Origin: Pisolithus tinctorius
Taxonomy: Eukaryota > Basidiomycota > Agaricomycetes > Boletales > Pisolithaceae
Assembly: GCA_024663395.1 (NCBI GenBank)
Contig: JANFAH010000027.1
Location: 496,001 to 560,000, forward strand
DNA length: 64,000 nucleotides
Direction of reading: 5' to 3'
The notes below the pieces were generated by a model. The model was not told the origin of the DNA. It was given only the letters and a program-made list of their open reading frames with translations, and searched no databases. Made by a program: the position numbers and the translations under genes. Each line of letters begins with the position of its first letter. Position 1 is the stretch's first letter. Shown here one piece after another: positions 1 through 64,000 of this stretch.

Positions 1-750
1 CACCATAGCCTCTGAAGCTATCATGGGACATCCCACTGGCCTATGGAAGGGGGGGGGTGGGATGTCCCACAGTGGCCTCCAAAGCTATCAAGGGGCATCC
101 CACTGTCCTGGGCATGGGGCCCCATGCCAATCAGATCATATAGCATCCTATGCCAGTGGGGCACTCACATGCTCATCCCCCACAAGAGCATCATTTTGAT
201 ACTATGTATGTATGTACCTCAACTGTAAGTTGGAAACAAAAGTACTGATCTTAGTGAGGAGTGACTGTTGTAACAAACACAAACTTACAGTACTATTGGG
301 GGGATTCTGAATCCATTAGCCTTTAGTAATTGACAGGTTCACCTTCATCCACATTGTACAATTCTGCAGATGGCATCACACAAACACACTCATTTCCCAG
401 TAGTCTTCATATATCACTTAATATGTATAGTAAGTGTTTTTTGGGAGGGTAATGTTTTCATCCATCCCCCCAGTTTGATAGGTATGCTCATTGTCTGGAT
501 GATGATCATAACAGCAATGTGTTTGTGATTGAAAGCTGACATTCCAATGTTGGTGTGAGCTGCACTTTTGCAGTTGAGGACCCCTGACACCTAAGGCAAC
601 CATGGGACAGCCCAAAATATATTACCAAAGGGCTGGGATTATGGGACATCCCAGCTCCTGCACACTGCAAATAGCCCTGGGACATGGCCAGATGTCCCTG
701 GGATGACCTGGTCTGAGTGGCTTTTAGCTTGGATGATTTGTAGAAAAACT
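1..750. repeat. Gene-free left edge with GGGACATCCC-type motifs
   Basis: No coding region is supported here. The first 120 bases hold two related copies of a motif (a CTATCA followed by GGGACATCCC or GGGGCATCCC, near 18-35 and 86-103), with inverted versions of the same core near 59-70 and 604-705. This looks like a decayed short repeat or MITE, but I could not define its ends. Confidence 0.3.
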
Positions 751-2323
751 TCAGCCTACATGCTTATGAAAATTGGTTACCTGAAGTGCATGGGGAGTTA
801 ATGAATTTGGATTGGAAAGAGTGGATGCATTGAGATGAGCCTCTGTGAGTGCACAGCTGGAGTCAATGCAGCTCTCAGTCTGTGCAGAGTCCAGAGAGCT
901 GCTACCTATTTTTTTTTCCTCAGGGGCAGAGCCTGAGGTTGAGGCCAGTGCTGCCTCAGAGGTGGCCACAGTGTGAGCTTTGGCTTTCCTGGCTTTCTTG
1001 GGACACTTATCTGCAAAATGTCCAGTGCCCCCACAGAACATGCAAAGGTTGTTATCTCTGTGACACTTGCACTCCTCCAGTGTCAGTTTGCCCTCCTTGC
1101 CCAGCTTGCTTGAGTCCAGCTTGGGTGTGTTAGAGCCAGTCTGACTGGTTGAGGTGGTTTTAGCTGAGGACTGGTTACCAGAGTTGCCATTTCTGGAGCT
1201 ATTGCCAGTCTTGGATTTCTTTAGCCTGGTTGTTGTGATTGGGGTTGGGAGTCAACTTGTTACCAGAGGATGATCCCTGGTGTTTGCTGGACCACTGAAC
1301 CTCCTCTTTGTGCTCCCAGTAGTGCATGTCAATCTCTTGAGCTAGATGGTGAAGCTTGTGCAGGGTTCTTGGTTTACCAACCTGGCAGACCTCATCTTTG
1401 ATATGGTCAGGGAGACCAGTGTAGAAGAAGTGACACAGAGTGCCATCACCATATCCCTGGACTTGTGAGGCAAGCTGGTTGAATTTGACTACATACTTGT
1501 TGACCTGGTGATTATCCTTCATTTGGAGGTGATCTAGCTGGCTTGCCACATCAGCTACTGGGTCATGGGGTCCAAAGGTGGTCTGGAACTCTATAATGAA
1601 CTCTTTCCATGAGTCCATCCAGTAGGGCCAGTCCTCTGGGTCTTCAGTTTCAAGTAGGTCTGGTTCAAACCACTTGAGAGCCATCCCTTTCAGGAATGAC
1701 TGTGCAAAGGTGTCCTTGGCCTGGTCACTTTGAAAGGCCTGGGGCCAGTCCTGGAAGTTGAGTTCGCATTGGATAAGAAAAGTGTGCAACTTCTTTGGGT
1801 CTGTCCCATCAAAGGTGTCTGGTTCACACAACTTGGTTCTAGAAGAGGACTCAGAGCTGGTGCAAGCATTGCATGTGAGAAGCTCAATGGCTTTGGTGAG
1901 GTTGTCAAGCATGGTTACACCAGGCTCAACATCATCTTCTGGGAGAGGATCTTCTTTGTCATTATCTGGGTCATCTCCTGGCCCATCATTGCCAGGACCA
2001 TCATTGCTGGGGTCACCACCACTGGGATTGAAGTCATCTGGTTCATCCAGGTCCAGTTCATCATCCAGATCATTAGTGGGTGCAGGAGGTTGATTAGAAG
2101 TGGGTGTAGTGGACCTGCAGGCTGAGAAGCCCCTGAAGTTGTTGACTTCACTGGGCAACCTCCTGGCTGTCCCTAAGGACACCAGGGCAGCAGTGTGGCA
2201 CAAGTTGACAGCTGAGGTGGAATCTGGATTGGTAGCATGTGCCTGTGCTGCTTGAGTTCTGATCTGGGTAGGCATGCCAAGGGTGTGATACTGAGGTTTG
2301 AGCAGAAGGGTAGTGACCCACAC
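751..2323 (-). pseudogene. Gag of Ty3/gypsy chromovirus A1, one frameshift, runs into truncated pol
   Basis: Gag is the structural protein of the retrotransposon particle. The reading starts at or near 2323; the Met at 2275 aligns better with the Gag start of element X. The order is an acidic Asp-rich segment, a capsid-like core (motifs DTFDGTDPKK, LKGMALKWFEPDLL, TTFGPHDPVAD), a basic Ser/Asn-rich linker and a CCHC knuckle (CMFCGGTGHFADKC). A single-base frameshift near 1199 separates core and knuckle. The A-run that normally precedes the gag stop has nine As here, so gag reads straight into the first residues of pol (LNASTLSNPNSLTPH). The element is then lost at about 780, before the protease active site. 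Confidence 0.85.
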
Positions 2324-2330
2324 AAGTGTG

Positions 2331-2340
2331 AGTCTGAAAT
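2331..2340 (-). promoter_or_regulatory. Primer-binding site of A1, complementary to its own LTR
   Basis: On the minus strand ATTTCAGACT lies two bases inside the LTR end. It is the exact reverse complement of AGTCTGAAAT in the same LTR (plus-strand 2540-2549), which sits about 30 bases downstream of a TATA-like box. This is the arrangement of Tf1-type self-priming, where the mRNA 5' end primes minus-strand synthesis. Confidence 0.7.
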
Positions 2341-2342
2341 AC

Positions 2343-2925
2343 TGTTAAGTCCAGGTCTTCACCAGTCCAAAGCTGGTCTGGAGTCTGGTCAGGTGTCAGA
2401 GGGTAGACTAGGAACTAGAAGGTTGGACTGTTGGACTTAGTGACTGAAGGTGCAGCACTATTCCCTTGCATGGGCCATAGTCTGGTTGAGAGGCAGGAGA
2501 TAGAGATCAGAGAGACTGGGTTAAGACAAGACTAAGTTGATTTCAGACTGAGGCTAAACAGATTATCCTATGGCTTAAATACTACAGGTAACCTAAGTGT
2601 AACATAGCACTGGAGACCAGTCTGCACCAGTACGACAATGGTTGGTAAACTGACTGGTAAGTAATGTTACAAAGAATATTATCAAGCAAAAGTATGAACA
2701 AGGGTTTTACCAGGAACCAAGGCAGGATTTGTGGCTGGGCTGGGTGTTACACTGGCCTGGTACTAACTGAGTGGGCAACTTGATTGGGCACTGCCTTGCA
2801 GTGCCTCACAAGCTAACATGTTTCTAGGTTGAGGGGTTAAGGCCAGGACTGGGGCAAGGGTTAGAGTGGGACTGGTTGAGACCAGGGTAGAGCCAGTCTA
2901 GGGTAGTCTGGGTGTGGTCATGACA
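2343..2925 (-). repeat. 5' LTR of element A1
   Basis: A 583-bp repeat with TG...CA ends (minus strand TGTCATGACC to CTTAACA), directly upstream of PBS and gag. About 400 bp of it recur at 12899-13305 with scattered transitions. On the minus strand a TATTTAAG box (about 2574-2581) precedes the presumed transcript start AGTCTGAAAT. No TSD could be tested because the other end of the element is missing. Confidence 0.8.
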
Positions 2926-3341
2926 TCCTGGCTGATTCTGGGTTATGAGTTGATGACTGTCCAGAGTTTGAGGACATCTTATTGAACCTTTTGAATGTTC
3001 ATGGTAGAGATCATGTCACTGCTGGTCATTTCTTCCACATATGCTTCCATTCTGTGAACATTCACATGAACAACCTTGGAGTAGTGCATACTTGCAAATC
3101 TCTGTGGTTCAAAGATGAAAAGATATTATTAGTGGTCAGCTAATAAATGAACCAAAGCAAGGAGGTGACTATGGTCAAGGGAAAATAACCTTGTATGCCA
3201 TATGGATCTATGAAGTAATGAAAATGTTGTTATTTCATGGGCTAGACAGCTTGTCGATCCTCAATACACTGATGATCAGAAGGAGGACTTGTCAGTTTCA
3301 AATGAAAGGGTTTCAGAAGGACGACATATGAATAGACTGTT
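2926..3341. other. Gene-free stretch, nothing recognised
   Basis: AT-rich sequence between the A1 LTR and the last recognised exon of the Plavaka gene. It may contain the Plavaka 3' end, but no terminal repeat or reading frame is clear. Confidence 0.4.
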
Positions 3342-4934
3342 TCAGAGGTGCCCTGCTGCTTTGTGCATCATTTGCACATGAAGGAACATGTCAGTGTTGA
3401 TTGTGTCAACAATGAGATGCTTGCCCAGTCTTGTATGATCTGGATATAGAAGGGCACCAGGAATGATCATGTGGACTGAAATAATTTCAGATGATCTGTG
3501 TGGTTGCACACATACCCTCCAGAAGTTGAGGTGGTTGCCCTTCTGGAGCCATTGCCCAATCAGCTGGGCATCATATGGCTGTAGCAATGCCAAAGGGAAG
3601 GTTTCTTCACTGACAACACAATTGAACAAAAGTACAAGTCACCCAAATATGTCTTTCTCCTGAGTCTTGACAAGCACACAGTTGTAATGAGGATGTCCAT
3701 GGAAGTTAGGATGGCAATGTAGATAATCTGTGTACTGACACCAATCAATGGTGGACTTGAAGTTCACTTTGACAAAGTGATATTCCACAATCTTTGGTGA
3801 ATATTAGACATACCAAAAACTGAACAAAAACAATGTTTCATCTTACCTTGTCATTCCTTTGGAATTTAATGGGCTTCCCTATAATGTTGAAGTGTTTATT
3901 AAGGAACTCACTGAGCTTTCCACAGAATTGATTGAATGCATTGTCAGTAACACTCTTCTTCTTGATGTCCTCAAACATTAATGGTTCTTTCACTTTGCTA
4001 CCAAACTTGACATGGAAAAACTCCTCCTCAGGTTTGTCAGTAATGGCTTTGAGGTTATCCAGATTTGTTGGTTTTCCAGTCAACCTGTAAGCATTGTATT
4101 CTGTAATCCTGCAACAAATATGTTCACAAACCAGTCCAAGATGATTGACATTGAGAATCTACAGAAGTTTAAGCATGCCAAATACTAACAAACAATTTAG
4201 GACTTACTTGCTGAGCAACATCCTTGAAGTTTGTTTGTTTTTGATAAGCTTCCTTCAAGGGGCCATGCATTTTCTCATTTGGCTTTGTGTTGAAATTGTG
4301 GGTGACACCCTTGGCTTTGATGTCATCAAACATGTGCATATGGGTCCCTGTATGTTGTGTCTTCTCTGCATATTTCTGATCTGGAAACAGTGAGGGAGAG
4401 CTACAACATCAAAAGCAGAGCTGACCTGAATCAATGAATTGAAAGTAGCAAGCACCTCCTGCCCAGCAGCCAGTATGTGTGTCATATGTAATTTGAGTGT
4501 GGTATACATATCAAACTTGATGTAAGCACACAGACAGCATAACAGGAGGTAACCATCTTTTTCCATCTCACAGGGGAAGATGTCATGACAGGTGAATATG
4601 ATTATCTGTTCAGGAAATGTCAGTGAAATCAGAGCTTGGTAAGACACTTACAATACCTTGGATAGGTCCTCAAACTTTTGACCATCTGTGTATGAAACTG
4701 AAAGTGCTTCCTTGAAATGATTGAGACCATGCCAATGAGGCATTGCATTGAGACTAGTAAATTATCAGCATGACTGCTTCATGCAATGAGATAGATGCAC
4801 TTCTGTTCAACTTTTCCCATTGTCTCAAGAATCCTCAAAAGTTCTCCCCACAAATGGTCACCAAATTTTCCCACACAGTTGGCATGGAGTCTATCCCAAC
4901 ACAATGCTCGATAAATGTCCATGTTCCCGACCTC

Positions 4935-6140
4935 CGGGAAGGCACTCTAGAGGCAATTAGAGCTAGAGGGAAGGTAACAGCATGAGCCACTTACATCTAC
5001 ATCACATAGTCCCTGTTTCACCAGAACTAGAGGATAGGGCTGTCGGGGATGGCAGGCACCTTGTTTACGGACACATCATAGATTCCCATAATTTACAGCT
5101 AGCAATCAATATTTGCACCAGTCTCACTTCTCCATTGCAGTGCCGTCGGAGCTCTCGCCCCTTTCTTGCCGCGTCAGAGTCACCACCCACGCTCTAAACA
5201 CAGCCCCTCTTCCGTCCTCGTCTCGACCCCATCGACCCGTTAGATGCCAACAAATCATCGACAACGTAATATTATTCTTAGGAGGTTTGGTGGGCCAACT
5301 CTAAATCTCCTCACTTCCGATGAAGCGCAGATCGGAGAGATGATCCCTTCACATAATGAGTGCACGCACAGGAATGCCAGCATCAGGTACTTACATGTCA
5401 TTGTTGAACACGAACGAATAGCCACCCAGAAAGGCAGGATATGCGCCGCAGACGTACCCACCCAGTAACCACATGACATCGATACAATTTGACTGTTGCG
5501 CGATTTCGATGAAAAGATCTTCACTCAACATCCGAGCGAATATCTGCGGCAAGAGGACCAAAGGCTTGCGGCTCTCGATCATAAGACGATGTTAGACTGG
5601 GAAAGAGCCAAAGTGACATTGATTGCGCTTGCGCCAAACTAGAGTACAAAGACACATGCCTTCAATTCACTGCCACCATCGATTGATCTTCATCCGCGAG
5701 TAAAGCCTTGGGCTTGGAGTTTGAACAAATGAACAGGGACAGTCTAGGCACGCAATAGTACACAGACACATGCCTTCAATTCGCAGCCACCGTCGATTGA
5801 TCTTCGTCTGCGAGTTAACCACCTTTACATTTGAGCTCGTTACAATCGTACATAAATGCAAGTACATAAATCCGTAGCAACAAACCTTTGCCGGCGTGAT
5901 TTGAATCGGACTTTCTAAAGGGGAATGTTCGTGGATGTTGAAAAATGAGCAACGAATTTCGAGGTGCAGTGACCTTGTAAACAAGGTGACAAGCTCAGGG
6001 TAAGTCCTACATGGCTGTGCACAGTCACGGGGATAGTATAACCCCCTGGCTGGAGCGGAAGAAAATTAATGGTACAGATTCTTAGTACCCCACAATGACA
6101 TACTAGAAGACCAGTGGGTTTTGCTGTGCGGAGTCAATTG
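4935..6140. other. CpG-rich foreign segment inside the Plavaka gene, with a host-like exon
   Basis: CpG dinucleotides are frequent here and rare on either side. On the minus strand 5582-5391 is a 63-codon open stretch that ends at a strong GTAAGT donor (just after YSFVFNNDM) and is preceded by a TTTCCCAG acceptor upstream of its Met, so it looks like an internal exon of a host-type gene. The peptide (…LLGGYVCGAYPAFLGGYSF…) is hydrophobic and I do not recognise it. The segment separates the two halves of the transposase and could be a captured gene fragment or a later insertion; no TSD was found. Confidence 0.45.
5642..5820. repeat. Local direct duplication of about 60 bp
   Basis: The stretch from about 5643 (ACAAAGACACATGCCTTCAA) to 5700 recurs at about 5758-5815 with a few transitions, a period of about 115 bp. 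Both copies contain ATCGATTGATCTTC or a close variant. No function can be assigned. Confidence 0.6.
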
Positions 6141-6211
6141 ACAGGCAGATGCGCGGATGTCGAAAAAAGTGTCTCATTTTTGGGCTGGAGTGACCTTGTA
6201 AACAAGGTGAT
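5925..6211. repeat. Two copies of a 65-bp unit ending in a small palindrome
   Basis: A unit ending in GTGACCTTGTAAACAAGGTGA occurs at about 5925-5992 and again at about 6144-6211. The core ACCTTGT-AA-ACAAGGT is an inverted repeat. On the minus strand both copies read LFTRSL followed by a related peptide, so they may be two versions of the same transposase exon on either side of the foreign segment. Confidence 0.5.
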
Positions 6212-8145
6212 TTGTTCCTTGCCATCTGCTTGGGTCTGTGAGCATGCTTCCTGTAATGTCTTGAAAACATTCTCACTGGTACAGCATTCACAGTCCTCAG
6301 GGAATTTTGATATCTCATTGCAATGGATAAGGCAAATGGGGCAAGGGTGATTTGACATCACACCACATATGAGTGCCATGACCACTCTGAGTGACAAAGA
6401 TTGTCAGCCTGCATTCATGATATTTTGGGCAGCATATCCACTTACTGCTCTTCATAATCAGCTGAAAGAATTAGTACAGTAGGAAAAAGTCAGCATGCAA
6501 CACCATCCCAACACCTTAAGAACCCAATAGCCAGTTTTCAAGTACTCCAATATTGTATCTAGTATCTTCTTGAATGATTCATGCCAAACACAATTCTTGA
6601 AGTTGGCAAATGATTTCTTTCCAGAGTACTTCTTGTCTTCCTTCACCTATTAGAAGCACAATACAGAAAATCAGCCAGTGTACTCAACACTATCAACAAA
6701 GGAATTTACAATCAGTAACCACCCAACTACCCAGCCACCACCTAAACCTTCACCATTACAGATCCAAGTAGGTAGATGTGCAATCCACACAACAACTGGA
6801 TACCCTTTTTGTTGACCAAATGATGACAACTTGGCTTTCTCAGCATATAAAACAAATGCTAGAACTTTGCCATCTGAAGGTAGATCACTCTGAAAAAAAA
6901 TCGTCAAAGTTGCATGCAAAGACTACTAATGACATACTTGTACATCCCAAAATTCATTAGCTGTCCATGGCTCATCAATGAAACAAACAAATGAGACACC
7001 ATCAAACTTGGATAGGCACTGAGCATCGAATACAAAATATGGGCCCACACCTGAATCCTTCAAGAGATTGCAGGCCCAATCCCACAACAAATGATAATAC
7101 ATCTTAAACTCCATTGTCTCACCTCCAAATGGTGCACTTATTATTGTCATCTGAAACTGGGCTAGGATGTAATTAGGGTTGACAATGACAATGAATAGAT
7201 GCCACTTACTGCTGTCATGTGGTGCAAAGCAGCCTGCTGAGTGCTCTCAAGATCATTGTAATTATTCAGAGTCCAGTCCTCAGTGCAAGAACCTTTCAAA
7301 AGCTTGTGGATACAATTTGCTTGCTCCTTGTTGAGAGCAGTGATGTGGATGAATTCTGAGAGGTTGAAGTTGAGACAGGTTCAGAACAGGTACCACAGAG
7401 TGGTGCATGGATCCAGTTTGTATGTCTTGGGTGCATGACCTTGGGTGAACTTGGTGAATGGCACTTTCACAGTTGGCTTTCCAGCATTCAGGTGGTATTT
7501 GACTTGGATACTGTCAACAATGTTGATATTGACCTTGGGTTCAGCAACTGCATAACATATTGGCATGGACAATATGTGATCACATATCGACATGCACCAT
7601 TCAGTTCATCATTCACACCCATGTAACAATTGTGAGAGTCCAATTTGGAGAGTAGCAGGAAACTTACCCAGTGCTGGCTCTGCATGCATCTCAACAGTGG
7701 GCCCTGTCACTGATCCACCAGTAAGAACACCTGCTCAAATTGATCCAGTGGTAAATCAGAAATAAAATAGACTGGTAAAATCCCTATGTACCTTCTCAAT
7801 GAAGCAAGTCAAAGTGAGTGTGATCTTCATTTGTTTTGTGAGCCCACCTGATGCATGATTTATGATGAGGTCCTATTCCAGTCGCCTTGAATGTTTTCCC
7901 ACACAATTTGCAGGTAGTAGTGTGCTTTTCTGGAGACATACTACTGGTTGACAAAGGGAATGTGTCCTGTGAGAGTAAAGACAGTAAATACAATAAAGAA
8001 AAACAAGTGGACAGCAATGCGAGATGCAGACAGTAGCATTTGCTGTTGCAAAGGGCATTGCAATGGCATTGACAGCATATTGCAACTCCACACTCTCACA
8101 TGCAATCTTATCATGAATTGATTATCACCATGTAAAAATCAGACA

Positions 8146-9182
8146 TCATTGCAATGGACTGGATAATCTTCTGACAAAGCATAGGGACACTTTGTAGAGC
8201 ATGTATTGAACAAGCTGGGGGGCTGGGAGGATATGTGTGTGTGCTAACAGGGTATCTGTGGGCATGGTTTTCATGGTGCCCATTGCTGCTAGAACAGCCA
8301 TTCTTTGGATTGTAGTGATGTGCATGGTTATACCTTTTGAGCCTTGCAATCTAGAGGAGTGGTCTCCTGTGTAGGATGGGCATAGCCATACCAATGCTGT
8401 GTATGTTACTTTTGGTATGATGACTGCTTGGTAGAGATGACACATCTGTCTCATAGAGATGCCCCATGAGGTCGCAGAGAGCCTTTGAAGCAGGAGGGCC
8501 TGCTTTGTGCCTTTAGCAAGAGCTTGTGCTGCTTGTGTCTTCCACCTTAGTTCATGATCAAGTATCACACCTAGGAACTTGTGAGTAATTGATGGATTTA
8601 TGATGGTGTCTCTTAGTGTTAGTGGTGGCCTGGGTTTGTTGTGGTTAAGTGTGAAGTCCATCAGTGTGAACTTGCTGGTCTCAAACTGGGAGTTGTGATC
8701 TTTGGATCAAGCATAGCCACTGTCATCTCATTCCATCATGTCATGTAGGATAGCATGGGTTTCTGTGAAGGTTTTTCCAATAGCTATGAAGGCAGTGTCA
8801 TCCATGAAGGCTAATGTTAGTTTGTTTTTTCCTTTGGCTGTGTCCACTAGGTCCAAGCTGTAAATTATGTAGAGGATCATTGACAGTGGGTCTCCTTGGC
8901 CTATTCTGTTGCTGATTTTGAACCAGTTGGATTCATAGTTGTCAAAGTGAATCTTGGTCTTCCTGTTGGAGAGTATCTGCCCTGTGTAGTTAGTGATTTC
9001 TGTAGGTAGGCCCCACTTCCTCATGTTGTCTAACAGGTGGTCAGTGACAGTGTTTGGGAATACTCCTTCAATGTCAAGGAAGAGCATGGAGACTACCTGG
9101 TTTTGTTGCCATGCATGCTGTATTGTGGATTCTAGTAGAATCAGTGAGTCTTTGGTTGAGCACTTGGAAGGCTGAAAATGTT
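8146..9182 (-). pseudogene. Tad-like non-LTR retrotransposon (LINE) reverse transcriptase, partial
   Basis: Minus-strand fragment of an ORF2 protein. Motifs in order: KCSTKDSLILLE and QNQVVSMLFLDIEGVFPN (9150-9040, RT motif A with DIEG), IGQGDPLSMILY (motif B, near 8900), LAFMDDTAFIA (motif C, FMDD, near 8810), then THKFLGVILDHELRWK and the region leading into the RNase H domain (8610-8146). There is a break near 8700 and no endonuclease or poly-A tail here. It could belong to the same family as the LINE at 16378-33780, which keeps only the 5' part. Confidence 0.8.
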
Positions 9183-9593
9183 ATGGAGGTCAATCTGGCA
9201 CTTCAGAACATGATGTACAAACCAGTCCCCTCTCAGCCAATGCATTTCTGGCACAGGGATGGTGGTATGGAAGTTAGGGAAAGACAAAATCCTCTTTACC
9301 CCTGGGTGTCATCAGAAGGATATGCTACTGAACTGCCATGGAGCAGAATCCTGTGCTTCCATCTGGCCCTGAATATTGCCTTTGGTCACATATGACCAAA
9401 TAATCCTTCCCCAGTCATCTACAGTTCAGATCAGAGCAAGATCTAGTGAACCCTCATATGGTGGGTTTTGCCTCACCCCAACTTCCATATCAGTGTTCCT
9501 TGGCAAGAAATGCATTGGCTGAGAGGGGACTGGTTTGTACATCATGTTCTGAAGTGCCAGATTGACCTCCATAACATTTTCAGCCTTCCAAGT
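9162..9593. repeat. Perfect 88-bp inverted repeat with 256-bp spacer
   Basis: 9162-9249 and 9506-9593 are exact reverse complements over all 88 bases. The inner flanks keep weaker symmetry (ACTTCCATAYC on both sides). The outer end of the left arm is still in frame with the LINE (FQPSKCSTKDS), so one arm may be LINE sequence copied in inverted orientation. No TSD was found. Confidence 0.8.
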
Positions 9594-9937
9594 ACTGATT
9601 AGTCCAAGAACACATCAGGCATGGGGGGAAACAGTCCAGGAAATGACTGACAGCAGGTTTTTTAAGGGACTGATGGTTCTGAGAGCATGTTATACTGATG
9701 ACACTGTGTTGGCCACCAGTATTTGATAACAATTCCTTGAGAAAATGACCATGTGAGCTAGAGAGATGATTTCACAAGTTGTGGTAAAAGAGGGAGGGTT
9801 AATGGTACAAGTCCAATGTTTGTCATTGTTTACATGCTGATAAATCATCTGGATGATCATGTGGTTTATTATGTAATCATTTTTGCCCATCCTCCATGCC
9901 CTCAATCCCATCAAAAGGTCACATTTCACAATTTCAC
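9594..9937. other. Gene-free, nothing recognised
   Basis: AT-rich sequence with no supported frame, between the inverted repeat and the small TIR element. Confidence 0.4.
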
Positions 9938-10153
9938 CAGTCAGGGACAAAAGTGTTGCGACACACTTTTTGGAAAGAATAGGGTGTATCTCAGCATATA
10001 TTGCTTTTTTCTGACTAACCTTAGTGCTCTGGAAAGCTTAGAGTCACCCCTTTCCAATGGTATAGGTATCATGATTATCTGTGCAGAATAGCCCAAGCTA
10101 CATCAGCAACAAGTCACACCTCACAAACATTGCAATGCTTTTGTCCCTCACTG
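9938..10153. mobile_element. 216-bp mariner-type MITE
   Basis: The ends are inverted (CAGTCAGGGACAAAAG on the left, reverse of CAGTGAGGGACAAAAG on the right) and match for about 25 bases. They begin with CAGT like the Tc1-type element at 49836. The right end abuts TA exactly where the integrase frame of element A2 breaks, so it inserted at a TA there. The left flank is not integrase, so that side was later rearranged. Confidence 0.55.
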
Positions 10154-10674
10154 TAGTCTTTGACAAATGCCCTTAGGCCAGGCCAGGTGTATTCATGCTG
10201 GATGAGTTCCAAGGTTCTATTTTGGCTGAAGTGGCCAGACAAGGGATGATCATGTTTGAACCTCAAGATGTGAAGGCACAGGTCATGAGAGTCTGGTACA
10301 TAGATTCTTCCATCTAGGCAGAGGAAGCTGGTGTCATCAACTGACCACTGGGAATCTGATGTATCTGAGAACTGGACTTGGGCGACTGGGTCTGAGGGTA
10401 GAGCTGAGAGCATATCATTATGAAGTTTCTGCACATCCATCAGTGCAACAGCACATAGGACTGGGTATTCAAGGTAGGTGGCTAGTTGTTCCTGCATGAA
10501 GACCAGTCTGAGGTTTTGTGGGTTGACCCAGGCATAGTCACTATCCCCCTCTTTGGCATAGATGTCCCATCATCTAGTTAGGGCATCAGGCTTAGCACTG
10601 AGTTTACCAGGTCTGAACCAGATAATCATATTGAATTGTGACAAAAACTCAGACTAGCATGCCTGGTGCTGGGT
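10154..10674 (-). pseudogene. Integrase N-terminal part of chromovirus A2, truncated
   Basis: Continues pol of the A2 element after the RNase H stop. Visible blocks: QLATYLEYPVLCAVALMD, GRIYVPDSHDLCLHILR, and the HHCC zinc-binding start HDHPLSGHFSQNRTLEL and EYTWPGL. The frame is lost at 10154 where the small TIR element begins, so the two cysteines, the DDE core and the chromodomain are missing. Stops also lie between 10498 and 10674. Confidence 0.8.
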
Positions 10675-12621
10675 TTAAAACTTCAAGGTGGAGAAGTACT
10701 TCAGGTTCTGATGATTGGTGACAACATCAACCAGTACTGCAGAGCCTTCTAAGTAGTGCTGCCATGTCTGGAATGCTTTGAAGATTGTGAGCAATTCCTT
10801 ATCATGAGTGTCATAATTTAGCTCCAGGGCTTTCAGGGTATGAGAGTAGAATGCAACCAGCTGGATTTGACCATCACCACTGGTGATGGACAAAATACTG
10901 GCTATGGCATAATCAGATGCATCAGTCTCAACAGTAATAGGAGCATCCAGGAAAAAATGAGTTAGGACCAGGGCAGAGGTGAAGGCCTGCTTGAGTTTAT
11001 TGAAAGACTGGCAGCACTCCTCAGAGAAGTTCCAGGGAGCACCTTTGTGTGTCAACTGGGTTAAAGGTACCACTATGTCCAAGTAGTTAAAAATGAACCA
11101 GCAATAGAAGTTGGCAAAGCCCAGGAAGGACTGAATGTCCTTCACCTTCCAGGGCTCAGGCCAGTCACAGATAGCTTTGACTTTTTCTGAAGACATGGTA
11201 AGGCCAGCCAGGGACAAGTGGTAACCCAAATATTCCACAGAGTCTGAGTGGAACTCGCACTTCTCCAGTTTGGCATACAGGCCATGCAACTGGAGCTGGC
11301 GAAGAACCTCCCAGACATGCTGCTTATGTGAAGACTCATCTCCAGAGTAGATTAAGATGTCATCGAGGTAGACGACGATGCAAACATCCAGCATATCTGT
11401 GAAGATTGAGTTGATGAACTGCTGGAAGGCAGCTGGGGCATTGGTAAGACCAAAAGGCATTGCCAACCACTCATAAGACCCATAGCACATTCTAAAGGCT
11501 GTTTTCCACTCATCACCAGGCACAATCTGGATGAGGTGGTATGTGTGCCTCAAGTTGATTTTAGTGTAGATGTTGGTGTGACTAGGGGAGTCTAGCAGGT
11601 CAGATATTAGTGGTAGGGGGTACCAGTCTTTCTTGGTGAGCTTGTTAAGGCCCCAGAAGTCAACACATAACTGGAGTGAACCATCCTTCTTTTTTATGAA
11701 GAGGACTGGTGCAGCATAGGGGGAAGAAGTGGGCCAGATGAAACAGGTAGTCAGGTTTTCATCAATGAAGGCCCAGAGAGCTTGCAGCTTGACTGGGGAC
11801 AGTGAGTAGATGGTTCCAATGGGTGGTGTGGTACCCTCTTCCAGTTTGATCTTAAGCTTGTACTCCTGGTGTGGGGGGAGAGTAGATGCCTGGGCTTTGC
11901 TAAAGACATCAGCAAAGTCATGGTAGTCCTTTGGTCCACCAGCCAAGTCCAGTGGAGGACCAGTAGAAGCAGACCAGGCCAGGTCCAGGTCCAGTGGGCA
12001 TAGATGAAGTTGGAATTGGTTAGATCCCTCTAGTTTGCGAGCATGTACATATGCAGCTGCATTGATTAGGGTGATAGGAGGAGCCTTCAGGGGGGTGTGA
12101 ACTGGTGACTCAACAGATGGTACAGATGGTGCAGGGCTGGGGTTGGGTTGGTCAGGTAGACCAGGATTGGGAAGACTGGTTGGAACCAGTGTTGCAGGGG
12201 GTGTCAACAGGGTTGGCATTCCTCCTGTAGATGTCTGGAAAGTTAGACTGCTCAATACCCAATCAATCAACAGATTGTAGTGGGTGAGCCAGTCATGTCC
12301 AAGGACTATCTTACATTCAGAATCCAATGGGGCTAAAAACAGGGTTACCAGGGTGACATTGCCAGTTGCAAATTGAACTGAAAGATCTACTGCTTGAGTG
12401 ATAACAAAACTTGACAACCTATCAAAGAGTGAGAGTTGGATAGGGGACATGGGATAAGGGTTAAATGAGTGTTGATTAACAAATTCCTTATCTATGAAGC
12501 TATGTGTGGAACCAGAGTCCACTAGAGTATGGAGCCAGGGCAAATCATGACTGACAATAGAAATGTAGGGAGTTAACAAATTTGGGTTAGAAAGAGCAGA
12601 CATGTTGAGGCAGGCCTCCAT
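10675..12621 (-). CDS. Pol of chromovirus A2: protease, reverse transcriptase, RNase H (648 codons open)
   Basis: The longest open pol frame among the gypsy copies. Order: aspartic protease (LVDSGSTHSFID at about residues 36-47, and VLGHDWLTHYN), a hinge, RT ([50 protein letters not shown]; catalytic VYLDDILIYS; VEYLGYHLSLAGL) and RNase H (VETDASDYAIASIL; ELNYDTHDKELL). Protease DSG and RT YLDD are intact. The frame ends at a TAA within RNase H where other copies read KVL. The copy lacks an intact gag and most of integrase, so it is not autonomous. Any activity is inferred only from the open frame. Confidence 0.85.
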   Translation of the reverse strand: MEACLNMSALSNPNLLTPYISIVSHDLPWLHTLVDSGSTHSFIDKEFVNQHSFNPYPMSPIQLSLFDRLSSFVITQAVDLSVQFATGNVTLVTLFLAPLDSECKIVLGHDWLTHYNLLIDWVLSSLTFQTSTGGMPTLLTPPATLVPTSLPNPGLPDQPNPSPAPSVPSVESPVHTPLKAPPITLINAAAYVHARKLEGSNQFQLHLCPLDLDLAWSASTGPPLDLAGGPKDYHDFADVFSKAQASTLPPHQEYKLKIKLEEGTTPPIGTIYSLSPVKLQALWAFIDENLTTCFIWPTSSPYAAPVLFIKKKDGSLQLCVDFWGLNKLTKKDWYPLPLISDLLDSPSHTNIYTKINLRHTYHLIQIVPGDEWKTAFRMCYGSYEWLAMPFGLTNAPAAFQQFINSIFTDMLDVCIVVYLDDILIYSGDESSHKQHVWEVLRQLQLHGLYAKLEKCEFHSDSVEYLGYHLSLAGLTMSSEKVKAICDWPEPWKVKDIQSFLGFANFYCWFIFNYLDIVVPLTQLTHKGAPWNFSEECCQSFNKLKQAFTSALVLTHFFLDAPITVETDASDYAIASILSITSGDGQIQLVAFYSHTLKALELNYDTHDKELLTIFKAFQTWQHYLEGSAVLVDVVTNHQNLKYFSTLKF

Positions 12622-12680
12622 AGGTGCACAGCTGGAGTCAATGCAGCTCTCAGTTTGTGCAGAGTCCTGAGAGCTGCTAC

Positions 12681-12878
12681 CTATTTTTTTGCCTTGGGGG
12701 CAGAGCCTGAGGTTGAGGCCAGTGCTGCCTCAGAGGTTGCTGCAGTGTGAGCCTTGGCTTTCCCAGCTTTCTTTGGACACTTAGCTGCAAAATGTCTGGT
12801 TCCCCCACAGAACATGCAGAGGTTGTCATCTCTACAGCATTTGTGCTCCTCCAGTGTCAGCTTGCCATCTTTGCCCAA
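12681..12878 (-). pseudogene. C-terminal Gag fragment with CCHC knuckle, chromovirus A2
   Basis: Only the nucleocapsid end of Gag remains: GKLTLEEHKC, knuckle CMFCGGTRHFAAKC, and the terminal AKK before a stop that follows a seven-A run. The rest of gag is missing. The sequence passes at about 12899 into the middle of an LTR, which marks a deletion or unequal recombination joint. Confidence 0.8.
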
Positions 12879-12898
12879 CTTGCTAACAGAGGGGACTG

Positions 12899-13320
12899 AG
12901 TTATGATGAAACTAAGTTGATTTTAGACTGAGGCTAAACAGATTATCCTATGGCTTAAATACTAGAAGTAACCTAAGTGTAATGTAGCACTGGAGACTGA
13001 TCTGTGGTGGTACAACAATAGTTGGTAAACTGATTGGTAAGTAATGTTACAAAGAATATTATCAAGCAAAAGTATGAACAAGGGTTTTACTGGGAACCAG
13101 GGCAGGACTTGTGGGTGGGCTGGGTGTTACACCAGCCTGGTACTAACTGAGTGGACAACTCAATTGGGCACTGCCTTGCAGTGCTTCATGAACTAACACA
13201 TTTCTAGGTTGAGGGGTTAAGGCCAGGACTGGGGCAAGGGTTAGAGGAGGACCAGTTTAGACTGGGGTAGAGCCAGTCTAGGGTAGTCTGGGCATGGTCA
13301 TGACAGTATCCCCCTCTTGG
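12899..13320 (-). repeat. LTR fragment of the A family with polypurine tract
   Basis: 12899-13305 aligns with A1 LTR 2525-2925 and keeps the terminal TGTCATGACC on the minus strand. Just outside it (13306-13320) the minus strand reads CCAAGAGGGGGATAC, the polypurine tract normally found upstream of a 3' LTR. So this LTR was the 3' LTR of one copy, now joined to gag-pol of another, which fits a tandem array shortened by recombination. Confidence 0.75.
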
Positions 13321-13429
13321 AGCCAAGCCCATGAGGCTCCAATGAGGACAATGCTGAGAACAAAATTACAACACTCAAACATTTGGGTCTGTCTTCAAAA
13401 AAGGTATGACACATATGCATTGATCTCAA

Positions 13430-14190
13430 TTTTCAGCCACTGACCTCATCATATTTTAGCTTTCTCAAATTGCCAGCAAGTGCAGTGAAGAAGCATGTTG
13501 CAAGTTCACCATGGAAATTGGTGAAGACTCTCCTGATCATGTTGTCTGTATTGATGAAAGTGCTGTGAATGTACTTACAATGTTTTGCCTGAATGGATGG
13601 AGCCATTCTAGTATGTGGGCACACCAGCATTGCAACTTCATTCAAGGGACATGGTATGTGTCCTCCATATTATGTTGCCTTCTTTACATAACACTCTTTC
13701 CAACAGATATTCCATCCTTCTGGCTCTGACAACAAGTGGGATAATTTACAGACATATCAAAGTAGGCACATACAATGGCAATCACTTTCTCAACTATCTT
13801 TGTGGACTCCTTGATGTCATGAATCCAAATCTGGCCCCTCATAGTGTACTTGTGATGGATAATTGCAGAATCCATCACATTGATGGTGTAGAAGAAATCT
13901 GCTGAGAATGGTATGTTTTTTTTTTCATTTTTTTTTTTCAGTATACATACTCAAGTAACTATTACAGCGGTGTCAAACTTGTTTATCTACCTCCATATTC
14001 CCCTGATTTGAACCCAATTGAAGAGTGTTTCTTGTACTTGAAGGCCTACATTTGCCACCATGGCAATCAGTTCCATGCTATCATTGAATCTGGAGACAAA
14101 ATACTTCCATATTTGTTTTTCTATGGTGCACTTGATACAGTCACTGCAGAAGCTGTGTGTGGGTGGTTCCATAATGCAGGATATTTGTAG
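13430..14190 (+). pseudogene. Tc1-type DDE transposase, two introns, N-terminus lost
   Basis: DDE-superfamily transposase fragment. The three acidic positions are present: VVCIDESAVN (near 13545), SVLVMDNCRIHH (near 13860) and SPDLNPIEECF (near 14010). Once the second intron is removed, 34 residues separate the second D and the E, the Tc1-like DD34E spacing. Probable introns are 13654-13706 (GTATGT...CAACAG, 53 bp) and 13911-13967 (GTATGT...TTACAG, 57 bp). There is one in-frame TGA after EEIC. The N-terminal helix-turn-helix half is not found upstream, and no TIRs were identified. Confidence 0.8.
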
Positions 14191-14311
14191 CTTGTGTCTG
14201 TATGCAACCTGTAGTATGTTGATTGTCACACTATGATGCATACCCAAAATTTGTGCAATGTATGCTTGCTATGATGATTATTGCGAAGGACATGATGTAT
14301 GCAGGGAGTAT

Positions 14312-15880
14312 CTACTCTACCCTTGTGTGTTTTTTGCATTCCACCTGCCAAACAGCTTGTGCAACCTCAGACAGTAAAAAGTGTGAATTCCCAAGGCTCA
14401 TACCAAAGTCCTTCATAAGCTGTTCCTTGCTCAGGCTTCTAAGTTTGTAATGTTGTAAAAGTCCATTGCTTCAAATTGTGGAATATAAACAGATAGTTTG
14501 CACTTCAGAAAACTTGCATTGAGCTTGGTGAGGAAGTCAACAATTGTTGGATATGTTGGCCAGGTATCATGGTTGAGCTCACCGGGAGACAGCTCACCTC
14601 GCTTCTCACCCACAGTAGGTGTCACTGGAGTTGCTGGAGCCTGATACACAGGAGGCACCATCCATGGAGGCATCATTGGGGGCATGGGGGGCATGGGGGG
14701 CCATCCATACATCAACATATAGGGACTGTTGAGGGGCATTTGTGTGGCTGATGTTGACAAGATCTTGTCACTTTGTGGAGCATGGAATTCGGAAAATAGA
14801 TCGCCTTTTGGTGGGGTCTTCAGCATGACTCCATGCATCTCATGTCCCTGTCACTGTCAGTAAATTGATCGATGTAGCCACTAACAATGAAACTTACAAG
14901 TGTGAGTGCCCACCCTCAATGCTGGTTGAATGTCAGGTTTACATGTTGGCCAGCATGGTTGATCTTGTAGGATTTGGAGGGACCACAATGCTGACACAAC
15001 TTCAGTGACTTCTCCAGCTCCATGAGGGATTTGTTTTCCTTTTCAATCACAGTGCTGTCTTTGTCATCTGCACTGGATCCATCATTGTCAAGATTGAGAA
15101 GGGGAGGATTTTTGCCTTTTCCTGGTGGCTTCTTCTTGCCATGCATTGCATGTAGGGTAGACATATACTAGTTTTGACAATGAATAAGTATCATACTGGC
15201 CACATAACAATTTGAAATGCACCTGTTCCCTAACAAGAATCTTGACTGAGATGACTGAGTCTTTCTTCTTCTTCTGTGCAGAATTTACCTCCTCAAAGCA
15301 TCCATCCCAGTCAGCTGACATTCCAAGATTGATGGCATCATCCTTCTGAGCAGAAGTTGAGAGCTTGTATGAGAGTGTAGGTTTGCAAGCAAAATTCTGA
15401 CACCCAATAGTGCTGTAGATTTCATCCAGGACCTCTGAAAATGGAGTCCATTGTGAGAAAACAAGGCACTTGGATCCCTCATTTGCCACTTGAGGCACCA
15501 GTAAAATGACATCTAATAAATCAGGGTAGTAAGGGGTGACAAGTACATTGCAAGACAAAATAACATACTTTTGTCATTGCCTTGCAAGATACTGGCTTGA
15601 CACTGAGCTGGATGGATTTTTGCTTGAGTGTGTCAACAGGGGAGTGTGCTGAAGTGCCATCAGTGTCATCAGGTGTGATACCAAGGCCATCCTTGTCAAG
15701 GTCAGGAGTTTCCAAACAAGGTGCCATGTCCTGGGAACAGATGGAACTAGTGTCAGGAACTTGATTGATGGGCAAACTGCTTTGGGAACCAGTTTTTCGC
15801 AGCCTGTGAGCACTCACAGACTTTTTGTTACCCATGAGGAAGACATGTTGTGTGCAGTGCATGTCTGGGATGAGGCTCAT
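14312..15880 (-). pseudogene. Multi-exon gene of a basidiomycete-type family of unknown function, frame-disrupted
   Basis: Starts at ATG 15880 (alternative Met at 15835). Exon 1 is Ser/Thr-rich and ends near AMTK at a GTATGT donor. Exon 2 carries the most conserved block (SEVLDEIYSTIGC; ADWDGCFEEV). Exon 3 follows a short intron ending in ACTAG and encodes a basic stretch with CQHCGPSKSYKI. After another GTAAGT the last exon is Pro/Met-rich (MPPMPPMMPP) and ends in a small helical, perhaps SAM-like domain (YPTIVDFLTKL; YIPQFEAMDFYNI). A frameshift near 14440 must be bridged to reach the end at 14312. Similar proteins exist in many mushrooms as far as I recall; no function is proposed. Confidence 0.55.
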
Positions 15881-16377
15881 TAGTCAGCATGCATAACTCA
15901 CACACAAAGATAAGACAGGCATGGACAACTACCTCAACAAGTGTGAAACAAAGTGCATTTCTGTATGATACTGTTCCCTAGATATTTTGAAGGGCTTTAT
16001 GGATCTGAAACTTTTGTAAAAAAATATGCAATGTGGTTTTTGTTATCTGATTGGCACCATTTGGAGTGCAGATTGCTCTCTGTTGGTACAAAACAATGGA
16101 AAAACCACTGGATTTTCACCATGGTTCCCTCACCACCAGTGCATAGATCATGGCTAGAGGCATTTCCAGCCATAGAAATGTGTAAATCACTTGCAATTGT
16201 TGTTATATGCTCAGAATGACCAAGTATTTTCTCCTGTCCAAAATAGCGGTTATTTCATCATGATTTCTACATCATCCTCTAGAGCTGATAATGCTGATTC
16301 AGAATATCAAATTTTCTTTCAGATCCATCAAGAATTGAGTGAAATATCTGAGATATATATTTTATCTAGGATACCTA
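15881..16377. other. Gene-free, AT-rich, nothing recognised
   Basis: About 500 bp with no supported frame. It borders the point where LINE homology stops at about 16378, so it may be what the LINE landed in, or a further insertion. Confidence 0.4.
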
Positions 16378-16735
16378 TGAGTTTTGTTGTGTTTGGCCAG
16401 CACCCTTGGTACCACAAACTGCTGTAAGCAGGTCCACTAACATTGATTCTGTACAAAAGACATTGTCTGGACATGTCCAGTTCCCTGAGGAGGAGGACTG
16501 GAGTGTTGGGGTGCCCTTGGGCAGGGCCTGGACCATGCTGTAGTCTGCCACTAATTCTAGAAGCTTGTGTGCTGATGTGATCACAGAGGCTGTAAAGAGA
16601 TGGTGGTTATGCTCCTCATCCCACAAAGGTTGGTGTCTGTTGAAGTTGCCTGCCCAGATCATCCCATCACTTTCATCCTTCCTGATGTCCCTTATGTTCT
16701 CTGCCAGGAAGGCCCCTATTCCCTCCAACATGCAG
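16378..16735 (-). pseudogene. LINE endonuclease, distal half (continues from 31940)
   Basis: Apurinic-type endonuclease domain of a Tad-like LINE. Visible: LEGIGAFL, then MIWAGNFNRHQPLWDEEHN (the G-D-F-N-R-H motif with D changed to N), LADYSMVQ-like LVADYSMVQALPKGTPT, and NWTCPDNVF. Joining 31945 to 16730 across element B gives an uninterrupted frame (…MYNDCKHNCM then LEGIGAFL…), which proves the two halves were one. The LINE stops at about 16378, before RT. Confidence 0.85.
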
Positions 16736-17468
16736 TGTCAAGTCCAGGCCTGCTCCAACCAACTCCAACACTAGACAAGGTCTGGGGAGAGGTTCAGAAG
16801 CAAGTCCAACACAAAAGAACAGAACTCCAACTAGTGGAGTGTTGTCAGGAATGAAGTCTGCCAAAGAAAAGGTGGAGGCAGAGTGAGGGCATCAAGTTTA
16901 GCTCATGTGCTACCCCCTTGCATGATCTCAGCCCTTATATTTCAGAGGTAGAGACCAGATGGACAGTTGGAGGTAACTCCAACAGACAGAAGGAGTAGGA
17001 ACTAAGTTGATATTCGTACTGAAGAACAGCAGAGTATGATACATGCTTTTATACTACTACAGAGGTACAGTAATTGGAATCAGAACTGACATACAGAGAG
17101 TCATAATTTTTCAAGTAAAACTTCCTAGACAATGAATGAAGGGAAGACAAAGGACATACAAATGGGTAACACAGAGCATCCCAAAAAGGAAACAGTCCAG
17201 GTGCTGGACCATGCAGTGTGCACACTGTGGAGTATCTGACTGTGTGCTGTCAGGGAGAAGTCCAAAGGGTAGTCACATGACCCCTCAGAGAGTGGTCTGT
17301 GCAGTCCAGTAAGAGAGCAGTACAAGTCTGACAGCAGTCAGAGCAGAGATGGTTCATAAATGACAGAGGGCAGGTAGAGTTGGTGCAGAGTGAGTGAATG
17401 ACTGGCAGAAAGGGGTGTAGAGTGAGTGAGGACTTAGGACAAATGCATGGTCATGGCAGTGCCCCCCC
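16736..17468 (-). repeat. 3' LTR of element B (733 bp)
   Basis: Matches 30682-31939 (after removal of the nested solo LTR) and the solo LTR 55421-56155. On the minus strand it starts TGCCATGACC, a transition from TGTCATGACC seen in the sister copy. Confidence 0.92.
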
Positions 17469-17484
17469 CTTAGGGCCTGAACAC
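17469..17484 (-). promoter_or_regulatory. Polypurine tract of element B
   Basis: The minus strand reads CCTAAGGGGGGGGCAC directly before the 3' LTR. This is the expected place for plus-strand priming. Confidence 0.7.
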
Positions 17485-17650
17485 CTGAAGGCTGCATGTA
17501 TGGGACAAGATCAACACAAGTTGATCATTTTGAAATTGTTTTGATGCCTTGAGGACCAGGGTTTAGCTGTGGTGGAGCTCTGTTGGAGTTTGAAGAACTG
17601 CTTAAAAACATGTGCTGGGGTTCTGACCCCCATATTATTGTTCCCTCACC

Positions 17651-18838
17651 ATGTCCTCCCAGTGCCAAAGAAAACCCCCCAGCCAACCCCTGGCCACATC
17701 TGTGACTACTCCCAAGTTGCAGATGAAGAACTGGTCATCCTCACCAATGACTCCACCAACACTGAGTCGGAGAAAACTGCAGAGAAGGCTTGCCAACAAG
17801 AGGAGAATGAGCAGAGAGAGAGGGAGTGCAAGGTGGAGCACAAGGCCAAGTGCAAGGAGGCCAAGAGGCAAAAGGTGGAGGAGGAGAGGTTGGAGGCAGA
17901 GCAGAGGAAGAGAGCAGAGGAGGAAGAGGAGGCTCAAAGGAGGAAGGTGGCAGAGGAGGAGGCAGAAAGGCAGAGGCAGAGGGCCCAAGCCTGGCAGGAA
18001 GAGGCTGCACAAAGGTAAGTGGTGGAGTACTGTGAACCAGGCAGAGCCAACTTGCAGTTTTTATTTTCTTAGATTATGCAGCATGGTGTATGACATCAAC
18101 ACTGCCCAGAGGGTCCCTGGGACCTCTGTGGTGGTTACCACAACCAGGAGGCCCCCTGCACTCACTGTGTAGCCAGTAAAACAGCCAGACAGTGTGAGCC
18201 AGGACAGGGCAAGACCAGGGCCTGCATGCCCTGCCACAACAAGAAAAAAACTTGCAGCTGGATGTGGGAGGAGGCAGTGGTGGGGCCATTGCAGAAGAGA
18301 GCAGGGATGGGGAGTTCCCAAGGGGAGAAGAAGAAAAGGGTGTGAGGGAAGGGGAAGGTGAGGGCAATGGAGATGGACAAAGCAGATGACAAGTGGGACA
18401 CAGAAAGATGAGGAGGAGCCAGCAACACCACACAAGGGCCCTTCTGTGGCATGGGTGCACATGTGGTGGGTGGAGTGGGAGTGGGAGTGGCAACTGCAGG
18501 CTGCAGAGTGCCATGCAGAGGCATACAAGAGGGCTGTGTTAGCCTTCAAGAGGATGGCAGAGGCTGCAGAGTGGACAGCAGATGAATGGGGAACATGCCA
18601 TGCCTGGGTGGAATGGGCAGAGATGAGGAGGAGGCAGGACACATGCAAGGCCAGGATGGCTGAACTTGAGCATGTGGGAGGAGGTTGGAAGAGGCCAGAG
18701 TCAGAGGTAGCAGAGGACAAGAATGAGGAGCCAGATGAAGGTGTGGAGGGGGATAACAAGGAAGAGGAGGAAGTCAGAGGAGGGCAGGGAGGTGGTGAAG
18801 GACAGGAGGGTGGTGGAGAACATGTGATGGAGGAGTAG
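17651..18838 (+). pseudogene. Antisense accessory gene of chromovirus B: coiled coil, Cys cluster, acidic tail
   Basis: Runs opposite to gag-pol between chromodomain and 3' LTR. The likely start is ATG 17651 (MSSQCQRK...TTPKLQ), which resembles the start of the Y antisense protein (...TTPELQ); a frameshift follows. The coiled coil (17760-18010) is made of E/R/K repeats such as VEEERLEAEQRKRAEEEEE. A 58-bp intron is visible (18015-18072, GTAAGT...TTCTTAG). After a further frame change comes CTHC, ARQC, then CMPCHNKKKTC (about 18160-18275): CX2C-X8-C-X9-CX2CX6C, close to the fungal Zn2Cys6 pattern. The last part (18386-18838) is Trp/Ala/Glu-rich and ends in an acidic Gly/Glu tail. Related genes sit at the same place in X and Y. 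It is broken here; a role in DNA binding or in control of the element is inference. Confidence 0.7.
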
Positions 18839-19037
18839 AATAGTTTTTTTTTTTTGTCTTTTGTTTTTAGTTTGTATTTTTGTACTACTATGAAATAGAC
18901 TTGTGACTTTTTACTTTGTGACTCTGAGAAGTGAGGCAGACAAGTGGAGAAAAATTCTAAGGTACTTATGGTAGTGTGGTAAGGGGTGGAGTTGGCCTGC
19001 AGAAGAAAGTTATGTGGGTGGAGTATTATGGTGGAGG

Positions 19038-19405
19038 TCAATACAGGCCAGGTTTGTGTGGATAGCATTCATGGAAAGCAGAGACTATATTGGAAGTGTG
19101 ATCCAGCTCAGTTGCAAGCAACCAAGAGGTTTCTTCATTGGTGTTCTCATAACCAGCCCAGCAGACTAGATACAAGAGCTGGCAGTGGTGGTGATGGCAG
19201 TCCACCTTAGAGTTGAGTATCTCCGACACCTTGTACTCAAGGTCACTGTCAATATCAACTGGTGGTGGTGGAGATTGTTGTCAGTTTGGGAAGGGGTTAG
19301 CTGCTGCAGTTTCCAGTTGTGAGACATGGAAGACTGGGTGTACCAAGTGCATAGCATCAGGGAACTTAAGGGTGACAGAGTGTGTACCTGGCCTGGCCAA
19401 GATGG
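19038..19405 (-). pseudogene. Integrase C-terminus and chromodomain of element B
   Basis: Continues the integrase that is cut at 26089 by element C. Visible: ARPGTHSVTLKFPDAMH, HPVFHVSQLE, then a frame change and the chromodomain SEILNSKVDCHHHHCQLLYL, WAGYENTNEETSWLLATEL, ending FHECYPHKPGLY. The chromodomain is the part thought to direct chromoviruses to heterochromatin. Confidence 0.85.
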
Positions 19406-19775
19406 TGTTACGCTCAACTGAAGTCAAGTCATAGGGAGAACTCAAACACAGACTATTGGTTTCTACTGAGCAACGGCTGCAGTAACCTCTGTAAATGACA
19501 GAGGATTTGGGCAATGCTGGTAAGAGTGGTCCGGGTTAGGGACACTGAGGGCGAAATTCTGAGTGAGAATGCTGCATATGATTGAGCTAACTATGCCATT
19601 GGTTGAACAATGACAACACATGTCCTAAGCATGTTGAGAGAACATATTGCTATTGATGGGAATAGAGAGCTGTCAGATCAGAGAGAAGACAGCTCGAAAA
19701 GGAAAATAAGTCCAACAGATCAAACACATGATAATCATACAGTGAAAAGAGAAAAGACAGGGGTGAAACGTAACA
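19406..19775 (-). repeat. 3' LTR of element C (370 bp)
   Basis: Same length as the right LTR 25719-26088. By eye there are about 31 differences, all transitions of CG/TG/CA type. A purine-rich tract (minus strand AGAAGGGGGGTAA) lies just upstream at 19776-19788. Confidence 0.93.
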
Positions 19776-19812
19776 TTACCCCCCTTCTAAGGGTTGAAGT
19801 CCCCGACTTCAA

Positions 19813-20823
19813 CTACTCTCCATAAGGCTCTCCAGTCATGTTGCTGATGGCAGAGTCGTCGAAGTCAAAGTCATTATCATACAAATCATTATCCTCACTC
19901 CCGATGAGGGTACGATCATCCACTAATCCAGGAGTGGCGATTCTTTCTTGTAGAGGCCTTTGAGGGGCCAGAGATGGGCACTGGGCTTGGGTATGCCCAG
20001 GATGAGTGGCATGGCAAAGGGGACATTCGTACAGTCCACAATTGACACAGACATGGCCAAGATGGCGGCAGACATAACACATCTGGCGATAATGGGGGTC
20101 GGACGGAGTAAGGGGTCTATCAAACTCCGTCATAGCATTTAGCACTGGGGTAGGAGGCAACTGTGCGAGGGTTTCGATGATGTTTAACGTGTAGTCGAGT
20201 TCTGCATGAGAGATGCCGAAGGCAGTCTCGGGGTCTACTTCAGATGGAGAGTCATGAGACTCGCAGGGTTGTGGGTTAGGGCCTGATAAACAGCAGGCAC
20301 GAGGTCTATCAGCTCTTCGATGAGAGCAAGATGAACGGGAGGAGTGGGAGGACGATGGTGACAACGCAGGAGGGGAAGAGGATATGGAGGAAGCCAGAGG
20401 AGAAGTTGCAGTCGAGGGTCTTCGAGACCCAGGGGGAGGGGGTGCAATCAGCATTGGATACTGTCGAACATTGTATATGAGGTCTGCGCCTCCAAGGACA
20501 TCAAAAAGTTTGAGAAGCAGGGGAACTTGCTGAACGGTGATCTCATTCAAGATAGTATGAGCGGGGGAGAGGAGAGGACTCTGGTGATTGACATAGCAGG
20601 AAAGTTCTTCAAGTCGAAGGGCTTGAATAGTGGCATGGTACACAAGATCAAGAGGGGAGTTTTCATCCACCTCATGATAGACAGTGCCAATGACAACGGG
20701 GTCAGCGATGAAGAGTCGATATGAAGCAATCATCTGATCACTGGCTGGCTGTCGTTGCTGACGAGCAAAGGGGGTGTGACGGCAAGACAGTTCACAGGGA
20801 TAATTGTAGCGACAAGGGGGCAT
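19813..20823 (-). CDS. C-terminal pol extension or separate ORF of element C, zinc knuckles (336 codons)
   Basis: Uninterrupted while most of the C coding sequence has stops. The frame is continuous with the chromodomain upstream (no stop between about 20895 and Met 20823), so it may be a C-terminal extension of pol rather than a separate gene. The N-terminal part (residues 1-130) is mixed helical; the middle is Ser/Pro-rich with basic patches (about 145-175). Near residues 260-295 are two zinc knuckles, CYVCRHLGHVCVNC (CX2CX4HX4C) and CPLCHATHPGHTQAQC (CX2CX6HX4C). The tail is acidic (DNDLYDNDFDFDDS). Function unknown; nucleic-acid binding is inferred from the knuckles. It ends 37 bp from the LTR. 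Confidence 0.7.
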   Translation of the reverse strand: MPPCRYNYPCELSCRHTPFARQQRQPASDQMIASYRLFIADPVVIGTVYHEVDENSPLDLVYHATIQALRLEELSCYVNHQSPLLSPAHTILNEITVQQVPLLLKLFDVLGGADLIYNVRQYPMLIAPPPPGSRRPSTATSPLASSISSSPPALSPSSSHSSRSSCSHRRADRPRACCLSGPNPQPCESHDSPSEVDPETAFGISHAELDYTLNIIETLAQLPPTPVLNAMTEFDRPLTPSDPHYRQMCYVCRHLGHVCVNCGLYECPLCHATHPGHTQAQCPSLAPQRPLQERIATPGLVDDRTLIGSEDNDLYDNDFDFDDSAISNMTGEPYGE

Positions 20824-20825
20824 TT

Positions 20826-22200
20826 TGATGGTTATGTTTCTAATGGTGCGGGTAGAACATTGAGTGGGTTGTTTCTGAGGGGGAAAGTCTTTTGTGAAGC
20901 ATTTCTTATAAGCGGAGAGTATATCATCCGCATGTTCAAGGTGTGTTTCTTTTTGCCACGAGTTTTCAGATGACAGATAACCCTTCCATTTGATTAAGAA
21001 GGCATGGCCGCAGCCAGATCTTTTATGGCCAATGATCGCTTCAACTTTGTATTCTTCCTCCTCGTTGACAAGGTCAGGTGGTGGGGCTGGGAAGTTTGGC
21101 CCATGAACATCATTTTCGCAATAGGGTGATAAGAGGGAAGCATGGAAGACATTGTGGATCTTCCATCATGTGGGGATCACGAGGCAGTACGTGATCAGAG
21201 ATAGGATGTCAGTTATAGTGAAGGGTCCTTCTCATTTTGGGGCAAGTTTCCTATTTTTATAGGAACATTTCAAATTCCGTGCTTCTAGCCAAACTTTATC
21301 ACCTTTTTGAAATGGGGTGAAGGGTCGTGACGAGCGGTCTTTCATGGTTTTTCTGGCTAGATCATGGGCCACAAGGGCTTCTTCTCTAGCTTTTCAGAGT
21401 TCTTCGAGTCTAGACTCAGTGGTGGGAAGGTGGGTGTCTGCGATAAGGGATGGAAGAGGTTTCGGTTCACAGCCGTACATGAGGTAGAACAGCAATTGAT
21501 GGGTGACAGAATGTGGGTGGTGATTATGCGCAAACTCTGCCATAGGGAGATTGTCTACCCATGAGGCAGGGTCATTCTGGCAGAAGATGCAGAGATAGGT
21601 CTCCACCTCCTGGTTTACACGTTCAGTTTCACCATCAGTCTGAGGGTGGTATGCTGTAGACAAGGCAAGGGAGTATCCCAGAAGGGATGCGAGTTCTTTA
21701 GTGAATGCTGAGGCAAACTGAGGGCCTCAATCTGATATAATTTTGTCATACAACCCAAAGCAGGAGTAGACCTTTTTGAAAAACAAGGCTGTGATATTGG
21801 CAGTGGAGGCAGTTTTCTTTGTGGGTGTTAAAATTACCCCCTTTGTAAGCCCATGGTCTACCACGACCAAAAGGGAATTGAACCCATGGGAGATCGGGAG
21901 ATCAGTGACCAGATTGCAGGAGATCTGTTGAAAGGGGCGAGTCAAGGTCGAGGGAATGGGTGTCAGGGGTAGTGTCGTTGGATGGGTATTAACTTTGTTT
22001 TGCTGGCACATAGCACAGCCTTCAATGTATTTGCGGACAAAGGACACGAGTCCAGGCCACCAGTACTTGGACAAGACAAGCTGCTGGGTTTTCAAGACAC
22101 TGGGGTGTCCAGCAGAGGGATGGTTGTGGTGGTGGGACATGACGGTTTGTCAGAGGGCAGGGTCGTCGGGGATATACACCTGGTTTTTGTAGAGTAAAAC
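20826..22200 (-). pseudogene. Integrase and chromodomain of element C
   Basis: Zinc-binding start HHNHPSAGHPS (22135) with CAMCQQNK; catalytic-core pieces ISCNLVTDLPISHGFNSLLVVVD and KIISD followed by TGA where SDRG is expected (21724-21726); the E-bearing HPQTDGETERVNQ (near 21640). Then LEARNLKC and NVFHASLLSPY, and a chromodomain at about 21065-20895 (EEEEYKVEAIIGHKR; FLIKWKGY; ENSWQKETHLEHADDIL). Stops I checked are TGA at positions where Arg CGA is expected. Confidence 0.85.
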
Positions 22201-24525
22201 TCCACTGTCAAACTTCCAGTTGGAAAGATGCGACTTAAATGGAAGTGGCATGTCAACATTTTCTATAGCACGAAGTGCTGTTTGGACTACAGGGTCTTTC
22301 ACGGAGGAGGACGCAACCTTCTGGGTAAGGTTGGTATTGATGAGGTTGACAAACAGGGTTGGAGGGAGGAGAGTAACTCCTTTGTTGTCCTCATCATCTT
22401 CAGGGATATGGTCAGGTCATCAGGAGAGGGCGTCTGGTGCGGCAAGATCTTTGCCAGGAACATGTTCAAGCTGCAGATCAAAGTCTGCAAGGTCAAGGAG
22501 CCAACAGGCCTGTCGACAATTTAAGTTCTGAGGTGACTTGAAGTAAGTCAGATTTTTGTGGTCGGTAAAGACCTTGACTGGGTACATGGATCCATGGAGA
22601 TAATGTCTCCAGGATTTCAGGGCTCAGATGACACCTAGGAGTTCTCTGTCATAGATGTCATAGTTTCATTTGGCAGGGTTAAATGACTGAGACAGGTAGG
22701 CACAAGGTTGCCACTGTCCATTCGAGTCTTCCTGTAGGAGGATACCTCCAGTTGCATATTTGGACACATCTGTCGTTATTGCGAATGGTCAAGAGACATC
22801 AGGCATTTGCAGGGTTGGTTGTGCCATGAATATCCATTTCAGGAGTTCAAAGGCATTCTGACATTTCTTTGACCACTCCCAACTGGTGGTTTTCTTTGTT
22901 AGATCGATGAGTGGTCAGGTGATGTCAGAGTAGTAGGGTATGAATCTCCTGTAAAAGTTTGTGAATCCTAGGAAGGATCGCACGTCCTTGACCTTCTTCA
23001 GAACAGGCCATTCAGCAATTCCTTGAACCTTGATGGGGTCCATGGTGACGGTATTTTCTTTAATGATCATTCCCAGGTATTCCACCTCAGGAAGATTGAA
23101 GTGACACTTTTCTAGTTTCAGAGGGAGTGATAACTCTCTCATTTGTTTGAGAACATGACAAGTTCTTTTTTTGTGTTCTTCGGAGTCATTGGAAAAGATG
23201 AGGAGATCATCCATATAGACGACCAACCATCCTTCTGCGATCATGTCTCGAAAGGAGTTGTTCATGAATCAATGAAAGGTGGCAGGGGAGTTGCACAACC
23301 CGAAGAACATGACCGTTGGTTCGAAGAGTCCTTTGTGCATGATAAATGCAGCTTTCCATTGGTCTCCTTCTTTGATATGGATGTTGTTATAGCCCGATCT
23401 GACATCCATCTTTGTAAAGATAGAGGCTCCTTTCAACTTGTCGACAAGATCTGAGATGAGGGGAAGGGGGTATGCATCCTTCACCATGTTCTTGTTTAAG
23501 TATCTGTAGTCTTGACAAGGGCGGAGGGAGCCATCCTTCTTTCCTACAAAGAAGAAAGGTGCGGCTTGAGGAGACTTCGAGGGGCAGATCTTTCCTTCTC
23601 GAAGGTGTTCTTCTATAAATTTCTCCACAGACTCTCATTCAGAGGGAGAGAGCGGGTATGCTTTTGCCACTTTGGGGACGAAGTCCTCTACAAGGTTGAT
23701 GGCATGATCGTATGGTCATGATGGAGGTAAAACTCCATCGGAGGGTTTCTCAAAGACTGAAGCAAAGTCTTTGTAATCTTCTGGAAGAACAGGTTTCAGC
23801 TTCTTTTTATGTTCCTCTTGGGCCAACTCAGTAGCTGTAGTGATTTTTCAAAGAAGACTATTGTTTGGGTTGATCTTCTTTGCTTCTTCGATGAGTTTCC
23901 CAACTGACATCATGAAATGTGTGCGGATGGTTTCATCTTCAGGTTCTTCATAGTCCATAAACTTGTTTATCCCTTTCTTCTCAGTGGGGGTCACAAGATT
24001 GACCATGGGTTCTTCTATAGCAACCATTGAGATGTTGCATTTCAGTTCTTTAGACCTATTGGTCTTTTCATCGATGGATAATGTACCCATCCTCCAGTCC
24101 ACAATGGGGTTGTTTTCCTGGAGCCAAGGTAGTCCAAGAATGACATTCTCCATTCCACAGTTAATGACATGGAAAAAGGACTGGTGAACGAGTCCTTTAA
24201 CCTTGAAGTAAAGGGTGGCGGAGAAGAGGATCTTTCCCTTGGAGTTTGGGGATCCATCTGCATTCTTTGTGAGGATGGGTTCAGCGAGTCATTGAGTGGG
24301 AATCTGGTGTTTTCAAATGAAAGTCCAATCGATGCAAGAAATTTCTGCTCCAGAGTCCACTAGAGCGGTGGTGTTGACGACTTTCGAGGTTGTTTCTGAT
24401 GCGTAAAGGGAAACAGGGATTTGCATAGTACGTTCTGGTGTGGAAGATACTAGTACAGGAGCAACAGAAACAAGACTGTCCTTAGTTTGGGGAACTTCTG
24501 GCATCAACTCAGAGTTCCCATTCAA
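22201..24525 (-). pseudogene. Protease, reverse transcriptase and RNase H of element C
   Basis: Protease: NTTALVDSGAEISCID (near 24350) and VILGLPWLQENNPIVDW (near 24130). [19 protein letters not shown] (about 23535-23485), [17 protein letters not shown] then TGA and FMNNSFRDM (23266, CGA expected), catalytic [13 protein letters not shown] (near 23215), [13 protein letters not shown]. RNase H follows at about 22850-22400 with several stops. Broken into four or more open pieces. Confidence 0.85.
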
Positions 24526-25664
24526 AAATCCTTTCCAAGGGCTCTAGCGATGTTTACCAAGGCGATGGATGGACCAGCGACTCTTTCTTCATCGTTGCTT
24601 TCTTCTACTTCCACAATTTTGTGGATTTTCTTGACTTTCTTTTGGGGAGTCTTCCCTTTGTCAGGGCATTCTTGTGAGAGATGGCCCTTGTTTCCACAAC
24701 CAAAACATCTTCCTTCTTTGATGTGATGGTCTCTTTCTTCTTTAGAGAGTCTGACCCCATCTACATCCATGGAATTGGGGTCTTTTTCTTCAGAGAAGGT
24801 ATTCCTGGGATGGAATGCCTTCTTTTCCTTCTTTCCGGAGAATTTGTTGACCTTTCTCCATTTGGCATCAAATTTTTGTGCCTGTGTGTACCACTCGGTT
24901 ATTTTAGTGGGAGTGGTTTCCATCATGTGGATTCTATTCGTGATGAACGGTTTGAGTCCTTGTGAGAAGAACTCAATCAATGCAACATCTTCCATAATAG
25001 TGGAGTCAGTGGCGGCAGTTCAGAAGTCAGTGATATATTGTTCGACTGACTCTTTCTGTTTCATGGTACGCAATTTGGCAATTGCAGTACCGGTGGTGTC
25101 AGCAGATGTGAAAGAGTTTTTAAAGTCTTTCACAAAATCGGTAAAGGTACCAAAGCTCGGGGGGTTCTTTTCCAGAGAAGCTTTCTGGAAGGTGGCAGCC
25201 CAGGAATGGGTGACACCTTTCTTCATGTATGACAGGGCATAGACCACTTTCTTAGTGTCAGTATCGTACAATTCTTTGTTGACTAGAAGATAAGTCAGTA
25301 TGGAGTACAGCCAACTCATAGCATTCTTTTGGTCTCCATCAAAATCAGTTGGAGCACCAATCTTCAGTTCTGTGGCTTTGGTGGCATTGCTGACCGGTGC
25401 CTTCAACGATGAACCGGACATCGTATTCAGAGGAAGGGGTGGGTGTGTAGGAAGGATGGGTGGAGGTACTGGTTGGATAGGGGTACCAAGGGAGGTGAGA
25501 GACTGGGTGAAGAGGTTCAAGAGGATACCAGAGGTAAAGCCTCTATCCAGTTGTTCTGGTTCAGAGGAGTTGTCAGCGACAGTGCTCTCTTGTTCTTCAT
25601 CAGACGACGATTCTTCTCGAGTGGGTCACAACAGCACCCAACGTCGATTATTTCAGGGGTTCAT
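24522..25664 (-). pseudogene. Gag of element C
   Basis: The probable start is Met 25664, with an immediate TGA after MNP and a second stop before 25520. Core block APTDFDGDQKNAMSWLYSI, then FVKDFKNSFTSADTTGTA and KQKESVEQYITDF, TGA at 25017-25019, then MEDVALIEFFSQGL and a CCHC knuckle CFGCGNKGHLSQEC near 24690. It ends by overlapping the protease frame. Confidence 0.82.
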
Positions 25665-25718
25665 GGTGGTGCACTAAACAGTGACCAGTTCGGCCAAAGG
25701 CTGGCAGACTTGAGCTTT

Positions 25719-26088
25719 TGTTATGCTCGACCAAAGTCAAGTTGTAGGGAGAACTCAAATGCAGACTATTGGTTTCTACTGAGCAATGGCTGCAGTAACC
25801 TCTGTAAATGACAGAGGATTTGGGCAACGCCAGTAAGAGTGGTCCAGGTTAGGGACACTGAGGGCGAAGTTCTGAGTGAGAATGCTGCGTATGATTGAGC
25901 TAACTATGCCATTGGTTGAACAACAACGACACATGTCCTAAGCATGTTGAGAGAACGTATTGCTATTGATGGGAATAGAGAGCCATCGGATCAGAGAGAA
26001 GATGGCTCGAAAAGGAAAATAAGTCCAATGGATCAAACATGCAATAATCGTACAGTGAAAAGAGAAAAGACAGGGGTGAAACGTAACA
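25719..26088 (-). repeat. 5' LTR of element C (370 bp)
   Basis: Right-hand LTR, directly next to the TSD GATGG. The sequence just inside (plus 25711-25718, TGAGCTTT) does not match a tRNA end by eye, nor the LTR itself, so the priming mode of C is open. Confidence 0.92.
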
Positions 26089-27345
26089 GATGGTGAATGG
26101 ACCTAAGTACTTTTCAGAGAGTTTTTCTGAAGGACAAGTGGAGCAGAAGTACTTGGCCTTGACATAGGCCTGTGCTCTGACCTTGAACTCAGGCAGAGGT
26201 ATGTGTTTGGCATCTGCTGGACCCTGGTAGCACTGCTGAGTGGCAGACATTTTGGAGCAGAGGAAGTAATGAAGGGCAGAGAGCTCAACAATGTAGTTGT
26301 GAGCCCATGGAGAGGTGAAGTCTTGGTCAGGGCCCACAGACAGGTTTGGATGGTACCCCTTGTTGGCAAAGAAAGGGGAAACTCCAGTAGTTGCACTTGG
26401 TGCATTGTTAAAAGTGAACTCCACTAGAGGTAAGAGCTCAGCCCAGTTGTCTTGTTGGTAATTACAGTAGATGCAGAAGTACTGCTCAAGGGTCTGGTTC
26501 ATCCACTTGGTCTGGCCATTGCCTTCTGGATGGTAATCCAAGGTGAAGTGGAGATGCATATCAAGGGCCTTTCCTAGGGAGTGGGAGAAGTGGGAAACAA
26601 ACTCTGGACCTCTGTTGGAGGTGACATTAGCAGGTACTCTGTGCTTAGAGAAGACATGGGTAAGGAAGAGCTTAGCAAGTTTGGTGGAGGTGACAGAGTC
26701 ATGAGTGGGGATGAACACCACCTACTTTGAGAGGTGGTCCACTACCACAAGGATGGCAGAGTAGCCATTGGAGTTGGGGAGGTGTTTGATGAAGTCCATG
26801 GAGATGGAGTTCCATGGTCTCTCTGGGATGGGGAGCTGCTTCAGTAGACCATAGGGGTGGTGACACAGAGTTTTTCTCTGTCCACAGGTGGTGCAGGACC
26901 TGACATAATCCTTCATGTTGGAGCAGAGGTTAGGCCATACATAGTCTCTGTGGACAAGGTCTAGGGTGTGGTTTTGCCCAAAATGGCCTGCTAGGGGATG
27001 GTCATGCTTGAACCAAAGCACTTGGAGGTGGAGGTCATCAATGTCAGGGACAAAGATGCAACTGTCAAGGCAGAGGAGACCATTGGAGTCCAAACACCAC
27101 CAAGGGTTAGTTGGAGTTGGGAGGTGGCTGGTGGAGACAGGGTCAGAGGGTAAGGTGGAGATGATGTCAGAGTGCAAGCACTCAACATTGAAGACCATGG
27201 TGGTGCAGAGCACAGGTGCCATGAGGGTAGTGGTACAGAGGGACAATGTGAGCTGCTCCTGTGTAAACATAGGGCAGAGATTGTGAGGATTTACCTGCAC
27301 ATAGTCCCTATCCCCCCCTTTTGTGTAGACATCCCAATGGTGCAT
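26089..27345 (-). pseudogene. Integrase of element B, catalytic residues lost
   Basis: Zinc-binding module HDHPLAGHFGQNHTLDLVH with CTTCGQRK (near 27000-26880), linker YGLLKQLPIPERPW, catalytic core ISMDFIKHL (first D kept), a stop at 26719, then VTSNRGPEFVSHF where SDRG is expected (second D changed to N) and EGNGQTKWMNQTLEQY where QTER is expected (E changed to K). The frame runs to EKYLGPFTI at the point where element C is inserted, and resumes at 19405. Two of three catalytic acids are gone, so the enzyme would be dead. Confidence 0.9.
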
Positions 27346-29274
27346 AAGTGCATTGGGCTTGGCTCCTAAGCAGCCAGGTCAGAAGCAGATAGAGAGATTA
27401 AACTGGGAAAGGTACTCCAACCAGTGGGCCTGTCAACAGCTGAGAACCTTAGAAGTGGAGAAGTACTCAAGGTTTTCATGGCCCATCACCACATCAACAG
27501 GTAAGGCAGAACCCTCTAGGTAATGCTGCCAGTGGCAGAAGGCCTCAAAGATAGCCAACAGCTCCTTGTTATGGCTATCATAGTTGAGTTCTGGAATGGT
27601 CATGGTGCAGGAGTAGAAAGTGACTGGGCAGAGTTCACCATCAGAGCAGGTGGGGGACAAAATACCAGCAATGGCATAGTTGGAGGCATTGGTTTCAACT
27701 GTCAGTGGAGTGTCAGGAACCCAGTGAGTGAGGACAGGGGTGGAGCTGAAGGCATCCTTCAGGCAGAGGAAGGCAGAGCAACACTCCTCAGAAAAGTTCC
27801 AAGGAGTGCCATTTCATGTGAGGCAAGTGAGCAGAACAATGATGTCAGAGTAGTTATTAATGAATTGTCTATAGAAATTTGCAAAGCCGAGGAAGGACTG
27901 GATGTCTTGCACCTTCTGCAGCTCAGGCCAGTCATGGACTGCCTGAACTTTCTCAGTGGACATGGTGAGACTGGAGGGAGAGAGAATGTAGCTGAGGTAC
28001 TCAATGGAGTTGGAGTGGAACTCACACTTCTCTGGCTTGACATAGAGACCATGCTTTCAAAGGTGGTGGAGTACCTCTTTTATGTGTTTGCAGTGTGACT
28101 CCATGTCCTGTGAATAAATTAAAATCTCATCAAGGTATACCACAATGCAGACATTGAGCATGTCTGCAAAGATTAGTCAGACCAAAGGGCATTACCTGCC
28201 ACTTGTAAGAACCATAATGAGTGTGGAAAGTGGTTTTCCATTCATCTCCATCTGTGATGTGGACCAGATAATAGGCATGGCAGAGATCAATCTTTGTGTA
28301 GACTTTAGCACAGCTCAGAGAGTTGAGCAAGCCAGAGATGAGCAGCAGTGGATAGCAATCCTTTTTCTTTTATTGAGTCCTTGATAGTCTACACAGAGAC
28401 AGAGTGAACCATCCTTCTTCTTTACAAGGAGGACAGGGGCACCATGAGTGGAGGTGGACTCCTTGATGCTTGTCATTGAAGGAGTGGAGAGCTTCAAGCT
28501 CTGGCAGAGACAGAGAGTAGATTGTGCTGATAGGCAGAGAGGCTCCTTCCTTGAGGTCAATCTTGAGATCAAATGAGCAGTGTGGCAGAAGTTCAGTAGC
28601 CTTGTCTTTACTAAAGACATCAGCAAACTTGTGATACTCAGGAGGGACCAAGAAGAGGTCAGGAGGTGGAGAGGAAGTGGAGGATGCACAAAGCTTCACA
28701 TCATCAGCAGAGAGCTGTAAGTGGAACTGTCTAGAACCAGGGAGAGCACAGGCTCTGACATATGTGGCAGCATTGATGAGTGAGATGAGCAGAGCAGAAT
28801 GCAGTGAGTTGGTTGGAGTGCAGTCAGAGCTGCAGATGGAGCAGAGGTTGCAGCAGAAGGTGACAAAGGTGCCTGGGGTGTCAGCATTCCCTGTAATGGT
28901 GGTTTGAATGATATACTGCCCAGTACCCAGTCAATTGACAGATTGAAGTGGGTGAGCCAGTTGTGTCCTAATACCAGCAAACAAGAAGAATCCAATGGAG
29001 TAACATAAAATGAAATGGAGTTGACATTGCCAGAAGGAAAGTGGAGGGAAAGATCTACTTCTTGGGAAATGACAGCATTTTTACTACCATCAAACAAGCA
29101 GAGTGGAATTGGCAGAGAAACAGAGGAAACAGGAATAGCATATTTTTTGATTATAGACAGGTCTACAAAACAATGAGAAGAGCCAGAATTGATCAACACA
29201 GAAACAGTATTAACAGAATAACCAAGAAGAGTTACAGACAGAAATAAGGAATTGGGGCTAGAGAGAGTGGACAT
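27346..29274 (-). pseudogene. Protease, reverse transcriptase and RNase H of element B
   Basis: Protease (29274-28696) reads SVLINSGSSHCFVD: the catalytic Asp of DSG is Asn. [10 protein letters not shown] region near 28480, [47 protein letters not shown], then a deletion of about 35 nt that shifts the frame, and [10 protein letters not shown] (catalytic YLDD changed to YLDE). RNase H: VETNASNYAIAGIL and ELNYDSHNKELLAIFEAF at 27660-27433. Several stops. Inactive. Confidence 0.88.
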
Positions 29275-29351
29275 GTTGAGTCAGATGTCTGGTTGTGCAC
29301 AGTTGGGGTCAACACTTCCTCCAGGCTGTGCAAGCGCCCTGGAGGAGCAGA

Positions 29352-30659
29352 CTAATTTTTTGGCTCTGCCTTCTCCATGGGCAGAGGAGGCAGAGTTCCA
29401 GCCATAGCTGCATGGGCTTTGGTTGCACAAGAGGTTGACTTGGGACAGTCCTTGGCAGAGTGGCCAGCCTTGCCATAGAAGAGGCAGAGGTTGTTTTTCA
29501 TCCTGCACTGGTGTTCAGTGGAGATGAGTTTGCCATCCTTGCCCAGGAGGTGGGCAATGTCAGACTTGGGCAGATCTTTCTGTTTGCCCTTGCCCTTTGT
29601 GTCAGACTTTGGAGTGGAGGTGGAGGGTGATGATTTAGACTTGTTGTCAGAGTTGGAGGACTGTGACTTATTGGTGGCAGACTTGGTGGTGCATGAGATC
29701 TCCACTTTATGCTCCCAGTAGCATGCATCGATAGTTTGGGCAAGTTCACAGAGTTGTGCAAGGGTAGATGGTTTTCTGATGTGAGTGATCTCATCCTTGA
29801 TGCAGTCTGGAAGTCCACTATAGAAGTGGTGGCAGAGTGCAGCAACACCATAGTCTTTGACCTGTGAAGCCCAACAGTTGAACTCCAAGACATATTTGGT
29901 AATCTGAGAACCATCCTTCATAGTAAGGTTCTTGAGTTGTTGGATGGTGTCAGCTATGGCATCATGTGGACCAAAATTGGTTGTGAGTTCATGCAAGAAC
30001 TCATGATAGTCATCCATCCAGAGTGGGTGGTCATAGCCATCAGGGTTTAGCAGATCTGGCTCAAACCAAGCCAGGGCCATTCCCTTCAAGTAGGACTGAG
30101 TGAAGGTTACCTTTGCTCTGTCAGAGCAGAATGTGCAGGGGCAGTCTTGAAAGTTCAGCTCACATTGAATGAGGAACTTGCAGAGTTTCTTTGGGTCAGA
30201 GCCATCAAAGGTGTTGGCCTCATGGACTTTGGTTTTCAGAGCAGAGTCCCCAGTGCATGAACTAGACTGCACAAGCACATGGACAGTTCTAGCAAGAGCT
30301 ACAAGGGGATCCTCTGGCAGCTCAGCCAGGTCTTCAGGGATATCCCCATCACTGCTACCCCCACCATTGGGATCACCATCAGGGTAATCAGGGTCAGGGT
30401 TGGGTCCATCATCTTGATTACAAGGAGATGGAGTATGGAAGGCTGTTGGGTGGAGGTTGGAGTGACCAGCTTGTGAAGTGCTTTCGCCTTCAGCACAAGA
30501 GCAGTGTTGAGTGGAGAAGGACTGGAATTGTTTGATGACTAAGGGAAGACAACATGGATTAGCCAGTGCTGCTGTGAGGTTCTCAGTGACCTCTCTCTGG
30601 GATTGAGCTTGAGTTCTCATAACAATGTAAGTTTTTTGGAAGACAGAAAACAAGATCAT
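29352..30659 (-). CDS. Gag of element B, open over 435 codons, knuckle damaged
   Basis: Single open frame from ATG 30659; the internal Met at 30620 (MRTQAQSQ) matches the start used in X better. Acidic Asp/Pro/Gly segment (residues 83-115), capsid core (ANTFDGSDPKKL; YLKGMALAWFEPDLL; FGPHDAIADT; HHFYSGLPDCIKDEI), Ser/Lys-rich basic linker, then the knuckle CLFYGKAGHSAKDC, in which the second Cys is Tyr. It ends PKN-stop after a six-A run (CCAAAAAATTAG), comparable with the A7-TAG ends of the related elements. Confidence 0.85.
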   Translation of the reverse strand: MILFSVFQKTYIVMRTQAQSQREVTENLTAALANPCCLPLVIKQFQSFSTQHCSCAEGESTSQAGHSNLHPTAFHTPSPCNQDDGPNPDPDYPDGDPNGGGSSDGDIPEDLAELPEDPLVALARTVHVLVQSSSCTGDSALKTKVHEANTFDGSDPKKLCKFLIQCELNFQDCPCTFCSDRAKVTFTQSYLKGMALAWFEPDLLNPDGYDHPLWMDDYHEFLHELTTNFGPHDAIADTIQQLKNLTMKDGSQITKYVLEFNCWASQVKDYGVAALCHHFYSGLPDCIKDEITHIRKPSTLAQLCELAQTIDACYWEHKVEISCTTKSATNKSQSSNSDNKSKSSPSTSTPKSDTKGKGKQKDLPKSDIAHLLGKDGKLISTEHQCRMKNNLCLFYGKAGHSAKDCPKSTSCATKAHAAMAGTLPPLPMEKAEPKN

Positions 30660-30668
30660 ACAAGTGCA

Positions 30669-30679
30669 AGTACAAATAT
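30669..30679 (-). promoter_or_regulatory. Primer-binding site of element B
   Basis: The minus strand reads ATATTTGTACT just inside the 5' LTR. It is the exact reverse complement of AGTACAAATAT in the B-family solo LTR (plus 55707-55717) and differs by two transitions from the version in B's own 5' LTR (plus 31491-31501). This fits self-priming with later decay. Confidence 0.7.
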
Positions 30680-30681
30680 AC

Positions 30682-31939
30682 TGTCAAGTCTGGGCCTACT
30701 CTGACCAACTCTGATGCTAGACAAGGTCTGGGGAGAGGTTTGGAAGCAAGTCTGACACAAAAGAACAGAACTCCAACTAGCAGAGTGTTGTCAGGAACAA
30801 AGTCTGCTGAAGAAAAGGTGGAGCAGAGTGAGGGTGTCAGGTTTAGCTCATGTGCTACCTGTCATAACCATGCCTCAATCCCAGTCAGACTTGGCCTCAC
30901 ACTCATTCAGTCCAGCCTCGGCCTCACCAACCACTTACCCCCAGTTAGTCTAGAGCGGTTAACACTGCTTTGCAGTGCATGTCACTTCCATTGAACTCTG
31001 CCTGGTCTTGTCCCCAGTCTGCCCTGTCCTGGTCTCCATTACCTTAGTCATATATTTCTAATACTAGTCATACCAATCACCTTAGCAATCTTTGCAAGAC
31101 TGGCATTACCAGTCTCCATACTATAGTTACTTCCAGTATATAAACCCATAGGTACTTGGCCTGTTCCCCTCAGTCTGAAATCAAATAAGTTCTATCTGTA
31201 ACTCTCAGCCTCAGACTCAGACTGCAACCCATGCAAGGGAATAGCACTGCATCATCAGTTGCTAAGTCCAATCAGTCCAACCTGTATCTCTGCTTCTTCT
31301 CTCTAATCCTGACCCCTTGGCCTCACACCCACTTTGGTCTCCAGTCTGGCCTCAACCCAGACTTCATGAACTTGACACTACCCCCTTGCATGAGCTCAGC
31401 CCTTGTATTTCAGAGGTAGAAACCAGATGGACAGTTGGAGGTAACTCCAACAGACAGAAGTTGGAGACAGAAGGAGTAGGAACTAAGTTGATATTCATAC
31501 TAAAGAACAGTGGAGTACAATACATGCTTTTATACTACTATGGAGGTACAGTAATTGGAATCAGAACTGACATATGGAGACACATAAATTTTCAAGTAAA
31601 ACTTCCTAGACAATGAATGAAGGGAAGATGGAGGACATAAGAACAGGTAACACAGAGCATCCAAAAAAGGAAACAGTCCAGGCACTGGACCATGCAGTGT
31701 GCATGCTGCAGAGTACCTGACTGCATGCTGTCAGGGAGAAGTCTGAAGGGTAGTCACACAACCCCTCAGAGAGCAGTCTGTGCAGTCTGGTAAGAGAGCA
31801 GTACAAGTCTGACAGCAGTTGGAGTGGAGATGGTTCATAAATGACAGAGGGCAGGTGGAGTTGGTGCAGAGTGAGTGAATGACTGGTGGAAAGGGGTGTG
31901 GAGTGAGTGAGGACTTAGGACAAATGCATGGTCATGACA
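30682..31939 (-). repeat. 5' LTR of element B, split by a solo LTR
   Basis: 735 bp after removal of the nested LTR 30860-31377 and one copy of its TSD. Minus-strand start TGTCATGACC, next to TSD TGCAG at 31940. Confidence 0.92.
30860..31377 (+). mobile_element. Solo LTR of the X family inside B's LTR
   Basis: 518 bp, TGTCATAACCATGCC to GAACTTGACA, similar along its length to the X LTRs (45517-46044 and 61745-62267). The flanking duplication is CTACC (30855-30859 and 31378-31382). A TATATAAAC box and CAGTCTGAAATCA start region are kept. It marks LTR-LTR recombination of a former full copy. Confidence 0.93.
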
Positions 31940-31944
31940 TGCAG

Positions 31945-32323
31945 TTGTGCTTGCAGTCATTGTACATGGTAAAGAGTGTGTACACCCCTTTTGATGTCCT
32001 CACCCTTATGACCACCACATCCACATACAGGAAATCAATCTGCTCCCAGGAGTTGGTGCTAACTTTTGAGTTTACCAGGGTAACCACCTGGGGCTTCACA
32101 CCCTGTGCTAGGTTTGCTGACAGGGAACTACCCTCCAGTGGTTATTTGCTCTGGTGTTGCCTAGTTGGTCTATTGGTGGTTCTTGTAGTGTGACTATGTC
32201 CCATTCTTTGGCTAATTGGCTGTTGATTAGTGAGTGCAGGGCTATGTGAGATGTATTAAGGATTTGTTGCCATATGTGTAATTTAGTCAGTGCATCATTT
32301 TGTGTATGGTTTTCAGACATCAT
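31945..32323 (-). pseudogene. LINE ORF2 start: endonuclease, proximal half
   Basis: Starts at about MMSENHTQNDALTKLHIWQQ (32323). Visible: LNTSHIALHSLINSQL, EWDIVTLQEPPIDQLGNTRA (the conserved QEP motif of AP-type endonucleases), a frame change, then VTLVNSKVSTNSWEQID and TLFTMYNDCKHNC, which joins in frame to 16730 across element B. Confidence 0.85.
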
Positions 32324-32585
32324 TGGGGGCAGGGTTGGAGGAGGTTTCTACTGGCAGGGGTACTGTTGTGGTGGGCTGGAAGTTGGGGTGGGGTGGTAGG
32401 GGGTGAAGTAGGGTTTGGGGCTGGGGGGGTGGGCCTCCCCTGCCCCCTTGTATCATGCCATGATGACCATGCTTGGGGATGTGGGTGTGGACATTCATGG
32501 CCTCACCTAAGGTCATTTGCCTCAGCTGACCTTGGGTGGCATACTGGTTTGGGGGGGGTCTGGTCTGCTTGATGGGGTCTTGGGG

Positions 32586-33780
32586 TCATGGTGGTAGCTC
32601 TACTTGTGTCCATTCATCCAACATTGGGAAGTATGGCATTCTGTTCTCTGGGGTGCAGTCATCTAGCATGTTGCATTGTCTTATGAAGTCGGGGCATTGT
32701 CTGTTGTTGCTGGGGTGGGTGTCACTCTGACAGTTGATGCAGTAGACTGTGAGGGAGTTGCATCCTTGTGTGTGGTGTGGTTGGGTGTGCTGGCCACAAG
32801 TATCTTTGGCTTGTTTGCAGTCCTTTGCCAGGTGACCTGTTTGCTGACATTTGAGGCACTGCACTGGTTCCCTTTTGTCCTTGTATGGGCAGAGTCTGTC
32901 CAGACATCAGTAGAGGCCATCCCTTAAGAGGCAGTTGGCTGTTCCAGGTGTGGTGATGAAGGTGAGTGCATGGGCAGCTTTCTGAGTGGGTGAACATTTT
33001 GTGGAGTCTTTGATCCATTTGATGCATGAGATTGAGCTGGTCAGGATATTGTTCTCATTTTCCATTTCATGTAGAGTATCAGGGTTTTCTAGGTCAGTGT
33101 TGACATGAAGGAAGGGTATGACTATACTGTATTGTCTGTCCTTAATCATCACTGTTCCTCCTATTTTCTCCAGGAAGGTGGTTCTGCATGGCATGTCTTT
33201 AATCCATGCTGCAGACTCCTGGCTGTTGAGTTCAAGTAGGATGCAGTTGTTATGTAGGTGGGCAATGGACTTGAGTTGGAGGCCTGTGCCATCCACACAG
33301 TCAACTGTGTCAATGGCTTGTTTCATGAGGTCCACAGATGTTTCTCTTTTGGTTGTGTCATTGAGTAGCAGGTGATCACCATTGAGCTCTATCAGTATTT
33401 GCCTTTCCTTGATGGCTGCATGGGCCCTGGCATGCTCTGAGGTGGGGCAAGTTCCTAGTGGAACTTGGTTCAGGTTGACTGTTGCCAATGTGAGGACATC
33501 CCTGTATGATATGGGGAAGGGAGCTGGGGGGGCATTGGATTTGAGGAGATTTTTCACTTCTTCTAGCACTGATTTGACTGTTCCTACATCATCAGCAAGG
33601 CTTTGTACCTTGCCTTCCAGGTGGTTGATGCTCAGCTGGGCAGGGCCATTGGATGTTGGGTTGGTGGGATCAGTGATCCTGGCATTGAACAGTTGGATGT
33701 TTTCACTAGCTTTCTTGTTGATCTTCTCTAGGTTGTTGGCAGCTGCCAGTATCTTGCCAACTTCAATAACCCATCTTGAA
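32586..33780 (-). pseudogene. LINE ORF1 (Gag-like) with CCHC knuckles
   Basis: Nucleic-acid-binding protein of a Tad-like LINE. A helical N-terminal part (33780-33500, VQSLADDVGTVKSVLEEVKN), then SYRDVLTLATVN, AAIKERQILIEL, NCILLELNSQESAAWIKD, and three zinc knuckles at about 32870-32680 (CLKCQQTGHLAKDC; CGQHTQPHHTQGC; CINCQSDTHPSNNRQC). Frameshifts near 32910 and 32860. It stops at 32586, about 260 bp upstream of ORF2. Confidence 0.82.
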
Positions 33781-33820
33781 TAGTCATTACACTAGTATTG
33801 CAGAATACTTACTTTCAGCA

Positions 33821-34038
33821 CTACAGAACAGAGGTGGTCAGAAAAAAATTGATGGACTGGAAAACTATGAAACATACCTTGATATATCTGATGAGGGGCT
33901 GCTCATCATGAGGATCAAATCCAACAACATCAATAACATCTCCCAGGCAGTGCTGCCAGAACCCATCTCTCATCATGAGAATCACTTCATACTTCTTACC
34001 CAGTTCAATGTTCCACTGGTACAAGGGTCAGCAATAGT
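33821..34038 (-). pseudogene. Unrecognised gene, 3' part, cut off by the Ngaro element
   Basis: Minus-strand frame with WNIELGKKYEVILMMRDGF, CLGDVIDVVGFDPHDEQPL and FIVFQSINFFLTTS. It is followed upstream (34038) directly by the retroelement. The other half lies at 39623-40270; reading across the element gives ...ACVRM then LLLTLVPVEH-type sequence. I do not recognise the family. Confidence 0.5.
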
Positions 34039-34180
34039 TAGAAATTCTAGTACGTAGGAGATACGACGAGTAATAGAATAGTGTCTTTGCGCGAGTGGCT
34101 GTGCTGCCTCGCGCCTTCTCTCTCTCTCCACTATCGTCAGAATTCGGCCCACAGCGCGGGCCTCACCTCGTTCCTTTTCA
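34039..34180 (+). repeat. Ngaro repeat A1 (142 bp)
   Basis: Starts TAGAAATTCTAGTACGTAGG and ends TTCCTTTTCA. It matches A2 at 39203-39344 base for base by eye. Confidence 0.95.
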
Positions 34181-34286
34181 TAACCCTGGTCACTCCGCTC
34201 CTTTTAAACACTAACTGCGTCGTTCTCTACTTACCATTGAGAAACTCACCATCCAAAATCAGATCTCCCCACTCCGAACCACAAAC

Positions 34287-35910
34287 ATGGACGCCCCCCA
34301 ACCACAGCAACAATTCCGACCAAACTTCGCGTTACCAGCCTTCCAAGGCGTGGTCGACCTCGTAATGGCAGGAGGAGACCTGACTCGTGAACAGGCCATC
34401 AGAGCTCTAGAAGCATGTTGGGACCAGGACAACCCCCAGGGAGACGAGCAACACGGAGACCAACCACAACAGGAAGAAGAAAGAAGGCCGCCACCTCCCA
34501 ACGACCCGCCACACCCCCCAGTGCAGCCACCAGTAGCGGAACCTGACCGCCCCCCCCAACGAGTCTCAGAGCAGAACCCCCCCACGTTCGACCCAGACGC
34601 CATGGTATCGTCAAACCTACCGACGCGGCCAGCGGAGTATGCCATCAAGAAGATAGAATCCTTCAAATTCGTCCACATGTGGTACTTCACAAGAGAGGGC
34701 CTCCAGGAAGCTGCGCGAACAGTGAGGCGTCTCGAAGAGAACGACACCTTGGCCATCACCCAGGCCGGCGAAGGAAACGTCACACTACGCGCTGCAAATT
34801 CACTCACCGCCTCCAAAAATGCCAGGCCAGACCACAATCTTTCCTTCGCTGAATATATGTACGCCAAGAACCACTTCCTTACCTGCATCGAAAACGCGGG
34901 ATGGGGCAATCAGTTAGTGGATGCCTTCAACTGGTTCTTCCACAGGATCGACAATCACCGCTGGCGTGACCGAGGCGATCGTGGAGAACGGGCCCTTCTC
35001 CACTATGCCTCCAAGGTCAGGCAAGACTGGCACGACAAAGCGGCGCGTAACCAAGCATACAACATCGGAGTGATAAACGAAGAGCTACTGGCAGATATTG
35101 GCAGGGAATTAGATACCAAAGACGTTCAATCGGGCCTTGACCAGGTCAGTCCTTCTCGACTCTACCCACAAACAGTATGCTAACACAACCCCCCTCAACA
35201 TCTCCCCCCCCGCTACCCCTCTCCACGCACGTCCATCCTCCCTTCTAATCCACCCTAAACGCTGCTCCCATCACGGGACCTTCCCCCACCTCCCGCTGCT
35301 GCTGCTGCCTGACGGCCCCCCTTTCCTTTCCCACCCCGCTACATACCCCACAACCTCGCTGCTGCTGCTGCTGTCGCTGCTGGGTATAACCCCACCCAAT
35401 ACATAGCTTCAATACAACTGTTTTCCCCGCCCCGAACCGTTTGAAAGGGGACGACAACCAACTCGTTTCCCCAAGCGCAGACCGTCCCGATCCCCGTCAC
35501 CCAGGTACGGCCAGGGTCAGAGAATGAGACGACGCTATACCAGATCGCGGTCGCGTCGCCCAAGATCCCGCTCTCCCCGCAGACGCTCAAGGTCGCCAAG
35601 GCGAAGCCCAAGCAGAGAAAGGAAACCCCGCCGCGACTTTCGCCCCAAGACACACATCATTTGCCCAAAATGCCTCGGACGACATGAAGATCGCCAATTC
35701 TGCAACGAACCCATGCGCTGGGACAAGTCAGCACCGGCACACTGCACACGGGACCAACAAGGGCGCCTCGTCAACAAGAATGGCCGAGTCCTCTGCTGGG
35801 ACTTCCAGCGCCCCCGAGGCTGCATCAGCAAACTACATTGCCACGAATGCTCGGGCTGTGGTGACCCAAAACATGGCGCGCAAGACTGCCCAGACCGCCA
35901 ACCTGCTTGA
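34287..35910 (+). CDS. Gag-like protein of the Ngaro element, probably spliced
   Basis: ATG 34287 opens 298 codons: a Pro/Gln-rich N-terminus, then a helical domain (PTRPAEYAIKKIESFKFVHM; AEYMYAKNHFLTCIENAGWG; NWFFHRIDNHRWRDRG). The likely second exon (35515-35910) is a strongly Arg/Ser-rich stretch (RSRSRRPRSRSPRRRSRS) followed by CPKCLGRHEDRQFC and a classic knuckle CSGCGDPKHGAQDC. A GT-AG intron from 35145 (CCAG|GTCAGT) to 35514 (GGCCAG|GGT) keeps the frame and removes the stop at 35181; it holds two CTG runs. The alternative is two separate ORFs. Its end overlaps the RT frame by about 225 bp. Confidence 0.75.
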
Positions 35911-37768
35911 AGAACGACAACACGGAACTGCACGCACCCCCTACCGCCCTCAAGCCTGGAAAAATTTACTAGCGAGCTTCAACCTCACATCAAGATACCC
36001 GTCTCTAGTCGACCAACTAATCCACGGATTCCATGTCCGCGTACCCATCATACCCAGCACATTCACCCCACCAAACAACCCGTCCATTGACCAGCATTAC
36101 CACGCATTCCAGGAGATAATCAATAAGGAGTTCACCAAGGAACGATACCTAGGACCTTTCCCCCCCCATTCGCTCGAGCAGTACATAGGCCCATTCCAGT
36201 CCTCCCCCCTAAGTATCATACCGAAACCCGGTAAACCGGGAAAGTACCGCCTAATACAGAACTTGTCTTACCCTATTGTAGCTAGTCCCGGAGCTGCTTC
36301 TTCAATCAACTCACAAGTTGACTCCTCTCTTTTCCCCTGCACCTGGGGAACATTTCTCACAGCGTGCGCACTAATCGCTTCGCTCCCCCCAGGCTGTCAA
36401 GGAGCAACCAGAGACGTAGCAGAAGCTTATAGAACCATCCCCATACACCCTTCCCAATGGCCCGGCCTGGTAGTGCGCCTCAAGACCACCCCACCAACCT
36501 TCGCAGTAGACACAGCCTTGTGCTTCGGATACGGGCCCTCAGCGGGCGTCTACGGAGGAGTCAGAGACGCAGGCCTGGATATCATGAGAGCGAATGGAAT
36601 CGGCCCCATGATTGCCTGGGTCGACGACCATTTTTTCATACGGCTCCCTAAGTCTGAGATAGACAGCTACAACCTCACCAGAAATCGCAAAGCCACCCTA
36701 ATCGCACAGAACGGAGGCGCAAGAATAGACGGGGGACGAATCTGGTACAAAGGCGCCCTCCTAGCGAATGGAGATCACGAAGAGTTCGCAGAAGACTGCC
36801 AGCTCCCAATACGAAACCTCGAAGACCGAGAAAACAGCCCATCACTCTGGGATCCATACGCCTACTCCTTCAAACACATCGACGACATCGCCAACCAACT
36901 CGGCATTCCTTGGGAACTCTCCAAGGACGTACCGTTCTCACAGTCACCAGTTTTCATGGGCTTCACTTGGAACCTTGGAAATAAAACGGTAGGACTCACA
37001 GAAGGAAAAAGAGAGAAATACATCAATTCCATAGATGAATGGCTACAGAAGAAAACACATATTTTGGAAGATGTACAGAAACTCCATGGACGCCTCTCCC
37101 ATGCGGCGCTGGTGATACCAGGAGGAACCGCTTATCTAACAGCTCTCCAAGCGATGCTTACCATATTTGGCAGTAACCCGTTCATGCCACGCACGCAACC
37201 GCGAGGACTTCAACGTGAACTACAGTGGTGGCGAGCAGCCCTACTAACCACCCCCCCCATCCCCATTCCAATACACCACACCGCCATCAATCTGAAAGCG
37301 TTTTCGGATGCCAGCTCCACCGTCGGCCTGGCAGTCACCATCGGAGAAAGATGGAGAGCATGGAGGCTACACCCAAACTGGAGCAGAGAAGAAAGGGACA
37401 TCGGGTGGGCAGAGAGCGTCGCATTCGAGCTCCTCGTACGCTACCTCCTCGTCATTGATACCTCCTCCGAACCTCTCCAGGTCTTCGGAGACAACGAGGG
37501 AGTCATCAAAGCATGGAAAAAAGGAAGGAGCAACAACAAACCCACGAACGAAACCTTCCGAAGAATCCACGCGATACTGGCCTCTCCCCCGCGCAGAGTT
37601 TTCGCGGACTACATCCCGAGTGAGTCCAATCCAGCAGACAGGCCGTCCCGGGGTATCTATCCCCCCGCCGAACTTGCATTGCCCCCCATCCAAATCCCAG
37701 CCCCCATCGCTCATCTCGTCTTCGATTTCGACGACCCGCGTGCCCAGAGCTTCCCAGTCCAACATTAA
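35684..37768 (+). CDS. Reverse transcriptase-RNase H of the Ngaro element (694 aa)
   Basis: Makes the cDNA of the element. RT motifs: SIIPKPGKPGKYRLIQNLSY (about residues 184-204), ATRDVAEAYRTIPI (catalytic D244), FGYGPSAGVYGGV, and IAWVDDHFF (D314, D315, in place of YADD). RNase H: KAFSDASSTVGLAV (D542), WAESVAFELLVRY, FGDNEGVIKAW, and the closing YIPSESNPADRPSRG. The frame is +1 relative to gag and overlaps it, so expression by frameshift, re-initiation or a spliced mRNA is possible. No stop or frameshift was seen. Confidence 0.92.
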   Translation: MKIANSATNPCAGTSQHRHTAHGTNKGASSTRMAESSAGTSSAPEAASANYIATNARAVVTQNMARKTAQTANLLEERQHGTARTPYRPQAWKNLLASFNLTSRYPSLVDQLIHGFHVRVPIIPSTFTPPNNPSIDQHYHAFQEIINKEFTKERYLGPFPPHSLEQYIGPFQSSPLSIIPKPGKPGKYRLIQNLSYPIVASPGAASSINSQVDSSLFPCTWGTFLTACALIASLPPGCQGATRDVAEAYRTIPIHPSQWPGLVVRLKTTPPTFAVDTALCFGYGPSAGVYGGVRDAGLDIMRANGIGPMIAWVDDHFFIRLPKSEIDSYNLTRNRKATLIAQNGGARIDGGRIWYKGALLANGDHEEFAEDCQLPIRNLEDRENSPSLWDPYAYSFKHIDDIANQLGIPWELSKDVPFSQSPVFMGFTWNLGNKTVGLTEGKREKYINSIDEWLQKKTHILEDVQKLHGRLSHAALVIPGGTAYLTALQAMLTIFGSNPFMPRTQPRGLQRELQWWRAALLTTPPIPIPIHHTAINLKAFSDASSTVGLAVTIGERWRAWRLHPNWSREERDIGWAESVAFELLVRYLLVIDTSSEPLQVFGDNEGVIKAWKKGRSNNKPTNETFRRIHAILASPPRRVFADYIPSESNPADRPSRGIYPPAELALPPIQIPAPIAHLVFDFDDPRAQSFPVQH

Positions 37769-38960
37769 CTTCAACAACATCCCACCCACGACGATCGCCC
37801 AACAATCAAACCGTCACCCCAGGCCCACACTCACCCTCCCTTACCCAACAAATCTCACCCCCAAACCCTCCGAACTCCGCCCAGCATGCCCAGCCAAAGA
37901 CCGACTAGAGCAATGGCAACCGCACCCCAATATAGTACAGTCACTGAATGTCCCACCAGACTTCAGAGACAGAGTGCGGGAAGTCACACTCAGGGGTTGG
38001 AACGAGAGCACCAGAACTTCATACGGAGCCGGCCTCCTAGTATACCACGTCTTCTGCGACAGCCGAAACATCACAGAAGAAGAACGAGCGCCTGCGGATA
38101 CCAACCTCATCTCAACCTTCATTTCTTCGTTGGCCGGGTCGTATTCAGGAAGAACCATACAAGGCTACATATATAGCATACGCGCGTGGCACACACTCAA
38201 CGGCCTACCCTGGGTACTGCACGAAGACCAAATAGCAACGATGCTCAAAGGAGCCTCCAGGATAGCCCCCTTAGCATCCAAACAGAATCTACGCAGACCG
38301 ATTACAGTACAAATGATATGCGACTTCCACAGGTTCCTTCAGAAGGATGACCCCTTAGACACGGCCATCTTTGCATGCCTGACCACCACCTTCTACGCAG
38401 CAGCAAGAGTCGGCGAATTCACCATTAAACGACTCGACGCTTTCGACCCCACGCTGCACATCACCCCAGCAGGAGTTCGCGACGACACTGATCGTAACGG
38501 GCTAACAACCACAGTATTCACGCTACCGAGCACCAAATCCAGCCCCAGGGGAGAAGAAGTGAACTGGGCGAGACAATCAGGCCCGTCAGACCCCCACACC
38601 GCGTACCTCCAACATCTCAGAATCAATGACCCACCCGCCAACGGCCCTCTTTTTGCCTACAAGAAAGACGGGGGACACCGACCCCTCACACGGCAAGCTT
38701 TCATATCACGGCTGAAAAAGCTAGCCAAAGCGGCAGGGCACGACCACGTACACGGACATGGACTCAGAATAGGAGCAACATTGGAGTATCTACTACGAGG
38801 CATCCCTTTCGAAGTGATGAAAGTCAAAGGGAGGTGGGCGAGCGATTCCTTCCAACTCTACTTGAGGAAGCACAATCAGATACTTGCCCCATACATCCAA
38901 GCTATGCCCACAGAGACAGCCACCGAGTTCGTTCGCATTGCTATGCCCCCTGTGCGCTAA
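37308..38960 (+). CDS. Tyrosine recombinase of the Ngaro element
   Basis: Integrates circular cDNA by site-specific recombination. The frame opens at ATG 37308, the only Met before the catalytic domain, and overlaps the RT ORF by 461 bp; the true start may lie nearer residue 150. SAM-like N-terminal domain (VREVTLRGWNESTRTSYGAG to YIYSIRAWHTLNG), then the catalytic domain with R367 (AARVGEF), H484-x-x-R487 (HGHGLRIGATLEYLLRG) and the nucleophile Y518 (FQLYLRKHN) after KGRWASD. The R...HxxR...Y set is complete. The frame ends 101 bp before B1. Confidence 0.93.
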   Translation: MPAPPSAWQSPSEKDGEHGGYTQTGAEKKGTSGGQRASHSSSSYATSSSLIPPPNLSRSSETTRESSKHGKKEGATTNPRTKPSEESTRYWPLPRAEFSRTTSRVSPIQQTGRPGVSIPPPNLHCPPSKSQPPSLISSSISTTRVPRASQSNINFNNIPPTTIAQQSNRHPRPTLTLPYPTNLTPKPSELRPACPAKDRLEQWQPHPNIVQSLNVPPDFRDRVREVTLRGWNESTRTSYGAGLLVYHVFCDSRNITEEERAPADTNLISTFISSLAGSYSGRTIQGYIYSIRAWHTLNGLPWVLHEDQIATMLKGASRIAPLASKQNLRRPITVQMICDFHRFLQKDDPLDTAIFACLTTTFYAAARVGEFTIKRLDAFDPTLHITPAGVRDDTDRNGLTTTVFTLPSTKSSPRGEEVNWARQSGPSDPHTAYLQHLRINDPPANGPLFAYKKDGGHRPLTRQAFISRLKKLAKAAGHDHVHGHGLRIGATLEYLLRGIPFEVMKVKGRWASDSFQLYLRKHNQILAPYIQAMPTETATEFVRIAMPPVR

Positions 38961-39006
38961 ACCCAGTCACCCGTGAGTAACATCAACTGCCCTCCTAGCT
39001 TAAGGG

Positions 39007-39081
39007 GAGACGAGCGTTAGCCCGTCGCGTCAGGCAAGACCCCCCTCCTACCACACGGGATCCGCAGCTAACGCTCGTCTC
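39007..39081. repeat. 15-bp perfect inverted repeat spanning the start of B1
   Basis: GAGACGAGCGTTAGC at 39007-39021 is the exact reverse complement of 39067-39081, inside repeat B1, with a 45-base GC-rich loop. The same arm recurs in B2 (39487-39501) without a partner. It lies just after the recombinase stop, so it may act in RNA 3'-end formation or cDNA circle formation; both are inference. Confidence 0.75.
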
Positions 39082-39202
39082 ACAGATCACCTCCCTCCAT
39101 GGCCGGGAGGCGCTTCGCGCCCCCACCCAAATCGCTTCTACACACCAGACAGTCTCAGCTTCCCCCTTCGTCTAAGCAGCTTACAACTACGATACGCAAA
39201 GA
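39062..39202 (+). repeat. Ngaro repeat B1 (141 bp)
   Basis: CCGCAGCTAACGCTC to GATACGCAAAGA. Matches B2 exactly by eye at an offset of 420 bp. Confidence 0.95.
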
Positions 39203-39344
39203 TAGAAATTCTAGTACGTAGGAGATACGACGAGTAATAGAATAGTGTCTTTGCGCGAGTGGCTGTGCTGCCTCGCGCCTTCTCTCTCTCTCCACTATCG
39301 TCAGAATTCGGCCCACAGCGCGGGCCTCACCTCGTTCCTTTTCA
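39203..39344 (+). repeat. Ngaro repeat A2 (142 bp)
   Basis: Second copy of A1, directly abutting B1 with no base between. Confidence 0.95.
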
Positions 39345-39481
39345 CCCACCCACCGCACCGCCAAATTCTCCAGGTCCCGAGAACCTTCCAAATTACCCTC
39401 GCTCGACTCGCATCAGCTGCCGTGTCGGGACGGTGGTCGCAGGAGACGCACACCGAATATCGCGAGGGACCCCACCCGCCC

Positions 39482-39622
39482 CCGCAGCTAACGCTCGTCT
39501 CACAGATCACCTCCCTCCATGGCCGGGAGGCGCTTCGCGCCCCCACCCAAATCGCTTCTACACACCAGACAGTCTCAGCTTCCCCCTTCGTCTAAGCAGC
39601 TTACAACTACGATACGCAAAGA
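39482..39622 (+). repeat. Ngaro repeat B2 (141 bp), right end of element
   Basis: Second copy of B1. A unique 137-bp spacer (39345-39481) separates it from A2. The flank after 39622 returns to the interrupted gene. Confidence 0.95.
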
Positions 39623-40270
39623 CATGCGCACACAAGCCTGTGGCAGGAGTACTGTTTGAGCAAGATATCTTGAGTCCTCAGGCTCATCCACAGGTAAGAA
39701 CTTGATTACATCATTGGAACCCACAATCTTGTATAGATCGAGGTCCATAGGGTCATATGCCGAGGCCAGGAATGCTTCACTACTAGCAATACTCAAAGTC
39801 TGGAGAGACACATCAGGTCCAATGTAGCACCTAATCTAGTTATGGGTGTCAGAAGCTGTGCATCCAAGAAATGGGGGCAAGAGGTAATACTTCTGAGATG
39901 ACAGTGGCAAATGGACTGCTGGCAGTTGCCAGGATGACACATAGCTCTGGCCAAATCTGTTGGAACCATCCTGGGGTTCCAGTCACCTTTCTGATCTCCT
40001 GCAGCTGCCTTGTCTGATTGGGATTAGGTTTAAGGAAATGCTGTCAATCAAAGAGTTAGCATCATTGGAACCTCATATACAATTTCACTGACAAACCTGA
40101 AGGTTGTCCTTCACTTGTTCAATGCCTTCAAGGTCTGGGATTGTACCAGTTTCGATGCAATGAATGAAATCACCCCACTGATCATGTATAGCATGGTGTA
40201 AGAAAGTGTTTTCTGATGGCCGAGAACTCCAACTCTGGAAGAGGTAGGTTCCACTCGAGTTGGGTCAACC
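39623..40270 (-). pseudogene. Unrecognised gene, 5' part, cut off by the Ngaro element
   Basis: Minus strand, several exons: AIHDQWGDFIHCIETGTIPD (near 40160), a probable intron near 40100-40045, TGTPGWFQQIWPELC-like sequence near 39960, then LQTLSIASSEAFLASAYDPM and LDLYKIVGSNDVIKFLPVDEPE (39800-39680) up to YLAQTVLLPQACVRM at the element border. It has a few stops. The family is not recognised; it could be a host gene or part of another transposon. Confidence 0.5.
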
Positions 40271-41834
40271 CTGAAGGGGCTTCAGTCTGGATGCAGGGTA
40301 AGTACTTTAGACAAACAAAAAGGGAACTTGCCCAAGAAACTATTTCTTGACTCTAAAGAAGAACCTTGGAAGAAAGGAGCTGAAGTTTGCTCTCCAAAGC
40401 AAGAACCCAGAGTAGACAGTGATGACTAGTACCCTATTCTTGTCCATGCTGTACCATAGTTTCTAAGTGACATGGCCTGCGCCATGACCACCCATGTGCT
40501 TAGTCAGCTCTCTATCTTTCGACACCAAGTCTTTTTCAGCCACAACCCCTAAGTCTGAATCCTCCTCAACTTTCTCCTACACTCTTCACCCTCAAACCTT
40601 CCCTTTGACCCAACCAAAGTGCGACTTCTCATAGGGAAAAGGTTCGCATTCCCTACATCCGAGGGGGGGTTTAGATGCTGACCATCCTCAGTTGTCCCCC
40701 TTCCTCATGTATATGTCCTTGACTTTGTACCCATGCTCACCAACCTCTCCTTCACACCCTTACCCTCTGACTCTCCTAGCCCTCCCCTCACTCGCTGTAC
40801 CTCATGTCACCTTCTACCCCATATGGAGCCACCTCTTCCCCCATCAACATGCCCCTTCGATCCTGAACCTGCACTGTGTTCCTCAAACCTCTCCCTTAGT
40901 CTCACCAATGTGACCCCTCACAACCAACTCTCCTGTACCTTCTCCATCACCTTGCACCATTGATTTTCCACACCTCTGAAGCCAACCCCTTGCCTGAGTG
41001 ATGATCAAAGCCCTTCAAACATGTGAACAGGCAAGTAACAAATTGAGCATGGAGCAAGGTAGGAATGGCTTGTCAAAATGCAGCCAGTGGTAGAATTGCG
41101 ACAGGGCATTTACACAGTGCAGCAGCTGGGGGCAGCAACCCTCTGTATATATGACCCAGCTCAAACATTATTTTACACCTGTAAAACCCTCTATCAGTGA
41201 TGTATTCACAATTCTACGAGAGTGCTTTGTGCACTCTCGACTCCATTTCATCCTTAAGACGACTTAGCAGAAATGAAACCAAGAAAAACAAGAACTTGAG
41301 CCCCCAGGAGACTCCTTGATTTGCACTTCACATGCAGGAATGAATTTTGTCTAGTGGCTGACATGAGGAGCACAGTTTCATGCCTTTTAGCCCAGTCCTA
41401 TGGCGCATAATGATACCAGCAGCCTTTGACTCGCATTTCTAGTATCCCTGTCTCTTTGTATGTACCTCGAGAGCTTTCCATTTCTGCTTTCTGCCTTTTC
41501 GACACTGAAAACAAGACATTTCGACATAGTATACATTCAAACAACAACAGAACACTTCACCTTGAACTTGTAGCCTCTCAATGCTGCTTCGAAGATAGGT
41601 CTTCAACCCAGACAGGTACAAATATGGGCCCTTGCTCGACCTTGGACATTTGTCCTCCATTGATCCAATTTTTCCTTGTGCTGAGGTATCTGTTTGTGCA
41701 GCTACCCTGGTTAAGCTTCTCTTCCAGTGTCGCTTCTACTTGGTTTGTGTCTCTTCTCACTTGTTCCAGCTCTGCATACCTCTCCTGTAGTGATCCTTCA
41801 CAGATGCGCAACAGCTCCAAGAACAGCCATATCA
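40271..41834. other. No supported gene; weak coiled-coil remnant on the minus strand
   Basis: Mostly C/T-rich unique sequence. Minus 41820-41578 reads LQERYAELEQVRRDTNQVEA, a helical stretch that could be a gene remnant, with no wider context. A small hairpin (GAGAGTGC and GCACTCTC around 41217-41237) is present. Nothing else was recognised. Confidence 0.35.
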
Positions 41835-42245
41835 GCTGATTTTGACCAAATGACCATGGTAATTACCACAAAAGCTGTTACAGAATTCATGGCAACTACC
41901 ACTTCCCAATATAGACAAAGCCCCTGAGTAACAACCTCTGTCAGTGTTTGAAAAAAAATTCAGATTGGAATGTTCCCACAGTGGGTTACCCTGTCACAAA
42001 TATTGATAATTTGCACCTGTACTGTGGCTATACAGATGAGCATGTGACCAGTAGATGTGATGGTCACATGATGAGTGACATAAGTAGAGATGACCCTAGA
42101 TCACATGATTTTTACATAATGATTACATGATGGTAATCCTCCGGAGCATTCTATTATGTAACATGTCACATGATCAAGGGAAAATATGCATGTGACTTAA
42201 TCAATGTCACATAACAAGGTACAATCATAGATCATGTAACCTATT

Positions 42246-43175
42246 CCTGGATGCTATCAGGCCAGGTCTGCAAACTCTTTGTCCTCAACAATCATACCGG
42301 ACTGTTAAGTCTGATCACATGAGATTTCCTTTCAGGGGAGATTATATTGGGGCACTGGTTGCATTGGGGCTCCTGCATTTTGTTTGTACTCATCATGTCA
42401 GAAAGTGTTGTGCAGATGACCATGGACAGTGGCATGTGCCACTTGTGTATTGACACTGCTGGTCCCAGCGATGTTGTTGCTATCAGCTACGAGTTTATTC
42501 GACGAGAATATATGCTGGACCATGTTACTATACACGAGGAATTTACTGCTGAGTCAGTGTACCCTAGATGATTGTTGTTGGTATGTCACGCAAACTCAGT
42601 GTGTGAGTTTGTGGAACAGTATCCTTTCTTGACATTGGAGGATATTAAATCCATTGTGGCATTTCACAGAGTGGTTCTGCTTTGTCATCTATGCCATCAG
42701 GGATGTGTTGATGCCCTCCACATTCACGAGTGTTTGGCTGCTTGTCTGTCGCTCAGGCTGTTGTATGTGTTTCAACAGCTTAAAACCACTCAGAGAGGGA
42801 GATGCCTCCTTCCTGCATTGCAATTGGCAACTTCACTTGAGTGAAATGTTTGCCCCCCATCCTCCACATCATCAAAGATTGCTCATACGTCGTCCTCTGA
42901 GCATGGAAACAACCACTCATACATCACAGTTATATCATCTACCATCCCACATAGAGAACATAAACAAGTGCTCCATAGACTTTTCTGTTCGATATTGCCC
43001 CCCCCCCACAGTCCTAATCTCTTACGTACACTTGGACACACTCCCACTCAATAGAATCCCATAAACTTGGACTTGCACTCACTCGATATAATGACCTGTA
43101 GAATCACTTGTAAATGTAAAGAACTACATCATGTGCTTTCCCCAAATGCATCCAGGAGCACCTGGAGGGCTTTGG
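42246..43175. other. 930-bp insertion in the left palindrome arm, unidentified
   Basis: The uninserted sequence is preserved in the right arm, which shows this block was added between CCTATT and TATTACATAATG with a 4-bp duplication TATT. The ends are CCTGGATGC... and ...GGGCTTTGG; a copy of GCATCCAGG lies 21 bases before the right end. Plus-strand frames of 74-136 codons overlap here, but none resembles a family I know. Confidence 0.6.
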
Positions 43176-43512
43176 TATTACATAATGATCACATGTCAGT
43201 TTCTCCCCAGAACACTTGGTTATGTAATGGGTCACATGACTGAACTCCTCATGTGATCACACCTCTAGCACTCTGCATTTGACTCAATCCATATCACATG
43301 ACCAGCAATGCCACCCCTATTCACATGCTGGGCATTTGTGGCTGTGCTAAAAATGCGAATTGCATCCCCACCCATTCAATTCTTGACATATGGATCTGAA
43401 TTTTTGTGTGTAGAATAGGCTACCATGTTGCTACACATTGTCAAGGCACAGGTGGTCTTGTCCAGCAGTTGCTGAGATATAATGGAAATGAAAATGCCAA
43501 CAAAACATCACA

Positions 43513-43987
43513 CATCAGGAAAATAACACTTTACTATTTTTGACTTTTTGTGACTAATGTGACTTTTTGGGAAGGAGTCTACTATCATTACCCATGTCCT
43601 GCAGGCATGGCTGCACTGTTCTTGGTGATTTTGGTCTTGTTCAAACCACCTAATTCATAGCTTTCAGTAGATACCACATACATTCAAATTGATGGAGGTT
43701 CCAAAGAGATATTGTGATTTTTCTCTCAGACAGTGTGCATCACACCAATGGCTCAATATCTCTGAATTTTCAGACATTTTCTAGTCTTCTTGGCTTAGAT
43801 ATATCATCACTTAGTTGTCTCAATACATTCTGTTCTCTTTTCATTCTTCAAAATGCTGTATATGGTCAAAAAAAAAGTACAGATAGTAGGTTCCTTCCCA
43901 AAAAGTCACAAATAGTCACAATAGTCACAAAAAAGTCAAAAAAAGTCACAAAAAGGTCAAAAATAGTAAAGTGTTAATTTCCTGATG
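43513..43987. mobile_element. 475-bp MITE in the left palindrome arm
   Basis: Begins CATCAGGAAAATAACACTTT and ends with the reverse complement (AAGTGTTAATTTCCTGATG). The TIRs continue for about 75 bp through GTCAAAAA/GTCACAAA units. The right arm of the palindrome gives the empty site and shows only CA duplicated. No coding sequence. Confidence 0.75.
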
Positions 43988-45516
43988 CACCATTCATCTC
44001 ACACATCCTTCATGCCATATCTGACACTTCAGAAGGGTTGGACACATGCATTTCAATTCATAGACAAAGTTTGGTGTCACCCCACTCAGATCTGAGAGAG
44101 CAAGATGCAAAATAAAGATTCAAGAGTGTGGGAAAATGGGGAAAAGTCCCAAAATAACATATGGAGATTTTGAAAACATATCAAAAATGTGGATTTGCAC
44201 ACATCACAGTGACCCTGCCAACCCCAGACTTTGGGTGAGAAATGCAGCAATATGGCCTGCCATGTTGGCACCATGTGCCTGGTGAGATATCCACATAAAC
44301 ATGTCAAAATTGCGAAAATGTGTGCAATGGTGTAGTGGTGCTGACCTTGCACTGGCATAAATCTCCCATTGTCTCAATGAGTCAAGTGTACCATTTCGCA
44401 TTTTTGACCATTTGCAGTGAGTATTACATCAGGCACTTGTTACCAATATTTTCCACCATGTCCCAATATCCCTCACCTAAGTTCTGGTAGTGGTAGCTTC
44501 ACTGTGGGATGTGCTGTGCTATGTTTTTGATATGTTTTCAAAATCTCCACTATTTTATTTTCTCTTTTCGAAGCTTTCCCACACTTCTGGGATCAGTATT
44601 TGGCTTGCTGTTCACTCAATTCTAAATGGATAAACTTGAAACTTTGGAAATGCATTGAAGGAATCTTCTTCAACCTTCCTGAAGTGTTAGATGTGGCATG
44701 AAGGATGTGTGAGATGAATGGTGTGATGTTTTGTTGGCATTTTCATTTCCATTATATCTCAGCAACTGCTGGACAAGACCACCTGTGCCTTGACAATGTG
44801 TAGCAACATGGTAGCCTATTCTACACACAAAAATTCAGATCCATATGTCAAGAATTGAATGGGTGGGGATGCAATTCGCATTTTTAGCATAGCCACAAAT
44901 GCCCAGCATGTGAATAGGGGTGGCATTGCTGGTCACGTGATATGGATTGAGTCACATGCAGAGTGCTAGAGGTGTGATCACATGAGGAGTTCAGTCATGT
45001 GACCCATTACATAACCAAGTGTTCTGGGGAGAAACTGACATGTGATCATTATGTAATAGGTTACATGATCTATGATTGTACCTTGTGATGTGACATTGAT
45101 TAAGTCACATGCATATTTTCCCTTGATCATGTGAAACATTACATAATAGAATGCTCCGGAGGATTACCATCACGTAATCATTAAGTAAAAATCACGTGAT
45201 CTAGGGTCATCTCTACTTATGTCACTCATCATGTGACCATCACATCTACTGGTCACATGCTCATCTGTATAGCCACAGTACAGGTGCAAATTATCAATAT
45301 TTGTGACAGGGTAACCCACTGTGGGAACATTCCAACCTGAATTTTTTTTCAAACACCGACAGAGGTTGTTACTCAGGGGCTTTGTCTATATTGGGATGTG
45401 GTAGTTGCCATGAATTCTGTAACTGCTTTTGTGGTAACTACCACATTGCTTGGTCAAAATCAGCAGACTCTGGTGCCAAGAACACTGTGTGGTCTAGTGC
45501 TTTCCTTCACAGCTGG

Positions 45517-46044
45517 TGTCATAGCCATGCCTCGACCCTGGCCGGACTTAGCCTCGCACTCATTCAGTCTGGCCTCAGCCTTGCCTGTCCCCTATCCCCA
45601 GTTAGTCTAGTGTGGTGAACACTGCTTTGCAGTGTCTGTCACTTCAGTTGAATCCTGCCTGGTCTTGTCCCTGGTCCACCCTGTACCAGTCTCCGTCACA
45701 TTAGTCATACATTACTAATCCTTGTCTTACCAATTGTCTTAGCAATCTTTGTGAGACTGGCATTACTGGTCTCCATACTATAGTTGTCTCTAGTATATAA
45801 ACTCATAGATACTTGGCCTGTACTTCCTCAGTCTGAAATCAACTAAGTTTACTCTGATAACCCTGCCTCAGGCCTCAGACTCGGACTGAGACCCATGCAA
45901 GGGAATAGTGCTGCAACCTCAGTCACTAAGTCCAAACAGTCCAACCATCTGTATCTTCGACTCCCCTCCTGATCCCGCCCCCTCAGCCTCATGCCCACTT
46001 CAGTCTCTGGTCTGGACTCAACCCAGACAATCACGAACTTGACA
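45517..46044 (+). repeat. 5' LTR of X (528 bp)
   Basis: TGTCATAGCC to GAACTTGACA. Sister copies are 61745-62267 and the solo LTR 30860-31377. Confidence 0.94.
45794..45839 (+). promoter_or_regulatory. LTR promoter of X: TATA box and presumed transcript start
   Basis: TATATAA at 45794-45800 lies about 30 bases upstream of AGTCTGAAAT (45830-45839). That decamer is the reverse complement of the PBS, so it should be at or near the mRNA 5' end if the element is self-primed. Confidence 0.65.
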
Positions 46045-46046
46045 GT

Positions 46047-46056
46047 ATTTCAGACT
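46047..46056 (+). promoter_or_regulatory. Primer-binding site of X
   Basis: ATTTCAGACT two bases after the LTR, exact complement of 45830-45839. Confidence 0.7.
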
Positions 46057-46082
46057 CACAACTTGTGTGGATCTAACTCATC

Positions 46083-47446
46083 ATGGCAACCAAGACTCGT
46101 TTCCAACCTCCCTGTGGCCACTCTGCCACCAACCCTGACTCTGCCTCAGCCAGTGGGGCTCGTTGTGAGATAGCACTAGCTGCGTTGGGCACCACTAGGC
46201 GCTCTCCAGGTCCTGTCAGTCCTTTCAGGGGCTTTTCAGCCTGGACATCTAATACTCCACACCACATTGTCCCACTGCTCCCATCCCCAAGGGTGACCCT
46301 GGTTATGATGATGATAACAACCCTAAAGATGATGACCCCAGTGATAATGGTCCCAGTGATGATAATCCAGAAGATAATGATCTGGAGGACGAACCGGACT
46401 TCCCCAATCTGGACACCGAGCCCACCATTACGGTTCTAGACAATCTTGCAGCGGCCATCAAACTGTTGGCTCGCAATGCCCACACTAGCCCTGAGTCCCC
46501 AAGCAGGACCAAGTTGTGCAAGCCTGACACTTTTGATGGAACCATCCCCAAGAAACTTCATGCTTTCTTTATCCAGTGTGAACTTAATTTCCAAGACCAT
46601 CCTCAGGCTTTCAGGACCAACTGTGCCAAGGTCATCTTTGCCCAATCTTACCTCAAGGGCATGGCTCTTGAATGGTTTGAGCCGGACTTGCTTGGACTCG
46701 ATGACCCTGATGACTGGCCTCTCTGGATGGACTCCTGGAGAGAGTTTGTCCTAGAGTTGCAAACTACTTTCGGCCCCCACAACCCCATTGCTGATGCTGA
46801 GAGCCAACTCGACCATCTACATATGAAGGATAGTCAGCACATTAATAAATATGTAGTGGACTTCAATCAGCTTGCTTCGCAAGTCCGAGGCTACAGAGAT
46901 GGTGTGCTGTGCCATCACTTCTACTCCAGCCTCCCAGACCAAATCAAAGATGAGGTCTGTCAGGTTGGCAAGCCCTGGACTCTTCACAAGCTCCACCACC
47001 TCACCCAGGAAATAGATGCACGCTATTGGGAGCACAAGGAAGAAATCCAACAGGCAAGTAAGCATCAGGGCTTGTCCTCCTCTGGTAACAACAAGTCTGG
47101 CAGCTCCAGCCACAACAATCAGCCCAAGACCGGCCAAGAGAAAGCCAAGACCAGCAACAATAGCAACTCCAGATCTCCCCCCAAACCGGCTTCATCAAAG
47201 CCACGTAACAATAATAACAGCAACTCATCTAAGCCTGAGCCTAGCAAACTTGGGAAGGATGGGAAGCTCACCCCAGAAGAACACAAGCGTCACATAGATG
47301 GAAACCTCTGCATGTTCTGCAGAGGGTCTGGACATTTCACTGACAAATGCCCCAAGAAAGCCAGAAAGGCCAAGGCTTGTGCTGCAGCTACCACCGAGGC
47401 CACACCAGCCTCAGGCTCGGGTTCTACCCCTGAGACAAAAAAATAG
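46083..47446 (+). pseudogene. Gag of X, one frameshift
   Basis: ATG 46083 (MATKTRFQPP). A frameshift near 46280 moves the reading into the frame used from there to the stop. Asp/Asn-rich acidic segment, capsid core (DTFDGTIPKKLHAFF; YLKGMALEWFEPDLL; TTFGPHNPIADAES; FYSSLPDQIKDEV), Asn/Ser/Lys-rich linker, knuckle CMFCRGSGHFTDKC, end ETKK-stop after seven As. Confidence 0.88.
47437..47446 (+). promoter_or_regulatory. Candidate -1 frameshift site at the gag/pol joint
   Basis: AAAAAAATAG: a run of seven As directly before the gag stop. Pol is open in the -1 frame from this run (IGSSSQDS...). The same A7-TAG is present in A2 (near 12684) and Y (52921-52930); B has A6-TTAG. Confidence 0.55.
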
Positions 47447-49835
47447 GTAGCAGCTCCCAGGACTCCACACAATCCAGGAGCTGCATTGACTCCAGATGTG
47501 CAAACTTGGAGGCTCGTCTCAATGCATCTGCTCTTTCCAGTCCAAACTCTTTGACCCCATATGTCACATTAGAAAACCCAGAATTACCTTGGCTTCATAC
47601 TTTAGTGGACTCTGGCTCCACCCATTGTTTTATAGATAATCAATTTGCTAATCAACATTCATTTACCCTGTACTTGGTCTCCCCAATCTGACTCTGGCTC
47701 TTTGATGGAACGTCCACTTTTACCATAACTCAAGCAGTAGATGTCAATATCTGCTTTGCATCTGGTGATGTCACCCTGGTAACCCTGTATCTAGCCCTGT
47801 TGGATTCTGAGTGTAAGATAGTCCTCGGACATGACTGGCTCACCCACTACAATCTGTTGATTGATTGGGTATTGGGCAGTCTAGCATTCTGGACTCCTGC
47901 ACAAGGATTGCCAACCCTGTCAACACCCCCTGTAAGCCTGGTCTCCACTGGCCTTCCTGACCCTGGTCCCAGTGACCAACCCAGCCTTGCGCCATCTGTA
48001 CCAGTCTCTGACTCCCTGGCTCACACCCCCCTGAAGGCCCCTCTTGTTTCCCTAATCAATGCAGCTGCCTTTGTGCACACCTGCAAACTAGAAGGGTCCA
48101 TCCAGTTCCAACTTCAGCTCCACCCCTCAGACTCAGCTCAAGCCTGATCAGCCTCAGCTTCCTCTCCTCTGGCCCTACCTAATGTCCTGGAAGAGTACCA
48201 CAACTTCGCTGATGTATTCAGCAAGGCCAAGGCCTTGGCACTCCCACCACACCGGGAGTATGACCTGAAGATAGAGCTCAAAGAAGGAACAACCCTGCCT
48301 CTCAGCACCATCTACTCACTGTCCCTGGTTGAGCTGCAAGCTCTCTGGACTTTCATCAATGAAAACCTCACCACCAGTTTCATTCAGCCTACCTCTTCCC
48401 CTTATGCTGCACCAGTCCTCTTTGTCAAAAAGAAGGACAGTTCCCTCCAGCTCTGTGTAGACTTCTGCAGCCTGAACAAAATCACTAAGAAGGACTGCTA
48501 CCCACTACTGCTCATCTCTGACCTCTTGGACTCACCAAGCCGAGTCAAGATCTATACTAAGATCAATCTCCGGCATGCCTACCACCTCATCCGGATTGCC
48601 CCAGGCGATGAGTGGAAGACCGCATTCTGGACTCAGTATGGCTCCTATGAGTGGTTAGTGATGCCCTTTGGCCTCACCAATGCTCCAGCCACCTTCCAAT
48701 GCTTCATGAACACCATCTTTGTGGATATGTTGGATGTATGCATAGTCATCTACTTAGATGACATCCTAATCTACTCTGGAGATAAGGAGTCTCACAAACA
48801 GCATGTCCGAGAGGTCCTCTGCCAGCTTCGGCTTCATGGCCTTTATGTGAAGCCAGAGAAATGTGAGTTTCACTCAGACTCAGTCGAATACCTCGGATTC
48901 CAACTTTCCCCTGCCAGCCTCACAATGTTGAAGGAAAAAGTCCAGACCATCTGCAGTTGGCCTGAGCCTCGCAAGGTCAAGGACATTCAATCTTCCCTCA
49001 GCTTTGCTAACTTCTATCGCCATTTTATCTTTAACTATTCAGACATCGTCATACCACTGACTTGGCTTACCCGCAAGGGGGCTCCTTGGAACTTCTCTGA
49101 GGAATGCCACTGGTCATTCAACAACCTCAAGGCCACCTTCACCACTGTGCCAGTCCTAACTCATTTCATCCCTGGGGTCCCCATCACTGTTGAGACCAAT
49201 GCTTCAGACTATGCCATCGCTGGTATTCTATCTATCACCTGTGGTGACGGCCAGATTCATCCAGTCGCCTTCTACTCCTGAACACTAACTGCCCCAGAGT
49301 TGAACTACAATACTCACAATAAGGAATTGCTTGCCATTTTTGAAGCATTCTGGACCTGGTGCCACTGCCTTGAGGGCTTGGCCTCACTGGTTGACATTGT
49401 TACTGATCACAAGAACCTTGAGTACTTCTCTACCTCTAAAGTACTCACCCACCACCAAGCCCACTGGTCAGAGTTCCTGTCTCAGTTCAATATGATCATT
49501 AGATTCAGACCCAGTAAGCTCAGGGCTAAGCCTGACACCCTAACTAGATGATGGGATGTCTACCCCAAAGAGGGGGATAGTGGCTATGCCTGAGTGAACC
49601 TGCAAAACCTGAGACTGGTCTTCACCCAGGAACAGCTAGTGGTCTCCCTTCACACAACCTACCTCAAGTACCCAGTCTTACAAGCAGTTGCACTAATGGA
49701 TATAGAAAAACTACACAATGATATACTGACTGCACTGCCAGATGACCTGGTCTCTCAAATCTGCCTGTCTGACATGTCTGATCCCCAGTGGTCAGTAGAT
49801 GACACCGGATTCCTTCAGCTTGATGGAAGGATCTA
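47443..49835 (+). pseudogene. Pol of X: protease, reverse transcriptase, RNase H, five TGA stops
   Basis: One continuous frame (-1 to gag) interrupted only by TGA at 47689, 48145, 49279, 49549 and 49591. Protease LVDSGSTHCFID (near 47610) and [67 protein letters not shown], catalytic IYLDDILIYSGD (near 48760), CEFHSDSVEYLGF. RNase H: VETNASDYAIAGIL (D of DAS changed to N), ELNYNTHNKELLAIFEAF, then IIRFRPSKLRAKPDTL. It breaks at GRIY where the Tc1-type element sits. Confidence 0.92.
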
Positions 49836-50848
49836 CAGTGGCTCAAAAAAGTGTCCCAATGTTGGGTGATTTTGGAAAGATTTGAGATTTATGAGAGAGC
49901 TGATAGGAATTGGTTTAAGCTCCTGCAGTACTGAAAATAGCATTAACCATTGCCTTGACAACAAGGGCTTGCTCATGTGATTTGGTTGTCATGGCACCAA
50001 GATACAACCATTTTAAAATGATATGTCATTGGGACACTTTTTTGAGCATGATGTTGTCAGTCATTATTTAGTAAATAACATAAGGATTTGACAACTTCTG
50101 AGGAATTTTGTGCTTCAACCCTGACTGATTATGTAATGTACATAATCCTGAGCCATGAAAATGGCATGGGTCCCACTCAGTTAACCCACTTCAAACAGTT
50201 TGGGAAGTGACAGGAGAGGAAAGGAGTGCACTTATTATATGGGTGGCCTGGATGGCATTTTTAGCTCTTCCAGAGGCCACACTGGAGACTATTCTCCTTC
50301 TGCCAGTAGAAGAAAGCTGGTAAGGATGTCCTAGTCTGAGGTTTTCCTCATCTAGCTGGAACTTTTTGATGATCCTGGCCACAGTAGAGCTCCCCAGACC
50401 AGTTGTAGAAGAGATTTGATGAGCAGAAAGGCCAGGTTCAGAAAGAAGATGGATATTTGCTCTAGCAGAGGCAACAATGCATTTCATGGTGAAGTAGGGT
50501 TAGCTGAGTGGGACCCAAGCCATTTTTATGGCTCATGATTATGTACATTACATAATCAGGCAAGGCTGAAGCACAAAATCCTTCAGAAGTTGTCAAATCC
50601 TTATGTTATTTACTAAATAATGACTGACAACATCATGCTCAAAAAAGTGTCCCAATGACATATCATTTTAAAATGGTTGTATCTTGGTGCCATGACAACC
50701 AAATCACATGAGCAAGCCCTTGTTGTCAAGGCAATGGTTAATTCTATTTTCGGTACTGCAGGAGCTTAAACCAATTCCTATCAGCTCTCTCATAAATCTC
50801 AAATCTTTCCAAAATCACCCAACATTGGGACACTTTTTTGAGCCACTG
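49836..50848. mobile_element. Tc1/mariner-type element with 345-bp inverted repeats
   Basis: TIRs 49836-50180 and 50504-50848 start CAGTGGCTCAAAAAAGTGTC and match over 345 bp with about ten differences. The target TA is duplicated (49834-49835 and 50849-50850). Removing the element restores the X frame (GRIY then VPDSNDLCLRVL). Each TIR also holds an inner copy of the outer motif (GCTCAAAAAAGTGTCCCAATG-like, near 50024-50050 and 50637-50660). The 323-bp core is almost entirely one short ORF. Confidence 0.95.
50191..50487 (-). CDS. 98-aa helix-turn-helix remnant of a Tc1-type transposase
   Basis: ATG 50487 to a stop at 50191, filling the core of the TIR element. Residues 15-45 resemble the Tc1/Tc3 paired-type HTH (LSAHQISSTTGLGSSTVARI), followed by a second helical unit (LRLGHPYQLSSTGRRRIVSS). 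The DDE catalytic part is absent. An intact DNA-binding half between intact TIRs could bind them as a repressor, but that is inference; it may simply be the residue of an internal deletion. Confidence 0.75.
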   Translation of the reverse strand: MKCIVASARANIHLLSEPGLSAHQISSTTGLGSSTVARIIKKFQLDEENLRLGHPYQLSSTGRRRIVSSVASGRAKNAIQATHIISALLSSPVTSQTV

Positions 50849-51031
50849 TACATACCAGACTCAAATGATCTCTGCCTTAGGGTCTTGTGGCTTAAGCATG
50901 ACCACCCCCTGTCTGGCCATTTCAGCCAAAACCGCACCCTAGAGCTCATACAGCATGAGTATACCTGGCCCAGCCTCAGGACAATCATCAAAGACTATGT
51001 CCGGTCTTGCACAGCCTGCCCTCAGGCTAAG
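50849..51031 (+). pseudogene. Integrase zinc-binding module of X (between two insertions)
   Basis: YVPDSNDLCLRVLWLKHDHP, LSGHFSQNRTLELIQHEYTW, then KDYVRSCTACPQAK: the HHCC module is complete. Element Y follows at 51032; the frame resumes at 59192. Confidence 0.92.
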
Positions 51032-51519
51032 TGTCATATACCGGGAAACCTGTGGGTCGGTCTTAGGTTCAAAATGCCGGGTCAACGCCAACTGCCAAAA
51101 TGAGCTCTGTTTTCTTACTATACTTTTCTAGTTAGGCTCTGTACTGCCCTCACTTGTGCCGGGGCAGTGTCTGTCTTCGGCTCTCCAATCCCTGCCTTCT
51201 CGTTTAAACCTTTAGTTAGTTCTTTGCACAGCTATTTAGTTCCTCACTGGTAACCCTGGCCTTCGGGTTGCCAGTCTTCGGTATATATACTCTACATACG
51301 TTGTACTTTGTTCCTTAGTCTGAATATCAACTTAGTTCACCCCAAGTCCCCAGCTTAAGCCCAAGTTGACCCTTGGCTTTCGCTCCTGATCCCCCCTTGG
51401 CTTTCTCTGACTTCAACCTGGCTTGCACAAGGGTCTAGCACATGAGCTAAGACCAAGGGTTGTTGCACCCGATGCTCGGCCTTTGGCCTTCGACCCCCGA
51501 CCCAGTCACAGACTTAACA
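51032..51519 (+). repeat. 5' LTR of Y (488 bp)
   Basis: TGTCATATACCGGGAAACC to GACTTAACA. The partner is 58699-59186, same length, differing mainly by CG/TG/CA transitions. Confidence 0.95.
51282..51327 (+). promoter_or_regulatory. LTR promoter of Y: TATA box and presumed transcript start
   Basis: TATATATA (51282-51289) about 28 bases upstream of AGTCTGAATAT (51317-51327), the exact complement of the Y PBS. Confidence 0.65.
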
Positions 51520-51521
51520 GT

Positions 51522-51532
51522 ATATTCAGACT
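51522..51532 (+). promoter_or_regulatory. Primer-binding site of Y
   Basis: ATATTCAGACT two bases after the LTR. It pairs over 11 bases with 51317-51327. Compared with X, both partners changed (AAAT/ATTT in X, AATAT/ATATT in Y). Confidence 0.72.
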
Positions 51533-51559
51533 CCCACTTGTGCAAGTCACTCACCACCC

Positions 51560-52930
51560 ATGACCAGAACTTGCACCCAAGCTCGAGCAGACCGCGCTTT
51601 AGAATCTGCCTCTGCCTTGAGACCAACCCAACCCAAAACCTCAGACGACCTTTGCTGCCAGTCAGCCCTCAGTTCCCTTGCCAGTCACCACCGGACTTCT
51701 GCAGTCATGCAGCAGTTCCAAGGATTCTCAGCCTGTCATTCTGGTACTGCACCGGCTTCCAATGACCGAGGTACACCAACACCAGCTGGTCGTCGACCTC
51801 CTGCTCCCTTTGGTAACCCCGGAGGTGATGGTGATGATGACCCAGACGACTCTGACCATCACTCCAGTGATGACGACAATGATAACAACGATGATCCTTT
51901 CGGGCCTAATCCCGAGGAAGGTGAACACAAGGAAACTGAAGGAAACCTACAGCTAAGGGTCTTAGACAGCCTTGCCAGGGCCATACAGTCCCTCGCCTGG
52001 TCTTCCTGCTGAGACACCGAAGGAAGCTCAGGATCAGCCAAGGTCTGAGAGCCAGACACCTTCGATGGCACTGACGCAAAGAAGCTCCGACAGTTCCTCG
52101 TCCAGTGCAAGTTAACTTTCCAGAACAAACCCCAAACCTTCTGCGATGACTGCCGAAAGGTAACCTTCGCTCAATCCTACCTCAAGGGAATGGCACTCAA
52201 ATGGTTCAAGCCAGACCTTCTTCTCACTGGTGAACCTGAGGACCCACCCCTGTGGATGGACAGCTGGCACGAGTTTGTCATTGAACTCCAGTCGACCTTT
52301 GGCCCCCATGACCCGGTAGCAGAAGCCGAGAGTCAGCTCGACCACCTAACCATGAAAGAAACCCACCGCATCAATAAATACATGGTCGAGTTCAATAGGC
52401 TAGCTACCCAGGTCCGGGGATACGGCGATGGGGCTCTCCGCCACATCTTCTATGCCGGTCTCCCTGACCGAATCAAAGACGAGATAAGCCAGGTAGGCAA
52501 ACCCTGCACCCTTGAGGACCTTCGCTGTCTAGCTCAGGACATAGATGCCTGCTACTGGGAACGACACGAGGAGGTCCAACGCCAGAACCAGTCTTCCAGT
52601 AACCAGAACTTGTCAAAGACCGGCAATAAAGACTCAAACACCAACAAAGGGAAAACCTTGGCATCCAACACCTCCCAGTCCCCTGCTACACCAAAGACCA
52701 GCAGTACCAACGCTGGGTCTTCAAAGCCCGAAACAGCCAGCAACAAACTCGGCAAGGATGGAAAGTTAACAGCTGCCAAGCAAAAGCGACGTTTCGACCT
52801 AAAGCTCTGCATGTTCTGTGGAGGGGATGGTCATGTAGCCAAGGAATGCCCCAAGAAGGTGGCCAAAGCTAGAGCAGCTGCGGCAGCTCTGGAAGCCACA
52901 CTGGAGGCCTCCACCGAGGCAAAAAAATAG
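51560..52930 (+). pseudogene. Gag of Y, two TGA stops
   Basis: ATG 51560 in one frame to 52930, interrupted by TGA at 52010 and at 52047 (before EPDTFDG). N-terminal variable part, Asp/Asn-rich acidic stretch, core (DTFDGTDAKKLRQFL; YLKGMALKWFKPDLL; STFGPHDPVAEAES; FYAGLPDRIKDEI), basic linker, knuckle CMFCGGDGHVAKEC, A7-TAG end. Confidence 0.9.
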
Positions 52931-52983
52931 TTGGCGGTCCTTAGAACCTCGCACACCCCAAGGACCATGTTGACTCTGGTGGT

Positions 52984-55420
52984 GTGCTCTCGGAGGTTAA
53001 GCTCAACACATCCGCTCTTTGTAACCCGAATAGTCTTATGCCTACCATTTCTCTAGCATCCTACAACGAGCCGGCGTTCCTGGTACTTGTCGACTCCAGC
53101 TCTATACACTGTTTTATAGATATAAAGTTTGCAAATAAAATCTCTGTTCCCCTTTACTCCATCCTGCCGGTCCAGCTTCGGCTGTTTGACAGCACATCCA
53201 ACTTGGTCATCACCCAGGCAGCAGACCTCATCTTCATTTTTCCCTCTGGCGATGCAACCCTGGTCACCCTCTATGCAACCCCACTGGACTCCGAGTGCAA
53301 GGCAGTCTTAGGATACAACTGGCTCACCCAACACAATCCGTCGATTGACTGGGTCTCGAGCAGTATTAGATTCCAGATGCCTGTACAATGAGTGCCAGAC
53401 CCCCCGATGTCACCCTCTGACCCCAATCCTTTGGCTCCTGGACCGGCCACCCTCGGCTCTAACGAGCATCTGACCCCGCAATTAGAGAAACCGGTTGCAC
53501 TGGGCTTGACTTGCCCACCTATTGCCCTCATCAATGCCGCAGCCTATGTCCGGGCATGTAAACTCGAAGGGTCTTCTCAGTTCAGCCTCCAGCTCCATCC
53601 CTTGGCCCTCACCTCTCTTCGGTCTTCAAAAGTAGAAGATGCACCGAACCTCTCTGGCATTCCACCAGAGTACCATGAGTACACCGACGTGTTCAGTAAA
53701 TCCAAAGCCACTACCCTAGCACCCCACCGAGAACATGATCTTAAGATCGAGCTGGAAGGAGACTCATCACCACCCCTCGGCCCTATCTACTCCCTGTCAC
53801 CGGTAGAGCTTGAAGCTCTCCAGGCCTTCCTAGATGAGCATCTGGCTACTGGGTTCATCCAACTGACCTCTTCCCCCCATGGAGCACTGGTCCTCTTTGT
53901 CAAGAAGAAGGATGGCTCCCTTCAGCTTTGTGTCGACTTCTGGGGCTTGAACAAGATCACCAAAAAGGACCGGTACCCACTCCCCCTCATCACTGACCTC
54001 CTGGACTCGCCATCCCGGGCCAAGGTTTACACCAAAATCAACCTCAGGCATGCATATCACCTAGTCCGGATTGCCGATGGTGATGAGTGGAAGACCACAT
54101 TCCACACTCAGTATGGCTCTTTTGAGTGGCTTGTCATGCCCTTCGGTCTGTCCAATGCTTCGTCAACACAGTGTTCACCGACCTCCTAGACGTGTGCATC
54201 ATGGTCTACCTGGACGACATACTCATCTACTCCAACGACAAGAACTCACACCGGCAGCATGTTAAAGAGGTCCTGCACCAACTCTGGAAACATGGCCTGT
54301 ATGCCAAACCAGAAAAATGTGAGTTCCATTCTGAATCGGTAGAATACCTAGGCTACTGTCTTTTGCTGACCGGCCTCACCATGTCCGGCGAAAAGATCAA
54401 AGCTGTCTGTGACTGGCCCAAACCCCAGAAGGTCAAGGACATTCAGTCCTTCCTAGGCTTCGCCAACTTCTACCGATGCTTCATCTATAACTACTCAGAC
54501 ATCGTTGTCCCCTTGACCCGCCTCACACAAAAAAACATACCCTGGAACTTCTCTGAGGAGTGCCAATCGGCCTTCAATATGCTCAAAGAAGCTTTCACCA
54601 CTGCTCCTGTCCTTACCCACTTCATTCCCAGCACTCAACTCACAGTGGAAACCGATGCTTCGGACTATGCCGTCGCTGGCATACTGTCCATCACTGGTGA
54701 AGACAACCAACTTCGCCCAGTCACCTTTTACTCTCGGACACTGTCTGCACCGGAGCTCAACTATGACACCCACAATAAGGAGCTGCTCACTATCTTTGAG
54801 GCCTTCCAGGCCTGGAGACACTACTTGGAGGGTTCTCCTATACCCATTGATGTGGTCACTGACCACAAAAACCTTGAATACTTTTCAACCTCTAAGGTAC
54901 TCACATGCTGGCAAGCCCGGTGGTCCGAGTACCTGTCACAATTCAACCTCGTCATCCATTTCCGCCCAGGTAAGCTCGGTGCCAAGCCCAACGCTCTCAC
55001 TAGACAATGGGACATCTACCCCAGAGAGGGGGATAGGGGCTATGCCCAAGCAAACCCCCACAACCTCCAACTGGTGTTCATGCAAGAACAGTTGGTCTCG
55101 GCTCTCCACGCCACATGCTTGGAGTACCCCGTACTACGTGCCAGCCTTCTAATGGACGTAGAGCAACTCCACAATGAAATACTCGCCACACTACCCTCAG
55201 ACCCACTATCCCAACACTGACTCACAGACACCTCTGACCCTCGGTGGTCGGTTGACAGTACTGGTCTGCTACGCCTTGATAACCGGATCTATGTACCAGA
55301 TGCCAACGACCTTCGGCTCAAGGTTCTTCGGTATAAGCATGATCACCTGCTGTCAGGACACTTCGGCCAGAATCGGACATTGGAACTGATCCAGTGAGAG
55401 TACACCTGGCCCGGCGTCCA
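52984..55420 (+). pseudogene. Pol of Y: protease, reverse transcriptase, RNase H
   Basis: Protease reads VLVDSSSIHCFID: Gly of the DSG motif is Ser. TGA at 53389. RT first half to MPFGLSNAS (54165), where 19 bp are missing relative to X (loss between two CCAATGCT copies), shifting the frame. The second half (54126-55220 frame) has VYLDDILIYSND, CEFHSESVEYLGY, SFLGFANFYRCFI. RNase H is open: VETDASDYAVAGIL, ELNYDTHNKELLTIFEAF, VVTDHKNLEYF. Another TGA at 55218, then RIYVPDANDL and the HDHLLSGHFGQNRTLEL zinc-binding start up to the solo LTR. Confidence 0.9.
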
Positions 55421-56155
55421 TGTCAAGTCTGGGCCTACTCCAACCAACTCCGACACTTAACAAGGTCTGGGGAGGGGTCCAGAAGCAAGTCCAACACGAA
55501 TGAACAGAACTCTGACTAGCGGAGTGTTGGCAGGAACGAAGACCACTGAAGTAAAGGTGGCATGGAGTGAGGGCATCGGGTTTAGCTTGTGCGCTACCCC
55601 CTTGCACGATCTCAGCCCTCGTATTTCAGAGGGAGAGTACAGACGGAGAGTCGGAGATAACTCCGACAGTCAGAGGTCAGAGACAGAGGGAGTAGGAACT
55701 AAGTTGATATTTGTACTGAGGAACAGCGGAGTATGTTACATGCTTTTATACCACTATGGAAGTACAGTAACCAGAATCGGAACTGACATATGGAGACCCA
55801 GAAATTTTCAAGTGAAAACTTCCTAGACGATGAATGAAGGGTAGACGGAGGACATACGAACGGGTAACATAGAACATCCAGAAAAGGAAACAGTCCAGAT
55901 GCTGGACCATGCAGTGCATGCACTGCGGAGTACCTGACTGTGTGCTGTCAGGGAGAAGTCCGAAGGCAGCCACATGACCACTCAGAGAGCGGTCTGCTTG
56001 GTCTGGTAGGAGAACAACACAAGTCTGACAGCAGTCAGAGCAGAGATGGTTTGTAGACAATAGAGGGTGGGCAGAGTTGGTGCAGAGTGAGCGAATGATC
56101 GGCGGAAGAGGGTGTGAAGCGAGTAAGGACCTAGAGTGAATGCACGGTTATGACA
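55421..56155 (-). mobile_element. Solo LTR of the B family inside Y
   Basis: 735 bp, plus strand TGTCAAGTCTGGGCC to GGTTATGACA, same family as 16736-17468. TSD GTCCA (55416-55420 and 56156-56160). It keeps CpGs that are TG or CA in the two B LTRs, so it is younger or less mutated. Its R-region (ATATTTGTACT at 55707-55717 on plus) matches the B primer-binding site exactly. Confidence 0.94.
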
Positions 56156-57361
56156 GTCCACACCTTCATCAAAGAGTACGTGAGGTCCTGCACTATGTGC
56201 ACAAGAGCCAAAACACCCAGACACCGACCATACGGCACCCTGAAACAACTGCCGATACTGGAAAAGCCATGGAATTCCATTTCTATGGATTTCATTGAGC
56301 ACCTACCGGCATCCGGTGGTCACACCACTATCCTGGTGGTCATGGACCAACTATCCAAGCAGGCTGTGTTCATACCCACCCACGACACTATTACCTCCCC
56401 CAAGCTTGCTAAGCTCTTTCTACTCCATGTCTTCTCAAAACACGGTGTCCCAGCACATGTAACCTCCGACCAAGGCTCTGAATTTGTCTCTCACTTCTTC
56501 CGGTCCTTGGGTAAAGCGCTGGATATGTGCCTACACTTCACTTCTGGATACCACCCAGAAGGAGATGGCCAAACCAAATGAGCAAACCAGACCTTGGAAC
56601 AGTACCTCCGGGTATATTGCAACTACCAACAGGACAACTGGGCCGAGTTACTTCCATTGGCCGAGTTTGCCTACAACAATGCCCCAAGTGCCACCACCAG
56701 TGTCTCCCCTTTCTTCACCAACAAGGGCTACCACCCTAACCTCTCAGTCTTCCCCGAAAGGGACTTATCCTCGGTACAGGCTAGGGACTATGCCGTGGAC
56801 CTAGATGAACTACACCAGTTCCTACAAGAAGAGATGGCACTAGCCCAAGCCAGATACCAAGGTCCAGCAGATGCGAAAAGGCTACTGGTGCCTGAGATCA
56901 ACCTCAGCAACCAGGTCTATGTCAAAGCCAAGTACTTCCGGACCACAAGACCATCACAGAAACTCGCAGACAAGAACCTAGGCCCTTACCCAGTAATAGC
57001 CCAACCTGGCACCCACTCATTCACCCTTCGCCTCCCAGACTCCATGCGTGCGGTACACTTGGTGTTCCACGTATCACAGTTAGAACTGGCACACCCCAAC
57101 ACCATTCCGAACCAAACTCAGCCACCACCACCTCCAGTTGAGGTCGACGGTGAACCAGAGTACGAGATCGCTGAGATCCTCGACTCAAAGGTAGACCGAC
57201 AACGGAGGTGTAAGCTACAGTACCTGGTACACTGGGCTGGCTATGAGGGCACCGATGAAGAAACATCCTGGCTACCGGCCACCGAGCTGGGTAATGCTGA
57301 AGAGCTGCTCGCTGCATTTCATGCCACCTACCCTGGTAAACCCGGTCCAGTCACTAGTTAA
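56156..57361 (+). pseudogene. Integrase and chromodomain of Y, one TGA
   Basis: Continues the frame after the solo LTR: TFIKEYVRSCTMCTRAK (the two Cys of HHCC), SISMDFIEHL (first D), HVTSDQGSEFVSHF (second D), EGDGQTK then TGA where QTER is expected (the catalytic E is read as K), then LEQYLRVYCNYQQDNWAELL, VYVKAKYFRTTRPSQKL, VFHVSQLELA, and a chromodomain (EYEIAEILDSKVDRQRRCKL; WAGYEGTDEETSWLPATEL). It ends PGPVTS-stop. Confidence 0.92.
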
Positions 57362-57487
57362 AACATGCCTTTCTCTTCCTTCTCCCTTGTTTCCTTACTC
57401 TTGTTTTTTTTTTTTTCTTACTATACCAAGGACGGTTCATTCCACTAGTACTATGTACATACATCGGCATTTGGTCCTAACCAGTTT

Positions 57488-58558
57488 TCACTCGGAGTCC
57501 CCCTCGAACACCTCCCCGTTGCTCGCCCGAAGCTCCTTTTCCTCCCCACTCCCCGAGTCAGACCACCGACCCTTCATGTGTACGTCCTCGGGCCAGCACA
57601 TGACCCCCTCATCCAACTCCACCCCTGCTCTTTCATGATCCGACTGGAGGCTCTCGAGCTCCAGGTCTGCCATGTCTGAGTGCAGCTCTTCACTGGACTC
57701 AGACGACGGGGTGGACGGGCAGAGAGCGAACTTGAACTCACCCAGTAAATCACCCAGCCAACTATTGAATCGGCACTGGGTCCCCCTCCTGGCTCGCATC
57801 TTGGCAGTTTGACGGTCCATGGCTGCTGCAATCAGCTCGAAACCTTTGACCACTGCCGCAACCAGAGGGTCGGAGGAGGCGGTGGTGGGTGCAACCACTC
57901 CCGAGGGGCTGGCTTCTGACTCACCGGGCACCCCAGACTCGGTTCAGGTAACTTTCTTCTTCTCCCCGGCCCTCGGCGATGTAGCATCCTCCGGTGCTCT
58001 TTTCTTCCCAGCCTTCGCCCCAGCCTCTTCAATCTCGGGCTCCACTCCCTCGGGCAACTCACATTTGACCTTCATCTCAGTGCACCGGTCACACGTCCTC
58101 TTCTTGCGCTTACTCTGTTGTGTGCGACTAAAGGTGCATGGCACCCACCCCTTCTCACACTGTTGGCACAATACGGTGTTCACAACACCAGTACTCATAG
58201 CCTGCGCCTTGCCCTTCAGCTCCCCTGTCTTCTGTTGCGCCTGGATCTCCTGTTCCCGGCATTTGGCTTCCAACCGCTCCTGCTCCTTCCTCTCGGCCTC
58301 CATCCACTCCCTTTCATGCTGCTCGGCTTCCAACCGCTCCCTCTTGCGCTGCTTGGCCTCCAGTCGCTCTCTCTCGAGCCTCTCCACCTCCAACCGAGTG
58401 GCCTCTTCCCTCAATGCCTTGCGCCACTTGCGCTCAGCCATCTTGGCCCGGATGTCAGCCTCCTTGTCATCACTGGTGATCTGGAGTTCGGGTGTGGTGG
58501 CCTTCTGGAAGGCAGATGAGTCGGTGGGTATGCGTGGGGAGGCTTGATGAGAAGGCAT
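57488..58558 (-). pseudogene. Antisense accessory gene of chromovirus Y: coiled coil, Zn2Cys6-type cluster, acidic tail
   Basis: Opposite strand to gag-pol, between chromodomain and 3' LTR. ATG 58558 (MPSHQASPRI), about 140 bp inside the 3' LTR edge; about 356 codons with a single TGA at 57944-57946. Residues 30-105 form a highly charged coiled coil (ERLEAKQRKRERLEAEQHER). Then CQQCEKGWVPC and, after 14 residues, CDRCTEMKVKC: CX2CX6C-X14-CX2CX6C, the exact fungal Zn(II)2Cys6 spacing, with a basic KRKKR in the linker. A basic stretch (KAGKKRAPE) follows, then a helical segment and an acidic C-terminus. No conserved pol frame explains this region on the other strand. A DNA-binding regulator is the obvious guess, without direct proof. 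Confidence 0.8.
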
Positions 58559-58685
58559 GATGAAGAAGTCAGAAGAAAACAGTCTTCGCAAAAATGCACC
58601 TTTTAACCCCAGGGAACATGTGTTCTATCAGCATGGTGACTGCCGACCTTGTGTACCTTAGGGCAGGTCTTGAGGGCTCGACCCT

Positions 58686-58698
58686 AAGGGGGGGATAC
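58686..58698 (+). promoter_or_regulatory. Polypurine tract of Y
   Basis: AAGGGGGGGATAC directly before the 3' LTR. Confidence 0.75.
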
Positions 58699-59186
58699 TG
58701 TCATATACCGGGAAACCCATGGGTCGGTCTTAGGTTCAAAACACCAGGTCAACACCAACTGCTGAAATGAGCTCTGTTTTCTTACTATACTTTTCTAGTT
58801 AGGCTCTGTACTGCCCTCACTTGTGCTGGGGCAGTGTCTGTCTTTGGCTCTCTGATCCCTGCCTTCTCGTTTAAACCTTTAGTTAGTTCTTTGCACAGCT
58901 ATTTAGTTCCTCACCAGTAACCCCGGCCTTCAGGTTGCCAGTCTTCGGTATATATACTCTACATACGTTGTACTTTGTTCCTTAGTCTGAATATCAACTT
59001 AGTTCACCCCAAGTCCCCAGCTTAAGCCTGAGTTGACCCTCAGCTTTCGCTCCTGATCCCCCCTCGGCTTTCTCTGACTTCAACCCGGCTTGCACAAGGG
59101 TCTAGCACACGAGCTAAGACCAAGGGTTGTTGCACCCAACGCTCGGCCTTCGGCCTTCAACCCCTGACCCAGTCACAGACTTAACA
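58699..59186 (+). repeat. 3' LTR of Y (488 bp)
   Basis: Pairs with 51032-51519. Its left part lies upstream of the antisense gene and could hold that gene's promoter. Confidence 0.95.
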
Positions 59187-60340
59187 CTAAGGTTCCCTGC
59201 CATTGGCCTTATGGCCTCCTCAAGCAACTCCCAGTGCTGGAGAAACCATGGAACTCCATATCTATGGATTTCATTGAGCAACTTCTGGCCTCAACTGGCT
59301 TCACAGCCATCCTTGTTGTAGTTGACTGGCTTTCCAAGCAGGCCATATTCATCCCCACCCACAACACCATCACAGCCCCAGAACTCGCCAGGTTATTCCT
59401 ACTCCATGTCTTTTCGAAGCATGGAGTGCTGGCCCATGTAACCTCAGACCGAGGCTTGGAGTTTGTCTCCCACTTCTTCTGGTCACTCGGTAAGGCCTTA
59501 GACATGCACTTACATTTCACCTCGGGCTACCACCCCGAAGGAGATGGCCAGACTGAGAGGACCAACCAGACCCTGGAACAGTATCTCTGAGTGTACTGCA
59601 ACTACCAGCAGGACAACTGGGCTGACTTACTACCCCTGGCCAAATTTGCTTACAATAATGCCCCTAGCACTACTACTGGTGTTTCCCCTTTCTTCGCTAA
59701 TAAGGGCTACCATCCCAACATCTCTGCAGTGTACCCAGAGTGCAACCTTACCTCTGCTCGGGCTTGTGACTATGCAGTCAACTTAGACTCACTGCATCAA
59801 TACCTATGGGAAGAAATGACCCTAGCACAACAGCACTATCAAGGACTGGCCAATGCTAAATGCATGCTGGCTCCAGACTTCAAGGTTGGTGACCAGGTAT
59901 ATGTCAAAGCCAAATACTTCCAGTCTACCTGGCCTTCCAAGAAGCTCTTGGAGAAGAACCTTGGACTGTACCCAGTCATAGCTCAGGCTGGTACCCACTC
60001 ATTCACACTGTGCCTGCTGGACTCAATGTGCACAGTACACCCAGTCTTCCATGTCTCCCAACTCAAGCTGGCCATCCCTAATACCATCCCGAACCGGACT
60101 CAACCACCACCCCCACCAGTTGAAGTTGACAGTGAACTAGAGTTTGAGGTAGCAGAAATCCTTGACTCCAAGGTTGATTGGCATCACTGGTGTTGGCTTC
60201 AATACTTAGTCCGGTGGACTGGCTATGAGGGGACTGATGAAGAAACCACTTGGGTACTAGCTATGGAGCTAGACAATGCCTCTGAACTCATACAAGAATT
60301 CCACTCCTGCTACCCTAATAAACCCAGCCCCTTCCAATGA
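59187..60340 (+). pseudogene. Integrase core and chromodomain of X, one TGA
   Basis: The frame resumes after Y: PYGLLKQLPVLEKPW-type linker (read here as WPYGLLKQLPVLEKPW), SISMDFIEQL, HVTSDRGLEFVSHF, EGDGQTERTNQTLEQYL (D, D and E all kept), then TGA at 59588-59590, YCNYQQDNWADLLPLAKFAY, VYVKAKYFQSTWPSKKL, VFHVSQLKLA, and a chromodomain (EFEVAEILDSKVDWHHW; WTGYEGTDEETTWVLAMEL). Natural-looking stop at 60338. Confidence 0.92.
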
Positions 60341-60439
60341 GGACTGGCTGCAACCAGCCTCAGTTTCTGTTCTGTTTTCTATTGGTATCTAGTTTTCCTT
60401 TGATCTCTTACTTACCTTGTTTCTCTTTCTTGTTTTCCC

Positions 60440-61603
60440 TTACTTTACTGTATGACACCGAGACCGGACACCACACATGACATTCACAGAAGAAAAAAAA
60501 AAAAAAACCACAAGGCCCTATGCTAAGGTACTGCTCACCCTCAGCCATGGCTTCATCCTCCCCCTCGGTCCCCTCCTCTTCATCCTTGCCATGGGTTTTC
60601 AGCCATTCAGCCTCCTCATGCAACTCATCCAAGTCAAACTTGGATGACCCTGAGTCCAAAGGGGTGACTGCCACCCTGAAGCCATAGGATTTGTCAAGAA
60701 TTGACTGGAGTGCATCAGCAATGTGGCCCAAGTTTTCGACCATGGTCTCATGAAGTTCGAAGAGCCCTGCCAAATTGTTGGCAATGAGCCCTGCAACATT
60801 GATGAGCTGCTTGAGCTTGTCCTCTAAGCCCAAGGGTCCCCCCGCACTGACCTTCCTCACCCCATTCCCACTGGCTTCGGGCTCGTCAATTTCCAGTACC
60901 TTGATCAGTTTCGATTTTGCCCATTTCCTCTGGCTAAGCCTGGGCTCAGGCATCCCATCATCAGCCTTCTGCTTCTTCCCTTTGTTGACCTTGTAGGTGA
61001 CCTTGGGACCAGCCTCAGAGTCCTTCCTGTCTCCAGGCCACTGGCATTTGCCCTTCGACTGGTTGCAGTGGACACAGGCAACCCATTTTTTGTTGCTGTC
61101 CATGAGGAATTTGCAGACAACTTGAGCCCAGGCACAGCGCATGCAGCTAAAAAAGAATGTCAAGAGAAGAACACACAGGATGGGGAGGGTACTCACCCAG
61201 GGTCCATAACCACCTTTTTTACTTTGCCGGCCTTGCTACCACCGGCCCCAGCTTTGTTACCCTTCCCAGCCTTGGCCTTGTGTCTTCACTCAGCCTCCCT
61301 TTCCACCTTGGCCTTGTGTCTCTCTTCCTCCTTGTGCACCCTTTGCTCCTTGGCCTCCCATGCTATCCTTTCAGCCTCAACTCACTCCCTCTCCACTCAC
61401 TTGGCCTCAAGCCAAGCCTGTTCCTCCCACTGGGCTTGTTCAGCTGCCTTTCACCTCTTCCTTTCCTTCGATTTGGCCTTCATCACCTCTTCCTCATCAT
61501 CAGTGTCATACCTAATCTTGTCATCAGGTACTTGGGTCCAGTTGATGATGGCCCAGCCCTCATTGTTGTTATCGGCAGTGACAATCAGCCTTGCTTTGGA
61601 CAT
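60440..61603 (-). pseudogene. Antisense accessory gene of chromovirus X: three exons, Zn2Cys6-type cluster
   Basis: ATG 61603 (MSKARLIVTADNN), 142 bp from the 3' LTR. Exon 1 (61603-61197) encodes an acidic start, then a charged coiled coil carrying several TGA codons where Arg fits. Intron 1 (61196-61147, GTGAGT...TTTTAG, 50 bp). Exon 2 (61146-60539) opens with CMRCAWAQVVC and, after 12 residues, CVHCNQSKGKC: CX2CX6C-X12-CX2CX6C, exact Zn(II)2Cys6 spacing. Then basic and helical parts (LIANNLAGLFELHETMVENL) and an acidic end (DEEEGTEGEDEAMAE). Intron 2 (60538-60448, GTGAGC...ATACAG) leads to a two-codon last exon and TAA. The frame holds over both junctions, 1023 coding bases in total. Homologous in layout to the genes in Y and B. 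Confidence 0.8.
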
Positions 61604-61731
61604 GATGAGGAGGATGTGAAAGAAAGAGCACAAAGGGCTTAGCAAGCCACAAGTATCAGTTTTTTTCAAACTCAGCCAAGTTTTTGGACTCAGCCTACCA
61701 CTCCCACAGGGGTCTCATGGGTTCAACCCCT

Positions 61732-61744
61732 AAGAGGGGGATAC
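61732..61744 (+). promoter_or_regulatory. Polypurine tract of X
   Basis: AAGAGGGGGATAC directly before the 3' LTR. Confidence 0.75.
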
Positions 61745-62267
61745 TGTCATAGCCATGCCTTGACCCCAGCTGGACTTTGCACTCATTCAGTCTGGCCTCA
61801 GCCTCACCTGTCCCCTATCCCCAGTTAGTCTAGTGTGGTGAACACTGCTTTGCAGTGTCTGTCACTTCGGTTGAATCCTGCCCAGTCTTGTCCCCAGTCC
61901 ACCCTGTCCCGGTCTCCATCACATTAGTCATACATTACTAATCCTTGTCTTACCAAATTTCTTAGCAATCTTTGCGAGACTGGCATTACCAGTCTCCATA
62001 CTATAGTTGTCTCTAGTATATAAACTTGTAGATACTTGGCCTGTACTTCCTCAGTCTGAAATCAACTAAGTTTACTCTGATAACCCTGCCTCAGGCCTCA
62101 GACTTGGACTGAGACCCATGCAAGGGAATAGTGCTGCAACCTCAGTTGCTAAGTCCAAACAGTCCAACCATCTGTATCTTCGACTCCCCTCCTGATCCTG
62201 CCCCCTCGGCCTTGTGCCCACTTTGGTCTCCAGTCCAGACTCAACCCAGACAATCATGAACTTGACA
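61745..62267 (+). repeat. 3' LTR of X (523 bp)
   Basis: Pairs with 45517-46044; differs by a small deletion near 61785 and scattered transitions. Confidence 0.94.
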
Positions 62268-62272
62268 GCTGG

Positions 62273-62577
62273 CCATTACCCTTCATACTTAGTTTGCTTG
62301 TTCAAATTTGGACCATTGTCTTTCCTAGTGTAGAACATTAGTGAGCACCATAATATGAAAGGAACATAAACTAGAATATGGCAAGAGCGCCATGGCTCTT
62401 TGAGTGCATCGAGACCATAAGACTGCTGCTGCATTGAGCAAAGGTTCCAAATTCCAGTGATAATCGATCCATTTCGATTGACTTCCCACCATTTTCCCCT
62501 TCATCTTATCTAAGCTACCCTGCACATTCCTTCCATTTTTCCTCCCCCCATCTTTCTCCTTCTCGCCCCTTGCTCCC
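62273..62577. other. No gene recognised
   Basis: Flank of X. C/T-rich towards the right (62510-62577), as upstream of many fungal coding starts. Confidence 0.35.
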
Positions 62578-62937
62578 ATGTCGTCCAACCCCAACAACTC
62601 ACCTCCCAACATTGGCATCCCAGCTGACAACCTCATGCATGCCACCTCTGTCCTCCAGCTCTTGCTGGGATCATTGCAAGGAGATACAGAGTCAAGAAAT
62701 GCGCTGTTAGTGTGTCTGGGGTCTTTGATGGTGCATGGTCTTTTTCTTTTCCTTGATGGTCATTCTGTTGACACTACCTGTTGTCACAGGGCCCTTTGCT
62801 GGCTCCTATGGCTCCCAAACCTCAAGCCATCTCTTCTCCTGCACTACCGGTTGATGCTCTTCCCATTGAAATTGTTCAAGATGACTGCCATGTGCAAGGT
62901 GTCAACAGCCAGAATGACTCACTGTCCTGACTTGTAA
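62578..62937 (+). other. Possible 5' end of an unidentified gene or gag
   Basis: ATG 62578 follows a long pyrimidine stretch and opens MSSNPNNSPPNIGIPADNL...LLLGSLQGD. A GTGTGT...GTCACAG intron (about 62711-62788) would lead to a Pro/Ala-rich peptide (GPLLAPMAPKPQ). The frame meets the end of the minus-strand gypsy fragment at about 62930, so the gene is truncated there. Low certainty. Confidence 0.3.
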
Positions 62938-63950
62938 TCTATTGGTTTTAATGCTGGTGAGTTGGTGAGTGCTTCCTTCAAGTTGTCCATTGCTGCTTCA
63001 TGTACTTCATCAAATCTGAAGACTACTCCCTTCTTGGTCAATTCAATCAACAGTTTTGCCCTTTTTGCATAGTCCCAGATGAAGATGCAACAGTAGCTGC
63101 AGAGGCCTAAAAAGCCTTGCACTTCTGTGACATTCTTGCAGTAGGGCCAATCTTGAATCTTCTGTACTTTGGATTCATTGGGTATTTTGCCTTTGTATGA
63201 AACCTTGTGTCCCACTACAGTGATAGATGGGACTGCCACTGCAAATTTCTTTGCAGAGATGGTAGCTCCAACATGCTCGAGGCAATGTAGAACTTGATTA
63301 GTACTGATGAGGTGCTCCCATACAAACCTCCTGATTCCTGAATTCCCTTCAATTGTTTCATATGTTCCATCCTCTTGCATGTACCTCAATCACAGTCCTT
63401 TTACTGGTATGTCATCAATAAACAGCATGGTTACTTCTGGCATTTCCTTCCTGAGTGTAAATGACACATCCCCATGGAACACTTGTACAGCATTTGTATA
63501 GCCCATGGGGAGTTTGGTCAACCTGAACATGCTGATTGGCATTTGAAAGGTCATAAGGTCATGATAGTCTTTGTGGATTACTTGGTGGTTGTAACTGACC
63601 ATAAGGTCATACATGCTGTACACCGAGTGTCCTGCAAACTCTTCTGCAATACTGTCCATGTGTGGGGGAACTCCTGAATCCTGTATTGAGACTGCATTGA
63701 GCAGCTGTAAGTCGTGGACCAGCCACAGTGATTGCCCATCCTTCTTCACTATGCAAAACCATCTCGATCGATAAGACAAAGTTGATGGTTCGTAAACTCC
63801 TGCTGTGATCTTCTCCTTGATTATTTGCACAACATCCCCATAGATTGCCAGTGGAATGGGAATATTCCGATACACCCATGGCTTGTGCAGGACTGTCAGA
63901 ATCTTGAGAGGTGGGAACATATCTTCTTGGAATGTCCCCCTTTCACTCAT
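62919..63950 (-). pseudogene. Reverse transcriptase of a further Ty3/gypsy lineage, truncated both sides
   Basis: Two adjoining open pieces with a stop between them near 63390. RT blocks: WVYRNIPIPLAIYGDVVQII, ITAGVYEPSTLSYRSRWF, VKKDGQSLWLVHDLQLLNAV, YDLMVSYNHQVI, FRLTKLPMGYTNAVQVFHGD, catalytic TMLFIDDIPVKG (FIDD), then IRRFVWEHL, VGHKVSYKGKIP, VTEVQGFLGL. The differing RT signature places it apart from A, B, C, X and Y. The 3' side is lost at about 62930, the 5' side leaves the window. Confidence 0.85.
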
Positions 63951-64000
63951 GTCCCAAGCGAATGCCTTCTCATGGATTCATACTAGCCACTTGACTAGTT

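What the first reader, a model, noticed from the sequence alone, without database searches (positions are those of the whole stretch)
57488..61603. Antisense Zn2Cys6 / coiled-coil genes in the 3' ends of chromoviruses X and Y
Seen: in both elements the strand opposite gag-pol, between chromodomain and 3' LTR, encodes a protein with the same order of parts: a charged coiled coil, a cysteine cluster CX2CX6C-X12/14-CX2CX6C, a basic and helical middle, an acidic tail. The X gene has two GT-AG introns and stays in frame across both, which is hard to get by chance. Known: this cysteine spacing is that of fungal Zn(II)2Cys6 DNA-binding domains. Inferred: a self-encoded DNA-binding regulator made from the 3' LTR, in layout reminiscent of antisense genes of some complex retroviruses. 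I do not know of a described case in fungal chromoviruses, but could not search the literature.
Basis: partly seen in the sequence, partly recalled or inferred. Interest (0 to 1): 0.9.

Follow-up and report, generated by a model that had tools for sequence, protein, structure and literature searches.

The report
Antisense zinc-cluster genes in fungal retrotransposons
Several families of jumping genes in a forest fungus carry, on the strand opposite their normal genes, an extra selected gene for a DNA-binding-like protein, probably a regulator of the jumping gene itself.

Summary
The finding is real and larger than reported. The window is from Pisolithus tinctorius. Both chromoviruses carry, between chromodomain and 3' LTR on the opposite strand, a gene for a charged-helix / six-cysteine / basic / acidic protein. 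Antisense-frame dN/dS is 0.17 (X, 25 copies) and 0.23 (Y, 30 copies), like Y integrase-chromodomain (0.20); LTR DNA gives 0.50-0.73. X has one antisense intron, not two, kept in 28 of 28 copies and drifting like third codon positions; its junction motif occurs 175 times in the genome. Both window copies are dead, but 10 of 28 X and 3 of 40 Y copies are open. Two more families have such genes: Z, and V inside this window. Y-like genes also stand free in tandem beside a telomere, with LTR remnants upstream. X and Z LTRs share an inverted repeat, CACTGC-N3-GCAGTG, 240-267 bp upstream of the antisense ATG; Y and one V-type LTR have the half-site arranged otherwise: a candidate operator. Transcription and DNA binding are not shown. 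Antisense genes at this place are known in plant elements and fungal Boty; a spliced zinc-cluster gene is a new variant, not found in the papers searched.

The parts
57488..58558 (-). Y antisense gene, no intron; 356 codons plus stop; window copy has one in-frame TGA at 57946-57944
   Evidence: 40 rows aligned; dN/dS 0.233, codon bootstrap 0.194-0.280 in 30 rows
58061..58168 (-). Y six-Cys cluster CX2CX6CX14CX2CX6C
   Evidence: Cys kept in 178 of 180 cells over 30 rows
61197..61603 (-). X antisense gene, exon 1 (charged helix); 4 in-frame TGA in the window copy
61147..61196 (-). X antisense intron, GTGAGT...TTTTAG, phase 2, directly before the Cys cluster
   Evidence: kept in 28 of 28 distinct copies, 48-62 nt; divergence 0.327 against 0.20/0.13/0.36 at codon positions 1/2/3 in 25 rows
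60534..61146 (-). X antisense gene, exon 2 (Cys cluster, basic part, middle part, acidic tail); terminal stop lost in the window copy
61044..61145 (-). X six-Cys cluster CX2CX6CX12CX2CX6C
   Evidence: 149 of 150 cells over 25 rows
56585..57361 (+). Y integrase C-part and chromodomain (sense)
   Evidence: dN/dS 0.202 in 26 rows; 78% identical to Z pol, whose chromodomain passes the Pfam cut-off
59594..60340 (+). X integrase C-part and chromodomain (sense)
   Evidence: 81% identical to Z pol
58699..59186 (+). Y 3' LTR (5' LTR 51032-51519); 5-bp target-site duplication CTAAG
   Evidence: 28 transitions and no transversion between the two LTRs over 485 aligned sites
61745..62267 (+). X 3' LTR (5' LTR 45517-46045); target-site duplication GCTGG
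61843..61857 (.). X LTR inverted repeat CACTGC-TTT-GCAGTG (also 45620-45634 in the 5' LTR), 240-254 nt upstream of the antisense ATG: candidate operator
   Evidence: 9 of 9 X LTR rows, two of them from this element; 6 of 508 windows of that shape are as conserved
58810..58835 (.). Y LTR inverted repeat ACTGCC-N14-GGCAGT (also 51143-51168 in the 5' LTR), 252-277 nt upstream of the antisense ATG
   Evidence: 24 of 28 Y LTR rows have both arms; 26 of 456 windows of that shape are as conserved
17651..18838 (+). V antisense gene, a third one in this window, opposite a minus-strand chromovirus end at 19403-19047; intron 18015-18072; window copy frame-broken
   Evidence: one of two fetched copies (L084) codes an open 386-aa protein
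55421..56157 (-). V-type LTR inserted in the Y integrase region, with everted repeat GCAGTG-CATG-CACTGC at 55911-55926
   Evidence: 82% over 740 columns to the V 3' LTR region

Best explanation
Shown: four related chromovirus families (X, Y, Z, V) of Pisolithus tinctorius carry an accessory gene between the integrase/chromodomain end and the 3' LTR side, on the antisense strand, with its own start and, in X, Z and V, its own GT-AG intron. The X and Y genes are under purifying selection as strong as Y integrase-chromodomain. Because the genome-copying RNA is the sense strand, an antisense intron is not spliced out during retrotransposition (reasoning from the known replication cycle), so each new copy keeps it. 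Inferred: the mRNA starts in or near the 3' LTR, is spliced, and makes a nuclear, probably dimeric zinc-cluster protein (charged helix, six Cys, basic stretch, middle part, acidic tail: the layout of a transcription regulator). It binds the CACTGC/GCAGTG repeat about 100-120 bp inside the LTR, upstream of the sense TATA-like box and 240-277 bp upstream of its own ATG, and so controls LTR transcription and its own gene.
For: Coding: antisense-frame dN/dS 0.172 (X) and 0.233 (Y), 0.091 and 0.127 with CpG columns masked, against 0.31-1.76 (X) and 0.35-1.28 (Y) in the other five frames and 0.50-0.73 in the LTR; Y integrase-chromodomain 0.202. No other frame is stop-free in any of 30 Y or 28 X genomic copies. 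Non-CpG variants shared by 4 or more copies change the protein at 36% (Y) and 39% (X) of sites where 66% and 70% are expected; singletons are near expectation (61% against 70%; 78% against 74%): constraint before insertion, drift after. Intron kept in 28 of 28 X copies; junction motif 175 times in the genome, reversed control 0. Intron at the same point and phase in Z, beside an open pol. X-Y profile match E 2.5e-16. Of 39 fetched Y copies (chosen by the gene) 38 have a chromodomain match and 34 an LTR match in the same stretch. Operator: CACTGC-N3-GCAGTG at 1027 places, reversed control 0; N6 version 11, control 1; everted GCAGTG-N4-CACTGC 83, control 1. X and Z LTRs are 71% identical, yet both arms are intact and the next pair outward changed on both sides, A..T to G..C. 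8 of 9 X junctions in the range where both lists are shown have the repeat 612-675 nt upstream.
Confidence: 0.55

Rival explanations
1. Anti-silencing factor: the protein binds its own element family and removes or blocks CpG methylation or heterochromatin, as VANC does for VANDAL elements.
For: Decay is dominated by CpG-type change: 73 of 75 Y and 24 of 27 X in-frame stops are TGA, 70 of these 97 at codons where other copies read CGA, and 14 of 28 Y LTR differences are CpG-type, as expected if the elements are methylated. VANC21 binds a short element-specific motif in vitro (PMC5735166, abstract and section 8).
Against: No relation to VANC was tested or is claimed. Methylation of these loci was not measured.
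Confidence: 0.2
2. The protein acts in the replication cycle rather than in transcription: nuclear entry of the pre-integration complex or choice of integration site, via a DNA-binding zinc cluster and basic stretches.
For: Constraint comparable to integrase-chromodomain; basic stretches after the cluster. Such roles have been suggested for plant antisense genes (PMC7264820).
Against: It does not need an LTR operator, and a trans-acting transcription role would be selected as well.
Confidence: 0.15
3. The LTR repeat is bound by a host factor, or is an RNA hairpin, and the antisense protein binds elsewhere.
For: Host factors often drive LTRs (general knowledge). The X repeat could form a 7-bp stem with a 3-nt loop (read from the sequence, not folded).
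Against: The same half-site in LTRs of four families that all carry the zinc-cluster gene, with family-specific spacing and orientation.
Confidence: 0.2
4. Only the antisense RNA matters (dsRNA control of the element) and the reading frame is incidental.
For: Antisense transcripts can act as RNA (discussed in PMC7264820).
Against: Protein-level constraint, mostly frame-keeping indels, near-invariant Cys, conserved splice sites.
Confidence: 0.02
5. Artefact: a chance ORF opposite a sense-strand coding region.
For: The sense frame whose third positions face those of the antisense frame also has low dN/dS (0.35 in Y, 0.31 in X), and the window has sense ORFs of up to 263 aa over this DNA.
Against: The antisense frame is lower in both families; no sense frame is stop-free through the gene in 30 Y and 28 X copies; the intron makes sense only in the antisense direction.
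Confidence: 0.01

Closest known systems
Antisense additional ORFs (aORF-3R) of plant LTR retrotransposons: Grande gene23, RIRE2, Retand ORF4/TRP28, PvRetro13
   Same: Same place (pol to 3' LTR) and orientation; present in many copies; conservation like other element proteins; nuclear or DNA-binding suggestions (PMC7264820 parts 1-2; PMC11963269 passages)
   Different: Plants; Retand is non-chromovirus; other proteins (TRP28, SMC). In what I read there is no zinc cluster and no conserved antisense intron
Boty / BcGypsy1 gene brtn of Botrytis cinerea
   Same: A fungal Ty3 element with an added antisense gene between pol and 3' LTR (Zhao et al. 2011, seen only as cited in PMC7264820 and PMC8365987)
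   Different: Ascomycete. I had no brtn sequence to compare, so homology is untested
Fungal Zn(II)2Cys6 binuclear cluster (Pfam PF00172)
   Same: Six Cys, CX2CX6C-X12-CX2CX6C in X and Z; basic residues beside one Cys trio; databases name some Pisolithus relatives 'Zn(2)-C6 fungal-type' (28 of the 120 listed, 4 of 29, my count)
   Different: Below the Pfam cut-off; halves in swapped order; charged helix before the cluster; carried by a retrotransposon
VANC anti-silencing proteins of Arabidopsis VANDAL elements
   Same: Element-encoded protein that recognises a short motif of its own family (shown for VANC21, proposed here)
   Different: Plant VANDAL elements (DNA transposons, recalled); VANC acts on methylation; no homology tested
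Antisense nuclear regulators of HTLV (HBZ, APH-2)
   Same: Antisense gene of a retroelement with a nuclear role (as cited in PMC11963269)
   Different: No bZIP family among the Pfam matches of the X, Y, Z, V or subtelomeric proteins scanned

Membership tests
Antisense aORF between pol and 3' LTR | Antisense to gag-pol, between pol and 3' LTR | tested here: met
   X and Y in the window; Z beside an open pol with LTR start beyond it; V opposite an integrase/chromodomain end with LTR beyond it. Of 39 fetched Y copies 38 have a chromodomain match and 34 an LTR match
Antisense aORF between pol and 3' LTR | Conservation like other element proteins | tested here: met
   dN/dS 0.233 (Y) and 0.172 (X) against Y integrase-chromodomain 0.202; not tested for Z and V
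Antisense aORF between pol and 3' LTR | Present in most copies of the family | tested here: inconclusive
   Copies were picked by the gene itself; not counted from pol
Antisense aORF between pol and 3' LTR | Transcribed in antisense | not testable with these tools
   No RNA data
Zn(II)2Cys6 cluster (PF00172) | Six Cys with canonical spacing | tested here: met
   X and Z CX2CX6CX12CX2CX6C; Y X14 linker; V looser, CX2CX8CX9CX2CX6C; six Cys invariant in 18 of 18 X proteins
Zn(II)2Cys6 cluster (PF00172) | Pfam gathering score (21 bits) | tested here: not met
Zn(II)2Cys6 cluster (PF00172) | Cys half with the basic helix comes first | tested here: not met
   Profile positions 1-14 fall on the second Cys half in X, Y and the subtelomeric proteins; profile 16-38 on the first half in Z
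Zn(II)2Cys6 cluster (PF00172) | Binds two zinc ions and DNA | not testable with these tools
Chromovirus (Ty3/Gypsy) | Chromodomain at the integrase C terminus | tested here: met
   PF00385 in Z pol 1192-1247, above cut-off; X 81% and Y 78% identical over that end; V 60%
VANC-type anti-silencing protein | Causes loss of methylation on its own elements | not testable with these tools
   No methylation data
HBZ-type antisense bZIP regulator | bZIP domain | tested here: not met
   Not among Pfam matches

The most novel reading that the evidence does not exclude
Fungal chromoviruses carry a self-recognition system: an antisense, spliced zinc-cluster regulator and a matching LTR operator made of CACTGC half-sites. 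Families differ in half-site geometry (inverted N3 in X and Z, inverted with a wide spacer in Y, everted N4 in V), so each regulator addresses its own family, as Zn2Cys6 factors tell sites apart by spacing. At telomeres the gene has separated from its element and is kept as a tandem host-side gene, perhaps to control the elements.
Probability: 0.3. Interest if true: 0.92.

Novelty: new variant of a known kind. Interest (0 to 1): 0.78.

Why it matters
Antisense genes of LTR retrotransposons have been noted for years without a known function (PMC7264820). Here such a gene is under measured protein-level selection, carries a conserved antisense intron, exists in four families and hundreds of candidate places of one genome, and comes with a specific candidate DNA target. 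That turns 'what do antisense retrotransposon genes do' into one binding assay and one reporter assay. It also suggests that many proteins now annotated as hypothetical or 'Zn(2)-C6' in Pisolithus are retrotransposon genes, which may inflate counts of fungal transcription factors and species-specific genes.

Tried and rejected
Sense-strand coding over the same DNA: rejected. Relatives outside Pisolithus: the Y searches gave 23 and 26 Pisolithus proteins plus 6 and 2 weak unnamed matches that look like coiled-coil similarity; the X search listed 120 of 185, all Pisolithus; IMG/VR gave none confirmed. Wider distribution stays open: 65 X hits were not listed and other fungal genomes could not be searched. 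Solved structures: six matches, E 0.32 to 3.2, not meaningful. One search used a pattern that I derived wrongly; 0 matches, no weight. Another local chromovirus end (24.3-26.2 kb) showed no such gene. CGG half-sites typical of Gal4-type factors (recalled) were not seen as a conserved LTR feature, by eye only. Literature searches.
Full report
WHERE IT IS. The window is G000:C27:496001-560000 of a 92.5-Mb assembly. Contig lengths of that assembly equal those of Pisolithus tinctorius BKA82DRAFT records (C14 1,451,474; C15 1,431,670; C7 2,459,050; C8 2,371,960), so the organism is that ectomycorrhizal bolete. Y (LTRs from 51032 and 58699, target-site duplication CTAAG) is nested in the integrase region of X (LTRs from 45517 and 61745, duplication GCTGG).

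WHAT THE SEQUENCE SHOWS. Y: minus strand 58558-57488, one exon, one in-frame TGA in this copy. X: minus strand from 61603, exon 1, a 50-nt intron GTGAGT...TTTTAG at 61196-61147, exon 2 to 60534; four in-frame TGAs in exon 1 and a lost terminal stop in this copy. Each protein has a charged helix-like stretch (in Y with a 30-nt, 10-residue period), six Cys, a basic stretch, a middle part and an acidic tail. The two strict six-Cys patterns are the only ones in six frames of the window; the window read backwards has none. The looser V cluster does not fit that pattern.

IS IT MORE THAN CHANCE. Own-genome search scored 40 of 79 Y candidates and 40 of 319 X candidates. Y: 3 of 40 are open from ATG to stop; 27 of 40 rows have no out-of-frame indel relative to the window copy, one of these (L053) with a long insertion. 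X: 10 of 28 are open. For dN/dS I dropped 10 Y rows (6 rearranged or broken, 4 near-duplicates) and 4 X rows (the window duplicate L009, frameshifted L015 and L061, and L068, whose ATG my extraction had cut off; it has one in-frame stop). The 30 Y rows still include some frameshifted copies, laid on window coordinates. Antisense-frame dN/dS: Y 0.233 (bootstrap 0.194-0.280), X 0.172 (0.144-0.205); with CpG columns masked 0.127 and 0.091. Other frames: Y 0.35-1.28, X (exons joined) 0.31-1.76; LTR (22 rows) 0.50-0.73, so the no-selection level is below 1 here; integrase-chromodomain of Y (26 rows) 0.202. The X intron diverges at 0.327, near third codon positions (0.363) and above first and second (0.20, 0.13). 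Outside CpG sites, variants shared by four or more copies are depleted in protein changes (36% in Y and 39% in X against 66% and 70% expected); those in 2-3 copies are depleted in Y (34% against 63%) and only slightly in X (62% against 70%); singletons are near expectation (61% against 70%, 78% against 74%); at CpG sites no class is depleted. This is constraint in the source lineage, then drift. In-frame stops are TGA in 97 of 102 cases, 70 of them at codons where other copies have CGA.

THE SPLICE SITES. GTRAGT and YAG are kept in 28 of 28 distinct copies; intron lengths run from 48 to 62 nt. The exact exon-intron motif occurs 175 times in the genome (84 + 91), with no match of the reversed pattern. 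An intron on the antisense strand is not removed from the sense genomic RNA, so it should survive retrotransposition; no intron-less X copy was seen among those fetched.

RELATIVES. X and Y proteins match as profiles (probability 98.7, E 2.5e-16; part of this is the charged stretch, but the Cys columns align). A third family, Z, was met as weak hits of a Y search: L082 holds gag, an open pol with protease, RT, RNase H, integrase and chromodomain by Pfam, and an open antisense gene with an intron at the X position and phase (EVMSPR|C against VVMDPG|C); L081 holds a second open Z gene. A fourth, V, lies in this window at 17651-18838, opposite a minus-strand chromovirus end at 19403-19047; it has a 58-nt phase-2 intron farther upstream of the cluster, a looser cluster CX2CX8CX9CX2CX6C, 40 scored places of 404 candidates, and an open 386-aa reading in L084, one of two copies fetched. 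Z and V selection was not measured. Protein databases gave 23 and 26 Y-type Pisolithus proteins (P. tinctorius, P. orientalis) and 185 X-type hits, of which 120 were listed, all Pisolithus.

FREE-STANDING GENES. Contig C2 begins with telomere-like TAACCC repeats; at 2594-3592 and 4295-5356 it has two tandem open Y-like genes (333 and 354 aa), about 45% identical to Y, pair dN/dS 0.354. A near-identical pair lies about 6-9 kb from the end of C55 (whose own end I did not read; it may be the other allele or a duplication), and a third place at the start of C45 was seen only as a search hit. No match of Y RT or of X or Y integrase-chromodomain lies in the 8 and 6 kb fetched. Upstream of each ATG in C2 is sequence like the Y LTR start, polypurine tract and leader (local score 94 against a maximum of 63 in 300 shuffles; 72 against 56), so they most likely came out of an element. 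Whether the host uses them is unknown.

CANDIDATE TARGET. X LTR has ACACTGC-TTT-GCAGTGT, the one Z LTR seen GGCACTGC-AAG-GCAGTGCC, Y LTR ACTGCCC-N12-GGGCAGT. X and Z LTRs are 71% identical over 495 aligned sites, yet the arms are unchanged and the next pair outward changed on both sides. The V-type LTR inside Y has GCAGTG-CATG-CACTGC, the same half-sites turned outward (55911); the V 3' LTR has a related but inexact repeat, and the third V-type stretch of the window (30682-31939) has no exact one. Genome counts: N3 1027 (reversed control 0), N6 11 (control 1), everted N4 83 (control 1). These counts partly reflect LTR copy number, and only the listed places that I could tie to X junctions were checked: in the range where both lists are shown, 8 of 9 X junctions have a repeat 612-675 nt upstream and 4 of 9 a second one about 6.4 kb on the other side, as two LTRs of one element would. 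The repeat lies 240-277 nt upstream of the antisense ATG in X, Y and Z and upstream of the sense TATA-like box at X 62017 and Y 58949, a place from which both promoters could be governed. Conservation: 6 of 508 X windows and 26 of 456 Y windows of the same shape are as conserved: high, not unique. The patterns were not found in the two subtelomeric loci. It could also be an RNA hairpin or a host site.

MECHANISM. Best reading: antisense mRNA from the 3' LTR region, spliced, gives a nuclear zinc-cluster protein that binds LTR half-sites as a dimer and controls the sense promoter and its own gene. Selection (X, Y), intron, placement and repeat are shown; transcription, zinc, binding, dimer and direction of control are inferred. 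I put the coding claim at about 0.97 and the LTR-regulator mechanism at about 0.55.

KNOWN AND NEW. [quoted passage not shown] PMC11963269 and PMC8365987 passages); the Retand TRP28 proteins are predicted to bind DNA. I found no description of one in basidiomycete chromoviruses, of a zinc cluster, or of a conserved antisense intron in searches, which cover open-licence PubMed Central papers only and of which I saw the listings. The main texts of PMC10066745 (Pisolithus genomes), PMC5689174 (Boletales repeats) and PMC10799480 (fungal TE co-option), searched by word and seen in passages, hold no 'antisense'. Hence: new variant of a known kind.

Noticed in passing
window 17651-18838 +: A third antisense zinc-cluster gene (family V) in this window, not in the finding, opposite a minus-strand chromovirus end; frame-broken here, open in L084.
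   Followed up: yes
L077:2594-5356 and L078:1901-4714: Tandem, open, free-standing Y-like genes, those of L077 next to telomere-like repeats, with LTR and polypurine-tract remnants upstream; possible domestication.
   Followed up: partly
Y copies: In the same 19 copies the antisense gene is more diverged at silent sites (pS 0.40) than the neighbouring integrase-chromodomain (0.24), and the LTR differs by 0.13; module exchange or a higher local mutation rate, unexplained.
   Followed up: partly
window 55421-56157 and 30682-31939: V-type LTRs: one inside the Y integrase region, one interrupted by a stretch with an X-type LTR repeat (30963).
   Followed up: partly
window 26086-30362 and 20908-24363: Further minus-strand chromovirus-like remains (best pol pieces 62% and 35% to Z pol); no antisense zinc gene detected at the 3' end of the first (24.3-26.2 kb).
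   Followed up: partly
window 787-2789 and 10123-13169: Z-like gag and pol pieces on the minus strand with Z-type LTR repeats at 2789 and 13169.
   Followed up: no
X antisense proteins (A1 columns around 230-240): A conserved EVLEIDEPE stretch after the basic part resembles SUMO-interacting motifs (recalled, untested).
   Followed up: no
Y antisense leader, about 58650-58672: The leader stretch AGACCTGCCCTAAGGTACA upstream of the antisense ATG is largely conserved in Y copies and recurs upstream of the subtelomeric genes.
   Followed up: no
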